DNA of 64,000 nt from Aurantiochytrium sp. KH105 (Eukaryota; Sar; Bigyra; Thraustochytrida; Thraustochytriidae): the NCBI GenBank assembly GCA_003116975.1, contig BGKB01000015.1, positions 434,001 to 498,000 on the forward strand. The letters run 5' to 3'. Each line of letters starts with the position of its first letter. Position 1 is the first letter of the stretch. Positions 1 to 64,000 of the stretch are shown piece by piece. Made by a program: the position numbers and the translations under genes. A model generated the notes under the pieces. That model saw only the letters and a program-made list of their open reading frames with translations, did not search any database and had not been told where the DNA came from.

Positions 1-1
1 G

Positions 2-1516
2 AGCTTGGGCGCGAGGAGATCTTGGGAGGAACTTGATTCTGTGGCTTATCATGCAAGGCGGGCGGAGGCAGCGCGGCGTGCACTGATGCGTGTCTTTCTT
101 GCCGCAGAGGAGAAGAAATTACGGCATATCATCTACGTTGCCACATACATGCGCGCATCCAAGCTGCAAATGGAAAAGCTTCGAGCCGTTCATCTGGACA
201 CAAAGCTGGTGCATCGGTATGCAATTTTGCGTACGGAACACGTGCTCAAAACCTATGGCGCGCGCCCCACGTCCTTGCCCACGCGCAATCAGGTGCAGAC
301 CATTGACGACGCGCTAGGCGTTGTCTACAGTCAGCAAGGCACGCGGGACTGGTGGGATGCGGCCGCACACATGGATGACCTCGGGTGTCAGCTACCCATC
401 TCCAAGACGACAGAGGACGCCGACAGTCAAGAGAGCGACGAGGCTGGCTTTGACAGCCGCCCTGCTGCAGAAAAGACAGTTGCAAAACATCCAGTGTCTG
501 CCGAACAGCACCAGTCAAACTTTCCTTCCGCCAGTGGATCCCCGGCGAGGAAATCGGTTTCAAGCAAGCAAAAGTCAATCTTTGCTCCAAGCTCCGATGA
601 AGATGATTCGGAGGATAATGAGGCCACTGGACTTGCCAAGGAGAAGGACAAAACAAAGAAGAACAAGGAAAAACTCGAAACGAGGAAGACGAAGCGCGCT
701 GTGGATTCGTCGCTTTCCGCGGCAGATAGTGACGACAGCGGAGACGAGGATAAAGGAGAGGCACATGACTCCTCAGATGAGGAAGAAGACCAGCTCGCGA
801 GGGCGCCAAAAAAAAATCACCCAAACGCTCCGGGCAAGGCCCCCAAAAAGCCACAGCCGCATCGAAGCACGTCAATGTACGACTCGTCTGATGAGGATGA
901 AGAGGACGACGATGAAGGAGATGGACGCAAGGATATGCGGTCTATTGCAACATCCAACGCTGCCGATGAGGATTCCTCGGCTGCCGAAGAGGATTCTTCG
1001 GATGCGGAGGTCCACAGGCTTGGGAAGCGTAAATTAAAAGCTGCTTTCGATGACTCGGATGACGATGATTCGCAAGCAAGCCACGACTCATCGAGCAAAA
1101 AGATGGACAAGAAAAACAAGCACAAGAAGGAGCTTAAGGAGAAGAAGAAGAAGAAGAAGAAGAAACAAAAGGAGACGGAGAAAAAGGAGAAAAGACGCAA
1201 AACAACCGACAACCAAGCCTCCCCGGATACAATATCGTCAGATGAAGTCATGAGAACGACGAAAGAAAAAAGTAAGAAGCAAAAGAAACATGCGACAAAG
1301 AATCGAGAAAGGACAGAAAGCGCGGGCTCTTCCTCGTTTTCTTCTGAAAGTGGTGAAGATCTTCCGGCGGCGGTGTCGAGCCAGACGCTGCAGTATGCTC
1401 CGAGCCCGATTAGTTCCGAAGGTTCGAGAAGATCTGCGTCACCGAGCATGGAGACTTTGAGCAAGGCCGATTCTGAGGCTTCGTTATTTTCGTCTTCTTC
1501 GTCAGAAGGAGAGTAA
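2..1516 (+). CDS. Charged low-complexity protein, 5' end outside window
   Basis: The reading frame is open to the left edge, so the true start is probably upstream; the first ATG inside the window is at 86. About 120 N-terminal residues look globular, helical and rich in Arg, Leu and Tyr. From roughly residue 130 onward the chain is disordered: acidic Ser-Asp-Glu clusters alternate with Lys-rich blocks, including a run of eight or more lysines near 1140-1170, and it ends in a Ser/Glu tail. This composition is typical of nucleolar or chromatin-associated proteins, but no domain is recognised and no function is assigned. The stop at 1516 faces the next gene across a gap of only about 100 bases, so the pair is convergent. 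Confidence 0.6.
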   Translation, partial: SLGARRSWEELDSVAYHARRAEAARRALMRVFLAAEEKKLRHIIYVATYMRASKLQMEKLRAVHLDTKLVHRYAILRTEHVLKTYGARPTSLPTRNQVQTIDDALGVVYSQQGTRDWWDAAAHMDDLGCQLPISKTTEDADSQESDEAGFDSRPAAEKTVAKHPVSAEQHQSNFPSASGSPARKSVSSKQKSIFAPSSDEDDSEDNEATGLAKEKDKTKKNKEKLETRKTKRAVDSSLSAADSDDSGDEDKGEAHDSSDEEEDQLARAPKKNHPNAPGKAPKKPQPHRSTSMYDSSDEDEEDDDEGDGRKDMRSIATSNAADEDSSAAEEDSSDAEVHRLGKRKLKAAFDDSDDDDSQASHDSSSKKMDKKNKHKKELKEKKKKKKKKQKETEKKEKRRKTTDNQASPDTISSDEVMRTTKEKSKKQKKHATKNRERTESAGSSSFSSESGEDLPAAVSSQTLQYAPSPISSEGSRRSASPSMETLSKADSEASLFSSSSSEGE

Positions 1517-1617
1517 GAAAAGGATAGTAACCATGTAGTAGTAAATTAGTCATGAAGTTGTTGAAATATACACAATTCAGCTTTGGCTCATTGGTTTTTG
1601 CTTCTTCGGCGAGAACA

Positions 1618-4230
1618 TTAGAGAAGCGCAGACACTGTAGATTCGTAACCATTAATAATGCACGTTGTTCCCATGTCATCTGTTTGGGGCCGCGCTTGCA
1701 GAGATTGTACAAAGGCGTTCCGCTCCGCAGATATGCTACCCGTCAGGCGAAATGCAAGACGAGCGAGATCTTTAGGATTCTTAGCGAGTGAAAGCGCATC
1801 GACGCCGAACCCTCGCAAGAGAGGAGCCGCCCAGGAAGAGCAGCGCTCATGATCAGTATCATCATGCTTCAATGAAGCACTCTCGCTCTCGCCCTCGCCA
1901 TGGCCCTCGCATTCGCCCTCGCACGCAACGACAGGTACATTGAGACGAAGTGCCTCCAAAACAACAAATAAAGCGCCGTCTTGTGGACGAGGAGACTCTA
2001 CCACGACGTCAACGTTTTGCTCGACAAAGGTCAGAAATACGTCGCGAGGAAGGCGTCGCAACACGCGAACGCGAGACAAATCAATCTTGCGCGCGGCCAA
2101 ACGCTTCCACAGTGCGGTCCGCGCAACGCTCTCGTCTGCTTCCCCGCCAATAAAAATGACCACCGTCGAAGAATGGAGAGCATGCAGTGTCTCGATGAAG
2201 TCTTCGAGGCCAGGATCGGGATCGACATCCAATGCACGACCCGCGATGAGAAAGTAAAGCTCCTCTGCAAAAAAATATTGGCCCTGTATCGAAGCGCTGA
2301 TCCGGCTCGGGTGCCGTGGACGCGGCGGCGAAGACCAATTCCAAAGATCGTCGAACAGGGCAAAAAGAAACGAGGTCTGCACCTTTGGCGACATCCGGGC
2401 CAGCGCTCCGCGAGGAGAAGCCAGATTCCAATGCGAAACGCGCGGCGCAATGCCACGAGAGTTGGCGAGAAGCCATGCACGCAAATCTCGGTGCGCATCG
2501 ACGACAACAAGCTCGTCGAGACGCTGACTGCGAATGATCTCGGCCGCAAGACCGGCGTCAAAGGGGTCAATGTTATTGAGCATTTCAGGGTTCACCAAAT
2601 ACCGGCGTGATGGCAACAGAGGCCAAGTAAAGAGCACGAGGTCCGCGTTGAATCGTGCCTTTTGCAATCCGATCGCTCGCAAAAGTGGCACCAGCATTCT
2701 ACCCGACGTGGAGTTGTAAAATTCGGCGCTAAAGACACCAATTCGACGCACACGGCCCGCGTCCTTTGTCGGAACGCGGGCCAATTGCTCATCTCCCTCT
2801 GCTAGGTCGATGTCACACGCGGCTGATGCGGCGCGTTTCAAGGCTTCGGTCAGGGCGCTTTCTGCAGGCAAATTGAGGCTCGCAGACAGCGCCATGCAGT
2901 GGAAGCTGCTCCCGTTCTCTGGCACTTGCAATAATTCCTCAAGCGCTGAAAGACGTGTCGAGAAATGAGCGAGGCGATCGTTTCGAGCCGCAATCGCGCT
3001 GCTTGCTCGAGATTGCAAAAGAGCCGCTTGGAAAAGCAGAATGCCGCGTCGTTGCTTTGCGTCGAGGTCCGCGGCGAATTGTAGATGCCACGCAGCTTCA
3101 TCGAGAGCACCAACGCGACGAAGACGCTGCGCTAGATTGAAATGCAAAAGGCCTCGGTTCAGATCAGCACCCTGTGCGTCGAATCGAGTTCCCGAGATGA
3201 GCGTTCGCGTGTACGCTGTATAGACTAGCACGCAATTTGCCTCGATGGACCCGGGAAGATAGCCTTCGAGATCCGCATTGCCTGCCAAGGCTGCTGCGGC
3301 GAGTCGAGAAGGTGCGCCGTCGAGAGAGAAACTCAGCATAACATGATCTGTGAGCCATGCGGTCATTTCTTGACCGAGTCTGTCTTTGCGAAAAGAGGAC
3401 TTGTACGAATGATTGACGTTTTGGAAAAGACGATGCTGGCGGTTCTCCGCGATGGCGCTCTGGATGCGGATGAAATGCAAAAAGCGAGTTTGGAAAGCGT
3501 CGAGGTTACCGACAATGAGTTCGAGCATGGCTAAATGATTGAGCGCATCCATATGATGCGGATTTTGAGCAATCACCTGCAAGTAGAGATGTCTGGCGTT
3601 TGTCCAGTCTGCTGCGCGCGCAGCAAGCAGACCAGCTGTAAAGCGAAGCGCCTCGGTGGTCGCTAGAGAAGGCTTGTCCTCGAAGGCAGCTTCCAGGAGG
3701 CGCCCGGCCTCGAGATCTCGGTGCTGCGCTGCAAGCGTTCGTGCCGCCGACAAGAGCACGGCAGGCCGGTGTTTAACGGGGAATCCAGGCATCGCAATGA
3801 CATCGTCGTAAACGTGAAAGGCACGCGCATACTCTCCAGAGGCGTACATTTGATCGGCGGTGGTGAGGCGATCATACCATCGAAATTGGCCTCTTTTCAC
3901 GCGCACATTGACATCGACGGGCACTTGGCCGGACCCAGCTTCGTCGCTTTTCGTCAGACCGTGCAGCTTGCCACCATCGAGCCTTACGGTTCGAAAAAGG
4001 GGCGCTACAGATGCCGCAGCACCATTTGCACCAAGATCTTCCGCGGTCGTCTGCCGAATAGAAGCTCTTGCATTGCAGGGGCCCGTCGCGAGCACGAGGG
4101 TCGCGTACAAGAGCAGCGTCCACAGGACTCGCGAGGTTCGCCTCTGGTTCTGCGACGTGTCCAACACCTTGGTGCCACGCAGGGGTCGCCAGGATCGCAG
4201 AGGTCCCCGCAGAGATTTTGGCCACGTCAT
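1618..4230 (-). CDS. Membrane-anchored TPR / GT41-like glycosyltransferase
   Basis: This encodes 870 residues from the ATG at 4230. The frame continues further upstream but without a better start. Residues about 35-52 form a hydrophobic segment after a basic N terminus, as in a type II signal anchor. Residues about 110-260 have the helical spacing of TPR repeats. The C-terminal half resembles the GT41 (O-GlcNAc transferase/SPINDLY) catalytic region: an RRIGVFSAEF strand near residue 490, and near residue 750 a segment reading VVVESPRPQDGALF followed by LNVPVVACEGE, equivalent to the sugar-nucleotide lobe. Several usual GT41 residues are changed (the conserved LD.P.NGGTT stretch is only partly kept), so it is divergent. 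Substrate and compartment are inferred only. It shares a 0.5 kb promoter with the RBR-like gene to its right. Confidence 0.6.
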   Translation of the reverse strand: MTWPKSLRGPLRSWRPLRGTKVLDTSQNQRRTSRVLWTLLLYATLVLATGPCNARASIRQTTAEDLGANGAAASVAPLFRTVRLDGGKLHGLTKSDEAGSGQVPVDVNVRVKRGQFRWYDRLTTADQMYASGEYARAFHVYDDVIAMPGFPVKHRPAVLLSAARTLAAQHRDLEAGRLLEAAFEDKPSLATTEALRFTAGLLAARAADWTNARHLYLQVIAQNPHHMDALNHLAMLELIVGNLDAFQTRFLHFIRIQSAIAENRQHRLFQNVNHSYKSSFRKDRLGQEMTAWLTDHVMLSFSLDGAPSRLAAAALAGNADLEGYLPGSIEANCVLVYTAYTRTLISGTRFDAQGADLNRGLLHFNLAQRLRRVGALDEAAWHLQFAADLDAKQRRGILLFQAALLQSRASSAIAARNDRLAHFSTRLSALEELLQVPENGSSFHCMALSASLNLPAESALTEALKRAASAACDIDLAEGDEQLARVPTKDAGRVRRIGVFSAEFYNSTSGRMLVPLLRAIGLQKARFNADLVLFTWPLLPSRRYLVNPEMLNNIDPFDAGLAAEIIRSQRLDELVVVDAHRDLRAWLLANSRGIAPRVSHWNLASPRGALARMSPKVQTSFLFALFDDLWNWSSPPRPRHPSRISASIQGQYFFAEELYFLIAGRALDVDPDPGLEDFIETLHALHSSTVVIFIGGEADESVARTALWKRLAARKIDLSRVRVLRRLPRDVFLTFVEQNVDVVVESPRPQDGALFVVLEALRLNVPVVACEGECEGHGEGESESASLKHDDTDHERCSSWAAPLLRGFGVDALSLAKNPKDLARLAFRLTGSISAERNAFVQSLQARPQTDDMGTTCIINGYESTVSALL

Positions 4231-4743
4231 TGGCCCTCCTCTTCCCGTCCTCGCGCTCCCCGAGTGCGTCTCTGAGCACGTCGCTCTCCGCGCAGCATCT
4301 GGGAGGCGTTCGTCCGCGAGGGGACGCATGGCTGCCGTTGTGGACCACGTCATGGCGGCGCGTCCCAAGCAGGGAGAACGCGACCACGTGACGACGTGGC
4401 CCGCCCGGAAAGGGGGCCCTCGCGGCCGGGCCACCACGTGGTCGACCGCCGGCTCGCCGCTGGCCGGCCCCCGAATGCGAGTCCAAAGGGAAACTGCTCG
4501 GGCTGGCCCTGACTCGACCTGCCACAGGCTTACCGGACAACGACGACCGGCACATGTATCGTCGGTCGTCGATCTGACGCATTCTGCCCGCTTCTGCTTG
4601 TGCTTTCATCTTCTACGGATAGTCATTTACACCAAAAGACCAAAGTGCTGGCGGAGCAAAACTGTAACGCAGAGCGCGTCTTCTTCATCTGAAAAGTGGC
4701 AGAGTAAACCTGCACGTCGTCGCGCACGTTGAGAAGAGCAGCC
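4231..4743. promoter_or_regulatory. Divergent intergenic region
   Basis: This is the only space for promoters of the GT41-like gene (minus) and the RBR-like gene (plus). It is GC-rich in its left part (4310-4480) and more AT-rich near 4610-4680. I see no clear TATA box or repeat. The long minus frame that crosses its left part is best read as 5' UTR. Confidence 0.4.
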
Positions 4744-6420
4744 ATGTTTGCCAGATTCTTTCGGACACCAACGCAGGCTCTAAAGAAGGACGAGGTGACG
4801 ATAGCAAATAATACGGACTATTATATTACCGTGTTCACGGACATTTCGGGCCCTCACGGGGGATCTATCGCGCCAAAGACGCAAGTCGAGGTGCTAGTCA
4901 CCCAAAGCGCCAAGTACATTTTGGCCTTTCGTGAAGAAACCCAAGAACTTGTATGCAAAACCGCTCTGGTCCCCCCTCTAATATCCGTCTCTACAAATGT
5001 GCCTTGCTTATTAACCATACGAAAGGTTCAGATATGGTGGAGAGAAATACGCCAGCGGCGGCGAATGGCGGCTATTGCCAGGATAAGGCCTGTGCTGATT
5101 GCTCATGTGCGCAAAGTCGGCAGAGCCGTGGTGCGGATCCAAGCTATAGTTCGCGGGTGGATTGCAGGGAGGATGGTGGCGTGCAACGAATGCTTTGGAG
5201 TAACGCCTGCTTTTCAGACGACAAAATGCACCAAGACACACTCCCACAGAACATGTTGGGCTTGCACAAGAGCGCACGTCTCTGAGATCTTGAGCAACGA
5301 CGAGGAGGCATTGCTGGAGAAAATCGTGCACTGCCGCGCTTCAGGCTGTCGAGCATATGTGAATTTCGAGACACTGGAGCGGGTGCTCTCATGGGAGCAT
5401 CTGAATGAGTACGCAGCATTCGCTCGGCGAGTGCTCCAAGGAAAGTGGATCGTGCTGCAAAACATTGAATCGAATCGAAACAAAGCACAGCTACGTGAGC
5501 TGTTGGACCTTGAGTCTGCAGAGCATGCCTTTCCCTCTCTTGCTTTTCTGAACACGTCTGCGGCGACTTCTCGAGCACAGGAGAGAGTACAACAACGGGC
5601 CCAGGAGAACAGGAAGACGATTTTTTTGTTCGGTATCGATCGACCAATTGAGGTGACGAATGCAGCGGGCCAGGCTGTTCATACGCGTCATCTAGACGGA
5701 TCGATCAACCAGGTGGGGTCCTGTTTCTCAGTCGAAAGCTCGGGACGAATCGTGTTCCGCCTCCAGGGGCAGTTCATGTGCAGCCTCAATCTGCAAGATG
5801 CGCCAGATAACCTTGCGTGTACATTCGTGGGTCTGCGTTCTTCGGAGAAGCCATTCCGTCAGATTCCTGCCAGGTCACTCGTGATCAAGCTTGCGGCAAA
5901 CACGATCCAGAACGCAGTGCTTAAATTTCTCTTTCGGTGCCGTCAAGACTGCCCCGTTTGTCTGCAAGCTGTGCCTCGCACGTGCACGCGGAAGCTTGAC
6001 CCGAAGTGTGCTCACCCGTCTGCATGCGTAAAGTGTCTGGCCTTGCATGCGCGACACCAAGTCACAGCTGGAAGACTCGAGGTACAATGCCCAGCAGGTG
6101 TGCAATGCAAGTCCACGTTTTCCCCCAAGAAGCTCACCGAGATTTTGGGCGTGAAGGACCATGCTGCGGCAATTGAGAAGCGTCGCCAGCTTCACGGGGC
6201 GCGACTTTTGGCACTCTCCAAAGCGGAGGATAAAACATGGCGAAGAATTGTGAAAGAAATGCGAGTGTGCCCTTTTTGTAATGTGCTCATTCAGAAAAAT
6301 ATGGGATGCCATAGTATGCGTTGCAAATGTGGAAACTTTTTCTCATGGAATGTCGATGCGCTCTCACCGACTGCAGCTGTCGAGCTTTTAAGAGCTCCCC
6401 CGCTGAACGAGCTTGCGTAG
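4744..6420 (+). CDS. IQ-motif and RBR-like RING finger protein, probable E3 ubiquitin ligase
   Basis: This encodes 558 residues from the ATG at 4744. An N-terminal beta-rich segment (residues 1-85) is followed by a clear IQ motif (VRIQAIVRGWIAGR, about 131-144), a calmodulin-type binding helix. A first Cys/His cluster starts at C147 (CNEC...CTKTH...CWAC) and continues to about residue 205. A second RING1-like cluster starts at C403 (CPVC...CAHP..C.KC). A third starts at C509 (CPFCNVLIQKNMGCHSMRCKCG), which has the form of an RBR IBR/RING2 module. RBR ligases transfer ubiquitin through a RING2 cysteine; the Cys in the GCHSM segment is the candidate here. The duplicated RING1-like module is unusual. 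Ligase activity is inferred from the fold signature. Confidence 0.6.
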   Translation: MFARFFRTPTQALKKDEVTIANNTDYYITVFTDISGPHGGSIAPKTQVEVLVTQSAKYILAFREETQELVCKTALVPPLISVSTNVPCLLTIRKVQIWWREIRQRRRMAAIARIRPVLIAHVRKVGRAVVRIQAIVRGWIAGRMVACNECFGVTPAFQTTKCTKTHSHRTCWACTRAHVSEILSNDEEALLEKIVHCRASGCRAYVNFETLERVLSWEHLNEYAAFARRVLQGKWIVLQNIESNRNKAQLRELLDLESAEHAFPSLAFLNTSAATSRAQERVQQRAQENRKTIFLFGIDRPIEVTNAAGQAVHTRHLDGSINQVGSCFSVESSGRIVFRLQGQFMCSLNLQDAPDNLACTFVGLRSSEKPFRQIPARSLVIKLAANTIQNAVLKFLFRCRQDCPVCLQAVPRTCTRKLDPKCAHPSACVKCLALHARHQVTAGRLEVQCPAGVQCKSTFSPKKLTEILGVKDHAAAIEKRRQLHGARLLALSKAEDKTWRRIVKEMRVCPFCNVLIQKNMGCHSMRCKCGNFFSWNVDALSPTAAVELLRAPPLNELA

Positions 6421-6639
6421 GCCAATAAAAAGTTTTTATGAAAAAACTAAAACAGAAACTCTTGATCCTTGAGACTGCGCCGGTCTTGATGGGGTTCACG
6501 TCAAGAAAGCAATGTTTCGAGATGTGCACTTCACCGACCACGTCGGATTGCACAAAGAAAGAAATCAAAGGAAACAAACTACTTTGCTACTTACTTTCGA
6601 TTCACTGTTGCAATTTTATGGTCAGAGGCACAGGTAATA

Positions 6640-6704
6640 TATACGGACACGTCTTTTCGATAGACTATACGGACACGTCATTTCAATAGACTATACAGAC
6701 CCAT
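6640..6704. repeat. 26-bp tandem repeat, about 2.5 copies
   Basis: The motif tatacggacacgtc recurs at 6640, 6666 and, degenerate, at 6692. The spacing is exactly 26 bases. The third copy carries the stop codon of the minus-strand membrane protein (6691-6693), so the repeat lies at the boundary of coding sequence and 3' UTR. Confidence 0.85.
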
Positions 6705-7485
6705 CTTCAATGGGTACGACGATGCTGGACTTCATGACATCGTCTTCTGAGACAGGGCTCTCGCTTTCGTCTCGGCGATGACGGTCATGTTGATCTTCGT
6801 CGCTAGGATGGTCATCATGATGATGGTGATGGTGATGGTGGTGGTGATGACGAGGGCTGTGATGCGCCTGCGGGCCAGCATGGAGGTCGCTCATGCGAGA
6901 GCGAACCTCTTTGACAAAGCCAGCAGGGTCAAGGGGATAGATCAGCAGCTCGCACATTTGGTCATTTTCATCGTCCCATTTTACGCGGACATCGAGCTCG
7001 CGCTTTTCGACATCCGACTCGTCCTCAGTCACGAGTTCGACGTGGACCTTGCTCACGGGCACCGAATATGTGGTCGTCTCTCGTATCGCGTGGGTCCGCG
7101 CAATGAGGACCTCTGCATCCGAAGTGATGCCTAAGTACTCGTCGACAATTGGGGCCTCCTCCGCGGGACGCAACTCTCTCCGCTTATACGCTGCAAAGGT
7201 GAGAGAGGCTACTGAGGCCGTCAAAAAGCTTACGCCAAGGAGGACACCGCCCGCAAAGGGTTCATAATCGCCTTGAAATACTCGCAGAAACATGAGAATG
7301 CCAAAGACGAGGGGCACAAGGCTGACACAAAGGCGAAAGTAAAGCGAACGTCGCTGACTCTTTTCCTCTTTTGCACGCAGGTCGCCTGCGCGGCTGGGAA
7401 AGGTTATCTCGACACGCTCGCCGGGAAAAGTCTCGAGCAGAAAGTCTTCAATCTCCACCCGGTTTTCCTCCGGACGCATCCACAT
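6691..7485 (-). CDS. Two-helix membrane protein with histidine-rich tail
   Basis: This encodes 264 residues from the ATG at 7485 (a second in-frame ATG is two codons later). A soluble N terminus is followed by two hydrophobic segments, about residues 48-70 and 76-100, suggesting a hairpin membrane anchor. A soluble domain follows, with alternating charged strands near 105-190. The C terminus contains eleven consecutive histidines followed by His/Asp-rich sequence, encoded by mixed CAT and CAC codons, and an acidic end. A natural His11 tract suggests metal binding (Zn, Ni, Cu) or pH sensing, but this is inference. I do not recognise the family. A large divergent-type intergenic region lies upstream. 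Confidence 0.6.
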   Translation of the reverse strand: MWMRPEENRVEIEDFLLETFPGERVEITFPSRAGDLRAKEEKSQRRSLYFRLCVSLVPLVFGILMFLRVFQGDYEPFAGGVLLGVSFLTASVASLTFAAYKRRELRPAEEAPIVDEYLGITSDAEVLIARTHAIRETTTYSVPVSKVHVELVTEDESDVEKRELDVRVKWDDENDQMCELLIYPLDPAGFVKEVRSRMSDLHAGPQAHHSPRHHHHHHHHHHHDDHPSDEDQHDRHRRDESESPVSEDDVMKSSIVVPIEDGSV

Positions 7486-7841
7486 CTTGCTCAGGCCCGC
7501 TTATGTCCACGCCGCGCTTCTTTGGCGCAATCGCTGCACGCAGGTCTCAATCGGGATTTGCTCACCGCTCAGCTGCTCTTCCTTTCGCCAGCTTCGCGCT
7601 CCCTGCTTCCACGCTTTTGTGCTGACGGATGGGCACCACGCAGACTTCCTTTTGCCAGCATTCTTTCCGCTCCGCTCCACCGAATTCTCGCCCGCGTCTT
7701 CCTCCTCGACGCCAACCTCCAAGCGAGGGCCGCGCGGCCGCTGAGCCCAAGATTCGCTCCACTCACTGCCTGCACGTGCTGCGCCGTTCTGCACATGCCG
7801 CCGGTGCTGCAGCTGCCATGGCCGCTGCTGCCCATCACATC

Positions 7842-7908
7842 ACATGGCATGGCGAGGCATGGCGTGGCGTCGCATGGCATGGCATGGCATGGCACGGCAT
7901 GGCGTGGC
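7842..7908. repeat. GGCAT pentanucleotide microsatellite
   Basis: Imperfect tandem copies of GGCAT, with GGCGT and GGCAC variants, run for about 67 bases. They give Met-Ala-Trp-His type translations in several frames, which explains the spurious open frames crossing this stretch. Confidence 0.85.
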
Positions 7909-8363
7909 CACGATTCTCGGTGGCGCTGCACGTGCTGGCTGGGGCCTCTGCATCTTCTGCTCGCGGCGGGATGTCGGTCGTCTTTGCAAATCGAAATCGT
8001 CCCCGACTAGCTGTCGCTCACCGGTGCAGGTGGTTGTGAAGGCGCACGGGCGGCGGGCGCTGCGGAGCTGCGACGAGCCGCAGCCTGGTGCGCGGTCGCG
8101 ACACCCGAGCGTACGAGGCTGGCTGCAAGCTTGCTCGCCTGCTCGCTCGCTTGCCTGTCGTCCGCCACGCCGCGCCGGCGGCCGGCGGTACTTCGCACGT
8201 TCGTTCGTCGTGAACGGTCCCAGTGGCGAGCGCAAGCTGGCCCCAAGCAGGCCGACGAAGTGGCACTTCTGCCTGGAGATTGGTGCCGTCGCTGTCGCTG
8301 CCTGCCGCGAGATGAAGCTTGGAATGTGAGACCGGAAAACGAAGGTGGCGTACGAGCTTCGAG

Positions 8364-8410
8364 CTAGCAAGCAAGCAAGCAAGCAACAGCAAGCAACAGC
8401 AAGCGAGCGC
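8364..8410. repeat. AAGC/AACAGC microsatellite
   Basis: Tandem AAGC units merge into AAGCAACAGC units. A second, shorter cluster of the same kind lies at 8684-8708. Confidence 0.8.
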
Positions 8411-8990
8411 AAGCCGAATGCTTTCGTGCTTGATGCCAAAGCACGGTGAAGGTGCCGGAGGAAAGCGCGGTATAGCTACGTGCAACTGCGCTCAGCAGGA
8501 TTCGCGGAGCAGCCGGCAGGCTCCGCGAACATTTCGTTCTCGCTGAAGGCTCGGTCAGCGTCCAGCATGCAAGGAAGAGTAGTACAAGCTCAGGCTGGAG
8601 TCGGCAGGCGGCAGGCCGACTAGCCTTTTTTTTTTCCGTCGCTGGCGGGCTGGTCGCTCGCTATTTAGCTGAGGAAGCCAATCGAGCAAGCAAACAAGCA
8701 AGCAAACTTGTCTTCTTGTGACGCGTCGATACACTCAATGGCAGTGGCAGGAGCAGGAGCAGCAGGAGCTGGAGGCGCAGCAGGAGCTGGAGGCGCAGTG
8801 GAGGTGTTGGAGCAAGATGATGAAAAAAAAACAAAGAAACAACATACTGGGATCATCACTGCATTGCATTTTATAAACTGAAAAGGGAATGAGGGATGAG
8901 GGTTGTTGGTTGGTTGGTTGGTTTGGCGAGGTCTCGAGTCGATGCAGACAGATAAATAGGCGCCAGAGTCGGCCTTTGGCGACTGGCAAG

Positions 8991-10232
8991 CTATGGTGAG
9001 TGGCGATCCTCCTCGTCGTCGTCGACGCCGTCACCGTTGTCATGGATACGCTCAGGGCTGAGCTCTTCATCGAGTTCAAAAAGAGGTCGCGGCCTGGCGC
9101 TCATGCGTTTCCGCGAGACACGCTCATGAAGATCACGAATCTCGCTGCTCCGAAAGGGCGAGAGCTCGTGCAGCCAGCTTGTTCGCGTATGATCTACGCG
9201 GTCTGGCCTTCCGCGAGCGTCCACAGAGCGCGTGTAGAGTCGGCGGCGAGACTCCGTCAAGGACAGCGCCTGGTCCGTCGTCGACTCCGTCGAGGAGTCC
9301 TCCTCCTCACAGCTCGCCTGGCTACCCACGGCGTCTTCCGGCCTGCTCGGCCGCGCAACCCGCTGTGCGGTCCGCACAGAAGAGACCCCCTTGAGAGCAT
9401 CTGCGCCATGTTGGTGTTCAAAAGTGGCGGCATTAACAGTGGCTCGCCTTCGTGGGATTCCCTCCAAAAGAACTTGCTGCTGGCGACGCGAAATGGAAAC
9501 GCGCTGCGCCAATCCAGATGTGCCGGCATCGCCACCGCCGCGGCCTCCGCTTCGATCGTCATCGATGACGATTCGTCTATACATGGGGAAGAGCGCGTCC
9601 GCACGGGAAATAAGCATCTCGGTGACAAAGATGGCCACGTGGATCTTGGCTGTGGCCTCTTGCGCCGAGAAGTGAGGCAGGAAAAATACAGGCGCGAAAC
9701 AAATGGCGAGAGCGTGCACGGACATCTTGGTGTGGTCCTTGTCGGCGGCGACGGAGCGTAAGAAATTGAACACCTTGGCGAGCGTTGCAGCGCTTGTGCT
9801 CGAAAGCGTGCGCGTGAGCACGCGGAGGGACTTGTTGAACTTTGCCATGCGCCTTCGCTCCGTCTTGCTGGGCTCTGCAGGCTGCGTCATGTCCACCTTG
9901 GTCGCCGCGCGGACGAGCTGCTGCGCCTGGCTCTTGAGGAAGATGGGCGTGTTGGTCTCCATCAGGTACTTTTTAAAGAGGCTCGCGGCGTCGTTCGCCT
10001 CGACGCCCACAAAGGTCGTCAGCGCGCTCGGCTCCCCGAGCTCGTACCTGTCCACGAGCTCGTCCACGATCTCCTTCCTGCCGGGCACTCTAAAGACGAA
10101 CTCCGGAATGTCCGTCTTGAGGAAGTCCACGCAGTCCGTCACGACGCGCAGCAGCGGCGCGCGGAGCCTCCCGGTCACCAGCGTCGCGCGTTCGCCGGAC
10201 GCCCTCTTCCCGCTCGAGTACCTCTTCATCAT
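8991..10232 (-). CDS. RhoGAP-domain protein
   Basis: This encodes 413 residues from the first of two adjacent ATGs (10232, 10229). A RhoGAP domain fills about residues 18-215. It begins with a typical first helix, then EFVFRVPG with R48 at the position of the catalytic arginine finger, and later has a SVHALAICFAPVFF segment matching the conserved block that contacts the GTPase. The usual PxL/xxxG spacing is kept. The C-terminal 200 residues are Ser/Arg/Asp-rich and disordered. Such proteins accelerate GTP hydrolysis by Rho/Rac/Cdc42 GTPases and so control actin and polarity. The frame stays open about 165 codons upstream, but that part is Arg/Ala/Gly-rich, GC-driven sequence and is taken as promoter or 5' UTR. 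Confidence 0.75.
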   Translation of the reverse strand: MMKRYSSGKRASGERATLVTGRLRAPLLRVVTDCVDFLKTDIPEFVFRVPGRKEIVDELVDRYELGEPSALTTFVGVEANDAASLFKKYLMETNTPIFLKSQAQQLVRAATKVDMTQPAEPSKTERRRMAKFNKSLRVLTRTLSSTSAATLAKVFNFLRSVAADKDHTKMSVHALAICFAPVFFLPHFSAQEATAKIHVAIFVTEMLISRADALFPMYRRIVIDDDRSGGRGGGDAGTSGLAQRVSISRRQQQVLLEGIPRRRATVNAATFEHQHGADALKGVSSVRTAQRVARPSRPEDAVGSQASCEEEDSSTESTTDQALSLTESRRRLYTRSVDARGRPDRVDHTRTSWLHELSPFRSSEIRDLHERVSRKRMSARPRPLFELDEELSPERIHDNGDGVDDDEEDRHSP

Positions 10233-11231
10233 CCTCGCGCTCGCGTCGCGGCCTCGTGCCCGCGCGCCCGCGCGTCCCCGCGCGCCGCTCGCGGCTCGCG
10301 CACACCGGTCTGTCTGCCTCCCGCCCAATCCCAATTCTGCGGCTCGATCCCGCGCGATCCCGCCCGGCCGCGCCGGCCTCCGCCGCCTGCCTCGGGTCCC
10401 GCGCGTCCCGCGCGCCCGGAGCGCCCCGCGCCGCCGCTGCCGCCGCCCGGTGGCCGTCTGCGCGCCCGCCGCGGCGCCGCTCTCGGGTCTGCCTGCAGCG
10501 CCGTGCCGCTCGCGCCGTTCTGCTTCTTGCGGCGGCGAGCAGAACCCGGACGGCGCGGCCGAGCGGTAGAACCTGCGGGAGACGAGCAAGCCCGCCCCTC
10601 GCGCAGCGGGCGATGCGACGATGAGCCGCAAGAGCGCAGACGAGCAGGGAGAGCGACGAAGAGGGCGACGCGGAGCTGGGCCGTGAGACAGCCTCAGACT
10701 TCGAAGAGAACATTTTTGCACCGGCAAAGCTACTTAAGATAAGGAATGGCGGAAGGCGGTCATGTAGAGTTGATCGCGGAGGCAGACGATAGGTTTGGTG
10801 CCCTTGTCGAGCAGTATGGAGAGAGCATTTTCATGAAGGATGACCACCGGGCTTTTAGGAAAGCTTTCAAATCCAGTCGGTATGATTGATAGGGCTGTTC
10901 TGCACATTGGCCTGCTTGGTGGAAAAGTGCGGCGCGTGCATGCCCGGGTGCATGCGCGACAAAATGAGCATCAAAAAATACAGAAGCCTTGGCATTCTAA
11001 AATAAGGATCGTTGAGCGGTTAACTTCCTGGCAGATCGGAAACATTCCTTGGCTCGAAGGCGGCGAAGAAACCTGCGCGCTGTGCACATTTTGCGCTGTT
11101 GTGTAAAATCGCGCTGGTCATCTTCCTGGCGAGTTACCAGTGTTACGACGAAGAGGAGGCTTGAAAGGATAAAAAGCCCAACCTTTCTCTCGCGACTACA
11201 TCGACGAAACAAATAAAATGATTCTCGTAGA
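10233..11231. other. Intergenic region between RhoGAP 5' end and GmrSD-like 3' end
   Basis: The first 390 bases are extremely GC-rich (CGCG runs) and probably form the RhoGAP promoter and leader. The rest is normal in composition and contains one short, coding-looking open frame (10746-10889, listed separately). No other feature is supported. Confidence 0.4.
10746..10889 (+). CDS. Possible small ORF, 47 codons
   Basis: An ATG at 10746 opens a 47-codon frame ending in TGA at 10887-10889. Its composition looks protein-like (MAEGGHVELIAEADDRFG start, mixed helix-forming residues, no low complexity), unlike the surrounding promoter DNA. A GTATGA donor-like site overlaps its end, so it could be a first exon whose continuation I cannot find. 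It could also be chance. No homology is recognised. Confidence 0.25.
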   Translation: MAEGGHVELIAEADDRFGALVEQYGESIFMKDDHRAFRKAFKSSRYD

Positions 11232-14200
11232 CTAGTCCTTGACGCCAGGGAGATTAATGTCAGAGAGCCCAGAGCTGTCGGAGTCATCAGAGTTGGCAAC
11301 ATCGGGATCGTAATCTGCGTCACCATCATCTGACTTGTCTCCATCAGATGATGACTCGTCTGACTCATCTGCGCTGGAATCGTCGATGAGCTCGTACACG
11401 ACGGGCTTTTTGCTATCGGACTTCTTCTTCTTCTTCTTCTTTTTGTTCTTCTTCTTGTTGTTGTTGATCACTTTACCGCTCTGGCTACTGGAGCCGTTGC
11501 GGGAGGTGCTGTCTTGGCCAGTGGCGGTGGCAGAGGTAGCACTGACGCTGGCGCTGGTGCTGCTACTGCTACTTTTGTTGTGCTCGCGATTCTCAGCGAT
11601 TTCTTGAGGAGCTTGATTGACTGCAACAGCCGGATTTTGCGAAGGTAACCCGGGTGGGGTCCGCGATTGCATCAGCGCTTCCACAGCGTTGCGCTCAGCA
11701 GAATCATCACCCGAATCGTCAGGAGCAGCCTTCGAGGAAGTCCCTTGAGTTGGTCTCTTGGGACTGGTATCGGTCCCTACAGGCGTCGGTGCATGCGAAT
11801 CCGGGGCCCGCGACGAGTGACTCGAAGCCAGGCCTACAGCATCTTCAACTTCTTTGGGAGTGACGTCCCATGACTTCATGACCACATCCAAGATATCATT
11901 GAGTCGGAATCGTTGCGGGGCACCCTTTTTCTGACCAGGAAGCTCGGCGATGCCGAGCGCTTTGGTGGCGACAGCCTCAAAGAGGCCCGTGAGTGTCGCC
12001 TTCTCCTCCACGTTGCTGGGAGAGTCCCTATCCCAAAGTTTGTAGGAAATACGGTCGTTCTCATAGCTGAAAAGACCACTCAGAATGACCTGAGAACGTT
12101 TGGGTGCTGGGGAGTACGAGTCCGGCAAGGCGTATGTGTACTCGAACTGAAAACCATCAGGAAACACATACCAGCTCCCGCGAGGCGCCCGAATCGCGCA
12201 TACGCCCTTGGAGGTTTCGCCCCAGCTCGTGATTTTGAGTGGACTGCGCTTCGTCCTTCTCCACGGAAGCTTCGGCGGGTCAGCGCAGCCGTTACCTACA
12301 CGAGCTGTGACATAATCACCTCTGTAGTTCGCTGGTGTGATGCTCGCCGATGTGGCACTCGTTGCTATGGCACTCGTTGCTATGGCACTCGCTGAGCTGC
12401 CGATTCGCGTCCCGCCAGACGTCCCTCCCTGCACCTTACTCGCTGATATGGCACTCGCTGAGCTGCCGATTCGCGTCACGCCAGACGTCCCTCCCTGCGC
12501 CTTACTCGCTGATGTGGCACTCGCTGAGCTGCCGATTCGAGTCATGCCAGACGTCCCTCCCTGCATCTCACTCGATTCATCCCTGGAAGCGTTGGCTCGA
12601 GCATTTTTTTGCAAGCGACGACGCTTGAAAGCTACCTTCTCATCATACGACGGTACATCGATATCGCCCAGAGGATCAGAGTTCGCAAAGTCGGCGGATT
12701 GGGCGCGAGAACGCTTGCCCAATTCGCCGGAAGCCCTTCCCGCTGATAATGTAGGTGTAATACAGCGCGAGTTCGATCCAGGGCTCGCATGCCGTTTGGA
12801 CACTGATGCGGTAGGAGCATTTGATGAAGAGGACGCCCGGTGCGCCGATGCCGATTTACGGATCACTGGCTGGACGTCGTTGCCAGGGAACTCCTTTTTC
12901 TGCACCATAGGCTCCATTTCTTCATCTGATTCGCTTGACAACGATTCTTTCGCAGCCTTTCTGAACGCGTCTTGGACCTCTTTGCGCCCGAACACAAGGA
13001 CGTGGTGGATTGGGATGGAGTTTCTCAGATGCAGTGTGTGAGTCAGTAAAAGGTCCATTTCGACATCGGATGTATTTCGTCCCACATCTTCGAGCTTTTT
13101 TTGCGCCGAGTCAGGAAGCGAGAATGAACCTAGGTCTCGTGCCTTGCGTCCATCTCGATTCAATTGCCAAAGCTGGATATAAAAGTTGCCTTGAAGCGGA
13201 AGGATCTTCACCATGAACTGGAGTCCAAAGAGCATAAACTCTGCCTTGAAATTCGGCGTCAACTGAATCCCAGCGTCCTTTTCCGATATTTTGGCCACGT
13301 CGCCGAGGCTTATCACCTTCCACGGGCCAATCCTGTCGTCACGGCCCGAGGGCAACTGATGTTGGGCCCGAACCTTTGCCGAGAACTGCGTCCTCAAGAA
13401 AGAGAGGAAAGTCCGCGCAGCATCCGCATCACCGCATTGCGCTCGGCCGAGATATTCCCGCGCAAGCATTTTTATAGACATTGGACTGCGCGACGACTTT
13501 TTCCCTCGAGTCTTTTTGAGCAAGGGATCCAAGGCGTCCGCCAAAAGTCCCACACATTCAACATTTGTCAGCGAGGCCAACGAGTGCAGCGCCTGGAGTT
13601 TGTCAACAATGTCAAAGTGCTGTGTTGGCTTCCACGGCAACCACGAAGAGGGTCGTTTCGCTAAAGATGCGGGCGTTTGAGGAAGACCTTCGCGAGCAAT
13701 CTTGATGACCTGGTCAAGTGACGCTCGCGCTGCGTCCGGATCGTTGACGAGACTCCCCGCAGAAAACAAGGATGTCACAAGGCCTCTGCTCATCTGCTTG
13801 GGTGGGCCGCCAACATCTTTGAGCATGCGGTCGTCAAATACGTTCATCTCGAAGTTGGAACACGTAAAAATCCGAAGAGCCTCGCAAATAGAATAAAGGT
13901 TTTGCGTGAAGAGGTCTTTGGCGTGATTGCTTCCCCAAGCTGGGAAGATCTGGCCGCTATTTTGGGCCACAACGTGCTTGGCCAGCCATGAAGCCCCGGG
14001 CAAGGGGCCTCGGATCAGATTCTTTGCCTTCCCGGCATTCGGATCGAAAAAGCTAACCTTTTCCTGATACGAGGTGTTGTGAAGGCTCACGTTCGCATCT
14101 TCACGTATCACACAGAGGTTTCCAAGACCATGGAACCAGAGTGCGCCAGACACACCTTTATTGTCGACGTGCTCCAGAGAAAAGTCACACATCGTGTAAG

Positions 14201-15944
14201 CGCGAGTCTGCACCTTGGTCGGTGTGACAAGTTCGGCGTCAGCCAAAAGAAGAGCAAAGATAAGGGCCTGCTTCTGGCCCGGCCTTTCGCAGACATCCAC
14301 ATAAAGTGTTGGGCTGGAAAGGTACTTGAGGAATTCTGCACGCATGTCCGTACTGATGCCAAAATGTTTGCACGTGAAATGCAGCAATCCAGCGAGACGA
14401 GCAAAGCCCTCTTTGTCGCCAAGTGCAAAGCGCACACCGCGCAAAAAATGCCGCGCGGCGAAAATAAAGTGGAATTCAGTCCACGGCTCAGGTCGCAAAA
14501 CTTGCAAAAGACAAAATCGCGCGACCACGGAAACGAAACGGAGCTGGGCGAGACCGGCCTCATCAGCGCCAAGGCACACCTTCACCTCTTTGAGCCCAAA
14601 GGCAAGCACTCCGTCAAGATGTTGGAAGTACTTGCGCAATGTTGTCATGATCAACAAAAGCTGCGCAAGTTTCCTCTGGTGTGTGGCATTCTCGCTGCGC
14701 AAGTTCGGGGGAGGAATCGACCCCCGTTCCGGAAAGCGCACCTCAACCATTGATTTCGTCACAGCACGCAGCTCCTCGAGCAGCTGCAGATTCCTGTACA
14801 TTCCGCTTGAATCCCTTGTGAGCTCCAGAAACAATCGACTTGGGGACACAGTACCACCTTGCGCAATTTCTTCAGCCTCCGACATGGATTCATTGATAGC
14901 GGATAAGGCCGCATTGAGCAACCCTGAACGAATTTCGCGAGAAAAGGGTTCGAGCAAGATGCCCAGTTTCGACAATTGAGAGTGCGCCGATGGCACGCCA
15001 GACGTTGAGCCTATGTTACGCGTGCTATACTGGAAGGCCATCCGCAAGTGATCCTCTGGCGCGAGAGACAGACCTTGAAGCGTGTTCGCTTGCCGGCAGA
15101 AATCAGCGGCCATGCCAGCATCGTCCACAACGGCCAAGTTGATCATTACACGCGTCTTTACCCAAAACGCAAAGTCTTGAAGTGCCTTGGTCGCGCCGCG
15201 CATGCACATACGATGAAGTTCGGCCACGAGGCTCATAAGGTTCACGATAATGTTTTTGCTGCTTTCGTTGATGTCAATTTTTGATCCCAGCAGGTCCATC
15301 ACGAGAGCGAGGTGCTTTGCGGGGGATTGTAGGGCGTTCTGTAGCACCCACGCGCCCGTGAGCTTGTTGGCAGGAGAAGTCTTTTCAGAAAGCGCGCCAC
15401 TTGATGATATGCCAAGTGAGGCATGACAAAGCGCTTGAAAAAGATCCCGCAAAAACTGGTTTTCCGACGACTGCCATAAAAAGCGAGGCAACTGTCTTCT
15501 GTCGTTGGCTGAAACTCTCACAAGTAGAATGTCTGCGAGAATCTTGCGCATTTGCTCCGCGTTCCTCGCAACCTCATCGCCGGAGGCTTGAATGCAAAGA
15601 GCGTAAGTAATAAGGAAGACAGTCGTCAGGCGATGCTGACCATCCAAGACGTCGAGACAAGACACGTCTGATGATTGCTTTGAAGTTCGAAAACATGTCA
15701 CGGTCCCCAGATGATAATATGAGACTTTGGGAGATAATGGTTTTTCGTCCTTGATATTCGAGGATTCAAGGCGCTCTTTCCGAAATTCTTGCAAGAATGC
15801 ATGGAGCATCGCCATCGCTCGCTCCGACCGCCATCCGTACGCAATTTGGTCGCCGTTCACGGCGACCTGTAAGTCTTCGCCTCTCGCAGACAGATCCGTC
15901 AAGGATTTGAAACTTGAAGTCGGCAGCGCAGGGGGGGCCTCCAT
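11232..15944 (-). CDS. GmrSD-like protein: DUF262 (ParB-fold) plus DUF1524 (HNH) with long disordered tail
   Basis: This encodes 1570 residues from the ATG at 15944; the frame is open 50 codons further but Arg-rich. Residues about 25-310 match DUF262. There is a DQIAYGW segment in place of the usual QR.Y.W, then LGTV, then the signature DGQHRLTT at 101-108, and NTLQGLSLAPEDHLRM near 288-302, equivalent to the N.rG..L...D element. Residues about 540-640 match DUF1524: helical ALIFALLLADAEL, then SLEH (H592), GLGNL (606-610), N618, N623 and K629, the HNH-type order. In bacteria these two domains form GmrSD, an NTP-dependent nuclease cutting modified phage DNA. The rest (about 660-1570) has an FKRRRLQK-type nuclear signal, a 22-residue tandem repeat, Ser-rich linkers, a Lys tract and an acidic end. 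DNA cleavage and nuclear location are inferred. Confidence 0.7.
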   Translation of the reverse strand: MEAPPALPTSSFKSLTDLSARGEDLQVAVNGDQIAYGWRSERAMAMLHAFLQEFRKERLESSNIKDEKPLSPKVSYYHLGTVTCFRTSKQSSDVSCLDVLDGQHRLTTVFLITYALCIQASGDEVARNAEQMRKILADILLVRVSANDRRQLPRFLWQSSENQFLRDLFQALCHASLGISSSGALSEKTSPANKLTGAWVLQNALQSPAKHLALVMDLLGSKIDINESSKNIIVNLMSLVAELHRMCMRGATKALQDFAFWVKTRVMINLAVVDDAGMAADFCRQANTLQGLSLAPEDHLRMAFQYSTRNIGSTSGVPSAHSQLSKLGILLEPFSREIRSGLLNAALSAINESMSEAEEIAQGGTVSPSRLFLELTRDSSGMYRNLQLLEELRAVTKSMVEVRFPERGSIPPPNLRSENATHQRKLAQLLLIMTTLRKYFQHLDGVLAFGLKEVKVCLGADEAGLAQLRFVSVVARFCLLQVLRPEPWTEFHFIFAARHFLRGVRFALGDKEGFARLAGLLHFTCKHFGISTDMRAEFLKYLSSPTLYVDVCERPGQKQALIFALLLADAELVTPTKVQTRAYTMCDFSLEHVDNKGVSGALWFHGLGNLCVIREDANVSLHNTSYQEKVSFFDPNAGKAKNLIRGPLPGASWLAKHVVAQNSGQIFPAWGSNHAKDLFTQNLYSICEALRIFTCSNFEMNVFDDRMLKDVGGPPKQMSRGLVTSLFSAGSLVNDPDAARASLDQVIKIAREGLPQTPASLAKRPSSWLPWKPTQHFDIVDKLQALHSLASLTNVECVGLLADALDPLLKKTRGKKSSRSPMSIKMLAREYLGRAQCGDADAARTFLSFLRTQFSAKVRAQHQLPSGRDDRIGPWKVISLGDVAKISEKDAGIQLTPNFKAEFMLFGLQFMVKILPLQGNFYIQLWQLNRDGRKARDLGSFSLPDSAQKKLEDVGRNTSDVEMDLLLTHTLHLRNSIPIHHVLVFGRKEVQDAFRKAAKESLSSESDEEMEPMVQKKEFPGNDVQPVIRKSASAHRASSSSNAPTASVSKRHASPGSNSRCITPTLSAGRASGELGKRSRAQSADFANSDPLGDIDVPSYDEKVAFKRRRLQKNARANASRDESSEMQGGTSGMTRIGSSASATSASKAQGGTSGVTRIGSSASAISASKVQGGTSGGTRIGSSASAIATSAIATSATSASITPANYRGDYVTARVGNGCADPPKLPWRRTKRSPLKITSWGETSKGVCAIRAPRGSWYVFPDGFQFEYTYALPDSYSPAPKRSQVILSGLFSYENDRISYKLWDRDSPSNVEEKATLTGLFEAVATKALGIAELPGQKKGAPQRFRLNDILDVVMKSWDVTPKEVEDAVGLASSHSSRAPDSHAPTPVGTDTSPKRPTQGTSSKAAPDDSGDDSAERNAVEALMQSRTPPGLPSQNPAVAVNQAPQEIAENREHNKSSSSSTSASVSATSATATGQDSTSRNGSSSQSGKVINNNKKKNKKKKKKKKSDSKKPVVYELIDDSSADESDESSSDGDKSDDGDADYDPDVANSDDSDSSGLSDINLPGVKD
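12391..12573. repeat. 66-bp coding tandem repeat, three copies
   Basis: Units start at 12391, 12457 and 12523, exactly 66 bases apart, so each adds 22 residues in frame to the GmrSD-like protein (a GGTSG.TRIGSSASA core). Copies differ at only a few bases, indicating recent expansion. Shorter 15-base subrepeats (ctcgttgctatggca type) flank the left side near 12346-12385. Confidence 0.9.
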
Positions 15945-16349
15945 CGCAACGCCCGCGCAGACGCGACCAGTGAGCCGGTGCGCCCCGAGACCGCCTCGGG
16001 GCGCGAGCCTTTGCCGGCACGCCTGCTTCTCTCGCTCCCCAGCGCGCGGCGAGACCTCCTCGCCTCCCGTCCTCTCCACTCGAATATGCTCCACCTATGC
16101 GCGCCGCCGCAGGAGACATACAACACACACTACGCTGTCAGCCTACTCCCTCTCTCTCCCTTGCGGAACAGCGTGAATAGAGAGACCGGCCGGCCGATAA
16201 ACTTTAAGCTACACGACACGGCGAGGCCTGTGTCGGCTGCACGCGGAACTCGGAGAGTGTCTCGGAGGCGGAGAGAGAGTCCACTCCGCGCTGCGGCAGC
16301 GGCTGCTCGGTCGCTGGCTGCAAATGGAGTCTGTCTGCGCGAGCGCGCG

Positions 16350-16438
16350 GAGACTGACAGTCAGGCAGACAGTCAGACTGACGGAGACATACCGATAGTC
16401 AGACAGACAGAGAGACAGACTGCGCGACAGAGACAGAG
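16350..16438. repeat. GACA/CAGA microsatellite
   Basis: Degenerate tandem GACAGTCAGGCAGACA-type units cover about 90 bases in the divergent promoter region. Confidence 0.8.
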
Positions 16439-18004
16439 GGGAGGCAGACGCGGACGGCCATATAATCAACTTGGGCTGCGGGAGCCGCCAAAGGCACATC
16501 ACTCTATGGCCGCAACGCGCACTCTCGCTCGCTGCGGAGAGACCACAGCGTCGAGAAATGAACCCGCAGCGGCGGAGGAAGGGGGGGCCTCGCAGGACAT
16601 TCTGATGGGCAAGACTCGGAAATGACGTGTCTGTCCTGTTCACGGGAATGGGGGTATGGAAATGGATGCGCGCGGGAAAGTCGCGCGGGATGAGATTGAA
16701 AGGGGAGCGGGAGATCGATCTGGTTGAGATAGCACAGTGAAAAGGGGATTGAAGTCAAATTTCGAACGACTTCCTTTGCAATGAAGGGGGGGGTTCCGAC
16801 TTTTGCGTCCGGGACACGTGGTGACCATCTTCGGCTTCACAGTCAGCCATCCTGGCTAACAACAAGGCAACCTTTCACGCATATATACCGGGTTGAAAAC
16901 TCCTATATTACCCCTTTGGCCTTCCCCACACATAGGTGGCTGTGGGTAGCCTAGGAGGGAAGGGAAAAAAATGAGTGTGGCAATGTAGTTTGCGCACGTA
17001 GTTTTCATGAGATTCTTTTGAGATTCTCCTGCAACTGGCGTCTGATTGGAGACTTGCTTTTCCGACACACTTGATGGCCATGGCTGGCGGCAGCAGCCAG
17101 GCTGAAAACAACGAGGGCGCTTTTCAAGAGCGATACTCCGACCTCTGTGATTGAGGTGGCGACGCGGAAAAAATCAGAAACAAGACAGCAATTTCTAGCT
17201 TTCTATATACGTAGGCCTATACATGCAGTGATCGGTTGCTTGCAGAAAATCTCTTGCTCATTTGTTTACAAAAGAAGAAAAGCACGTTGCGCTCTCAACC
17301 TTTCGAAGTTTGTAGGCCTGACTGTGAATTACGAGAATATGATTGGTCGGCGCGACGACACGCTCACATCAAGAAGAAGAAGAAGCCATTCTACCTTCAC
17401 TTCCCTACCGCTTCAGTTCGTTTTCTCCGTCGTCATTCAGCTATTTTCTGCCTCCTTTGTCCAGACCCCCTTTCCGACGCAAGCGCCTAATAAAAGTAAG
17501 ACCAGCTCCGTCTCCTCGCCCTGCCCGGAATTCCGCGCCACTTCCCGTACTTCCGGGGGGGGAGGTTTTCTAGAAAAGACAATGTCTACAAGTGTTGTCA
17601 TTGTGTGGTCGCTGCGGCGTCTCGGGGCGAGAGACAGACAGGCAGCTATAGCTCTCAACTTGCCTTTTCACTTTCACTTTCACAGTATACAACACAGGGG
17701 CAGAGCCGTATAGGTCCATAGCCCGCGGACTGTTTGTCCATTGCGCACCAACAGGGGAAAGGCGCGAGAAAAGGGTGGATCTCGCGGTCCGCGCCACTGC
17801 CGAAGCCAATCCAGAAACGTAGGTTGCCGACCCCGCGCGCGCCGGCCGCTGTCTCCGCGAAGAGCATGCAAAGAGGCCGAGCGAGCGAGCGAGAGAGAGA
17901 GAGACCGACTGACTAACAGACTGCGCGCGCCCGAACGAACGCCCGTCCGTGCACGTCGCTTTGCATCGCACCGCGCAGAAGCGTACGCAGCCAGCCAGCC
18001 AAGT

Positions 18005-18035
<31 letters not shown>

Positions 18036-18036
18036 C
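18005..18036 (+). repeat. CAG trinucleotide tract in CPN10 leader
   Basis: About ten CAG/AGC triplets end 12 bases before the CPN10 start codon. A similar CAG-type tract (on the minus strand) lies upstream of the myosin start. Confidence 0.9.
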
Positions 18037-18048
18037 AGCAGAAGCAAG

Positions 18049-18348
18049 ATGTCCGGCCTCCGCAAGCTCATCCCGCTCGCTGACCGCGTGCTCGTGAAGC
18101 GCGCCGTCCCGGTGACCCAGACCGCCGGCGGCGTCTTCCTGCCGGAGTCCTCCACCAAGAAGGAGCCCGAGGCCGAGGTTGTGGCCGTCGGACCCGGCCG
18201 CCGGGACCAGAACGGCAACATTGTGCCCATGACCGTCGAGGTCGGTGACAAGGTCCTTCTCCCGGAGTACGGCGGCCAGGCCGTGCAGTTCGGCGACGAG
18301 GAGTTCCAGCTCTTCCGCAACGACGATATTCTCGGCAAGTACCAGTGA
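18049..18348 (+). CDS. cpn10: Mitochondrial chaperonin 10 (GroES/HSPE1 family)
   Basis: This encodes 99 residues, the usual length of the family. The start MSGLRKLIPLADRVLVKR matches the conserved PL.DRVLVKR strand. A mobile-loop region (VTQTAGGVFLPES) is followed by EAEVVAVGPG, VGDKVLLPEYGG and a C-terminal ILGKYQ. The product is the heptameric lid that caps chaperonin 60 and releases folded protein. No cleavable presequence is visible, as in other mitochondrial cpn10 proteins that import with an uncleaved N terminus. The gene is intronless, with strong GC-ending codon bias that suggests high expression. The leader carries the CAG tract. Confidence 0.95.
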   Translation: MSGLRKLIPLADRVLVKRAVPVTQTAGGVFLPESSTKKEPEAEVVAVGPGRRDQNGNIVPMTVEVGDKVLLPEYGGQAVQFGDEEFQLFRNDDILGKYQ

Positions 18349-19382
18349 GCCAAATCCATCTGCATCTTTTTATGTTCTTTACACACCAAGTTCCCTCCCT
18401 CTTTCCTCCTTGTCACGTGCGTGAGTTTGGATGGAGCTACTCCTGGCAGACAAACAAACAAACGAACAAACAAACACCCCAATACGCTTGATTGGCCGTT
18501 CACTCGCCTCCTCGTAAGCAACAACTCGTCTGCAGTGCAGCGATCTCCATTCGCGAACAGACCGATTTACATTCGCGATAAAAACCTCTTGTCTCCGTGA
18601 ACCTTCGTTTGCTGCTGCCCTCGTCGATCGAGCAATAGGATAATTAGAAGCTTGCCTCGTTCGCGATGACCCTTGCGCGCGCGCTGGTCAAAAGGAAGAA
18701 CGTTCGCCAGGAGATTGTCTTGCCGCGCCACAAAAGTCGCCTCACTTGATAGCACGTTTAACGTTTGAGTGGCTGCTCCTCTTGCTGCTGTAATTCTGAT
18801 AAGTTTGCTCCTTTTCGGAACAACAGCCCAAAGTTTATACCTTTGTGCAAGCTCGGCCTTTCAGCTTGGCGAGCGAGCATGGCCGAACAAAGGACTCGTG
18901 TCCTTGGAAACATGGGTGATCGACGACACTTTTCTCTCTCGTGCAAAGAGACAAACTTTTGCGAGAATGCTATTCTGTGAATTGTCCTTTCCTCTTGTAC
19001 TGCGGCAAAACAAAAAAAAATCGTCCGTCAGACGCAACCGCGGGACGCTCTACTGCAGGCACTTCAAATGCGACATATGTGTGAGAGCAACATTCATTCT
19101 CGCTGTTTCGTTTCCATCTTTTTTTGCAGTCCGAAATGCGCAGGTCGACGTCGCAGTTCTCCTCGTACCGCCACCACCCGCATGAGTCAAGCCAAGCACA
19201 TCTTTCGCGTGGGTGGTGTTGTCGCCTGATGCATTTCGTCGCCGGCCAGCCTACTACACAAAACCAAAAAGCAACCAACAAAAGAAAAGAACACACAATC
19301 AATCAATCAATGACATCTGCCGCCGCGAGCAAAAAAGAGAACAGCAGACTTGGAAAGCAGCTTGGGAGAGAAGCACGCGACG
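18349..19382. other. Intergenic region, CPN10 to kinase
   Basis: A CAAA repeat lies near 18453-18476 and an AATC repeat near 19296-19310. Longest frames lack an ATG start or any domain. It probably contains the CPN10 terminator and the kinase promoter. No other feature is seen. Confidence 0.5.
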
Positions 19383-20696
19383 ATGGCCGAGGGCGGGGAC
19401 GCAAGCGCTGAGGCAGACGCGACGTTGCAGACCGAAACGCACCAAGGCGCGAGCTCCTCGGACGAAGAAGAGTTTGGCGAGATCGTGGAACAGGACCTAA
19501 ACAACGTCGAGGTCGTTGATCTCGACGCTCGCGGCGAAGTCTCCAACAGCGACGAGGAGGACAAGGAAGACGAAGGAACAGATCATCATGACTTGCAAGC
19601 CGAGTTCCTGCAAGAAGTTGTTGTCCAGAGACTCGAAGACGGTAGCAAATTGGTAAACGAGTTCAAAAAATTGAGCAAACTGGCCAGTGGCACGCTATGC
19701 TCCGTCAAACTATACGAGAACACGCGGTCACGAAGACGCGTTGCCATCAAAAGTTTCCACAAAGCGCGATTACAGAGAATGAAAACATATTATACCGGCC
19801 CTGATGGGAGAATGGCCGTGCGCACAGCTGTGGACGATCTTCAACGCGAAGTTGACCTGTTGGCAGCCATGCCACCGCACGACAGTCTGTGCCGGCTGCT
19901 TCAAGTTTTGGACGATGAAGAGCATCACAAGACCTATCTCGTTTTCCCTTACTATGGCGGCGGCTGTCTCATGCACTTTGACAGCGCCAATTTCACATTT
20001 TGGCACGCTGCCCCCCAAGGTGCGCGTGGCGTAGACCCAGACTGCCCGAGCATGTTGCTGCTTCCAGACGCGCTCTCATACTGCGCGGACATAGCTCGCG
20101 CCCTCGCTCATTTGCACGCGCAAAAGGTGGTCCACCGCGACGTGAAACCTGCCAACGTGTTACTTTCCACCTCTCGTCAGCGCGCAATTCTCTGCGATCT
20201 TGGATCGGGCAAGCAACTCAGCGATGGAGACGCAACCGGAGCTTCTTCCAGCAATAATGACGATACCAAATTAAAGGACACCGAAGGGACTTACCCCTTC
20301 TTTTCTCCAGAAATGTGCCGCGGAGAGGCCTACGACGCGTTTGCTGCAGATGTCTGGTCACTCGGCGTTTCTGTTTACGTTACAGTCTATTCTGTCCTTC
20401 CATATTTCTCGATCAGCCCCAAAGAGCTATTCGACCTCATCGGAGCTGCCTCGCCGAGCCAGGTTCCCATGCCAGACTTGGAAAATGCCGCGGGAAATCC
20501 GCGTCTTGCGCCACACGTCGAAATCATTAATTCGCGTTGTGAGAACGGTGTTGTGCAAAATCTCTTGCGCGCCCTTTTGCACCCAGATCCCAGCAAACGT
20601 CCAACCGCCGAGGCTGCAGCCGACATGCTTTCGGTAGGTGCTAGTGAAGTCGCCGTCGCGACGCAAGACTCCGGTGCCGCGCAGGATGCCAGCTGA
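19383..20696 (+). CDS. Ser/Thr protein kinase, CaMKK/LKB1-activating-kinase-like
   Basis: This encodes 437 residues from the ATG at 19383. Residues 1-75 are acidic and disordered. The kinase domain spans about 95-425: VAIK with K123, glutamate E156 in the C helix, catalytic loop HRDVKPANVLL (251-261), DLG at 272-274 in place of DFG, GTYPFFSPE (302-310) and DVWSLGV (323-329). The REVDLLAAM...LLQVLDDEE pattern and the YPFFSPE activation segment are closest to CaMKK/Elm1-type kinases that activate AMPK-family enzymes. An insertion of about 20 residues follows the beta5 strand (198-224). No calmodulin-binding tail is obvious. Catalytic residues are present, so it should be active. The exact subfamily is inferred. 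Confidence 0.8.
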   Translation: MAEGGDASAEADATLQTETHQGASSSDEEEFGEIVEQDLNNVEVVDLDARGEVSNSDEEDKEDEGTDHHDLQAEFLQEVVVQRLEDGSKLVNEFKKLSKLASGTLCSVKLYENTRSRRRVAIKSFHKARLQRMKTYYTGPDGRMAVRTAVDDLQREVDLLAAMPPHDSLCRLLQVLDDEEHHKTYLVFPYYGGGCLMHFDSANFTFWHAAPQGARGVDPDCPSMLLLPDALSYCADIARALAHLHAQKVVHRDVKPANVLLSTSRQRAILCDLGSGKQLSDGDATGASSSNNDDTKLKDTEGTYPFFSPEMCRGEAYDAFAADVWSLGVSVYVTVYSVLPYFSISPKELFDLIGAASPSQVPMPDLENAAGNPRLAPHVEIINSRCENGVVQNLLRALLHPDPSKRPTAEAAADMLSVGASEVAVATQDSGAAQDAS

Positions 20697-21245
20697 GCGG
20701 AAAGGTGGTAGTCTAAAATCGAGCTGAGATGATATTTGCAAATTTGCATACGTGCATCGACTCAAGCTCGTCTGCATGTTTGCCATTCGTAGTGTCTATA
20801 TTTGATCAAGGCTTCGCGTTATGATACATACCTTGGCAGCAGGATCTCCTCGGCCACGGGAGCTCCATCGGAAAGTGCAATTCGCGGACCAGGGAGGGAA
20901 GGACCCGAGGCCAGCCATAATAGATAAATCATGTTCCTGAATGGCAGCGACTGACTCGTCGACCATTTGACTGACCGTGAGTGAGTGACAGACTGCCTGC
21001 CTACTCGTCTGCCTGTCTGCCTGCCTGCCTGCCTGCCTGCCAGTGATGCGTGCATCGATTTTCTGGTCATTGTCACGCACCGTTGACATGAACTTGCGGA
21101 GTATTGCGTCCCGGCCCAAACACCTTCGCCAAGCTGAGCGTGAGAGAGCAAAGCAGTGCAATCTCACAATCGGAGCAATTCGCCGAGGGCAGGCAGCACC
21201 AGAGCAAGGCAGCGCCCGCGCGACGCTGACGGGAGCGCCGCAGCC
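20697..21245. other. Intergenic region with CCTG repeat
   Basis: This is the 3' flank of the kinase and 5' flank of the small membrane protein. Apart from the CCTG array (20994-21042) and a GAGT/CTGA-rich stretch before it, nothing is recognised. Confidence 0.5.
20994..21042. repeat. CCTG tetranucleotide microsatellite
   Basis: About ten CCTG units with two early interruptions (CTACTCGT, CTGT) lie 200 bases upstream of the next gene. Confidence 0.9.
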
Positions 21246-21614
21246 ATGGCCTCGCGGCGGAATCTGGCGACGGCGGCAGGCCTCGTGGGCTTCATCGGGC
21301 TGTGCGCGTCCGTGCCCATGTGGTACAGCAACAAGCTCAAGCAGGCGCAGGTGAACCTGCAGCAGCAGGAGAACGCGCTCACGGGCAACCAGGTGATCCG
21401 CGGCGCGTACCTGAACACCGGCTCCCGCGACGCAGGCGTGGACCCCGACTGGGACTTCGAGCGCCGCGTCTGGCGCGGCAGGCGCGCGCAGCACCCGCCC
21501 AAGCCCGAGGATTTCCCCTTCCTCGCCTCCTCCTCCTCCTCCGCGCCAGCCGCGCCAGCCGCGCCCGCGCCCGCGCCCGCGGGCCCCGGCGACGCCGCCG
21601 CGCCGCCCGCGTAG
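21246..21614 (+). CDS. Small single-pass membrane protein, probably mitochondrial
   Basis: This encodes 122 residues from the ATG at 21246. A short basic N terminus (MASRRNLA) precedes one hydrophobic helix (about 8-25), then a KQAQ...QQQENALTG helix and the segment IRGAYLNTGSRDAGVDPDWD. The C terminus is Ser/Pro/Ala-rich low complexity. Basic N terminus plus single helix resembles inner-membrane assembly-factor-type proteins. The RGAYLNTGSRD...DPDWD block looks conserved and may help identify the family, but I cannot name it. The upstream frame extends to another ATG at 21156, which I consider leader sequence. Confidence 0.55.
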   Translation: MASRRNLATAAGLVGFIGLCASVPMWYSNKLKQAQVNLQQQENALTGNQVIRGAYLNTGSRDAGVDPDWDFERRVWRGRRAQHPPKPEDFPFLASSSSSAPAAPAAPAPAPAGPGDAAAPPA

Positions 21615-21876
21615 CCGCCGCCGCGCCGCCGCGCCCTCCCTCGCGCACGCCGCTCGCGCACGCCGCGGCCGCGCCTCCCGCTCGTGCACGCCGCGGCCGC
21701 GCGCTCCTCTTCCTCGCGCCCATCGCAGCCATCTCCTCGCAGCCATCTCATCTCATCTCAACTCATCTCAGCCGTCTCATCTCAGCCCGGCCATCTCGCC
21801 GTCGCGGCGCAGACCCCGAACGCGGCGAGGCGGGCGAGGCGGGCGAGGCGGCGAGCAGCGCGGCGGCGACGCGAGC

Positions 21877-23052
21877 ATGGCGCAGGCGGAGGCGGGCGCG
21901 CGCGACCTGGCCGGGCGCGGCGCGGCGGCGGCCGGCGGGGATGGCGCTGGCGCTGCGCAGGGCGGCGAGCGCGCGCGCGAGGCGGGCGCGGGCGCGGGCG
22001 CGGGCGGCGGGCGCGAGGGGGGCGAAGATGATGATAGAGTAGGCCTAGGAGAAGAAGTTGATGATGATGAGAGAGTTCAAGGTGGTGGTGTGCTTGGAGA
22101 CCCCGCGCGGAACCTCGAAGTGGTGGACGCTTTCGTGGACGCGTCGGCCGTCCAGCGGACGGGCCTGCTTGCAGGAGCGCGAAAAGAGGACCACGAAAAG
22201 GAAAAGGAAGTCGAGGGAGACGCCGAGGAGGAGGAGGAGGAGGAGGAGGAGGAGGACGATGAAGTCTTCTTTGAACCGTCCTTGTTCCTGCCGCGCGCAG
22301 ACGATGCCGAGCTCATCTCATTCCAGTTCGGCTCGGACGTCTGCGTCGAGCTCTTCGCGCACAGTGCAAAGGCGACCGCCTACGACATGACGGGCACCAT
22401 TGTCTGGCCGGTCTCGCAGCTTCTCACATGGTACATCGTGGGTGCAGCCGAACTTCTTCGCGGTAAGCACGTGGTGGAAATTGGCGCCGGATGCGGGCTC
22501 GTCGGCTTTGCGGCCGCCCAACTCGGCCCCAAGAGCGTATGCATTGCAGATGGCGAAGATATCGTCTGCGAGATGCTTCAACGCACGGCAACGCACGCGC
22601 GCGAAACGGGTGCTGCCTCAGCGAGTATTTCTGTGCAAAAAATTCTCTGGGGCGATCACGGCGCATCGCTCAACATGCTCTCCTCAGCAGAGGTTGAGGG
22701 ACCCGTGCGGGTTGTCCTCGGCACGGACGTTTTCCATCCGTCGTTTGGCGAGCCTTCCGAGGTGTTTGAGCTTGTTGAAGCGCTGGCAGCACGAGATCCC
22801 GATGATGCCGACGTCGACGGCGGGAAGGAGGACCCCTCCGAGGTTCTCTTTATTTGTGGATTTGTTGACCGCTGCAATCAGAGCGACGTTCTAGCCGCCG
22901 CTGAGGCCAACGGGTTCGCCATGACGTCCGTGCCGACCTCTTCATTTCTCCCCTCGACGCTCTCGGTGTCTGACTTGAGCCAGCGTGTCCTGCAGCTGCT
23001 CCGTTTCACCAAGCCTATGAGCAAGATAAAAGTTCATGTGAACAACGCATAG
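21877..23052 (+). CDS. Family-16 (METTL21/FAM86-type) methyltransferase
   Basis: This encodes 391 residues. The first 135 are low complexity: Ala/Gly-rich, then acidic, with a run of more than ten glutamates near 117-126. The catalytic domain starts near 140. It has the family-specific TGTIVWPVSQLLTWYI block (172-187), SAM-binding motif I VVEIGAGCGLVG (199-210), an acidic residue after the next strand (ADGED, 224-228) and VLGTDVFHPS in place of the usual D.hY. Enzymes of this class methylate lysines of chaperones, elongation factors or other proteins. The acidic tail could be a substrate-targeting extension. No better ATG exists downstream, so the long N terminus seems real unless a first exon is hidden. 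Confidence 0.75.
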   Translation: MAQAEAGARDLAGRGAAAAGGDGAGAAQGGERAREAGAGAGAGGGREGGEDDDRVGLGEEVDDDERVQGGGVLGDPARNLEVVDAFVDASAVQRTGLLAGARKEDHEKEKEVEGDAEEEEEEEEEEDDEVFFEPSLFLPRADDAELISFQFGSDVCVELFAHSAKATAYDMTGTIVWPVSQLLTWYIVGAAELLRGKHVVEIGAGCGLVGFAAAQLGPKSVCIADGEDIVCEMLQRTATHARETGAASASISVQKILWGDHGASLNMLSSAEVEGPVRVVLGTDVFHPSFGEPSEVFELVEALAARDPDDADVDGGKEDPSEVLFICGFVDRCNQSDVLAAAEANGFAMTSVPTSSFLPSTLSVSDLSQRVLQLLRFTKPMSKIKVHVNNA

Positions 23053-23924
23053 CGCGTGTGTAGTGGAACTATTCTTTGACAGATCGTGATTGGCTAGGGC
23101 CGCGAAAGTGGCTCCTGTCTTTAATAATTCTAAATTCTATATTTCCATGACGCAACGCTTTCTTCTTTTCTTTCTGTGCTCTCCGAACACTTTTCAAAGC
23201 AGGATTGGATTCATATGCATTCTGCAAAACGTGAGCAGGAATTGCCAGAAATTGGCATTTATGCAAATCTGCATCTGTAGATAGAACACGAGCGCGATCC
23301 ACAAAACTGAACTTGTCCTCTCGTTTAGGACCGAGAGATGAGGTGATGTCGATTCGATTGTGCTTGCAACCGCAAGCAGATCCATCTGCGAAAGAACGAA
23401 CCATGTTCCTCGAAGGATCTCTTTGCTTTGAGGGGAGCTGGCTCGAGATCGCGTCTGAGTTTCTGCGTAGACATCTTTCCTCTCCAAAACGTGAGCGCGA
23501 CTTTCGACTTGTACATTGCTCAACTGCACAGCACGGCTGAAGTTCTTTTCCTTTCTCATTGGTTAGCCTAGGCCCGACGACGAAGCGGTTGTCGTTGTTT
23601 CTTCGGCCAACTAATATACCAGTTGTAGTAGGCTATACAACATGTCGATCGACATAAGAACAACTCCAGATCAAAAGAACCGAAAAGAACAAAAACAAAC
23701 GTTGAATTTGTTTTTGCCAGTGAACTCGCAGAAGCGCTTCGTTCGGCCCGGTCGCGGCGCGGTCGCGGCGCAGTGACGCAGCGGGAAAGACACGTCTGCA
23801 TCGAGGCGGGCAGGGGCTGGGCCACGCGCTCGAGCAAGATCGACCTCGCGCGCACTTGGGTTTTCTGCGCGCGATCCATTTCACTTTTTCCTCCTTCTCT
23901 CCCGACCTGACGGTAAGCGAAACC
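23053..23924. other. Intergenic region, methyltransferase to elongin C
   Basis: Mostly AT-richer DNA of normal complexity. A GGTCGCGGCGC motif is duplicated near 23751-23771, about 160 bases before the elongin C ATG. No gene or RNA is recognised. Confidence 0.45.
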
Positions 23925-24284
23925 ATGAGCTCGTCGTCGTCTTCGTCTGCGGCCGGCTCGGCGGCGCAGAGCAGCAGCGCAGGAGGCGCTGGCGCCAAGC
24001 GCACCTATGTAAAGCTCATCAGCGCGGAGGGTCATGAATTTTTTCTGGATAAGGAGGTGGCGATGATCGCAACAACCATTTCGGCCATGCTCACGGGTAA
24101 CTTTTCAGAGAGCAAGGGCGAGATTCGTTTTCCCGAGATCTCCACAAAGGTCCTCGAAAAGGTCGTGCAGTACCTTCACTACAAACAAAAGTACACCAAC
24201 TCGTCGCAACCTATTCCGGAGTTTGACATTGACCCCGAAATGGTCGCAGATCTGCTTATGGCCGCCAACTTTCTCAATTGCTAG
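23925..24284 (+). CDS. ELOC: Elongin C
   Basis: This encodes 119 residues from the ATG at 23925; an upstream in-frame ATG at 23856 would add 23 residues unlike the family. After a Ser/Ala/Gly N terminus the BTB/POZ-type Skp1 fold is nearly complete: YVKLISAEGHEFFLDKEVA, TISAMLTG, EIRFPEIS, VVQYLHYKQKYTNSS, IPEFDIDPE and the C-terminal LLMAANFLNC. Human elongin C ends LLMAANFLDC. The protein bridges elongin B/A in transcription elongation, and BC-box receptors with cullin 2/5 in ubiquitin ligases. Intronless. It is convergent with the myosin gene. Confidence 0.95.
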   Translation: MSSSSSSSAAGSAAQSSSAGGAGAKRTYVKLISAEGHEFFLDKEVAMIATTISAMLTGNFSESKGEIRFPEISTKVLEKVVQYLHYKQKYTNSSQPIPEFDIDPEMVADLLMAANFLNC

Positions 24285-25075
24285 CTCTTATACTCCTCAC
24301 GCAAGGGTGTCTCTCATCTGCGAGGCGAGCCTTGCAAGTTGCTCAAGTCGCCTTTTGCTCACCTGCTTTGCTCTTATTGTCGCTCTCGCTCGGCATGCCA
24401 TGTCGTCTCAGACCAATGCGGATCACGTATTCGCTTCTTGAATACCTCGTCTGCGCTCGCCTTCTTCATTGTATGCAGCTACGCTCTGCAGAAAAGGCAG
24501 ACTGTCTTCACTTGGACGATCGGGTTCTTTAGTATAAAGACCGAGTACATGCGCGAAGCATGGGTGCCATAAATCCATCTCTCTGTTTGACGTTTTGGAT
24601 CCAACCAGCGTGACTGGTCAGCCCGAAATCTATCTACCTGCCACCACACGCAACATTAAAGAATCATCGAAGTATGTTGGAGCAGCGTTTGATTTTCCCT
24701 TTTGATTCTGTTTTTCGAATCTCGCGTCTGTGGAACTTTCGTCTGTTTGTTCATTGTGGCAGTGAGCTAGCTTTGGTCACAGCAGCCAATTGCCAGCAGC
24801 TTTCGCACGCTATCAATCCGATGTGCAGAAAACCTATTGAGGCAAGGGTAATAAATGTATATACCCCTTATCTGCTTTGTTGGAGAGTCCAACAATGGAA
24901 CCCAACCTCCTCAGACTTTCCGTCTTCAAACTTGTTCACAAATTTTGCAATGATTTATTTATTTATCCTTTTGATGGTTGTAAAAGAAAAAGAAAAAGTA
25001 GTAGTAGAGTCGCCTCGCACAAACGCACATTTGGTATAATCAGAAGCTTGGCGCGGACACAGAGTGCGACGGTGT
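24285..25075. other. Convergent intergenic region, elongin C / myosin
   Basis: It contains the 3' ends of both genes. The DNA is AT-rich near 24940-25010 (GAAAAAGAAAAAG and TTATTTATTTAT strings), which may serve as polyadenylation context for either strand. I see no gene. Confidence 0.45.
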
Positions 25076-28000
25076 CTACTGGGGCTTGCCGGCATGTGTG
25101 TAGTCAAAGATGACCTCGTACATCTCCCAGCTCTGGAGCGTGTAAATGAGCACGTTGACGCTGTTGTTCTTGCGCCGGCTGAGACGCTTTGCTGCGTTGC
25201 TGAGACGCTTTGCTGCGTTGCTGAGACGCTTACCGGAGCTGCTGTTGTACGCAAGCCAGCAGTACTCGACCGAAGCGCCGTACTTGACAATGTCCTTGTA
25301 GTCAAAGAACTTGGTGACTTCGACCTTGCCGTGAGGCTGATCTTCGACAAAGCTGATGCCGTTCTTGTCGACGCCAATGGTGATGTTGTTCGTCGTATCT
25401 GCCTGGCGGCCAGCAAAGAGCGTCATGCCGTAGACGGGACTCTTCTTGCACACGTTGACAAAGTACTGACGGAGCTTGGCAGGGTTGCGCGAGAGCTTGA
25501 CCCCAAGGCTCACGGCCACACGCGCCCAGTCCTCGGGGCGCTTCTTGCGGCGCCAATCGGGGCTGAGGTTGTCCGTGAGACCGGCAGCCGCCAGATTTTC
25601 CGGCGCAGGGGGCTTGTACTTGTCGGACTGGAGCGCCAGAGCCAAGAGAGCAGCCTCGGCAGCCTGGGCCTCCTCGTTGAAGACGAGGTCTCCGGCGCGA
25701 ATGTCGCCGAGGAGCTGCCAGAAAAAGGTCTCCTCCGTCTCGTCAATGCCGTCGAGGAACAGACGGCGCTTGAACTCAAAGAGGGGCTCCTTACCCTGGG
25801 CCGTCATGCGCAAGAAGACGTCGCCCATGTGACTCCACCAGGGCAGCGGCCATGCCGACACGGGTGCCGGGGGAGGCTTGTGCGAAGTCGTGAGACCGAG
25901 CATCTTGGCGGCGTGCATCGCACCTGTGACCGATGCAGAAAGGAAGCCCTTCTTGGTCACCTCCTCATCGTCTGGCTCGGGGCCATACTTTTCCATGAGC
26001 TTGGCGAAGAGCTCGTCCTCCTTGCCGGCCCAGTACTCGAGAAAGAGATCCACGTGTCTGAGTTTCTCAGGATTGTAGTGCTTGTAAAAGCGAGTAAGAC
26101 GCTGGCGCGGGTTCAGCTTGCCCTTCTCCTTTGCATCCTTGACAAAGATGCCAAAGGAAGGAACCTCGGGATCGTCGTCGATTTGGTGCTGACGACGAAT
26201 GAGTTCCAGGACCTGGGCGATGCGGAGGTCCGGCGACACTGGGTACTGCACAAGGTCGCCCTTGAGCATGCGAATGGTCGCCAGGACAGGAGGGCGCTTG
26301 CGGTAGCTCTGGATCTCCTCGAGGTTGGGCTTGAAGAAGGACGGGCCGAGGCCAATGGTGGCGTCGAGCTGGACGATGCACAGGGAAGCGTAGTTGCCCT
26401 GGAGACCGGCGAGAGAGCGGTGGCGAATGAGAAAGTTGAGCAAAAAGTTGGTAAAGTGGTCCGTGGGGGGAAAGGTCTTGGTCGCCATGCACATGAGGAG
26501 CCAGGCACGATCGGCCGACTCCGGCTTAGGGTTCGCGTGGACGTGCTTGCAAAGCTGCATGTAAATCTCGTCGCACATCTCCGGGTCCTCGAGGCCCTTG
26601 ACCAGAATGTACTGGGCCAGCGTCGCCGGGAAACTCGTCGACATCTCACCACAGTACTGAAGGATAGCGCGGTTCACGCGCAGAGCCGTGCGGTTCTGCT
26701 CGTCGGAAAGGGCAAGAAGACTCTTGGGGATCGGGCGGCTCCGCGCCATCAGCTTGTGCTTGGCGGCGAGAATGCGGTCGTCCGCCGGCAGCGACTGCGT
26801 AAAGTCCTCGTCGGAGCGCAGACGGTAGTAGTTCTTGATGTCAAAGACGGCGTCGTCGCGCGCGGCCTCGATACGCGCAGCGTGCTCCTCCGATGTGAGG
26901 CTCTGCAGACGAAGCATGGCTTGCTCCTCAATGTCGTCCTTCGAGGCATCGCGGAGCTTCTCGAGGCGCTCCTGGCGCGAAGAAGCGAGGGCCGCGGCAT
27001 TCTCGTGCGACTCGGCCTGCTCAATGTCGCCGACCCAGTAGCGGACCTTTTTGGCCTCCTTGCTGGCAATACCGAGCTCCTGGCACTCGGCGAGAAGTTG
27101 CACAAGCGAATCCTTGTTGGCCCGCTTCACGTTGAGCTTATCCTTGCCGGATGCAGCCTCGACGTCCTTGCAAATTTCCACAAGCTTGGCCTGCACCTCG
27201 GCCTGCTTGTCGATGCGCTCGAGCAGGGCTTCCGCATCCCGAATGGCCGCGGACTCGTCCCGCTCGAGGCCCGTGTCGAGTGCCGCCTGGAGGGTCTTCT
27301 CGAGACCGCTGATGTCGGCCTTGGACACGCCAGCCTCGGACTGCGCCTTGTGCTGCACAGCACGCACCTCGGCGGCAAGGGCAGAGGTGACGTCGCGCGC
27401 GCTCTCGAGGCGCTCGCGCAACTCCATGGCGTGACGGACGAGCTCGTGCTCTTCAAGACCAATCTTGAGCACGGCCACCTCGAGATCCATGAGTGCCGTG
27501 AGATCGCGCTTGTCAATGGCCTCCTCGAGCTCGCGGAGCAGACGCGTCTGCTCATTCTCGCGGTCGAGACTCAGCTGCGCCTGCTCCTTGACAAACTCCT
27601 CGGCGCGGCCGATCAGTTCGTCGTCGCCAGAGACGCCCAAACTCACAAGACTGTTCATGCACTTGCGCACATCGCCCTCCTTCTTCTTCTTGAGGGCATC
27701 CTCGAGGTCGGCACGCAGCTTCTCCTCTTTTTCGAGACGCTCAAGGAGCGCCACGGCGTCGCGCGTCTCGACGGCATTCTTGAGGTTTTGCGCCTCGGCG
27801 AGTTTGATGGCGTCCCGCAGGGCCTTCTTGTCCGTGCCGGCATCAACGGCGGCGCGGAGCTGCGCGCGGATCTTGCGCTGCGCCATGATCAGTTCCTCGG
27901 TATCATGCGCGCGGGACAAGAGCGCCTTGTCCTTGAAGTTGCACTCGCTGGCAGCCTTGAGCGCCACCTGGATCTCGGCCAGGTCCTCGGACTCGATCGC

Positions 28001-30556
28001 CGCCGTCAGCAGGTTCTCCACGCGCTTGAGTTCGAGCAGAACGGCCAACTCGCCATGCGCGTCCTGCACAAGCTTGATGTGGCGGCCCCGGAACGGCAGG
28101 GTGCCGACGCTCATCAGAGCGCTCTCCAGCTTTTCGGCGTCGCCAGACTTGAGCGCCATCTGAATGTTGGAGAGAATATCTTGCCACGAAAGGTACCTCA
28201 TGCGCGCGAGTTCCATGCGAACAAAGGCCTGGACACGAACGACCGACTTGGTGAGCTTGCTCTCGCGCGCCTCCTCAATAATTTCAAACTGGTGGTCGCG
28301 CATGAAGACCTTGTTGGTGCCGATCGCATAGTCGCCAGCGACAAGCAAACCGTTCTTTTCGAGAGCTGTGCAGAGGCTCTTGGCATCGGAAGCGCCGCCG
28401 TCCACCAGAATCTGGTAGCTGAGAAGGAACTGCTTAAAGTCCTTGCGCACGGGGTAGCCAAGCTTGCGGATGCGGCAGACCTCAAGGACACCTGCATAGC
28501 GGAGCTGGTCCAAGACCATGTTGCTGGTGAAGCGGTCGGGGACCTTCTCCGAGTTAGGCTTGATGCAACGCACGAACGAGGGCTGCGTCTTGCTGATGCG
28601 CTCCATGAGATCGTTGAGCTGATCACGGAACTGGATGCCAAGACTCTTCTTCTTGGCCTCCGGGTCCAGGCGATCCTTGAAGAGGCCCGAAAGCAACTTG
28701 TTCTTGGACTGCTCACCGGCCTCATAGAGTCCGCGCTGAAGGAGATCGCGGTTCTTCTCCACAAAGCCATCGACATCGTAGGCCACCTGACCTGCATAAT
28801 GGGTAAAAACAAAGCAGTTCTTCAAGTGGCCGTCCTTCTTCTTGTTGGTGATCTTGGGCTCGGAGATGACGCCATTGCTCGTGGACGACATGGCGAGGAT
28901 TTTCTCGAGGATGGACTTGTCTGCGACCTCGCGGCCCGACTTGATGGCCTCATCAATGACGCTGAGAATGCCCTTGCCCTTGCCCTGGTCAATGACCTTA
29001 ATGACGCTCGAGTTGTCTTGGAACTCAAAGTTGTCGTCCAGCGCGACGCCCTCGCGCTTGTATTCGGCCTTCTCGAGCTTAAAAATATGGTCGTTGAAGT
29101 GGCCTTGAAGACGCTCGTTGGTGTAGTTGATGCACAGCTGCTCAAACGAGTTCTTGACAAAATCCTCAAAGCCAAAGATATCGAGAACGCCCATGTTGCG
29201 GACTTCGACCTTGGAAGGCGCGGACTTAAGCGAGTCGTTGATGCGCTCGATGAGGTAGTCAAAGAGAACCGAGTAGATGGCCTTGGCCAATGCGTCGCGG
29301 GCGTCAACAGCTTGCACCTTGGACAGGGGCGAGTAAATGGGCGACTGGCCGGGCACACGGCGCAGCGCAGTGGTGATGGCCTGCTTAAGCGTGTCGGCAT
29401 CGACCTCGAGCTGCTCGGCCGCAAGGCTGAGCATCTCCTGGTTCTTGACGACCGAGCTGTCGCTCTTGCCGCCATCGAACTCGATGTTGCCGAGATGCAG
29501 AATGCCGCAGAGAAGGGAGAGGATCTGGTCCTTCTCCTGCTCGTCGAGCGAGATTACCTCCATGGAGCGGAGCGTCGCGAGCCACTCATCGGCATCGTCA
29601 ATGCCTTCGACGTCAATTGCCGAGCGCTTGCTCTGGTTGAGAAAGTAGTACTGGCTGGCGTCGGAAAGGTGGTACTTTGCCTTGAGCGCAGGGTCCACCT
29701 GCGCGGCAGCGCACAGCTGGTAAAAGATATGGTAGTTGCGCTCACCCTCGCCTTGGGTCACGAGGCGGCTCTTTTCGAGCAAGTAGTTCTGCACGCTGCC
29801 ACCCAGGATGGCGCCGCCACCACTGAACTCGACATTGATGAACTTGCCGAAGCGCGACGAGTTGTCGTTGCGGACGGTCTTGGCGTTACCAAAGGCCTCC
29901 ATCAGAGGGTTGGCCTCGAGCACCTTTTGCTGCAGGCTCTCATCCGAAGATCCCTCGCCGATGCCAAGACCCTTGCCGTCCATTTCGCGTCGGCTCTTCT
30001 CGGCAATGTATTGAAGAAACAGCTTGGTGGCCTCGGTTTTACCGGCACCGGACTCACCGGAGACAATGCAGGCTTGATCGGCCTCTTCGAGCTTGTTCGA
30101 CTGCATGGCGCGGAAGGCGTCATCGGCCACGCCGTAAATGTGCGGCGGCAAGTTGCGCGCTCCCTTGGAGAGGTAGTCGTCCATGACTTGGGGGTCGTAG
30201 ATGCTCAGCATCTTGAAAGGGTTGATGGAGATGAGAATCTTGGACACCCATGTGTAGATGGCATCGCTCTCGTAGCGGAGCTTGAGGTTGTAATGAATGG
30301 AAGCCTCATCCAGGTTCTTGAGCTGCACCATGTCGTCGATGGACTCGAGGCTCTCCTTGTCCATGCGAATGCAGCTCTGCGATTCCTCGGCACTCAGGCG
30401 GATTGGCTTGGGGTTCTTGCCGCCTTTACCTTTGGTTACGCGACGCACCTGGCCAGGGCTGCCGCGGTCGAAGGCGGCGACCACCTGAGCGGGGACCATG
30501 AACTCCTCATCGTCGGGGATCCAGATGTACTCGTCCGTGGGGAACTTGTTCGCCAT
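25076..30556 (-). CDS. Unconventional myosin with MyTH4-FERM tail
   Basis: This encodes 1826 residues from the ATG at 30556, uninterrupted by introns. The motor spans about 70-760 and has every core element: P-loop GESGAGKT (167-174), switch I NDNSSRFG (230-237), switch II DIFGFEDF (459-466), the actin-interface FVRCIKPN (661-668) and the relay to LDQLRYAGVLE (682-692). One IQ-like helix follows (about 770-790). A long charged helical region (about 800-1290) is coiled coil or single alpha helix. A MyTH4 domain sits at about 1300-1390 (VKGLEDPEMCDEIYMQL, AWLLMCMATKTFPPTDHF), and a FERM domain fills the C terminus (about 1415-1815). Such motors move on actin and link membranes or microtubules. 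Very strong codon bias suggests abundant expression. The class is not assigned. A 7-residue repeat interrupts the FERM F3 lobe. Confidence 0.95.
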   Translation of the reverse strand: MANKFPTDEYIWIPDDEEFMVPAQVVAAFDRGSPGQVRRVTKGKGGKNPKPIRLSAEESQSCIRMDKESLESIDDMVQLKNLDEASIHYNLKLRYESDAIYTWVSKILISINPFKMLSIYDPQVMDDYLSKGARNLPPHIYGVADDAFRAMQSNKLEEADQACIVSGESGAGKTEATKLFLQYIAEKSRREMDGKGLGIGEGSSDESLQQKVLEANPLMEAFGNAKTVRNDNSSRFGKFINVEFSGGGAILGGSVQNYLLEKSRLVTQGEGERNYHIFYQLCAAAQVDPALKAKYHLSDASQYYFLNQSKRSAIDVEGIDDADEWLATLRSMEVISLDEQEKDQILSLLCGILHLGNIEFDGGKSDSSVVKNQEMLSLAAEQLEVDADTLKQAITTALRRVPGQSPIYSPLSKVQAVDARDALAKAIYSVLFDYLIERINDSLKSAPSKVEVRNMGVLDIFGFEDFVKNSFEQLCINYTNERLQGHFNDHIFKLEKAEYKREGVALDDNFEFQDNSSVIKVIDQGKGKGILSVIDEAIKSGREVADKSILEKILAMSSTSNGVISEPKITNKKKDGHLKNCFVFTHYAGQVAYDVDGFVEKNRDLLQRGLYEAGEQSKNKLLSGLFKDRLDPEAKKKSLGIQFRDQLNDLMERISKTQPSFVRCIKPNSEKVPDRFTSNMVLDQLRYAGVLEVCRIRKLGYPVRKDFKQFLLSYQILVDGGASDAKSLCTALEKNGLLVAGDYAIGTNKVFMRDHQFEIIEEARESKLTKSVVRVQAFVRMELARMRYLSWQDILSNIQMALKSGDAEKLESALMSVGTLPFRGRHIKLVQDAHGELAVLLELKRVENLLTAAIESEDLAEIQVALKAASECNFKDKALLSRAHDTEELIMAQRKIRAQLRAAVDAGTDKKALRDAIKLAEAQNLKNAVETRDAVALLERLEKEEKLRADLEDALKKKKEGDVRKCMNSLVSLGVSGDDELIGRAEEFVKEQAQLSLDRENEQTRLLRELEEAIDKRDLTALMDLEVAVLKIGLEEHELVRHAMELRERLESARDVTSALAAEVRAVQHKAQSEAGVSKADISGLEKTLQAALDTGLERDESAAIRDAEALLERIDKQAEVQAKLVEICKDVEAASGKDKLNVKRANKDSLVQLLAECQELGIASKEAKKVRYWVGDIEQAESHENAAALASSRQERLEKLRDASKDDIEEQAMLRLQSLTSEEHAARIEAARDDAVFDIKNYYRLRSDEDFTQSLPADDRILAAKHKLMARSRPIPKSLLALSDEQNRTALRVNRAILQYCGEMSTSFPATLAQYILVKGLEDPEMCDEIYMQLCKHVHANPKPESADRAWLLMCMATKTFPPTDHFTNFLLNFLIRHRSLAGLQGNYASLCIVQLDATIGLGPSFFKPNLEEIQSYRKRPPVLATIRMLKGDLVQYPVSPDLRIAQVLELIRRQHQIDDDPEVPSFGIFVKDAKEKGKLNPRQRLTRFYKHYNPEKLRHVDLFLEYWAGKEDELFAKLMEKYGPEPDDEEVTKKGFLSASVTGAMHAAKMLGLTTSHKPPPAPVSAWPLPWWSHMGDVFLRMTAQGKEPLFEFKRRLFLDGIDETEETFFWQLLGDIRAGDLVFNEEAQAAEAALLALALQSDKYKPPAPENLAAAGLTDNLSPDWRRKKRPEDWARVAVSLGVKLSRNPAKLRQYFVNVCKKSPVYGMTLFAGRQADTTNNITIGVDKNGISFVEDQPHGKVEVTKFFDYKDIVKYGASVEYCWLAYNSSSGKRLSNAAKRLSNAAKRLSRRKNNSVNVLIYTLQSWEMYEVIFDYTHAGKPQ
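25178..25231. repeat. 21-bp coding tandem repeat in myosin FERM lobe
   Basis: Unit gctgagacgctttgctgcgtt starts at 25178 and 25199, with a partial third copy at 25220. It inserts KRLSNAA repeats (basic, Ser-containing) into the predicted F3 lobe. Copies are identical, so the expansion is recent. Confidence 0.9.
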
Positions 30557-30690
30557 CTTCTTGTCTTGGGGAGGCCGCTTCGCGTGCACACGAGCAGTCG
30601 CTCCTCTACTTCACGTGCCGCGTGTGCGTGCCACGTGTGCTTTTCGCGAGATGAGCGACTTTTTGCTTTGACGCAGCGCGCCGAGCGTAC

Positions 30691-30736
30691 GCTGCTGCTG
30701 CGGCTGTGCTGCTACTGCTGCTGCTGCTGCCGCCGC
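30691..30736. repeat. CTG/CAG tract upstream of myosin
   Basis: Interrupted CTG triplets on the plus strand read as CAG on the myosin sense strand, about 135-180 bases before the start codon. It is comparable to the CAG tract in the CPN10 leader. Confidence 0.85.
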
Positions 30737-32500
30737 TCCGCGTGCTGCGACCGCGTGCGGGAGGCCTTGGCCTACCTCGCGTCTGCGACTCGACTCGCGT
30801 CTGCGTCCACGTCCGCGTTCACAACCGGGCACGCGCCGATCGAGGTCTGAATGAATGAAATCAACAAGGCTGGTCCGGGTGCAAAGGACCACCGGGACGG
30901 CTCTGCCAGAGCAAACGCCGCTCCTGCCGCTGCCGCTGATGCCTCCCTCGGCTGCCGCCACGCACGAGCGACCGAGCGACCGGGCGTGCGTGCGTGCGTG
31001 TTGAGCTTGCGAACGAGGCAAGCAACCTGCCCTTCTTTCAGGTTTGGCCGTGGCTGATTGGGATTTGAATTTGAATTTTTGATTTTGAATTCCTGCTTTT
31101 TCTTTCACTCTCCTCGAGATCTGCGGCTGGGGCACGAATGCGGGGGAGATGTGAAGACTGCGGTGCCGCTTTTCCACTCACTTATATTCCCACACCCTAT
31201 TTGATGTGGAGTCGATACGGTCAAGCTTCCTGCGCGCTCCCGCGAGGATCCACTGAGTGTCACCCCCTCACAGCCCTCTGGCCGGCAGTACCTCCAGGCG
31301 TGGGAGGGCTTTCCCCCGGCGGCGACGCAGTGGCAGCCCCTGGAGTGTGGGAGGTGTTAGCGCGGCGCGTGTGAGGTAGAACGTCTTTGGAACGCGAGGG
31401 AGGGAAAGAACGGCCGAGTCGCATACATACTACTACTACTACATACATCGCCCGCTCGCCCGCCGCTAAACCACCGGAGCCGGCCCGCGCGAGGCGAGGC
31501 GAGGCGAGCACGCCCAGGAGGGAGGGAAGGAGAGAGCCGCGGCCACATCGCGCGCAGCGGGCGTGCGCCCAAGTTGCGCCAGCCCCGCCCCGCCGCGGTC
31601 GCGGCACGGCGGCCGGTGCGGCCGGCCGGCTTCGTCAGGCGCGTCGGGCCAGATTCGCGGCGCCGCTGCACGTGCTGGCGCCGCGGGTGCACACCTCCCC
31701 GCCCGTGCCCCACAGCAGCTTCCAGCTTGCACACATCTTCACGAAGTATTTTTACTACCGTTGCTGGTGCTGACAGTGGCTGTCGATCGACAGACAGGCA
31801 GACAGCCATGGCAGGCAGGCGATTGATTGATTAATCGCCATGGAAAGATTAAAATCCGAGTCAAGCGAAAGATCAACCAGGCAAGCGATGGAGCGGTCGG
31901 CACGGCCGGCGCGGGCAATGCGAAGCCAGGGCGAGATGTAAGTTCTTTTGACATTTATTTATGTTTCCAAGATACGTGGGTGACCGACCAATCGAGGGGA
32001 TGGGCTCCTGGGCCCAGCCACCTGCAGACTTGGACGGACGAGGTGTCTGCCCCCAGGGGCACCGTTTATGTTTCTCTCTCTCGCGCGGCGCACGCCCAGT
32101 CAGCCCGAGGAGGTTGCTTTTTGAGAAAACTAAGAAACGACGAACAAGCTAGAAACAAGCAAACTTTCTCAAAGAAACGAACGTACTCGCTGGGCGAATG
32201 CCGGGCGTCCTTTTGCAACGCTGTACGAGCGTGCGTGCGGGCGTGCGTGCGTGCCAGCGTGCGAGCGTGCGACCGACCACAAGCGAGCGAGCGTGCATGC
32301 TTTTCTTCCCTTTTTTCGATCCAAGTCAAGCTATAGTCCCATTCGCTTCGCTACTTGCTCTGTGCTGCTAATAATGCTGGCTGGCATGACTGCCATGTCG
32401 CCACGTTCGAAGCGCCCTTCCCCGGCACGAATGCCAGCCGCGACAGCGCATTATCTGCATAAACCACCTTCCGTCCATCTGGGCCTCCTCCGGCAGTACT

Positions 32501-32584
32501 CGCCTCGCAAGCGTCTCGCTTCGCCTCGCAAGCGTCTCGCTTCGCCTCGCAAGCGCCTCGCTTCGCCTCGCAAGCGTCTCGCTT
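32501..32584. repeat. 21-bp minisatellite, four copies
   Basis: Units of cgcctcgcaagcgtctcgctt start at 32501, 32522, 32543 and 32564 with a single C/T variant. Confidence 0.9.
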
Positions 32585-33488
32585 CGCCTCGCTTCGCCGC
32601 TCCTCCCGACCCTGCCGGCCGCCAGAGGCAGTGCGTCTCAAGCCATCATCATGATCCCCCAACATTCACTCACGTCAATCCGGCCTCGACCATCCTTCGC
32701 TCGCCCGCTCGCTCGATCGACCGCGCGGAGGCTCGCCGCTGGGCTCTTCTTCGCGCGCGGGAGCAGCCGGCCGGCTGGCCGCGCGGGGAGCCTGGAAAGC
32801 GAGCGCGCGCCCGGATTGGCGTCGCGAGGCGACTGCGACGATCAGTGTGAAGGCGACGAGTTATGCCATGCTCCTACCAGCCCCCTAGACCGGCCTAGGA
32901 AGGGACGACTCGGAGGCAACGCGAAGAATGTACGTGCAGCGCGTGCAGCGCGTGCAGCGCGTGCACCGTGCGTGCGTGCACCGTGCGCCGCTGCAGCCGC
33001 AGCAGCATCAGCCAGCAGCTGCAGGCAGCAGTGCAGTGCAGTGCAGTGCGGTGCAGTGCAGCGCGCGAGCGGGGGGCGCCGGGCCGGCCCGTCACGAGTG
33101 CGGCCTGTCGCGGAAGGGCGGTGAACATCGCTCGTGGAGGCGTGCTTGCTTATTTGCTTGCCTGCTGCACGCGCTATACCAGCTTCCCTTGGCAGGTCTG
33201 GCTGACTTGGACGAAGGCAGCAGGCGCGGCGGCGGCGGCGGCGATGAAACGCTAACAGTAAAGCCGCGCTGGCTACGCTGGCTGCGCTCGCCATCCTGGC
33301 CCACGCTGTGTTACTCGCGACGCGCTGGCTAGCCGGGACGCGGGAAGGAGGCGCGCGCCGCTCCCGCTCCCACGATACCTTCAGCCATGACAGCTAGCAG
33401 GCTGGTGTACCTACAAAAGGTATAGTACTACTATACCTCCAAAAATCACGCGAGGCCGAGGTCGAGGTCAGGTTTCCTTTGCGGACGA

Positions 33489-34379
33489 TCAATGGGCCTT
33501 GCGATGGCGAAGTCGCTCGCTCTCGTGATCGTCGTCCTCGTCATCGGCCTGAAGCATGGCGTACTGTGCGGAAGAGGACGAGGCGGCGAAAGAAGACGAC
33601 GAAGAAGACGAAGATTCTGCGGCGGCTCGCCGGAAGCGTGTCGCAAGCGCGTTGAATTTGGTCTTGGCAGCCTCCCCAAGCTCGTTAAAGGCAGCTTGCA
33701 GTTCGGATGTGGATGTAGCCGAAGGAGATGAAGGTGAGAACGCAGATGACGACGAGGAAAAGGAAGATTGTCCGAGCGCAGCCCCGCTGGAACGAGCAGA
33801 AGGCCCGTTCGTGCGAAACTCGGCGTGACGTGCGAGCTCGTTCCGAAAACCTTCATCCGCGAGCATTTGCGCGAAAATCTCGTCCTGCCGTACCTGCTCC
33901 GCGCGCACGCGCGCAGCTGTGAGTCCAGGAGGAAGCCGCAGAAAGTCCTCAGGAAGTGGTTTTCGCCACGAGGAGTCGCCGTCTGAGGACATGTGCGATC
34001 CAGGCACGTTCGTGGTGGACAACATGCTTTTCTGAGCGGAGACCGGCCCTGTCACTGTGCCGTCCATTGCAGATGCCGATGCCGGCATTGCAGAGATTGT
34101 TGCCCCCGTTTCTGCGCCGCTGCTGGAACCAGCGAAGAAGGATTCCAAGTCCTGCTCCGTGTCCCTTTCCTCCACCTCCACTTCTTTGGCACTCCCTTCT
34201 TCTTGCTTTTGATTGTCCGCGTCGGTCTCTGCACCCTCGGCAGCGTCCTGTTCAGCCGCCATGGCGAGAAGCTGGTCGCAGGCGCGGTCCACGTCTCCTC
34301 CGCTCGCCTCCAAAACAATCTCTACCACTGCGCGATCCATGCGCTCAAACATTACGCAAAGCGCGTCGACGTCCGCCAT
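33489..34379 (-). CDS. CUE-domain ubiquitin-binding protein
   Basis: This encodes 296 residues from the ATG at 34379. Upstream frame is open but is AT-rich leader with a valine repeat from a GAC tract. Residues 4-41 form a three-helix CUE domain (VMFERMDRAVVEIVLEASGG...ACDQLLAM) that should bind ubiquitin. A disordered acidic/Ser middle is followed by LPEDFLRLPPGL (about 160-171) and a QDEIFAQMLADEGFRNEL helix, a pair also seen in CUE proteins of plants and animals (CUEDC1-like). A Ser-rich stretch and a basic C terminus end the protein. It probably acts as an adaptor in ubiquitin or trafficking pathways; the partner is unknown. It shares a promoter region with the golgin gene. Confidence 0.7.
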   Translation of the reverse strand: MADVDALCVMFERMDRAVVEIVLEASGGDVDRACDQLLAMAAEQDAAEGAETDADNQKQEEGSAKEVEVEERDTEQDLESFFAGSSSGAETGATISAMPASASAMDGTVTGPVSAQKSMLSTTNVPGSHMSSDGDSSWRKPLPEDFLRLPPGLTAARVRAEQVRQDEIFAQMLADEGFRNELARHAEFRTNGPSARSSGAALGQSSFSSSSSAFSPSSPSATSTSELQAAFNELGEAAKTKFNALATRFRRAAAESSSSSSSSFAASSSSAQYAMLQADDEDDDHESERLRHRKAH

Positions 34380-34661
34380 TGTGCAATTCTTTGTGGGAAA
34401 CGATAGAATTCCAGCGAAGGACAGCACTTGTTCTCCAGAGGCCTTGCACTTGTCCTTGAGCGAGCGTCTTATCGCTTTGTCTCCGTCTTGTGGATGCTGT
34501 TCCAGCGTCTTGCTATCCTTTGGCGTCTTGATGCTTTTGTGGCACCTTATCGTCTTGGATGTCTTGACGTCTTTCCACTGTCTTCTCCTCGAGCGCCTAG
34601 CGGAAATGAAAATAATCTCGGTCAAGTTATTCAATCCTGGCGAGCACTTTTTGACGGGATA

Positions 34662-34686
34662 GACGACGACGACGACGACGACGACA
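34662..34686. repeat. GAC trinucleotide tract
   Basis: Eight perfect GAC units. Read on the minus strand they give a poly-valine string in a spurious upstream extension of the CUE frame. Confidence 0.9.
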
Positions 34687-34948
34687 ACGGATTTGAGCCA
34701 AAGGTAGGCCAAGAGATCGTCGCAGAATTCGTGATCGCTTCTTCTTTATCGCGTACGTTTTTGATGTGAGCCCGGTACAGCTTCTCTCTACCGCTGCAGC
34801 CTGACGTAGCCCCGCTAATGTCGAGGAACCCTCCCTTTTCTCCTCCTCCTTTTCCTTCTCCCCGTCCACCTCGTGCACAACGTTGAGCGACAGGTTTCCT
34901 ACGCCCTCGTCAACGCGACACGCCGCCACCCAACGAACGCAAGGCGAC

Positions 34949-34985
34949 GCCACGCCACGCCACGCCACGCCACGCCACGCCACGC
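34949..34985. repeat. GCCAC pentanucleotide array
   Basis: About seven tandem GCCAC units between the divergent CUE and golgin genes. Confidence 0.9.
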
Positions 34986-35293
34986 GAGCGACGCAGCCCA
35001 GCCCAGCTGCGCGTCCCCTCGCCGTCGCAGCAGTCGCGGGGCCTCGCCAGTCGCGGCAAGAGCGGGAGTAGTATCTCGACTGCTGCCCCGTTGTGCGCCT
35101 CGTTGTGCTGCCTGCCTTGCTTCCTTCCCTGCTTGCTTCGCTTTGCTTGTCTCGGCCGAGCGCAAGACTCGGTCGAGCTCCAAATCCGAGTCGACGTGCA
35201 CGCGCACGACGCAACGCGACGGCCCGGCGCCGGCCAGGAGGCGGGCGCTCGGAACAGGCCCCGTCCCGCGCGCGCGCAGAAAGTCCGTCCGCC

Positions 35294-38200
35294 ATGCTGT
35301 CCGCGTTCTCGCGCCTGCTCAAGGTCGAGGAGGTCGAGGTCGAGGAGGTCGACGGCGAGCTCCGCGTCGTCGGCGGCGACGAAGACGGCGACGAGGGCGC
35401 TGGCGCAAGCACAGGTGCAGGTGCAGCCGCAGGCGGAGGGTACGCCGCCGGCTGGGAAGAACACGGCGGAGGCAATGGCCCGGCCGGGCCAGCAACGGCG
35501 TCCAACGGAGGCGGCGAAACCACGTGGGAAAATAACGACGTGGCAGCAAACGCCTTTCAGCACAAAGGCCCAGGACTTGTGACGAACGAAGTGATGACAG
35601 GCGTGCCGTCATTGCAGCACCAACAATACGATGTCCAGCAACATTGGCAGCACCAGAACGGAAAATATCATTCTCAAGATGGAGGATATGATCATGAAGG
35701 ATATCAGCAGCAACCAAACGGACAATACTTCCAGCAAAATCAAGGCTATCAGTACAATAACGGAGCGCACCAACGTAACGATTGGGAGTTTCAGCATCAT
35801 GAGCCCTCGAACGCTCTTGGTCAAAGTCATCTTATGTCGCAAAACCCTGCCCACCTTCAATCAACGCAGCCTTTCCAAAATTCGTATCAAGACCAATCGT
35901 GGTCGCAGAGTCAGAGTCAGCGTCAAAGTACACGCGAAAGCGGCTCCTTTGACGCTGTCGATCTTGGCGAAGCGGATCTTGGCGAAATTGACCTCAACGG
36001 ACCAGCATTGGACGACAGTCAAGACCAACGTCTACCGCCAACCCAAGACGCCAGTAGCCTGTTCCAGTCTCAGGTAGAGTCAACTGCGTCAGATCTTTTT
36101 GAGTCTAGCAGCTCCAATGATAACAATGCCGATCCCTTTGCTAGTCCCCCGCCAATGTCTCAGCCGCAACAAGCACAACAGTACCCACAGGAAACGATTA
36201 GTCTCGATATCCAGAATCAAACATCGGCATCAAACCAAGACCACAGGCAAGAAGACGCGGGGTCGCTCGAGAGTTCGGGTACATTGTTTAGTGCGATTCC
36301 ATCTCGCTTGCAAGAAGAGAAACAGACACTCGAGACAGAAGAAAGCGACACGAAATCGCCATTCAGCATGGTCTTTGGGTCCGGTCTTTCCAAGCAATTT
36401 CGCAAACTCCGTGAGCTCACGCGCATGCAGCCCCGGGCGCCCAATCTCAAACATGACCTTGTGCGTGCTCTTGCGCAGGGACTTGATACACTGGATCCTC
36501 AACAACTTACGGAGCTCGACCGCCGTGTCAGGCAGGCCCATTCGACGTTTGCAAGCAAGTCGCAGTCCATGCCGGGCCAAACAGGCAACGATCTAAATGT
36601 AAGTCTCGAAACAGTCGACCTCTTTCAGGCGAGCCCGGTCGTATCGCATCGCAAAACGTGTAAACGCGATCTCGGCCTTCCGCGAAGTCTCGAAGAGCTC
36701 CGTGCGCTCCCGCCTGACGAGCTTGCGCGCATGGACCGTGCCGTTCGCTCACATTGGGCCACGCGTCAGCGCCTTGCCCGTTCACCGAGCGAGCAAGGCA
36801 GTCTATCGCCCGGACAAGGTCCCAAATCATCTCCTCAGCAGAGCGGTGGGTTTTTGAGCTCAGCATTTGGCATAAAACCCATTTCGCAAGAGGAAACAAG
36901 TCAACTTTTGCGCCTCGACGAACGCGAGCAAGAGCTCAAAGATCTTGAACTTGCCCTCGCAGAGCGCGAAGCCAACGTCGAGTTTGCAGAAACGAGACTC
37001 CGTCACCGCGAGCAAGAATTCGAAGATGAGGTCTGCAAAACCATGCTAGAGCGCTCAGCGCAGGCTGACCAGGAACTTGTCAACGAACGTAACGCCATCA
37101 CCGCAAATGCGCACGAAATCGCGAGTCTACGCGAGCAGCTCGCGCACGCGCAAAGTAGTGCTGACGATGCCCGCGAGCAGAGCAACGCGCGTATCGTTGG
37201 TCTCGAGCAGGCTCTACAAGATGCCCAAACCAGCTCGCAGGCGCTCGAAACCAAATGTCGCGAGCAAAAGAGCTTGATTGCTCGTCTTGAGCAGTCCCTC
37301 GACCAGCAGCAAGGCGATCTCTTTCCTTCTCATGGACCTGACAGCGATGATCCCTTCACGCAAAGTCAGGGCGGCCACGACGAGCATGGCGCCAAGATGC
37401 AGGAACTTGAGCAGACATGCCAATCTCAAGCGAAACGCGTTGCTGAATTGGAAGCCGTCCTTGCGCAAAGACAGCAGACGGAGCAGCAACAGCAAAACGA
37501 GCTATTTCCTTCTTCGGTTTTTGGAAATGACGACCCCTTCGCACCAAGCAGTCAAGGCGCGGAAGGAAGTGGAAGGATCCAAGAGCTCGAACAGACATGT
37601 CGAGCTCAAGCCAGCCAAATAGCTCAGCTTGAGCATGACCTCGCTCAAGCACAGGCACAAGCACGGGCACAGACACAGACTCAGACACAGACTCAGCAAG
37701 ATAACAAAGACATGGAACAAAGTGAGACCCACTCCCATGAACTTGAGCAAAATTGCCAACGTCAAACCATTCGAATCGTAGAACTCGAACAGGCACTCGC
37801 ACAAGCTCAAGAACAAGGGCGAGAAGACGCATCGGCGCTTGACCGGCGCTCACACGCCCAAAGCACTAGGATTGGCGATCTCGAAGCTGATCTCGAGGCA
37901 AAAAGCAACCAAGTCGAGAGCCTTGAGAACCAACTTGCACAAATGCACACACAACAGGAAGACTTGCGAAATGGATTGCAAGCCGTGCAGGGAGAACTTG
38001 CGGAGGCTCGTTCGCAAGACGAAGCACAAAAGGAGCGCGTGCACGAGCTCGAAGGAAAGTGTAACGTACTGGCCGCGAGACTGCAAGCTGCTGAACGTGG
38101 AGAAGTCCAGCAAAGGCTCGAAGCTACGCAGATTACCATTTCAGTCATCGCCGCGGAGCTGCAGGACCTCGACTCCACGCAGGAGAAGCTCGATTTTCTC

Positions 38201-39346
38201 AACAAAGTTGTGGAGCACTCCGCGATGGAGACGAACACGAAGGCGTCGCTGCTTCTTTTGCAGGCTGGACTCATTGCAAGTTTGCGAAACAGAGTTGCCA
38301 CTTTGCGCGCCATCCAAAATACGCCGTGCCCGGACACACCCGACGGCACAGATCAAGAGCCCAACGCCAATGAGGCCTCCGACGCCAACAAGTCTCCCGA
38401 CGCCGAAGAGATCGACCTCGTGCACCTTATCTGCGAACGTATTGCCCAGGGCCAGTCGCTACCGCTGTCAACGCTCGAGACGCTCTGTGCGCAGACTGCT
38501 TCAGGGAGACGTGCCCTTTGGCCTTCGTCCGCTTCGCGGGTCGACGAGGCCATATCTGTGGTCACAAAGGTGCTTAACGCCGCAGCTTCTTCCGCTTCAC
38601 CTCTGGCCGCCGCTAACAGCACCACCCCCACCAAGGGGATGTTCGCCTCAAGTCTTGCGAACGATGAAAATCTTGCCCGTCGGAGTAATGGCGATACTAG
38701 AGCCAACGCCGAGATTCCGGCTCCGCCGACGCTCGAAGAACTTACTGACTTGCTTGCGGCCAAGGTTCGCGCCAATGGAGATGAATCTGGGACTGCAAGG
38801 CGCGATTTTGCCAAGATCGCACGGGGTTACCTGCATCTGCTGCAAGAGAAGAAGGCTTTCGCGCTTCGCGCATCGACAAGAGAACCTTCGCCCGCTCGCG
38901 CCAACGGCACCCCTTCTGGGGTATTGACATCGGGTGACGTAGACGCTGAGCAAGGGCGTGAAGCAGCTCTCTTGCCTGCAGCGGAGAGCAGCCAAAGTCG
39001 TCTCGAGACAGGTCTGCCGCAATCGAGTTCTACGCCCGCGCTCGATGGGATGAAGAGCCCTACTCCTGGTGCTGCCGGGTTCGTCGACAAAAAGCTGGCC
39101 GCTTCCGTGGTAGCCAAGTGTATCGAGCGCAACTGTCGTCGGGACTGTCTTGATGTCGTGGCCCGCGTGCTGGACTTTGATGACGACGAACGTCGTCGCG
39201 TCGGTCTCCTGGGCAGTGGCGGGTTCTGGGATTCTATTCTTCCCGACTGGTCTCGTGGCCAAGCTCGGGCTGCAGCACTGAACGCGGGCGACCAAGGGTT
39301 TACAGACATGTTGGCCGACTTTGTAAATGACGAAATTCATCAGTAG
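35294..39346 (+). CDS. Golgin-like coiled-coil protein with GRAB domain
   Basis: This encodes 1350 residues from the ATG at 35294. Residues 1-330 are Gln/Asn/Ser-rich and disordered. Residues about 540-990 form a long coiled coil whose middle contains imperfect repeats of an ELEQTC..Q....I..LE heptad block, interrupted by LFPS...DPF linkers. At 1264-1310 the sequence VDKKLAASVVAKCIER...VVARVLDFDDDERRRVGL matches the GRAB (GRIP-related Arf-binding) domain of Rud3/GMAP-210, which binds Arf1-GTP on cis-Golgi membranes. Tethering of ER-Golgi vesicles is therefore the likely role. Three DPF tripeptides (near 280, 686, 747) resemble adaptor appendage-binding motifs. The upstream open frame is Arg-rich leader. 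Confidence 0.7.
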   Translation: MLSAFSRLLKVEEVEVEEVDGELRVVGGDEDGDEGAGASTGAGAAAGGGYAAGWEEHGGGNGPAGPATASNGGGETTWENNDVAANAFQHKGPGLVTNEVMTGVPSLQHQQYDVQQHWQHQNGKYHSQDGGYDHEGYQQQPNGQYFQQNQGYQYNNGAHQRNDWEFQHHEPSNALGQSHLMSQNPAHLQSTQPFQNSYQDQSWSQSQSQRQSTRESGSFDAVDLGEADLGEIDLNGPALDDSQDQRLPPTQDASSLFQSQVESTASDLFESSSSNDNNADPFASPPPMSQPQQAQQYPQETISLDIQNQTSASNQDHRQEDAGSLESSGTLFSAIPSRLQEEKQTLETEESDTKSPFSMVFGSGLSKQFRKLRELTRMQPRAPNLKHDLVRALAQGLDTLDPQQLTELDRRVRQAHSTFASKSQSMPGQTGNDLNVSLETVDLFQASPVVSHRKTCKRDLGLPRSLEELRALPPDELARMDRAVRSHWATRQRLARSPSEQGSLSPGQGPKSSPQQSGGFLSSAFGIKPISQEETSQLLRLDEREQELKDLELALAEREANVEFAETRLRHREQEFEDEVCKTMLERSAQADQELVNERNAITANAHEIASLREQLAHAQSSADDAREQSNARIVGLEQALQDAQTSSQALETKCREQKSLIARLEQSLDQQQGDLFPSHGPDSDDPFTQSQGGHDEHGAKMQELEQTCQSQAKRVAELEAVLAQRQQTEQQQQNELFPSSVFGNDDPFAPSSQGAEGSGRIQELEQTCRAQASQIAQLEHDLAQAQAQARAQTQTQTQTQQDNKDMEQSETHSHELEQNCQRQTIRIVELEQALAQAQEQGREDASALDRRSHAQSTRIGDLEADLEAKSNQVESLENQLAQMHTQQEDLRNGLQAVQGELAEARSQDEAQKERVHELEGKCNVLAARLQAAERGEVQQRLEATQITISVIAAELQDLDSTQEKLDFLNKVVEHSAMETNTKASLLLLQAGLIASLRNRVATLRAIQNTPCPDTPDGTDQEPNANEASDANKSPDAEEIDLVHLICERIAQGQSLPLSTLETLCAQTASGRRALWPSSASRVDEAISVVTKVLNAAASSASPLAAANSTTPTKGMFASSLANDENLARRSNGDTRANAEIPAPPTLEELTDLLAAKVRANGDESGTARRDFAKIARGYLHLLQEKKAFALRASTREPSPARANGTPSGVLTSGDVDAEQGREAALLPAAESSQSRLETGLPQSSSTPALDGMKSPTPGAAGFVDKKLAASVVAKCIERNCRRDCLDVVARVLDFDDDERRRVGLLGSGGFWDSILPDWSRGQARAAALNAGDQGFTDMLADFVNDEIHQ

Positions 39347-39528
39347 AGAGCTAGCTACCAACTGCTTGCCGTCGTGCTTGCTTTGTTCTCGTCGTAATGA
39401 AAGGCAGGTGTCGCTGTAAAAGGAGAGCTGAATGACCGCGTTTGCGAAAAGTCATGCAAGAAAAAAGAAAAAGGGTTGGAAAATGACAGGTGGTGAATCT
39501 AATTTGTTCCTTTCGAAGCCTTTGAAAA

Positions 39529-40908
39529 TTAGGCGTTGATAATGTATGTTCTTGCGATCGGGAAGAGCATCTGGATCTCCCTTTCGTGTTGCTTGAAGAA
39601 TCCGGAGCTGCGGCGAAGGATGGTGCTTGTTGCGCCGTTCCTGCGACCCCGGAGACAAACATTGAGTAGGTACATGAAGGCACGCACAGAAGTGTTGGAG
39701 CCCTGAATGATAAAAATGCAAAAGAGGACGCGTGCAAGGCAGTATGCGTCCTCACAAATCAGCATGAGCGAAGCATACTGCGTTTCGCTCTCCTCATTCT
39801 CGAAGAAGCGAATGCAGAAAGCGCGTTGTACACCTGGTACCGAATCAAGGGTGAAGCAGCGCGGCGCGAGCGCGAAACGCTTGGCGTTGGCATCGTTGTG
39901 GTACCCGTTGCGAGTGGGGGTGGCAAGCACAATTTCGCGCCGCGAAGGCAGAATTTGGATCGTGCAGGCCTTGGGCTCGATCCCTTTGCCTTGAACAATG
40001 CCTCCATTGCAAGTAAAGGCGTCAGTGAGAGCGCGCTCATTGGGCGCAAGCTCTCGCATGACAGGGGCCGCTTTGGGTTTGGCGTTCTTCTTTGGCGGGG
40101 CTTGCGGGGCCACAGCCCGCTTCGGCTCAGCCTCCTTTTGTTCTTCTTCGATGCCAGCGTTCCTTTTCTCCTTGCTCGCCCGGGTTGGTTTCTTCAAGCA
40201 TGACTTTGGCTTCTTCTCCTCCACTTGATCATCTGCCTCGGAAAAGTTGTGCAGAGCAAAGGATCCGCGTGAAGAATTGCTCTCTGACTTGGCTTTCTTC
40301 TCCTTTTCTTCCTTTTCTTTTTCCCTCGCCTCGGCCTTGGCCTTAGCCTTGGCTTTTTCTCTCTCCCTCTCTTCTCGTCTCTGCTGTTCTTCTTCCTTTT
40401 CTCTTTGCCGCTGTCTCTCCCTTTCTCTTTCTCTTTCTCTCTCCCTCTCCTTTTCCTTTTCGTCTTCATCGTCCTCGTCGTCGTCGTCATCATCGTCGTC
40501 ATCCTTGTAGGGCTTGGCCCGGGAGGAATCATTTTTGCTATCACTTTTCCAGGGCTTGGTATCACCGTCTAGCGGGACGAGAGGCGGGGGCATATCATCA
40601 TCGTCGTCATCGTTGTCATCGTCAGAATGCCCATCGTGATCGTTGGGAATCTGCATCTGCTGGACTTTCTCGTTGAAGGAGACCCTGCGCTTCGTGATTT
40701 TGCCACCACCTCCTTCATCGTCAGAGTCATCGTCGTCGTCGTTCTTGCTACGGTTCGTCTTGGAGTTTTTGCCTTTGCCCATGTCGTTTCGCAGGGCGTC
40801 TTCCGCATCACGAACTTCATGAACGTTGCCTTCTTCATCGGACTCCTCGCCCTCGACGTCCTCTTGGACGCAGTCCATGAACGCCAGTGACCCTCCAGCG
40901 AGCGGCAT
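39529..40908 (-). CDS. Acidic/charged protein with PP1-docking motif
   Basis: This encodes 459 residues from the ATG at 40908. Residues 1-225 are disordered, with long Asp runs and an Arg/Glu/Lys helix (about 145-225). Within this, KRRVSF (RVSF at 75-78) is a textbook RVxF docking site for protein phosphatase 1, preceded by acidic sequence. The C-terminal 160 residues are globular, beta-rich and contain several Cys; they may form a PH-like or other small domain, which I cannot name. A weak donor/acceptor pair in this part could mark a 53-base intron, but it would break the frame, so I leave the gene intronless. Its 3' end converges on the golgin with a 180-base gap. Confidence 0.55.
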   Translation of the reverse strand: MPLAGGSLAFMDCVQEDVEGEESDEEGNVHEVRDAEDALRNDMGKGKNSKTNRSKNDDDDDSDDEGGGGKITKRRVSFNEKVQQMQIPNDHDGHSDDDNDDDDDDMPPPLVPLDGDTKPWKSDSKNDSSRAKPYKDDDDDDDDDEDDEDEKEKERERERERERERQRQREKEEEQQRREEREREKAKAKAKAEAREKEKEEKEKKAKSESNSSRGSFALHNFSEADDQVEEKKPKSCLKKPTRASKEKRNAGIEEEQKEAEPKRAVAPQAPPKKNAKPKAAPVMRELAPNERALTDAFTCNGGIVQGKGIEPKACTIQILPSRREIVLATPTRNGYHNDANAKRFALAPRCFTLDSVPGVQRAFCIRFFENEESETQYASLMLICEDAYCLARVLFCIFIIQGSNTSVRAFMYLLNVCLRGRRNGATSTILRRSSGFFKQHEREIQMLFPIARTYIINA

Positions 40909-42337
40909 TGTTCCTCCCAACGCTGGCGTCAAGCGCCGATTTGCAGACCGAGCAGCGTCCTTGGCTTCTTCAAGTCAGACGCGTCCAAGAAGGACGCTCG
41001 CTGGTGGGCACGCAAAGCCTGAGATCGACGCCTTCGCTGACGCCGTTCACCGACGCTGGCCCCGATTGTACGGCCTAGGTTACGCTTTTGGCTTGCTCCA
41101 CCGCTTGGCGTCGTCTCGCAGACAGTGCCGCGGGAGTCGCGGGTCCGCGCACGCTTCCCTGTTGATAATGCGAACGCGCGCGAAGAATGGACTCAGCGTG
41201 GCCTGCTCGTGGTACTGGTCGAGGGTGCGCCACGTAGCAAGACCTCGTCAGGACCTCTCCCTATATTGCCAGCATATGAAAAGTACCCACTTGCCTAACA
41301 GTCCAGTCGAAACTGGACGAAGGGCTTTGCACAGTGACACCGCAACTGGGAACCCTGATCCGCGCCTGTCCGCGCTGCTGCACTGCGGTGAGGAATTTCG
41401 AGGGATTTCGAGGAATTTCCAAGGCCCAAGACTCTCTCTCAATGCCTGCCTACCACTATTTACCAGTAGCAAACTCAATGAGTGTCTGAAGAAGTTTGCT
41501 TCGCAGTCAACGCTCCTTTTAATCAATTTTGATCACCTGTGTGTCTGCGGGGACTGGCGGCTTTTTAAGGGCGCCCAATCGTGTGTCCACAACGCGTTAG
41601 CTTTCAGAGCAGCTCCATCCGTCCATTGCTACATGCTTGCTCTTATTTTCTTTGATCACTGAGCGCTTCAGACTCCACTTCCTGGACATCGCGGCAATCT
41701 GCTGCCGCCACATGGAGCGGCCAGCCAAGTCACAGGCGTGCAGAGCATACATGGCCTACTCGGGACAAACAAAGCGAGCCCCTTCGCCTCATAGGCTTCG
41801 CAAGCTCCACCGGCTCAGCAGGCTCGACAGCCAGGCTCAGCACGCCCGCAGGCGCGTCACGCCGTGCCGCCCGCCTGCTCCCTATCACATGCCCGCATGT
41901 TCCTGTAGAGCTGCTCGCCAGTGCCGGGCGCTTTTGTGTGCATGCGTGCGGTGCGCGCTAGCTTTTCGCTGCTCCCCCGAAAGCGGGCTAACGGATCGAT
42001 GGGCCCACTTACAAGAGGCCTAACCTGCCAGCGCCGGCGGAACCGGTTTGCCCGACAGGGGTTTCGCCGCGCCGCGGGAATCGCCGAGCCACGAGCTGCA
42101 CGCGGAGGACGAGGAGCAGCAGGAGCTCTCGGGCAGCAGCAGCAGCCGCGCGCAGCAGGTCGGCAACGCAGGAGCGGTGGAGCGGAGAGCGGCGGCGGCC
42201 CGCGCGGAGAGTGCCCGCGCGCCCCGCGCTCACGTCCGTCCGGCTGGTGTTTCTGAGCGCCCGCACCGCGCGTGGAGGGCTGGCGAGGAGCGAGATCGCG
42301 GACAAGGCGGCGAGAGCCGAGCGCGGCGCGGGAGACC
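40909..42337. promoter_or_regulatory. 1.4 kb divergent intergenic region
   Basis: It separates the RVxF protein (minus) from mL43 (plus). A 278-codon plus frame (40826-41662) overlaps the coding end of the left gene and has shadow-like composition. Short GAGGAATTTC-type direct repeats occur near 41390-41425. The last 300 bases before mL43 are GC-rich leader. No gene is supported. Confidence 0.45.
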
Positions 42338-42727
42338 ATGACCACGCGCGGGGTGTGGCATCTGCAGAGGCTGACGGTGCGCTACTGCCAGCACGGCGGC
42401 AGCAGCATCGGCACCCGGCAGTTCATCCGTCAGCTCCTGCCCGAGTTCGCAGAGAATAACCCCCAACTCACAATTGACGTCGTCCACCATGCCAACAAGC
42501 ACCCGGTCGTGCTCGGCGAGTACCGCGGCGTGGACCCAAAGACGGTCGACTTGCGGAAGAAGACTGCAGATGAGGTCCTCAAGGTTTTCACGGAGATGAG
42601 GAATCAAAAGGGCCACAAGGTGACCAAGATCAAGAGCCCCATCTATTCTAAAAATCCCTCTGTGCAGGGTGAGTGGCGCCCGGGCGTGGCCACCAAGATG
42701 GATTTCACCATTAAGGACCTCGACTGA
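42338..42727 (+). CDS. MRPL43: Mitochondrial ribosomal protein mL43
   Basis: This encodes 129 residues from the ATG at 42338. It carries the L51/S25/CI-B8 thioredoxin-like fold: a basic start, LQRLTVRYCQHGGSSIGTRQFI, then LLPEFAENNPQL, the HPVVLGEYRG strand, and the VDLRKKTADEVL helix. The CQHGGSS...R.F....L..FA..NP pattern is diagnostic for mL43 rather than NDUFA2 or mS25. The protein belongs to the large subunit of the mitochondrial ribosome. Intronless, with normal spacing to TPGS2. Confidence 0.9.
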   Translation: MTTRGVWHLQRLTVRYCQHGGSSIGTRQFIRQLLPEFAENNPQLTIDVVHHANKHPVVLGEYRGVDPKTVDLRKKTADEVLKVFTEMRNQKGHKVTKIKSPIYSKNPSVQGEWRPGVATKMDFTIKDLD

Positions 42728-43546
42728 TTACCCTCCGCATAAATCTGCTTGCGCACCTTATTCCAAGCTCGATGCAGCGAACGCAGAGCTCGTCTTTGCG
42801 TTGAGCTTTTCTCTTTAACCCCAAACAGAAAAAATATAATAAAAAATGCCATGAGTATGCGCAATGCTGCCCAGAGCTCCGTGCATCTTGATGATCTGCG
42901 CAAGTGCCTTTCGCCGGTTTTTCCCCTCGCGAAAGCCTTCGATCAACAACGATTTTCTTGAGAGGGAAAAGGAAAGGATCGCACGACCGCGTCTTTGATT
43001 CTTTAGTCACTGATGCCTGCGCCATACTTTACTGATGATTGAGCTGCAGTGGACCGTACGCTTCGCAAGCTTTTTAGCGATTCCGATGTTGAAATTTCCT
43101 TGTATTTGGCCCAAGGCCCAAACAGACCTTCTTGATTCCGAATCTGTGCGTTCGCTTTTCATGAGTTTGCAGCAAAAGCAAGGTGTCACTGGTCCTGGAC
43201 TCTTCTCGTCCCACAAGGTGGAGCGGTCAGCTTTCTTGTTTGTACGCGAAGAGTTCAAATGCTTGACATTAGAACAATCAAGAGTTTAAGAAGCTTGGCA
43301 TCGTCTACTTGAGACAAGTTGGGACTGGGCCTCCGACTTCTACTAGGAAAGGGGGGGGGAAGAAAAGAACGCAACGTCCATTTTTCATTCCTTGCGTCGA
43401 TGGTCATTGATGAATAAAGCAAACCGTCAGCCCGTGGCTCACGAGCGCAGCACGGCGCTGCGCAGCGTCAGACAGCGACGGATTACAGAGAGCCAGGGCG
43501 TGCAAAAGGGCAGAGCTGAGGCTGCGCGAGGCCAGAGAGCTAGCAA
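42728..43546. other. Intergenic region, mL43 to TPGS2
   Basis: An 84-codon plus frame (43035-43289) starts with ATG but has no domain or clear coding bias. A G-run (about 43352-43361) is present. A TAG stop two codons before the TPGS2 ATG limits that gene's start. Confidence 0.45.
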
Positions 43547-44881
43547 ATGCGGCCCGCCGTCGGTCGGAGCAGCGAAGATGCGCGGCGGCATGGGACGCGA
43601 CGACACGAACTCAAAACCCTGTCGGCCGCAAGCCTGCTACAGACCCTGCCGGCGTCGCGAGACGATGTGCTCGAACGCAAGACAGATCCAGAGTCTGAGA
43701 CTCCAATTCAGATTTCTGCTGGCAGCGTGCGAGGACCACATGTGCGCGCAGGCTCTGTGTCGCGGGAGCAGGTCAAAGCTGGCACGAACCGGCAGACGTG
43801 CTTGAGTGCGAGCGCTATCGCCTCTTCTGCACTAGGCAAGGAGCTAAGCCAAGTCCACGCGGCAGTGGTTGCCCGCGGCGGTGGTATTTGGGCCCTTTCT
43901 GAAGTTCCAGGGGTTGACGAGCAGGCAGTAAAGCAGTGGGAGCGCGACCATGGCGTTGCCGTGGCCGCTGACTTGCTCGATCTCTTGCAGGCCACGGATG
44001 GCATTTTGGTACGATGGGCTGTCCCACTCTTTGGTCGCGTCAAAGACATTGGCTGTCTGCACGTGAACTCTTTGCGTTTTATTGATCCTGTTGCCTCGGA
44101 AGATTTGCGCGGTAGCCCAATAGCCAGCAGACAAGCTTTTGCCCTGGGAAAGCAAAAGCGTGTTGGCCTCACTGCCCTTGTTTATCCTCGAAGATATGTC
44201 TCGCGTCGAGAAGACCAACCTGAAGTGTGGTTTTGCGATCTCTCTGGCTCGTGGCACTTTATGGCAGCTCGTTTTGCGGATTACTTTCGTCTTGCGCTTG
44301 TCCACCTTGGCATTCGAGGATGGGAGTATGCCTTTACGCCTGGAGGCCTGGACCCGGTACGTTGCACACTGTTCTTTTGTTATAAGCTCGGTTTTGCGTT
44401 TTGGTGTGGCGCCTTGTGTCCCGATGTAGTTTCTCACCTTTTCCTCTTTCTGCTGTGAATACAGGACACGAAGCAATGGTTGCGGCTCATGGCGCCTGAA
44501 CGTCTGGAGATTGATGAAGCGCGCGCAGTCTTTGAGTCTGCATACTCTAATACAGAAGACAGTAAGCCGTCGCAATCAAAGTATGCCTTGCATCTCGTTG
44601 ATGATTTGCGTGATGAAGATGAGATTCGGCCTTTGTCGGCGGCGGGGGCGGGGGCGTCGGCAGCATCACGCACCAAATCAACGCGCAAATTCACCTCGTC
44701 CGGCAAGACCCGAAGCGTTGGGGCCAAAAAGAAAGCATTGGGGGCGTCGTCAAGTCGGAAGTCGCTCGCAAAGACCAAGTCCAAGGGAAGGACAGCTGCG
44801 GCGGGCGCTTCTTCATCCTCGTCCTTGTCATCGACGGGCACAAAACGACCAGAGTCCGCGCCGGTAAGAAGACCCATATAA
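43547..44881 (+). CDS. TPGS2: Tubulin polyglutamylase complex subunit 2 (two exons)
   Basis: Exons 43547-44356 and 44465-44881 join in phase 0 to give 408 residues. The donor is GTACGT and the acceptor TACAG. An in-frame TAG at 43541 fixes the 5' limit. The first 100 residues are basic and variable. Then the SMI1/KNR4-like TPGS2 core follows: WERDHGVAVAADLLDLLQATDG, LVRWAVPL, IGCLHVNSL, then EVWFCDLSGSWHFMA, YYRL-like DYFRLALVHLGI and WEYAFTPGGLDP, which after splicing continues DTKQWLRLMAPERL. This order matches vertebrate TPGS2 closely, and the intron falls in a conserved block, confirming the splice. The C terminus is a Lys/Ser-rich tail. The complex adds glutamate chains to tubulin of cilia, which implies a flagellated stage. 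Confidence 0.85.
44357..44464 (+). other. TPGS2 intron, 108 bases
   Basis: GT-AG intron with a T-rich 3' half. It is 36 codons long without being frame-disrupting in length, but it contains a stop codon (TGA just before the acceptor). Removing it restores the conserved TPGS2 core. Confidence 0.9.
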
Positions 44882-45572
44882 AGTGTCTCCAAGTCAAGTC
44901 TGCCCGCTGCGTTGCTTTTGCACTTTTGGACGCAGACCTACCTTCTAGTTGCATGCATCTCCTATAAACTTTGTCGAACCTGGTCGTTGTGTTTCTTTTG
45001 TGGCTTGAGACGCACAACCACACTTCTAAATGCATGTACTGTTTATAAAAACCTATCTTGGCCTGCTCGTTGCATTAGTTTTGCAACTTGAGACGTAGAC
45101 ACCCAGTAGGGATGTATGTTCCTCTTGTGACGACATCAAGCACCAGACAACTTCTCAGGATGAGTGAATCTGTTAAAGTTGGAAGCTTATCCTGAAACGG
45201 AAGAGACACTCTTGGCTTCTTTCTGCGGATAATAAAATTGGAAAAAAAGATGCAAGTACCGTCCGTCACCACCCCACGCAAGCCTGTGCAAGCGATTGTG
45301 ACTTTATAAATTCGAAGTTGCGCGGCTCGAAAAGCCCGGATTCGCGCGCTTCAGGCTGAGCCGAAACCGGGCGCCCTTGCTGCGGTCTGCGAAACACAAG
45401 TGTCGGTGTCCATGACTCGGATAAGATTGTTGAAAGGAAACAAGCAGAAAAGAATAGAGGAAATGGCTTCTACAGGGCGCGCAGCAGGATCAAGTCTGGC
45501 GCAGCTAGATATACTACTTTATCTTTCTTGTGTGGGCGAACAATCAAGCAAGCTTGCGTGAAAATCTACAAT
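44882..45572. other. Convergent intergenic region, TPGS2 / GDH
   Basis: Left part holds three degenerate repeat units (44909-45140, listed separately). The right part (45300-45570) is unremarkable. No gene is seen. Confidence 0.5.
44909..45140. repeat. Degenerate tandem repeat of about 75-83 bp, three copies
   Basis: Each unit begins near a CGTTG followed by TTTTG, then a CTTGAGACG-like string, a CTTCTA..TGCATG string and CTATAAA or TTATAAA. Units start near 44909, 44985 and 45068. Divergence is much higher than in the other repeats, so this array is old. Confidence 0.6.
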
Positions 45573-47094
45573 TTACACAGCGCCCTGCTGGTACATGGCC
45601 TCTGCGACCTGGCGAAAGGCGCCGAGGTTGGCACCCTTGACGTAATCGACATGATCCTCACCGTCAACCTTGCCGTTCTCAACACAGGTCTCGTGAATGC
45701 TCTTCATGATGGAATGGAGCTTCTCGTCGACCTCCTCGCGCGACCAGGAGAGACGCATGGAGTTTTGCGACATTTCGAGGGCCGAGACGCCGACGCCGCC
45801 AGCGTTGGCCGCCTTGGCGGGGCCGAAGAGCACCTTTTTCGATTGAAAAACCTCGATGGCCTCGGGCGTGGAAGGCATGTTGGCACCCTCGCAGACGCAC
45901 TTGACTCCGTTCTCGACGAGCTTTTCTGCGTCCTCCTTTTCGAGCTCGTTCTGCGTCGCGCAGGGGAAGGCAATATCGCACTTGACGGACCAGGGCCGCT
46001 CGCCCTCCATGTATTCGACACCGTCGTACTTGTCAGCATATTCCGACATGCGTCCACGGCGGTTGAGCTTGAGGTCCATGATGAACTCTAGCTTATCATC
46101 ATCGATACCTTCCTTGTCGTATATGGAACCGGAGGAGTCGCTGAGGGTGACGACCTTGGCGCCAAGCTCGATGAGCTTTTGCGTGAGGTAGATGGCGACG
46201 TTGCCCGAGCCCGACGCCGCAACCGTGAGGCCCTTGAGGGGCGACTCATCGCCGCTGTCCTCGGACTGGGCTTGGCGGAGGATGGCGTCCGCAAAGTAGA
46301 CAACTCCGTATCCAGTGGCCTCGGGGCGGAGGTTGCTGCCGCCGAGGAGAGCGGGCTTGCCCGTAAGGATGCCCTCGAAGCGGTTGTGAAGCTTCTTGTA
46401 CATGCCAAAGAGGAAGCCGACCTCGCGACCAGCCACGCCAATGTCGCCAGCAGGAACGTCGGTGTTGGGGCCAATGTGACGGAACATTTCGGTCATGAAA
46501 GCCTGGCAGAAGCGCATGACCTCGTTGTCGCTCTTGCCCTTGGGGTTAAAGTCGGAGCCTCCCTTGCCTCCGCCAATGGGAAGGCCCGTGAGGCGGTTCT
46601 TGAGCACCTGCTCGGCACCTGTGAGCGCAAAGCGTATACGCGTCAGTGTGGCATTCCTTGGCTTGGGCCGGGCGCGCGATGTGACCTTCTTTGTCTCTCT
46701 CCCTCTCTTTCTCTCTGCGTGCTCGCGTCAACTTACCAAGAAACTTGAGGATGTCAAGCGTCACGGACGGGTGGAAGCGGAGGCCGCCCTTGTACGGTCC
46801 GCACGCCGAGTTGAACTGCACGCGGTAGCCGCGGTTAACGCGGGTGGCGCCGTCGTCGTCCTGCCACACGACGCGAAACATGACCACGCGCTCGGGCTCG
46901 ACGAAGCGGGAGAGGATATTGGCCTCCAGGTACGGTTTGCCGTCGTCGCTCTTGAGCCAGTCCCAGACCGATTCCACAATCTCTCCCATGGCCTGCACGA
47001 AGTCACCCTCGCCGGGGTTCTTCTTCTCGAGCGCCTCGATGAACTCCTTCGCGCTCTTGAAGTCCGCATCGCTCATGGCCTTTTCCTCGGGCAT
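45573..47094 (-). CDS. gdhA: NADP-type glutamate dehydrogenase (two exons)
   Basis: Exons 47094-46737 and 46618-45573 (minus strand) encode 467 residues, close to the 450 usual for hexameric NADP-GDH. Conserved blocks are VNRGYRVQFNSACGPYKGGLRFHPSV, with the splice falling inside LKFLG|AEQVLKN, then LTGLPIGGGKGGSDFNPKGKSDNEVMRFC with the substrate-binding lysine, HIGPNTDVPAGDIGVAGREVGF, ALLGGSNLRPEATGYGVVYF, AASGSGNVA for the Rossmann dinucleotide loop, and FGPAKAANAGGVGVSALEM. It interconverts 2-oxoglutarate plus ammonium and glutamate. The start MPEEKAMSD is preceded by a purine-rich leader that stays open; a mitochondrial presequence there is possible but unconvincing. Confidence 0.93.
46619..46736 (-). 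other. GDH intron, 118 bases
   Basis: On the minus strand the donor is GTAAGT and the acceptor CTCACAG, with a pyrimidine-poor middle containing GAGAGA repeats. It splits a glycine codon (phase 1) in the conserved LKFLG segment. Confidence 0.92.
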
Positions 47095-48986
47095 CCTGCC
47101 TCCTTCACCTGCTCCCTCCTTCACCTGCTCGTGCTCCTCGCTCCCTCCCTCCTCGCGCCGCTGCTCGTGCTCCTGCTCCTCGACCGTGTCGCCTTCTCCA
47201 GAATCGCAATACGGTTTTGCAGCTGCCGCCACAGCCGCAGCTGAGCAGGCAAGATCCAGAGCAGGCGACGTATTCCAGGTCCTCGTGGCGAGGCACGCCG
47301 GCAGTCGCACCTGCAGCTGCAGCCAGGTTGAAGCAAGCTTTGTATCTTCGGGCCAGCTTCGCTATCTTCACCCGCACTGCGCCCCGAGCGAGCGAAGGGC
47401 GGCGCAGGTGTTGGCAGGGAGGGGGCGTGTTTTCCTCGGGCTGGGCTCCGCTCCCTCCGATGCTGGCGAGGTGGGCAGTGACTCGGGAGGCTCACCGCGG
47501 CGGCGCGAGGCATTGTCAACGAGCCCAGGCCCAGAGCCTCGCGGCCGCGGCGTGCAGCGCAGCGGAGGCAGGCGGCAGAGGAGGAGGGACCAGGGGCCGC
47601 GTGCGGGTGACGGTGACGCGGCGGCGGAGGAGGAGGAGGAGAGGTGAAGAAGATGGGGAAGCAGGAGAAGAAGAAGGAGTCTGATAATTATGAAGACGAC
47701 AAGAAGAAGATGGTGAAGAAGATGATGATGATGATCAAGATGAATGATGACGATATGAATGATGCGCTCGCAATGCGGCTGCAGAGCGCGAAGCGAAGCG
47801 ATGCGCACAAGGTGAAGCGATGCAATGCGATGCGAAGCGAAGCGTGTGATCCGATCCGATGCGAAGCGAGGCGAGGCGAGGCGAGACGAGGCGATGTGAT
47901 GCGAGGCGAGGCTGTGCGGTGCGGGGACGACAATGAAAAAGTGACCGCGATCGTGGCGTGACCATCGCGGCGCGAGAACTTCGTAAGGAAGATGCGAGGC
48001 AGGCAGGCGCAAGGGCGTTCATCAGCAAGGGCTCGTCCACGACAGCGACGCGCCCACTTGGGACGACACGAGGCAGAGCAGGACCAGCTGCAGCAGCAGC
48101 AGCTCACATTCCTGGAAGATCAAGTGCGTGCTGCGCTGCGTGTGAGGGGCTTGCTACGAACGCACAAGGCGAGACGAGGCGAGGCAAGGCGAGGCGAGGG
48201 CGAGCAAGCGAGCGATTCTCCTGACTGACGCAAGCGCAGCGCATTCCGACAGAAACTTGCTGTTGCTGCTGCGGTGCTTATCATGATCATGTTGGAACGG
48301 ACAGCCGGACTGAATGTCGAATGTTGTGAAAACGACAAGGGAGGCTCCGCGTTCGTCCCGACTCGTCGGATGTTGACAGGCAAGGTTCCGATGGGCTGTT
48401 CGTCCATGGTCATGCATGCAAGAATTCGCTCCGCGCGCAACCCGTCGACAGCCAGCTAGAATCGGGATCTAGTAGGAGGTCGAGCTACAGCAACAAAGAA
48501 GCAAGCCATTTGAACGGTCGCTCAACAACAGCAAGACCCGTCTTCGCAGCCGGCAGCGGGTCACTCTCGTGTATAAACAGAAGAAAAAGAAGTGAAGACG
48601 CCTCAGTATACAGGCCCTGATTTTTGTTCGCTTGGTTCATGATTTTTTCCCGCCCATCAGCTCATGGGATCTTGTGCGCTACTCATGTTCATCGTCAAGC
48701 TCATGCTCTTGGGGAAGGTCAAGCTCAAGGTCAAGCTCAAGTTCATGCCCATGCCCATGCCGTGATCATGGTCACGCTCATGGCCGGCCGGCTGTAGCCC
48801 GCTTCGTCTTCCTGGGTCGTATGCGCCTGGGACTTTCGCGCTCTCCTAGCCCTAGTTTCTACTAGACCAGTGGACGAGAGCCATAAAACAGAAAAGCCAC
48901 GCCACGCGGCGCCACGCGACGAAACGACACGCCAACGCCAGGCCGCGGGGAAAGGGCGGAGCTGCGCGCGCGCGCGGAGGCGAGCG
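47095..48986. promoter_or_regulatory. 1.9 kb divergent intergenic region
   Basis: It lies between GDH (minus) and EFTUD2 (plus). It contains purine-rich GAAGAAG/GATGATG runs (47640-47760), a GCGA/GCGAT repeat (47787-47912), a shorter copy near 48165-48200 (GGCGAGGCAAGG), and TCAAGCTCA-type repeats near 48694-48745. Frames here are repeat-driven and I see no gene. Confidence 0.5.
47787..47912. repeat. GCGAA/GCGAT degenerate repeat
   Basis: Imperfect pentanucleotide units (gcgaa, gcgat, gcgag, gcaat) run for about 125 bases. Confidence 0.75.
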
Positions 48987-51900
48987 ATGTCGGACGAGCT
49001 GTACGACGAGTTTGGCAACTACATCGGGCCGGAGCTTGACGATAGCGAGTCCGGGTCGTCGGCGTCCGAGTCTGGCGAGGACGACGATGACGAGACCGCC
49101 GCGGGCCAGACGCAGCGACTGAGCGGCACGACCCGTGAGCACGAGGGTGCAGGGTCTGCGGAGGATAAAGGAGACGGAGGGGACGACGGACATGATGACG
49201 AAGACGCTCACATGGGCGACGTCGTGGGGCCCTCTTCGGCAATCGTTCTGCATGAAGACAAAAAATACTATCCCGACGCCGATGAGGTTTATCCGGACGC
49301 CGAAGTCCTTGTCCAGGACGAGGACGCCCAAGGCATCGAAGAGCCCCTCATCAAACCGGTTCAAGTCAAGACTTTCTCCAAGCTCGATGACGATGCACCG
49401 AACTTTCGTTACAGCGTGGATTTTCTCGGATCTCTCATGTCCAGGACCATGCTGATCCGCAACGTTGCGGTGCTGGGTCACCTACACCACGGCAAGTCGA
49501 CCCTCATGGATCTCTTGATCGATACAACATTTGAATCCCCAAAACGATCCACGGCAGCCCGCAAATACGCGCGCGCCTCCCCTCGGTATTGCGATGCGCG
49601 CTTCGACGAGCAAGAGCGTCGACTTTCAATCAAATCGTGCCCGGTGACCATGGCACTTGAGGACGGTCGCGGCAAGACCTTTCTTATCAATGCAATCGAC
49701 TGCCCGGGCCATATTGACTTTGTTGACGAGATGACGGCTGCCGCGCAGGCAGCCGACGGTATTCTCCTCGTGGTGGACGCTGTCGAGGGCCCACTCGTGG
49801 GCACGCGGCGCGCCATTGCGCTTGCTGCGCGACTCGGACTGCCTTTGACGCTTTGCGTCAACAAGATTGATCGTCTCGTGCACGAGCTCAAACTTCCCCC
49901 TTCTGACGCCTACCTCAAATTGCAATATGTCATTGATAATGTCAACGCAGTTATGCGTGAAGAGGGCCGACTTGCACAGACACCCGCCGCCTTCTCCCCG
50001 ACTGCAGGCAATGTATGTTTTGCGTCCGGTGCCGACGGCTACTGCTTTACTTTGGAATCATGGGCTCGCCTTCACCTTCGTCTTCGCGGGCAGACGGGAC
50101 GTGTCGATGCTGCGCAATTCGCAAAGCGTCTCTGGGGCGATCGGTACTTTGACCCATCAACGCGCAAGTTTTCGACACAGGCCGCCTCCGTCACGGGAGG
50201 CCGCCAAGTGCGGTCCTTTGTTCACTTTATTCTGCAGCCGCTCTACAAGTTGTACGCGCAAGTTCTCGGCGAAGAGCCCGAGGATCTCAAGGGCCGACTT
50301 GCGTCTCTGAAAGTGCGTCTCACCGACAAGGAAGTGCACCTCGATCCGCGCCCCTTGCTTCGTCTCGTCATGAAACGTTTTTTTGCCGAAGAAGCAACCT
50401 CCGGAGCAGTCGATGTTCTCGTGCATCACGTCCCAGCACCAGGTTCGGCCGGTAATCAGGGGCGCATCGAGCTTGCGTGCCCTGCGGCGCCGTCAGGGGT
50501 TAAATCCTGCGATGCCGCTGGGCCACTTCGCGCGCATGTTTGCAAGTTATATGCCTCACCCGATGGAACGTCTTTCCGAGCGCTGGCCAAACTTTACAGC
50601 GGATCGCTCCGCGTCGGCCAGCGCGTGCGCGTCCTGGGCGAGGCTTTTCTTACATCAGATCAGGAGGACATGAGCTTGGCCACAATTGACGCGCTGAGCT
50701 TGTGCCAAGCGCGACACCGCATTCTCGTGAACCAGGTTTTTGCGGGTAACTGGGTCCTTATTGAAGGACTTGGGGACCATATCGTCAAGGCCGCCACACT
50801 CATCTCCGAGGACGAGCCGCTTGCTGGTGTCGGCACGGATGCTCTGGCAGAATCAGGTCTGGGAACCTTTGCGCCGCTCAAGTTTGATAGCGCTGCTGTC
50901 ATGAAGCTGGCGCTGGAGCCTGTCAATCCTCCGGATCTGCCCAAAATGTTGCATGGCTTGCGTTGTGTCAATAAGTCGTATCCCCTGTTGCGCACCAAAG
51001 TCGAGGAATCTGGCGAGCACGTCGTTTACGGAACGGGCGAAATGTATCTCGATTGTGTCATGCAAGACCTACGCGAGATGTTTGCCGGCGTGGAAATCAA
51101 GGTTTCGGATCCGATGGTGGCTTTTTGTGAGACTGTGGCAGACACCTCGGCCGTGAAGATGTTCGCCGAAACACCAAACAGCCGCAACCAGTTTACGGCG
51201 ATTGCAACACCACTTGAAAAGGGCTTGGGCACTGCAATCGAGCGCGGTGCGCTGCGGTGGGATGGGGGCCCTGGCCCGCTTGGTGAGGCGCTCGTCCAGG
51301 ATTTTGGCTGGGACAAGCTTGCTGCGCGCTCGCTGTGGGCCTTTGGACCCACGGATAAGGGTCCCAATGTCTTTTTGAACGATACGATGCCAGGCACAGT
51401 GAATCCATCCCACCTCGAGTCTGTTCGCGAGTCGGTCGTGCAGGGATTTCGCTGGGCATCCCGAGAAGGCCCGCTTTGCGATGAGCCAATGCGCGAGGTC
51501 AAATTTAGGATGTTGGGTGCTTCGCTCGCAGAGGAGCCTGTGCACCGAGGTGCTGGCTTTGTCATTCCCACGGTGCGTCGTGTAGCGTACTCTGCATTTC
51601 TTACGGCAGCGCCACGTTTAATGGAGCCCATTTATTCTGTGGAGGTACAGGCCCCGCGAGATTTGGCTGCGGCCATCAATCGCACGCTCAACATGCGCCG
51701 AGGTCGCATTTTCGCAGACGCGATTATCCCAGGGACACCGTTCAGTCTCTTCCATGGCTATCTGCCGGTGATTGACTCGTTTGGCTTCGAGACGGATCTT
51801 CGGACCTACACACACGGCGCCGCCTTTTGCCACCAGTCGTTCGATCATTGGGCGGTGGTGCCCGGCGATCCGATGGACTCCTCGATAGTGATTCGGCCTC

Positions 51901-52154
51901 TGGAAGCGAGCCGGAATCAGGAGCTCGCTCGCGACTTTATGCTCAAGACGCGTCGGCGAAAGGGTCTCCCGGAGGATGTAGCCGTGGCAAAGTACTTTGA
52001 CGATCCGAGCCTGCTCAAGGCCTACGAGCGGGCCATTCGCAGACGGACTGGCGACGCCGACGCTGCTTCGGACTCGGGGTCTTCTTCCGGCTCCGGTTCG
52101 GACTCGGACTCGGACTCGGACTCGAGCTCATCGTCCTCTGCAGGTCGCGTCTGA
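48987..52154 (+). CDS. EFTUD2: U5 snRNP GTPase EFTUD2 (Snu114)
   Basis: This encodes 1055 residues from the ATG at 48987. The start MSDELYDEFGNYIGPELD is the hallmark of this family and is followed by an acidic region (to about 120). The G domain has GHLHHGKST (164-172), DCPGHIDF and CVNKIDR. EF-2-like domains II-V follow, including GTGEMYLDCVMQDLREMF and a C-terminal GYLPVIDSFGFETDLR block. The G1 motif GHLHHGKS is the family-specific form. The tail adds a Ser/Asp run (about 1035-1050) not usual in animal orthologues. The protein regulates the Brr2 helicase during spliceosome activation. Intronless. Confidence 0.95.
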   Translation: MSDELYDEFGNYIGPELDDSESGSSASESGEDDDDETAAGQTQRLSGTTREHEGAGSAEDKGDGGDDGHDDEDAHMGDVVGPSSAIVLHEDKKYYPDADEVYPDAEVLVQDEDAQGIEEPLIKPVQVKTFSKLDDDAPNFRYSVDFLGSLMSRTMLIRNVAVLGHLHHGKSTLMDLLIDTTFESPKRSTAARKYARASPRYCDARFDEQERRLSIKSCPVTMALEDGRGKTFLINAIDCPGHIDFVDEMTAAAQAADGILLVVDAVEGPLVGTRRAIALAARLGLPLTLCVNKIDRLVHELKLPPSDAYLKLQYVIDNVNAVMREEGRLAQTPAAFSPTAGNVCFASGADGYCFTLESWARLHLRLRGQTGRVDAAQFAKRLWGDRYFDPSTRKFSTQAASVTGGRQVRSFVHFILQPLYKLYAQVLGEEPEDLKGRLASLKVRLTDKEVHLDPRPLLRLVMKRFFAEEATSGAVDVLVHHVPAPGSAGNQGRIELACPAAPSGVKSCDAAGPLRAHVCKLYASPDGTSFRALAKLYSGSLRVGQRVRVLGEAFLTSDQEDMSLATIDALSLCQARHRILVNQVFAGNWVLIEGLGDHIVKAATLISEDEPLAGVGTDALAESGLGTFAPLKFDSAAVMKLALEPVNPPDLPKMLHGLRCVNKSYPLLRTKVEESGEHVVYGTGEMYLDCVMQDLREMFAGVEIKVSDPMVAFCETVADTSAVKMFAETPNSRNQFTAIATPLEKGLGTAIERGALRWDGGPGPLGEALVQDFGWDKLAARSLWAFGPTDKGPNVFLNDTMPGTVNPSHLESVRESVVQGFRWASREGPLCDEPMREVKFRMLGASLAEEPVHRGAGFVIPTVRRVAYSAFLTAAPRLMEPIYSVEVQAPRDLAAAINRTLNMRRGRIFADAIIPGTPFSLFHGYLPVIDSFGFETDLRTYTHGAAFCHQSFDHWAVVPGDPMDSSIVIRPLEASRNQELARDFMLKTRRRKGLPEDVAVAKYFDDPSLLKAYERAIRRRTGDADAASDSGSSSGSGSDSDSDSDSSSSSSAGRV

Positions 52155-52457
52155 GCTGCTCTGAATCTGTTATGAATATTGATGGTTCTGAAACGAAGAT
52201 ATCGTCCATGCATGCAGTAGAACATGAATAATCATTGTGATTTGCATTGGGTTGCATGGCCTTTACATTTTTTTCCACCAATCATTACCAATCGGCGTTA
52301 AAAAATAATGAACTTCTTCAGTGAGATGATCGTGCGAATCTCTCTTGTGAACGGAGGCAATTCGCAAAAGCCTGTGCAGCAAACCAGAGCCACGCACGGC
52401 CTGTGTCGCAAAGCAGTACGAACAACAACAACAATAACATTTATTTGTTTCTACTGA
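52155..52457. other. Convergent 3' region, EFTUD2 / WD40-ROC-COR-TIR
   Basis: About 300 bases with AATAAT and TTAAAAAATAATG strings and an AACAACAACAATAACA stretch near 52420. These could support polyadenylation on either strand. Nothing else is seen. Confidence 0.4.
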
Positions 52458-55400
52458 TCAGCGGGCGGTCCTGATGCGCTCGATGAGCTCCTTGTAAAAG
52501 GCCTCTGCCAGGTACAGGCGACGCTGGAAAGGCATGGACTCCGTCTCCTTGAAGAGATGCTTGGCCGATGCCGGAGCAGCATCAATGTATGCGGAGAAAG
52601 GGGCAAAACCGATGCGGCTTGGGTCGCTCTCGTGCACAACTAAAATAGGCTTCTCCTCTTGTTGCGCCGTTTGCAGCTCCATTTTCACGGCGTCGGAGAA
52701 CACCGTCTTGGAAAGGAAGAGCAAGTAACACTTGGACTTGCGAATGCCTCGCTTCATGGCATCCTCTGCGAGGTTGCCCTCGGTCTCCTGGTCAACCCAG
52801 ACATGAAGTCCACGATTGCGAAGCTTTTCCGCCATAAGATTGCAAGCATCGCCTGCGTCAACTTGACGATGACTCAGAAAGACGTGGTATTCAAGCCCAG
52901 CAGCCAGCGGGATATTCGCCCTTTCCACAGTCCCCGTGTCCTTTTCGTCTTCGGTCAGCGAACCATCCTCGAAGAAAAGGTCAAAATCGGCGACAGGAAT
53001 GTTGCCAACGCCAACTGACGCGACTTTGGCAGCCTTGGTCTCGCGAGAATGGACCAAGTTATCGTATTCGACGCGCACTGAAGGATCACGGGGTGACTGC
53101 AGATGCAGTTGCCAGGGCAGATCCTTGAAGACGGCGTCACGAGCGCCGCGAAACATACTAATGAGCGTTTTCAGGGTGCTGGCAGGAATCTCCGTTCCGG
53201 GGACCATGATGAGCCGAATCTGGTCGCCCACCTCCTCCAGCGCAAACTCTGACAGATCAAAACGAATGATAGCCTGGTGGCCTGCGAGGCGCGGGGCACC
53301 CCACCGCGTGCTCAGGTCGCCGCTGTGCTTGGCGCAAAGCGAGAGAAGACGCGCAAAGACACCGTCGGGAAGAAAGAACTCGGAAAAGTCCAACACGCAG
53401 GTGAGCCCGCTCTGAACGCTTGCAACGTCTTGTTCGAGTTTGCGGTCCGTCGAGTTCTTGAGCAGACTGCTCACCAAGAAAAGCGTTTCGTCTTGGCGGC
53501 CCCTCGTCAGCGCCTCTTCTGGAAACGCCCAGTTTGACATCAGCATCGTCTCATCCATGAACGCCCGCAGATAGTCGACTTCTTCGTCATCCCACAGAAA
53601 CCTCAACAGACTGAGCGTGGCGATGCCGCGTTTGCGCAGCACCGCAAAGTCCTTTCTGAGCCCAGCATTCTGCAGTTCGCGATTGTATCGCATCTGCTTG
53701 ACGTGGATCTTGTCCGCAATCACGCGCGAAAGCTTGTCCAGGAGCCACTGCGGATTCAATATGACCTTGTCGTGCAAGGTGTCTGTTGCGCGGAGATGGA
53801 CGAGCATGCCGAGCTCGTGGAAGAAGCTCAAGAGCTCGTCGGTCTGATCACCGGCGTGGTACTTGGTCGCGAGTTCTTGCACTGTATCAAATGGCACATG
53901 ATCGCGGTCCAGCTTCAGCAGGTCGTCCAACACCTTGAGCCAGCGCAGCGAGATCTTCCGCGAGACGGCCTCGAGCGACGATGCGCTTGCTTCGACAGCA
54001 GCGCGCAATTTTGAGGCACGATTTGGCTCGGGGCTCATGTTGTCAATAGGAAAGAAGCTTAAGCTTGCTATCGAGTTTGGCACGATGTTATCGTTTTCGT
54101 CCACAGACAGATTTTCGACGAGGATCTCCTCCACCTCGTTGGCGTCAACTGCCGTCTGGTCATAGTGTGTGCCTACCAGAATAATGGGTGCAGCTGGCGC
54201 ATGCAGCTTGATCGAGTTGAGCCAAAAGGAAAGGTACTTCAAGGCTTCCTCCTGCTTGATGAGGAGTTCCTGCATGTCAAAGACGACCATATAGACGCCA
54301 CCCTCGCGCGTGAGGAAAATGTGGTGCAGCGCGTAAAAGACGTCCTGACCTGCATAGTCCCAGATCGTAAAGATGATCTTCTGGCCCGACTGCGTCTTGC
54401 CGGCCATGTTCCTGATCTCCGCCATGTCGAATCGTCGCGCCACCTCGGCCTCGGGCACCAGTTCCACCTGCACATCTGCCGCGAAAGGCCGCGCCGCAGA
54501 AGAACGTCGGCGTCCAAAGACGACATTCGAAATGCCTTGGGAGACGCGCTTGGGCAGCGATTGCCTCTTCTTGCTTCTGGGTCGCTCCGCTTGCACGGCC
54601 ATGCGCAGCGCCGCCACGCGGTACGCCTGGCGTTCAAACCCGCTGTCGAGGTCCTTGATCTCCTCCCAGGACTCTGCATCGGTGCGCTTGAGCTCGACGC
54701 CCACCGTCGAGATGTGCTCCGCCACGGGCGGTATGCCCAGCAGCGAGCGCACCACGGACGTCTTGCCGGCGGCGCCCTGGCCGACGACCATGAGCTTGCA
54801 GCGGCCCAGCTCCGCGGGGTCCCCGTTCGCCAGCGCCGCCTGGAGCGCCTCCTTCGCCGCCGCAGTCGTCGCGGGCCCGCCGAGCACGTCCTCGATGGGC
54901 CGCACGGCCTCCGTGCCCCTCAGCACGCGCGTCGAGGCGCCCGTCTCCGCGTCCCAGATGCGCACGCTCCTGTCGGCAGTTCTTATGATGTTGCCAGATC
55001 CGCTCACGATCTCCGACCCCAAGAGAGAGACCGAGTTCACAAAGTCCGAGTGTCCTTGCAAGACGTGCAGCGCGTCTCCGCTGCGCGCGTCCCAGAGTCT
55101 GACCGTCTTGTCGTAGGACCCGCTCACGATGCGGTCTTCCTCGAGCGCGACAGAGCGCACCAAGCGGGTGTGTCCTTCGAGGACGCGGACGAGCTGGAAG
55201 GAAGGCACGGCGTAGACCCTCACCTTCTTGTCGTCGGACCCGCTCACCATGCGCTGCGCGTCGATCGCGACCGCTCTGACCTCGTCTGTCGCCTCCGTGA
55301 GGACGTGGCGTGGGCCGCCGCTGGCCCGGTCGAAGACGCGCACGGTCTTGCCTTTCAACCCGGCCACGAGCAGGTTCTCGTGGGCGGCAACGCTCCAGAC

Positions 55401-55784
55401 CCCCGCCCCGGCGTCGATCCTCAAGGTCTCTCGGCCGCTGATCTTGTCCCAGACGCAGACGGTCTCGTCGCTGTACCCGCCGGAGATGATCTCGTTGCCG
55501 TCGAAGATGACGCTCAAGACATTGCCGGTGTGGCCCTGGAGGGCGTGCAGGACGGAGGCGGTGGCCAGGTCAATCAGCAAGAGGCCGCCTGCGTCAGTCC
55601 CCACGGCGGCGAGGTTGCCCTGCACGGCCACTGTGTTGGCCTCTTTGTTGTTGGGCATCTTCATCTCCAAGACGAGGGCGCCGTCCTTCTTGCTCCATGC
55701 TCGTAAGAAGCCGTCCAAGCTGGCGGCCAGCACGAGGTCGGCGGACTGCGCGACGCCCCACACGCGGCCTTCGATGCGGCCCAT
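52458..55784 (-). CDS. WD40-ROC-COR-TIR protein (ROCO-type signalling receptor)
   Basis: This encodes 1108 residues, intronless. Residues 1-290 are about seven WD40 repeats (LQGHTGNVLSVIFDGNEIISGGYSDETVCVWD-type units, each ending in a WD or YA). Residues 325-585 form a ROC/Miro-like GTPase: P-loop GQGAAGKT (335-342), G3 DYAGQ (476-480) and G4 GTHYD (538-542). It carries an insertion of about 100 residues with a basic RSKKRQSLPKR stretch. A COR-like dimerisation domain covers about 610-950. A TIR-type domain starts at EYHVFLSHRQVDAG (965-978) and runs to about 1075; E1036 in VKMELQTA sits where catalytic glutamate lies in NADase TIRs. The build suggests a sensor, nucleotide switch and effector. 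Function is inferred. Confidence 0.75.
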   Translation of the reverse strand: MGRIEGRVWGVAQSADLVLAASLDGFLRAWSKKDGALVLEMKMPNNKEANTVAVQGNLAAVGTDAGGLLLIDLATASVLHALQGHTGNVLSVIFDGNEIISGGYSDETVCVWDKISGRETLRIDAGAGVWSVAAHENLLVAGLKGKTVRVFDRASGGPRHVLTEATDEVRAVAIDAQRMVSGSDDKKVRVYAVPSFQLVRVLEGHTRLVRSVALEEDRIVSGSYDKTVRLWDARSGDALHVLQGHSDFVNSVSLLGSEIVSGSGNIIRTADRSVRIWDAETGASTRVLRGTEAVRPIEDVLGGPATTAAAKEALQAALANGDPAELGRCKLMVVGQGAAGKTSVVRSLLGIPPVAEHISTVGVELKRTDAESWEEIKDLDSGFERQAYRVAALRMAVQAERPRSKKRQSLPKRVSQGISNVVFGRRRSSAARPFAADVQVELVPEAEVARRFDMAEIRNMAGKTQSGQKIIFTIWDYAGQDVFYALHHIFLTREGGVYMVVFDMQELLIKQEEALKYLSFWLNSIKLHAPAAPIILVGTHYDQTAVDANEVEEILVENLSVDENDNIVPNSIASLSFFPIDNMSPEPNRASKLRAAVEASASSLEAVSRKISLRWLKVLDDLLKLDRDHVPFDTVQELATKYHAGDQTDELLSFFHELGMLVHLRATDTLHDKVILNPQWLLDKLSRVIADKIHVKQMRYNRELQNAGLRKDFAVLRKRGIATLSLLRFLWDDEEVDYLRAFMDETMLMSNWAFPEEALTRGRQDETLFLVSSLLKNSTDRKLEQDVASVQSGLTCVLDFSEFFLPDGVFARLLSLCAKHSGDLSTRWGAPRLAGHQAIIRFDLSEFALEEVGDQIRLIMVPGTEIPASTLKTLISMFRGARDAVFKDLPWQLHLQSPRDPSVRVEYDNLVHSRETKAAKVASVGVGNIPVADFDLFFEDGSLTEDEKDTGTVERANIPLAAGLEYHVFLSHRQVDAGDACNLMAEKLRNRGLHVWVDQETEGNLAEDAMKRGIRKSKCYLLFLSKTVFSDAVKMELQTAQQEEKPILVVHESDPSRIGFAPFSAYIDAAPASAKHLFKETESMPFQRRLYLAEAFYKELIERIRTAR

Positions 55785-57078
55785 GGCGGCAATGGCGGCG
55801 AGGGGAGCGAGGGCGGGCGGGCAAGAGACGCGAAGAGGCGCCGCGAGCGAGCAGGTGCGGCGGAGAGGGGGCGCGAAAGCAGAAAGAGAGGCGGAGGGGA
55901 AGGGCGCGAGGGGAGAGCCTGGCTGGGCTGGCTGCTGATGCGATGATGCGGACTTGGCGCGTTCTCTGCGGAGGCGCGCGCAGACGGAGCGTGTCGCGAC
56001 GGCGCCCGCGCGGAGGGGGGAAAGGGGGGGGGGGAGGGAGGGGGTTGCTGGCTTGCGCCTTGCGCGCCTGCCTGCCTACCACGCGGTCGTGCGCGCGCGA
56101 GGGCGAGAGCGAAAGGTGTTTGTGCAAAAAAGAAATATATGCCAGCGCGTGCCGTGTACACGGCTGCACACCCGGCTTTCCTTTCCTTTTCCGTGCACGA
56201 TATCAAACAGCTCGTGAGCAGAGTGAGCAAGCCTCGGAAAGCTGCGCAGAGCGAAGGGAGGGGGGGCGTAGTATACTATAATCTTATTGTGGGATGAGGC
56301 GAATGGCGAGAGCGCGGAACACAACCTCATCTCTCAAGGTGCCTCCATTCATTAAAATTTATCTGGTTTGTACTCACAAGAAGCGCGCCTTTTTCTATAA
56401 AATGACAGATAATTGGACCACGCAGGGAAAGAGAAGAAGGACGAGCAGGTTTACCACAAATTCTTCTTTGCTGAAAGATTCTGCCACTTCACGACATGGA
56501 CGTTGCACAAATGGTTGCAGTAGTGCTAAGAGTCTGCTGACTCAAAGACGGCTGCATCTTGGTCACTCGATCAGATCGTCAACCTTGTGTGTTCGGTAGA
56601 CTCAAGCGGCGACGTCGATGTCATGCCATCATCACACAAAATTTCAAGCGTCTCGACATTGGGCAACATCACAAACGGCGATGCGCACCAATCTTGACCG
56701 AGGAGCGAAAAAAATGAAAGCAGCCCAAGGCCAAGCAATAAAATTAAAGGCAGGCTCAAAACCTAAAGCTTCCATTACTTTTTGCCTCAACTTTCACAAT
56801 TTACCGCGTTGCGTTTCCTCGCCGCCGCCGCCAACCTGATCCTCGCCTGCCTGCTTGCTTGCCTGCCTGTCAAGTGTTGGCTCTCACAATCTCGTCCCAC
56901 TGGTTCCCACTAGTTCCCCATCCGTTCCCTCTTGGTTCCCTACCAATTCCTCGGCGGTTCCGCCCTCCCTCGCCGCCGCCGCCGCCGCCGCGCGCCGGAC
57001 CCCCGCGTACCCTAACCCTCCCCTCTTCTCCCCCGGAGGCGGCGCAAGGCGCGGCTTTCGCCGAGGGCCCGGGGCGCG

Positions 57079-57136
57079 CGCAAGTGCGGAATGGCGGCGG
57101 CGCAAGTGCGGAATGGCCCGGCGCAAGTGCGGAATG
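57079..57136 (+). promoter_or_regulatory. Triple 16-base motif upstream of RPL10
   Basis: The motif gcgcaagtgcggaatg occurs at 57079, 57100 and 57121, exactly 21 bases apart (two helical turns), ending about 150 bases before the RPL10 ATG. Conservation is complete inside the 16 bases while the 5-base spacers differ, so it looks like a clustered factor-binding site. Confidence 0.55.
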
Positions 57137-57160
57137 CGCGGCCACCCGCGGCGGGCGGCG

Positions 57161-57184
57161 CAGGCAGGCAGGCAGGCAGGCAGG
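57161..57184. repeat. GGCA tetranucleotide array
   Basis: About six CAGG/GGCA units 100 bases upstream of the RPL10 ATG. Confidence 0.85.
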
Positions 57185-57285
57185 GGCGGGAGGCAGCAGG
57201 CAGAGAGAGAGAAGGCAGCGCGAGCAGAGCAGAGCCGAGTCAGCCTGCCGCCAGGACCGCCGAGAGAGACCGCTCGCACGCAACC

Positions 57286-58456
57286 ATGGCGCGCCGCCCC
57301 GCCCGCTGCTGTACGTGCGCGAGGGAGCAGAGGCCGCGGCGCCGCTGCGCGTGCGCGCGCGCGCAGCCGGCGCGCGGAGAGAAATGGGGGAGATGGATGG
57401 GCGGGCATCCGGGGGAGGGAGGGATAACGCGCGACGAGGCCGACGAGCTGCCTGCCTGCCTGCCTGCGTGCGTGCGCGCGTATGTGCGGAGACGCGCGGC
57501 GGCTCGTGTGGCTGTCGTTCGTGCTGCGTCGTGCCAGCCACGGTCGACGCGGCGAGGCGAAAGGCCCGTCGGGAGCGAGGAAGGGGGGGAGAGTGGTGCA
57601 TATTTTGTGGTGACGAGGCGCGCTTCGTTCGCATTGTGTGCACAGCCCACCAACGCTCGAGAAGGCGCAAAGGAGAGAAGAAGAGAGGGACAGCTTGACT
57701 GACGAGAGAGAGCTTATCTTCGCGAAATGATGAATACACAGACCGCTACTGCAAGAACAAGCCGTACATCAAGTCGCGGTACCTTCGCGGTGTGCCCGAG
57801 CCCAAGCTCAAGATCTACGGTAAGTGACAGGGACGAGGACATGTCCTATTCCACCTTCATTGAAAAGTCCTCGCAGAAATACTGACATCGGCGATCCATT
57901 CACTCTTATGCGAAATCCAGATGTCGGCGCCAAGAAGGCTGGTGTTGACGTTTTCCCGGCCGTGTGCCACATGTTCTCGGACGAGCGCGAGCAGATCTCC
58001 TCGGAGGCTCTCGAGGCTGCCCGTATTGCCTGCAACAAGTACCTTGTGAAGAACGCCGGCAAGGACGCCTTCCACATGCGCATCCGTGCCCACCCGTTCC
58101 ACGTGCTTCGTATCAACAAGATGCTTTCGTGCGCCGGTGCTGATCGTCTCCAGACCGGTATGCGCCACGCCTACGGCAAGCCCGCTGGTGTCGTCGCCCG
58201 CGTCAAGATCGGCCAGATTCTCATTAGCGTGCGCACCAAGAAGCAGACTCTCCCCGTCGCCATGGAGGCGCTCCGCCGCTCCAAGATGAAGTTCCCCGGC
58301 CGCCAGAAGATTGTGGCCTCCAAGAAGTGGGGCTTCACCAAGTATGATACCGCCGAGTACGTCCGCATGCGCAAGGAGGGCTTCCTCATTCCCGATGGCA
58401 ACCAGGCCAAGTACGTGCCCAGACACGGTCCCCTGAAGGTCCCCGGCGAGAACTAA
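57286..58456 (+). CDS. RPL10: Cytosolic ribosomal protein uL16 (RPL10), three exons
   Basis: Exons 57286-57310, 57742-57819 and 57921-58456 join to 639 bases, 212 residues plus stop, matching the family length. Exon 1 is only 25 bases (MARRPARC plus one base). Exon 2 supplies [21 protein letters not shown] and exon 3 restarts in [10 protein letters not shown]. Further anchors are [57 protein letters not shown] and [10 protein letters not shown]. The protein sits near the peptidyl-transferase centre and is the last to join the 60S subunit. Codon bias in exon 3 is extreme, in line with high expression. Introns follow GT-AG rules and restore the conserved order, so the model is secure. Confidence 0.95.
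57311..57741 (+). other. RPL10 intron 1, 431 bases
   Basis: Donor GTACGT after the eight-codon first exon and acceptor ACACAG. It is the longest intron found here. GC-rich with CGCG runs. First introns of ribosomal protein genes often hold regulatory elements, but none is identified here. Confidence 0.9.
57820..57920 (+). other. RPL10 intron 2, 101 bases
   Basis: Donor GTAAGT and acceptor ATCCAG. Splices TAC G|AT, giving tyrosine then aspartate as in the family. Confidence 0.92.
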
Positions 58457-58793
58457 GCAGATAGTTGATCCTTCACCAACATCGTATTGATTGATTTTTT
58501 GCTCATTTCTCATTTTCTTTTTTCTCTCTTGACAACTTCTTTTACAAAGCCATTCTCGCGAAGATCTCCTTGTTCTGGTGCCAAGCAGATACACTTTCTT
58601 TCTTTGGGAATTCTAAGGCGTCATTCTCTCAAATGCATGCTCTGTTTCCAGTCGACTTCCTCGTGTGCAAATGCAATGTGAATAGGTGTAGCCGCCTCTG
58701 TCTGTCTCGGTTGGATGCAAGCACACAAGCAAAAATACTAAATTAGATTTGTAATTGACCTCCCTCATTCCAGGAGCGAGACTTCGGCAAGTT

Positions 58794-58824
<31 letters not shown>

Positions 58825-59097
58825 GGGGGGGTTCGGGAGCTACTTTCGCTCGTCTAGTGCCTATTACTTGCCCAGATCTCTTGCCCAGATCTCGATGAAA
58901 AATCTTCACTGCACTGCAACACCAAACCGGAAGCGCATCTCCTGCGACTTTTCCTTCTGTAGAGGAAAAGGCGATTTTACTGAAGAGAAAGTATCGCTCA
59001 TTCGGAATTCCTCCCAGAGATTACCACCCCAACTGTGAAGTGGACGGTTCGCAAATTCTCGCAAAAATTTCTACCAGTAAATACACAGCTACACACG
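58457..59097. other. Convergent intergenic region with T12-G28 tract
   Basis: It lies between RPL10 (plus) and the coiled-coil gene (minus). The notable element is the homopolymer at 58792-58831, listed separately. A duplicated TTGCCCAGATCTC stretch lies near 58868-58893. No gene. Confidence 0.6.
58792..58831. repeat. Poly(T)12 followed by poly(G)28
   Basis: Twelve T residues run directly into 28 consecutive G residues (58804-58831). A pure G run this long can form G-quadruplexes and is prone to slippage, so the exact length may vary or reflect assembly error. Confidence 0.9.
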
Positions 59098-61044
59098 TTA
59101 TCCCATCGAATGTTGCAGCGAGGCAATCTCGCGGTGGAGCGAGTCCAGATTCTCTCGAAGAGTACTCGCCAGCTCACGGTCTGAAGCGTCCCCAACGCCA
59201 GTAGATCCAAGGCCAAAGGCTGCCGAGGTGCCAGCTGTGTCGGGCGTAAACGCACTGCGCTCGCCAAAGAGGTCGCGAGCCTCGGTAACTTCCTCACCCT
59301 CCTCCCACCAGCGTCGCTCGAGACTTTGGCCCTGCGTGCCGGACCTTTTCAATTCTAGATTTGGCGTACGAGGCGCACTCACAGGTCGCTCAACCTTCCA
59401 CAGATCGTCTGGCACATCCTCCATGCCAAGATTATCCTGCGCGACAAGATTGCCCACGAGACCAAGATTGTCCTGTGTAAAAGAAAGACCGGCTTCTTGA
59501 AGCTCCTTTCTTTCTCCTCCCTCTTCTTCTCCAAATGTCTGTGCAGCGCGACGCCATCCGGTCATGCCTGAACGCGCCGAAGACACCGAGGCACCACCGT
59601 CGTCGGCGCCAGAATAAAGCCCGCGTTCCCTTTGCAGGCCATCCAAAAACTGCCGACGGCGATCGGCGCGCACCTCCATCTCGCGCAATTGCGCCCGAAG
59701 TCGCGAATTCTCCTGCTCGAGCTTAGTCGCTTTAGTTTCCGACTTTTGTCGTCGCAACTGTTCATGATCACGCTGCCGAGACATCTCACCAATGTACCCT
59801 TGCTGACTCGACACTTGCTCGTCAAGACTAGCAAGATGCTCGGTTTGCTGCTGCACCTTTTCCTGGAGTGCATGAGCTTGTGCCTTGGCACGTACAATAG
59901 CTAGTCGGTACTTTGGAACCAGCGCGGAAGCTGAAGATCGCACTTGCATCGCTTCCATCTCAAGTTGCATAGCCTCAAGTTTCCCAGCCAGCTGTCCATT
60001 TCGACGCTCGAGGTCCTGGCACAGCTTGCAAAGGTCGCGGACAAGTTTGTCGCGCTCGCCGCCAGTGCCATGGCCTCCAGACCACAAGGTCCCATCCTTG
60101 GCAGCTAAAAGCAAGGCCGCCTGAGAAGCTTTTGTTTTAACTTTGCTGATACGCCCTCGTGGTCGTCGAGACGTCGCGGCTTTGCCCTCCTCCTGGGGCA
60201 GCGTGTCAGCGTCAAGGAGTAAACTGTCCATGAGTAGAGCACGATCGATGTCGTCTGCGGCGTCGCCACTGTCTTCCGACCCACTATCACTGCCACCATC
60301 ACTATCTCCGCGCGTCTTTGTCTCATCTCCGATCACTAAAAGCTTGGCTTCTGCATGTTTCTGCCCAGGGAGGATGGCGGCACGACCGAGTTTGTTAGAG
60401 GCGTCGCAAATTTTGGCCATGAGACGCTTGGCGGTATGTGAGTTTACAGCATGAAACCCTCGCGCGCCGAGATGTCGACGAAGGTCAAGCACTGTGCTTT
60501 GTATTGCTCGCGTTGCCTCCAAGAGACGCTCACCACGCTCTAATGCGGCTTGTTCGGTGGCCTCCAGAGAACTTGCAAACCGCTCGAGACGCGCATTCGC
60601 GCGGTACTTGGCGTCACGCAAGGCCTCTGCCTTCCGCTGGATCTCCTTGTTGAGACATTGGATCTTGTACTCAGCCTCGCGGAGCTTTTCCTTTGCCTCG
60701 GCAGCGTCGGCATGCCGAGTTTGTTCCTGGGATGCCAAGGTGCCTAATTTTTCCTTGAATGCTGCATCCTCGTCAAATTTGTTGTCCAGGTCCACCTTAA
60801 GCTTAGCGGCCTGACGTACGGCAGCAACGGCTCGCGCCTGTGCATGTTTGAGCGCGCGTTCGAGCCCCTCGCATCGCTGGCATGCATCGTCCCGGTCCTC
60901 CTGCAGCATGTTCATCGCGCGGCCCGAGATCCTCCTGTCTTGCACACTGCCTGCGCTCTCAAAGTTGTCAAGGCGCGCAGTAACTCCACGGCGGGGATCT
61001 GCGTGCTCGTCTTCCCACCGCGGCGTGTCTCCTTCGAGCGACAT
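59098..61044 (-). CDS. Coiled-coil protein, function unknown
   Basis: This encodes 648 residues from the ATG at 61044 (MSLEGDTPRWEDEHADPRR). The frame is open almost 100 codons upstream but in basic, leader-like sequence. Two coiled-coil blocks are clear, about residues 50-240 and 360-530, with Ala/Leu/Gln/Glu heptads. Between them is an acidic Ser/Asp linker (about 265-300). The C terminus (530-648) is Gly/Ser/Trp-containing and disordered, with a duplicated QDNLGL/QDNLGM motif. The composition suits a cytoskeletal, centrosomal or basal-body scaffold, but no family signature is recognised and no function is claimed. Confidence 0.65.
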   Translation of the reverse strand: MSLEGDTPRWEDEHADPRRGVTARLDNFESAGSVQDRRISGRAMNMLQEDRDDACQRCEGLERALKHAQARAVAAVRQAAKLKVDLDNKFDEDAAFKEKLGTLASQEQTRHADAAEAKEKLREAEYKIQCLNKEIQRKAEALRDAKYRANARLERFASSLEATEQAALERGERLLEATRAIQSTVLDLRRHLGARGFHAVNSHTAKRLMAKICDASNKLGRAAILPGQKHAEAKLLVIGDETKTRGDSDGGSDSGSEDSGDAADDIDRALLMDSLLLDADTLPQEEGKAATSRRPRGRISKVKTKASQAALLLAAKDGTLWSGGHGTGGERDKLVRDLCKLCQDLERRNGQLAGKLEAMQLEMEAMQVRSSASALVPKYRLAIVRAKAQAHALQEKVQQQTEHLASLDEQVSSQQGYIGEMSRQRDHEQLRRQKSETKATKLEQENSRLRAQLREMEVRADRRRQFLDGLQRERGLYSGADDGGASVSSARSGMTGWRRAAQTFGEEEGGERKELQEAGLSFTQDNLGLVGNLVAQDNLGMEDVPDDLWKVERPVSAPRTPNLELKRSGTQGQSLERRWWEEGEEVTEARDLFGERSAFTPDTAGTSAAFGLGSTGVGDASDRELASTLRENLDSLHREIASLQHSMG

Positions 61045-61985
61045 GATTCGTCTTGAGCTCGCTTGGGGGGCTCGCTCGCGCAGCAGGATCGCCCTGCAAA
61101 CCGTCACGACCTTTGTCGACCGGCCGGCCGGCCGATGCTGTCGAGGCCAGAGGTCTCGGGCCGGCCGTTGTAAACCAAAAAGAGCAGCGTCGCGGGCCCG
61201 TAGAGCGGTTCGAGGACCGCGACCTTTCAACGAGATCTCCTCTCCCCTTTCCCCTCGCGCGCGCCCCGTACGCTGCCCGCGCGCCTGAGCCGACTCTGCG
61301 CTCTGCGTGCTCAGGGCCAGGCCCTTTTTTCCCGCCACAAAATGGGTTGCGCACGGATCCGTTACATCCTCGCACGAAGTTGAACTTCACCTGGCGGCGG
61401 CGTCGCCGCAAGATGGGCCTTGCTTTCCTTTGCTCCTTTTACCGGGGCGAGGGCAGGTATTTATTTGTCCAGCAAGCTATAGAGCCCACGCGTCCGGGCC
61501 AGGTCCGGCTTGGTGGGTTGGGTTACGCTTTCGCAGCAAACACAACAACAACGTCCGTCCGGCCCACGAGTCTTGGAAATCTTCCATCTTCGCTCGCCGA
61601 GATGGATGCAGCGCAAGGACGGCGCAGGTGATCCCAAAGGACAGACTACATCCAATCAGAATTCTTCAAGGTGATGTTTCCACTTCTTGGCTGTCCTGGG
61701 AAGCTGTACCGGGCAAATTGACTCAGGTGTGGAAAAAATATGTTCACAACCTCAACTTTCGTCGTCCGTCGAAATAAGTTGTTACCGGATCACTCAGCCA
61801 GCCAGACTGTTATCCAGCAGCAGAAAAGGACAAGAGCGCGCAGCAGCAGCGTTGCAAACCCCCAAAAAGCGCTGCGCGCTCGCGCGGTCAGCTGGCTGGC
61901 GGCGCAAGGCGCCGGCGCAAGGCCGACGACTCCCCTGAAATGAGCTCCAAAGTAGTGCAAGTCAAGAAAACAAGGCCTTTGAACA
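61045..61985. promoter_or_regulatory. Divergent promoter, coiled-coil / EF-hand genes
   Basis: A GGCCGGCCGGCC palindrome-like run lies near 61121-61132 and AACAACAAC near 61543. No gene or clear promoter motif. Confidence 0.45.
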
Positions 61986-63236
61986 ATGGGCACGGCGGCG
62001 TCGCGGGGGCGACTTCCGCCCGAAGCACTCGAGCACATGGCACTCTTCCGCACAATTGGTCTTAATGAAAGACATGTGGAAAAGTTGTACAGAGGATTCT
62101 CGAAGATCGACAAGGATGGAAGCGGGGAGCTCAGCTTGTTTGAGTTGCTTGATCATCTCAAGGTCAGCAAAACACCCTTCACAAAACGCGTCTTTAGCAT
62201 CTTTGACGAAGACGGTTCCGGATCTATTGATTTCCGTGAGTTCGTCCTGAGCACATGGAACTACGCCACGCTCACCAAGAGCACCCTTATTATCTTTGCC
62301 TTTGATCTCTACGATGGCGACGAAAGCGGCAGCATGGAGCTCGAGGAGATTATGGACATGTGCAAGGACGTTTATGGCGCAGACTTTGAGAAATCAAGAC
62401 TTGCGGCGCAGATTATTGAAAAAATTCACAAACTCAATGATCCGACACGTGGATCAGGCATCATTACACTCGAAAAGTTCGCAGTCTTTTGCGAGCATCA
62501 CCCTGGCCTCCTTTACCCTGCTTTCACCTTTCAGCAGGCCCTGCAAAAGGCTATTATTGGAGTCACCTTTTGGGCCAAACTCTCCAAAGAGCGACTCGTT
62601 ATGCCCAACGGCGTTCAGGTGAGCATCAAGGATATACTAACTGCCCACATCGACAAGAACAAATTCAAAGAGCTTTGTGTGCATAACGATCCCGAAAGCG
62701 ACATGTTGCTTCCGGAGAAGATGCAGCGCGAGGCACGCAAAACCTTGCTGCAGCGTTCGGACACCGCCAATTTCAAGGAAATCTATGACGCAACAGGCAC
62801 CGTCGCGCGTCGACGCTCCACCCAAGTGTCCCTTCACAATGCCGCGAACAAGATAAAAGCGACGCGCGCATTAACGAGCTCTAGCAGCGCCTCCAGACGA
62901 CGTACAGAGCCAACAATAAACAATCAGAAGCGCCTCTCCAAACTTCCAGCGCCAGGAGCGCGTCCAACCGGCCCCAGCGGCCGTGTTGCTCGGAACAACA
63001 GCGCGCAAAGCCTGAGGTCTCGACCCGGAATGAGCAGTCGCTCCGCTTCTGCAATGTCAATTTCTACCAAAAACTCGCGAACAAGCCATCAACAGCAACC
63101 GCAGCATCGCGCAAGTGCTGCTGCTGCTGCTGCTGCTGGGGTCACTGCGTCACACTCGCGCAAAAAATCGGCCGTGAGTAAGCTTCGAATAGAACCTACC
63201 ACAGGACCAGAGATACGCGCTCGGCCCGTTCTCTAA
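61986..63236 (+). CDS. N-myristoylated EF-hand calcium sensor with disordered tail
   Basis: This encodes 416 residues. MGTAAS at the N terminus is a good N-myristoylation signal. Three canonical 12-residue EF-hand loops follow: DKDGSGELSLFE (42-53), DEDGSGSIDFRE (74-85) and DGDESGSMELEE (110-121). A helical region to about 230 could hold a fourth, degenerate hand (ITLEKF near 165). Residues 230-416 are basic and Ser/Arg/Ala-rich with a poly-Ala run. The N-terminal half resembles calcineurin B and recoverin-type sensors, so a calcium-regulated membrane switch is likely. The partner is unknown. Confidence 0.75.
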   Translation: MGTAASRGRLPPEALEHMALFRTIGLNERHVEKLYRGFSKIDKDGSGELSLFELLDHLKVSKTPFTKRVFSIFDEDGSGSIDFREFVLSTWNYATLTKSTLIIFAFDLYDGDESGSMELEEIMDMCKDVYGADFEKSRLAAQIIEKIHKLNDPTRGSGIITLEKFAVFCEHHPGLLYPAFTFQQALQKAIIGVTFWAKLSKERLVMPNGVQVSIKDILTAHIDKNKFKELCVHNDPESDMLLPEKMQREARKTLLQRSDTANFKEIYDATGTVARRRSTQVSLHNAANKIKATRALTSSSSASRRRTEPTINNQKRLSKLPAPGARPTGPSGRVARNNSAQSLRSRPGMSSRSASAMSISTKNSRTSHQQQPQHRASAAAAAAAGVTASHSRKKSAVSKLRIEPTTGPEIRARPVL

Positions 63237-63509
63237 CCGCCCTCCCCCCCCCCAAAAAAAAGTTTACATTTGTAAATTTGACTCCTTCCAATGAAAGTGA
63301 CAAGGAAAAAACAAATCCTTATCCTTGTTAGTCTGCCAAATAGCATCTCAGGTGTCGATACGATAATAACTTGCTCTTAATCAATTCCGAGCTGTGAGTC
63401 GATACGATAATAACTTGCTCTTGATCAATTCCGAGCTGTGAGTCTCCTCTCCAAAAGCGACCCTTGGCTTCTGATCAGCCCAAAACGCGCGTTCCAAAGT
63501 TTCCCGCTT
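63237..63509. other. Convergent 3' region with 44-bp duplication
   Basis: Contains a C8-A7 homopolymer (63244-63262) and the 44-base tandem duplication. No gene. Confidence 0.5.
63354..63443. repeat. 44-bp tandem duplication
   Basis: The block starting gtcgatacgataataac occurs at 63354 and again at 63398 with one base change (ttaatc versus ttgatc). It lies 70 bases beyond the UFD2/UBE4 stop codon, in its probable 3' UTR. Confidence 0.9.
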
Positions 63510-64000
63510 TTAGGCATCACCCTTGGATCCATTGGCATTGCCGCGCCTCCACGCCTCGATCCTGGCCTTGAGCTCTGGCTGCGGCTTCAGCATATCCTGC
63601 GAGAGCGGCATTCGGTTAAATGGATCTTTCGGGTCGTTGAGAAGATGTTGCTCAATGACAGAGCGGTCCACAATTGCATTCGATGTGGGAAGAAGGACTG
63701 GATCTTCCATGACTTCCTGCATGATCGGATCAAGAAACTCTTCGGGCGCCTCGCCCAGGTCTGCCTCTGCATCCGCAATCCGCTTGGCTTCTGCTTGCGC
63801 AGACTTGTTCATGGCGTCAAAGGAATCGAGCACGTCCTGCGGAAGCGACCCAAACTTCTGCACAGTGCGAGAGGCTTTCTCGAAGGCATCATAATCATAA
63901 TATGCGCAGGTTGCCATTGCCGTTGTGAACGAGTCGCCGCCTCCCAGGTAAAAGCGTGCAATGGTCTGATAAACGCTCGACAAAAGGTCCTTGGGGTGAA
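63510..64000 (-). CDS. UFD2: UFD2/UBE4-type U-box E4 ubiquitin ligase, C-terminal part
   Basis: Only the C-terminal 163 residues lie in the window; the frame runs off the right edge (HPKDLLSSVYQTIARFYL). The U-box is complete: EEFLDPIMQEVMEDPVLLPTS, VDRSVIEQHLLNDPKDPFNRMPLSQDML, and the final helix PELKARIEAW. The DPFNRMPL and DPIM signatures are specific to UFD2/UBE4. The protein extends ubiquitin chains together with Cdc48/p97 and acts in protein quality control. Codon use is ordinary. The stop is at 63510. Confidence 0.95.
   Translation of the reverse strand, partial: HPKDLLSSVYQTIARFYLGGGDSFTTAMATCAYYDYDAFEKASRTVQKFGSLPQDVLDSFDAMNKSAQAEAKRIADAEADLGEAPEEFLDPIMQEVMEDPVLLPTSNAIVDRSVIEQHLLNDPKDPFNRMPLSQDMLKPQPELKARIEAWRRGNANGSKGDA

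Follow-up and report, generated by a model that had tools for sequence, protein, structure and literature searches.

A GmrSD-type gene with an altered sensing half and a long tail, and its near-canonical paralogue, in Aurantiochytrium sp. KH105

The window, i.e., the whole 64-kb stretch of Aurantiochytrium sp. KH105 DNA analysed here (contig C15), encodes on its minus strand a protein of 1,570 aa whose layout is summarized in Table 1. The gene is read from position 15944 down to 11232 as a single open frame, from ATG to TAG, with 0 internal stops, as expected from the preliminary description of one intronless gene.

The neighbouring frames encode a RhoGAP, a protein kinase, a lysine methyltransferase, a glutamate dehydrogenase, a U5-116K/EFTUD2 protein, a WD40-Roc-COR-TIR protein, and an EF-hand protein. 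Together with the synteny on contig C6 described below, they bear out the claim that the gene has ordinary eukaryotic neighbours and is not bacterial contamination. Among the neighbours within the 64-kb window, we have not seen any modification-making, defence, or partner genes, sspBCD included. A search of the genome with PF00145 gave three DNA-methylase frames (contigs C10, C149, and C72) with a CFT-type motif, presumably DNMT2-like, and thus the PF00145 matches give no clear indication that a canonical DNA cytosine methyltransferase is present. The genome search with Tet_JBP gave no match, but as its control likewise gave none, this negative carries no weight. The ROCO-type protein (52461-56075, minus strand) contains WD40, Roc, COR-A, and C-terminal TIR domains, the last three above the Pfam cut-offs; this mix is of a kind found in innate-immune sensors. 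Two overlapping and very long open frames on opposite strands, at 25040-30850 (plus, 1,936 aa) and 25076-30610 (minus, 1,844 aa), are also present; the plus-strand frame has no Pfam match and its region contains short tandem repeats only.

Table 1. Features of the window gene and its adjoining frame
Feature	Position	Strand	Description or basis
Whole gene	11232..15944	-	Diverged DUF262 (GmrSD_N), helical linker, HNH (DUF1524-like), long tail
ParB/Srx-like DUF262 half, residues 10-310	15015..15917	-	GmrSD_N match; model blocks mostly pLDDT 60-92
DQIAYGW, residues 32-38, degenerate YQRxYxW	15831..15851	-	Alignment
DGQHR, residues 101-105, NTP-gate motif	15630..15644	-	Alignment, conserved-column count
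Third DUF262 motif, residues 287-298	15051..15086	-	Conserved-column count
Linker between halves, residues 311-540, mostly helical, low model confidence	14325..15014	-	Predicted structure
HNH (DUF1524-like) half, residues 541-650	13995..14324	-	SspE model, alignment, fold
E591-H592, predicted catalytic Glu-His of HNH motif	14169..14174	-	Alignment; BrxU equivalents essential (PMC8565348)
GLGNL...N618...K629, residues 606-629, remainder of HNH motif	14058..14129	-	Alignment
Extension common to both loci, residues 651-860	13365..13994	-	Profile comparison with 231 ORFs
Constrained segment specific to window type, residues 880-1040	12825..13307	-	dN/dS 0.34; no Pfam match
Ser/Thr-rich stretch (30%), residues 1041-1204	12333..12824	-	66-bp repeat, three copies (12372-12574)
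Most constrained tail segment, residues 1205-1360	11865..12332	-	dN/dS 0.14 (CI 0-0.48); no Pfam match
Poly-Lys run and acidic end, residues 1361-1570	11235..11864	-	Sequence
RhoGAP frame, eukaryotic syntenic context	8994..10733	-	Also adjoins homeologous copy on C6

The preliminary description had assigned the protein to both DUF262 and DUF1524, and an HMM search sustained this in part. The first ~310 residues match GmrSD_N (PF03235; E=9.3e-6, 26.3 bits) without reaching the curated cut-off of 33.2, but GmrSD_C (PF07510) gave no match to the protein in Pfam scans. At E<=10, GmrSD_N was the sole Pfam match listed, PF14072 (DGQHR domain) not being among the matches, although weak matches are dropped by the HMMER filters. 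The protein also matches the PADLOC models Orf5 (1.7e-7), HEC-06 (2e-6), and SspE (2.1e-5), and a further SspE model (7.2e-5) whose best stretch, residues 604-634, is inside the C-terminal half. Since GmrSD_C did not match, the HNH half relies on the alignment with a second locus of this genome (locus A, see below), the SspE model, and the fold. The proposed homology of both halves is upheld by the GmrSD_N match, the SspE match at 604-634, an hhalign alignment to the motif-intact paralogue, and the conserved columns.

The motifs cited beforehand are all at their places: DQIAYGW (32-38), DGQHR (101-105), N287 with E297-D298, E591-H592, GLGNL (606-610), N618, N623, and K629. Twenty columns in which at least 90% of 27 database rows agree are taken here as family-conserved; 16 of them are kept in the window copy, versus a background of 17% (binomial p=1e-9). 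At the other four, Ile34 replaces the Arg of QR, His104 the second Gln of DGQQR, Cys283 the Phe of FxxxN, and Leu347 a Trp, whereas E591, H592, G608, N609, N618, K629, and Arg105 of DGQ(H)R are kept. The alignment confirmed that the first motif is degenerate and that DGQHR stands in place of DGQQR, whose second Gln is found in 27 of 27 database rows. In YQRxYxW, the first Tyr is Asp32 and the Gln, the second Tyr, and the Trp are retained. The third DUF262 motif retains N287 and G291 downstream of Cys283, and the EHVDN sequence of the HNH half is without the PQ usually seen after EHI.

The fold model of the protein has a mean pLDDT of 61.6 and a pTM of 0.52, and its HNH half contains a strand at 588-592, a strand at 610-614, and a helix at 615-621. 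The comparison of structures agreed with the proposed kinship, the model matching the SspE/DndI/BrxU fold with a large rmsd to SspE (18.4); this match is partly imposed, because the alignment behind the model held 40 database relatives. The tail model (mean pLDDT 37.9) is too poor to search and is uninformative.

A homeologous version of the region lies on contig C6, with ~92.5% DNA identity across genes and flanks (window 8456-24308 versus L010 and L015). The presence of two such versions in the assembly suggests two haplotypes or a hybrid. The YQR and DGQQR changes are common to both copies. One protein search retrieved a single eukaryotic protein, of 1,054 aa, from Hondaea fermentalgiana, which we take to be a thraustochytrid, and another retrieved none. 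The Hondaea protein is 97.2% identical to the C6 copy (1,025/1,054) and 92.4% to the window copy (967/1,047). Its public gene model begins at residue 216 of the window protein, thus showing no DUF262 half, and is without about 961-1266; these gaps are probably a mis-predicted start and intron. The missing DUF262 half may explain why the gene has gone unnoticed.

Comparison of the two homeologs, both with open frames and differing by 15 gap codons, gave a dS of 0.092, a dN of 0.040, and a dN/dS of 0.43 (bootstrap CI 0.33-0.58; Fisher p=1e-9), showing that the window protein is under purifying selection. Together with the eukaryotic neighbours, the synteny that includes the flanks, and the Hondaea match across 1,054 residues, this led us to reject recent contamination. 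A prokaryotic family with several motif residues lost could suggest contaminating bacterial DNA or a recent transfer in decay; as the searches made also gave no close prokaryotic relative, we regard the probability of either as close to negligible. Constraint is unevenly distributed: dN/dS is 0.24 (CI 0.13-0.46) for residues 1-310, 0.42 (CI 0.21-0.87) for the linker, 0.42 (CI 0.13-1.64, p=0.13), i.e., not significantly below 1, for the HNH half, and 0.61, not significant, for the shared extension. Within the rest of the tail, it is 0.34 (CI 0.14-0.79) for residues 880-1040, 0.81 for 1041-1204, and 0.79 for 1361-1570; the lowest ratio of Table 1 belongs to 1205-1360.

The tail was said to be ~900 residues of repetitive, acidic sequence. 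Its length was confirmed, but it is acidic and repetitive only in part, comprising also the shared extension, the two constrained segments, and the Ser/Thr-rich stretch. From its sequence, the poly-Lys run may be a nuclear-type signal. A role as a chromatin or RNA factor, with an inherited nuclease scaffold and the function in the tail, would agree with the strong constraint on residues 1205-1360 and with the poly-Lys and acidic end. However, the DUF262 half is constrained too, the HNH residues are retained, and the Pfam scan gave nothing on residues 880-1040 and 1205-1360 and no chromatin domain in the tail. An FYR domain at 1205-1360 was considered but not supported: the hhalign probability was 0.2%, with 1 of 275 unrelated windows reaching an equal or better score. 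In Smith-Waterman comparisons of this segment with the FYRN/FYRC proteins of the genome, one homeolog pair gave z 3.8 and 3.6 (2.6-2.8 with a variant sequence) and the other pair ~0 or below; the window locus was not among the matches of Pfam FYRN and FYRC genome searches. An internal repeat relating 880-1040 to 1205-1360 was rejected (z 0.4). Such a non-nuclease housekeeping role is, in our opinion, quite improbable.

The genome (76 Mb, 367 contigs) was searched for other members of the family. PF03235 matched four places, of which C58 and C17 exceed the cut-off and the window (C15) and C6 fall short of it; PF07510 matched two, C58 and C17, both above its cut-off. The window protein as query found just these four loci, with five more matches at E 0.09 or worse. 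The homeologous pair on C58 and C17, here called locus A, encodes proteins of 1,106 and 1,159 aa, counted from the first plausible ATG. In whole-protein Pfam scans, the C58 copy matched GmrSD_N and GmrSD_C (54.5 and 38.1 bits) and the C17 copy GmrSD_N only. Locus A carries the motifs VPDYQRGYVWE, SDGQQRL, FEHIHPQ, HSLGNIVLV, N, and YSEK, and keeps 18 of the 20 family-conserved columns, with Ala264 in place of a Gly and Phe301 in place of the Trp that the window copy lacks too. The HNH residues are present in all four genome copies, so the loss of every catalytic residue across relatives, an outcome that the preliminary description had considered, is not the case. Locus A adjoins a frame for a sulphate permease, with a SET-domain protein one frame beyond, which places it in a eukaryotic setting too.

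Locus A and the window protein share the same architecture, 25% identity over the core, and the same extension to about residue 850, but YQRGYVW, DGQQR, and EHIHPQ are intact in locus A and its tail is different, being an acidic stretch derived from a 24-bp repeat. This tandem repeat (L007 1274-1556) codes for an acidic DDEAEEEN-type run of unequal length between the homeologs, which differ by 53 gap codons over the whole gene. The dN/dS of locus A is 0.49 overall (CI 0.37-0.64, p=2e-6) and 0.82 in the DUF262 half (CI 0.45-1.61, not significant); the latter value would suit either rapid evolution of a recognition half or weak constraint.

Against a profile of 28 database homologues, locus A aligned over 511 columns (E=7e-26) and the window type over 79 N-terminal columns only (E=7e-12); window type and locus A aligned with each other over 633 columns (hhalign, E=2.2e-12). 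A 49-row tree was built from the four genome copies and 45 of the 120 listed proteins (of 184 distant matches). In it, the four thraustochytrid rows formed one clade against the 45 database homologues with 100/100 support; their branches are long, and the program issued a warning that long branches meet. The ~200 residues past the HNH part, which align between both loci (WG..xAKDLF.. and GR.CG..AAR..L.FL), support the single clade independently of this tree. This extension was found in 0 of 231 prokaryotic and viral ORFs, with no match above 5 bits beyond profile position 720 and a best E of 0.22 for the extension alone. One clade and a shared extension are most simply accounted for by a single acquisition followed by extension and then duplication, and this origin of both loci is likely on the aligned sequences.

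A close prokaryotic or viral relative was not found in the protein, plasmid, phage, viral-contig, and genome-contig searches. The wider protein search gave 184 distant proteins at E<=10 (120 of them listed; best E 7e-7); scoring in the protein searches was restricted to the ~8,000 candidates with the most shared words, which means that relatives, a Hondaea copy of locus A among them, can have escaped. With the locus A core, tblastn matched 1,012 plasmid and 188 phage records at E<=1, all below 60% identity and none covering 80%, and the phage search with the window protein gave no match. Three viral-contig scans yielded 3 loci, 0, and 95 confirmed loci (80 of the 95 kept), and the genome-contig scan yielded 15. 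All the donor-search matches are 25-39% identical, mostly across the first ~100-150 residues. Two arrangements from these scans deserve mention: a 1,384-aa frame from Spirochaetales in which two DUF262-like matches occur (L032 1427-5578), and adjacent flavobacterial genes each matching the family, one with an HNH part (L031 and L033 3956-7374). Foldseek with the window model against viral predicted structures gave its strongest matches to DUF262/GmrSD proteins of the giant viruses Harvfovirus, Yasminevirus, Hyperionvirus, and ChoanoV1 (E=5e-13 to 2e-4), a likeness at the level of the fold (10-11% identity) that does not bear on descent. On these models, giant viruses are a possible vehicle of GmrSD genes into eukaryotes.

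Bacteria use GmrSD/SspE-type enzymes against viruses whose DNA is modified. SspE (PDB 6jiv, 7drs, 7drr), a phosphorothioate-sensing NTPase-HNH effector, is matched in fold by the window model, but its sensing Tyr30, also Tyr30 in locus A, is Asp32 in the window protein, which has DGQHR for DGQQR and a 900-residue eukaryotic tail. DndI (PDB 9jfl), the DUF262 protein of DndBCDE-DndI, shares 12% identity with the window protein and differs from it by the same motif losses and the tail. From the type IV restriction enzymes GmrSD, Eco94GmrSD, and BrxU, the window protein differs in that its GmrSD_N is below the cut-off and GmrSD_C is absent. In SspE, phosphorothioate sensing depends on the Tyr, GTP hydrolysis on the Arg of DGQQR, and nicking on Asn676/724 (PMC13251355); N618 of the window protein aligns with N676 of StSspE, a catalytic residue. 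Neither hydrolysis nor restriction is left in the BrxU mutants Q101A and R102A, and Q101A does not cleave either, whereas the defect of D474A and H475A is confined to cleavage (PMC8565348).

The BrxU Q101 corresponds to His104, and so the gate of the window protein may be dead. This is one point for a pseudo-nuclease that does not cut and that binds NTP and DNA, or the locus A enzyme, as a regulatory or inhibitory partner subunit. The lost Tyr and Arg of YQR point the same way, as do the dimers or tetramers formed by GmrSD-family members and the fact that the strongest constraint falls on the DUF262 half and a tail segment and not demonstrably on the HNH half. Nevertheless, the residues E591, H592, G608, N609, N618, and K629 are all retained, which a dead nuclease would not need. 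We consider this the next most likely explanation, at a rather low probability. In addition, DGQHR is the natural signature of DndB-type domains (PMC4619093), so the His104 change need not be inactivating.

That signature also agrees with a working restriction enzyme that still senses and cuts modified foreign DNA, as in bacteria. Both halves are in the bacterial order with the HNH residues and the Arg of DGQ(H)R retained, and thraustochytrids host large DNA viruses, the mirusviruses (PMC12911909). This is unlikely in view of Asp32 at the position of the phosphorothioate sensor, Ile34 at that of the QR Arg, and a window with no modification-making or defence neighbours.

The retention of the HNH residues and of the Arg of DGQ(H)R, with the loss of the YQR Tyr and Arg and of one gate Gln, suggests that the window protein is likely a domesticated DNA cutter whose sensing half has been rewired. 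The earlier interpretation, a domesticated nuclease of uncertain activity, is still the best reading. In its full form, a domesticated HNH nuclease with a rewired sensing and NTP gate and a tail that gives it a new target, we would put it at about an even chance on the sequence features. An ancestor of the lineage, likely a thraustochytrid given the single close protein match in Hondaea, would have taken up a single GmrSD-type gene of prokaryotic or viral origin, which would have gained the ~200-residue C-terminal extension and then duplicated. Locus A would have retained the design of an NTP-gated, modification-sensing nuclease. In the window type (with C6), the residue by which SspE senses DNA modification would have been lost, the gate would have turned from DGQQR to DGQHR, and the tail would have been acquired. 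The ParB/Srx-like half of this type may bind NTP and DNA and its HNH half may nick or cut, being targeted by the tail or by pairing with locus A and not by direct reading of a modified base.

A more elaborate proposal, which we hold to be improbable, is a two-gene nuclear restriction system whose gene entered via a giant virus. Here locus A would sense and cut modified DNA under NTP gating, and the window partner, its sensor residue removed by selection, would be anchored to host chromatin by the tail, the pair telling host DNA from that of large DNA viruses.

Eukaryotic GmrSD is itself not new, since homologues were reported in 2015 from Bacillariophyta, Chlorophyta, and Heterolobosea (PMC4619093), with Thalassiosira oceanica and Coccomyxa named in a figure legend. 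The diatom, green algal, and Heterolobosea genes are eukaryotic like the window gene, and diatoms are also stramenopiles; thraustochytrids, duplication, and tail fusion are not among the things we found described there. Our literature search found no paper on GmrSD in thraustochytrids and none recognisable by title or abstract as describing this pair. As far as could be seen, what is new is the presence in one lineage of a canonical copy together with a rewired, tail-bearing paralogue.

A near-canonical copy beside a constrained, rewired paralogue with a long tail makes it possible to ask how a restriction enzyme that endangers a methylated or modified genome can be tamed. Thraustochytrids are cultured and genetically tractable, and as they also host DNA viruses, deleting either locus could show the use of a restriction-type nuclease in defence in a eukaryote.
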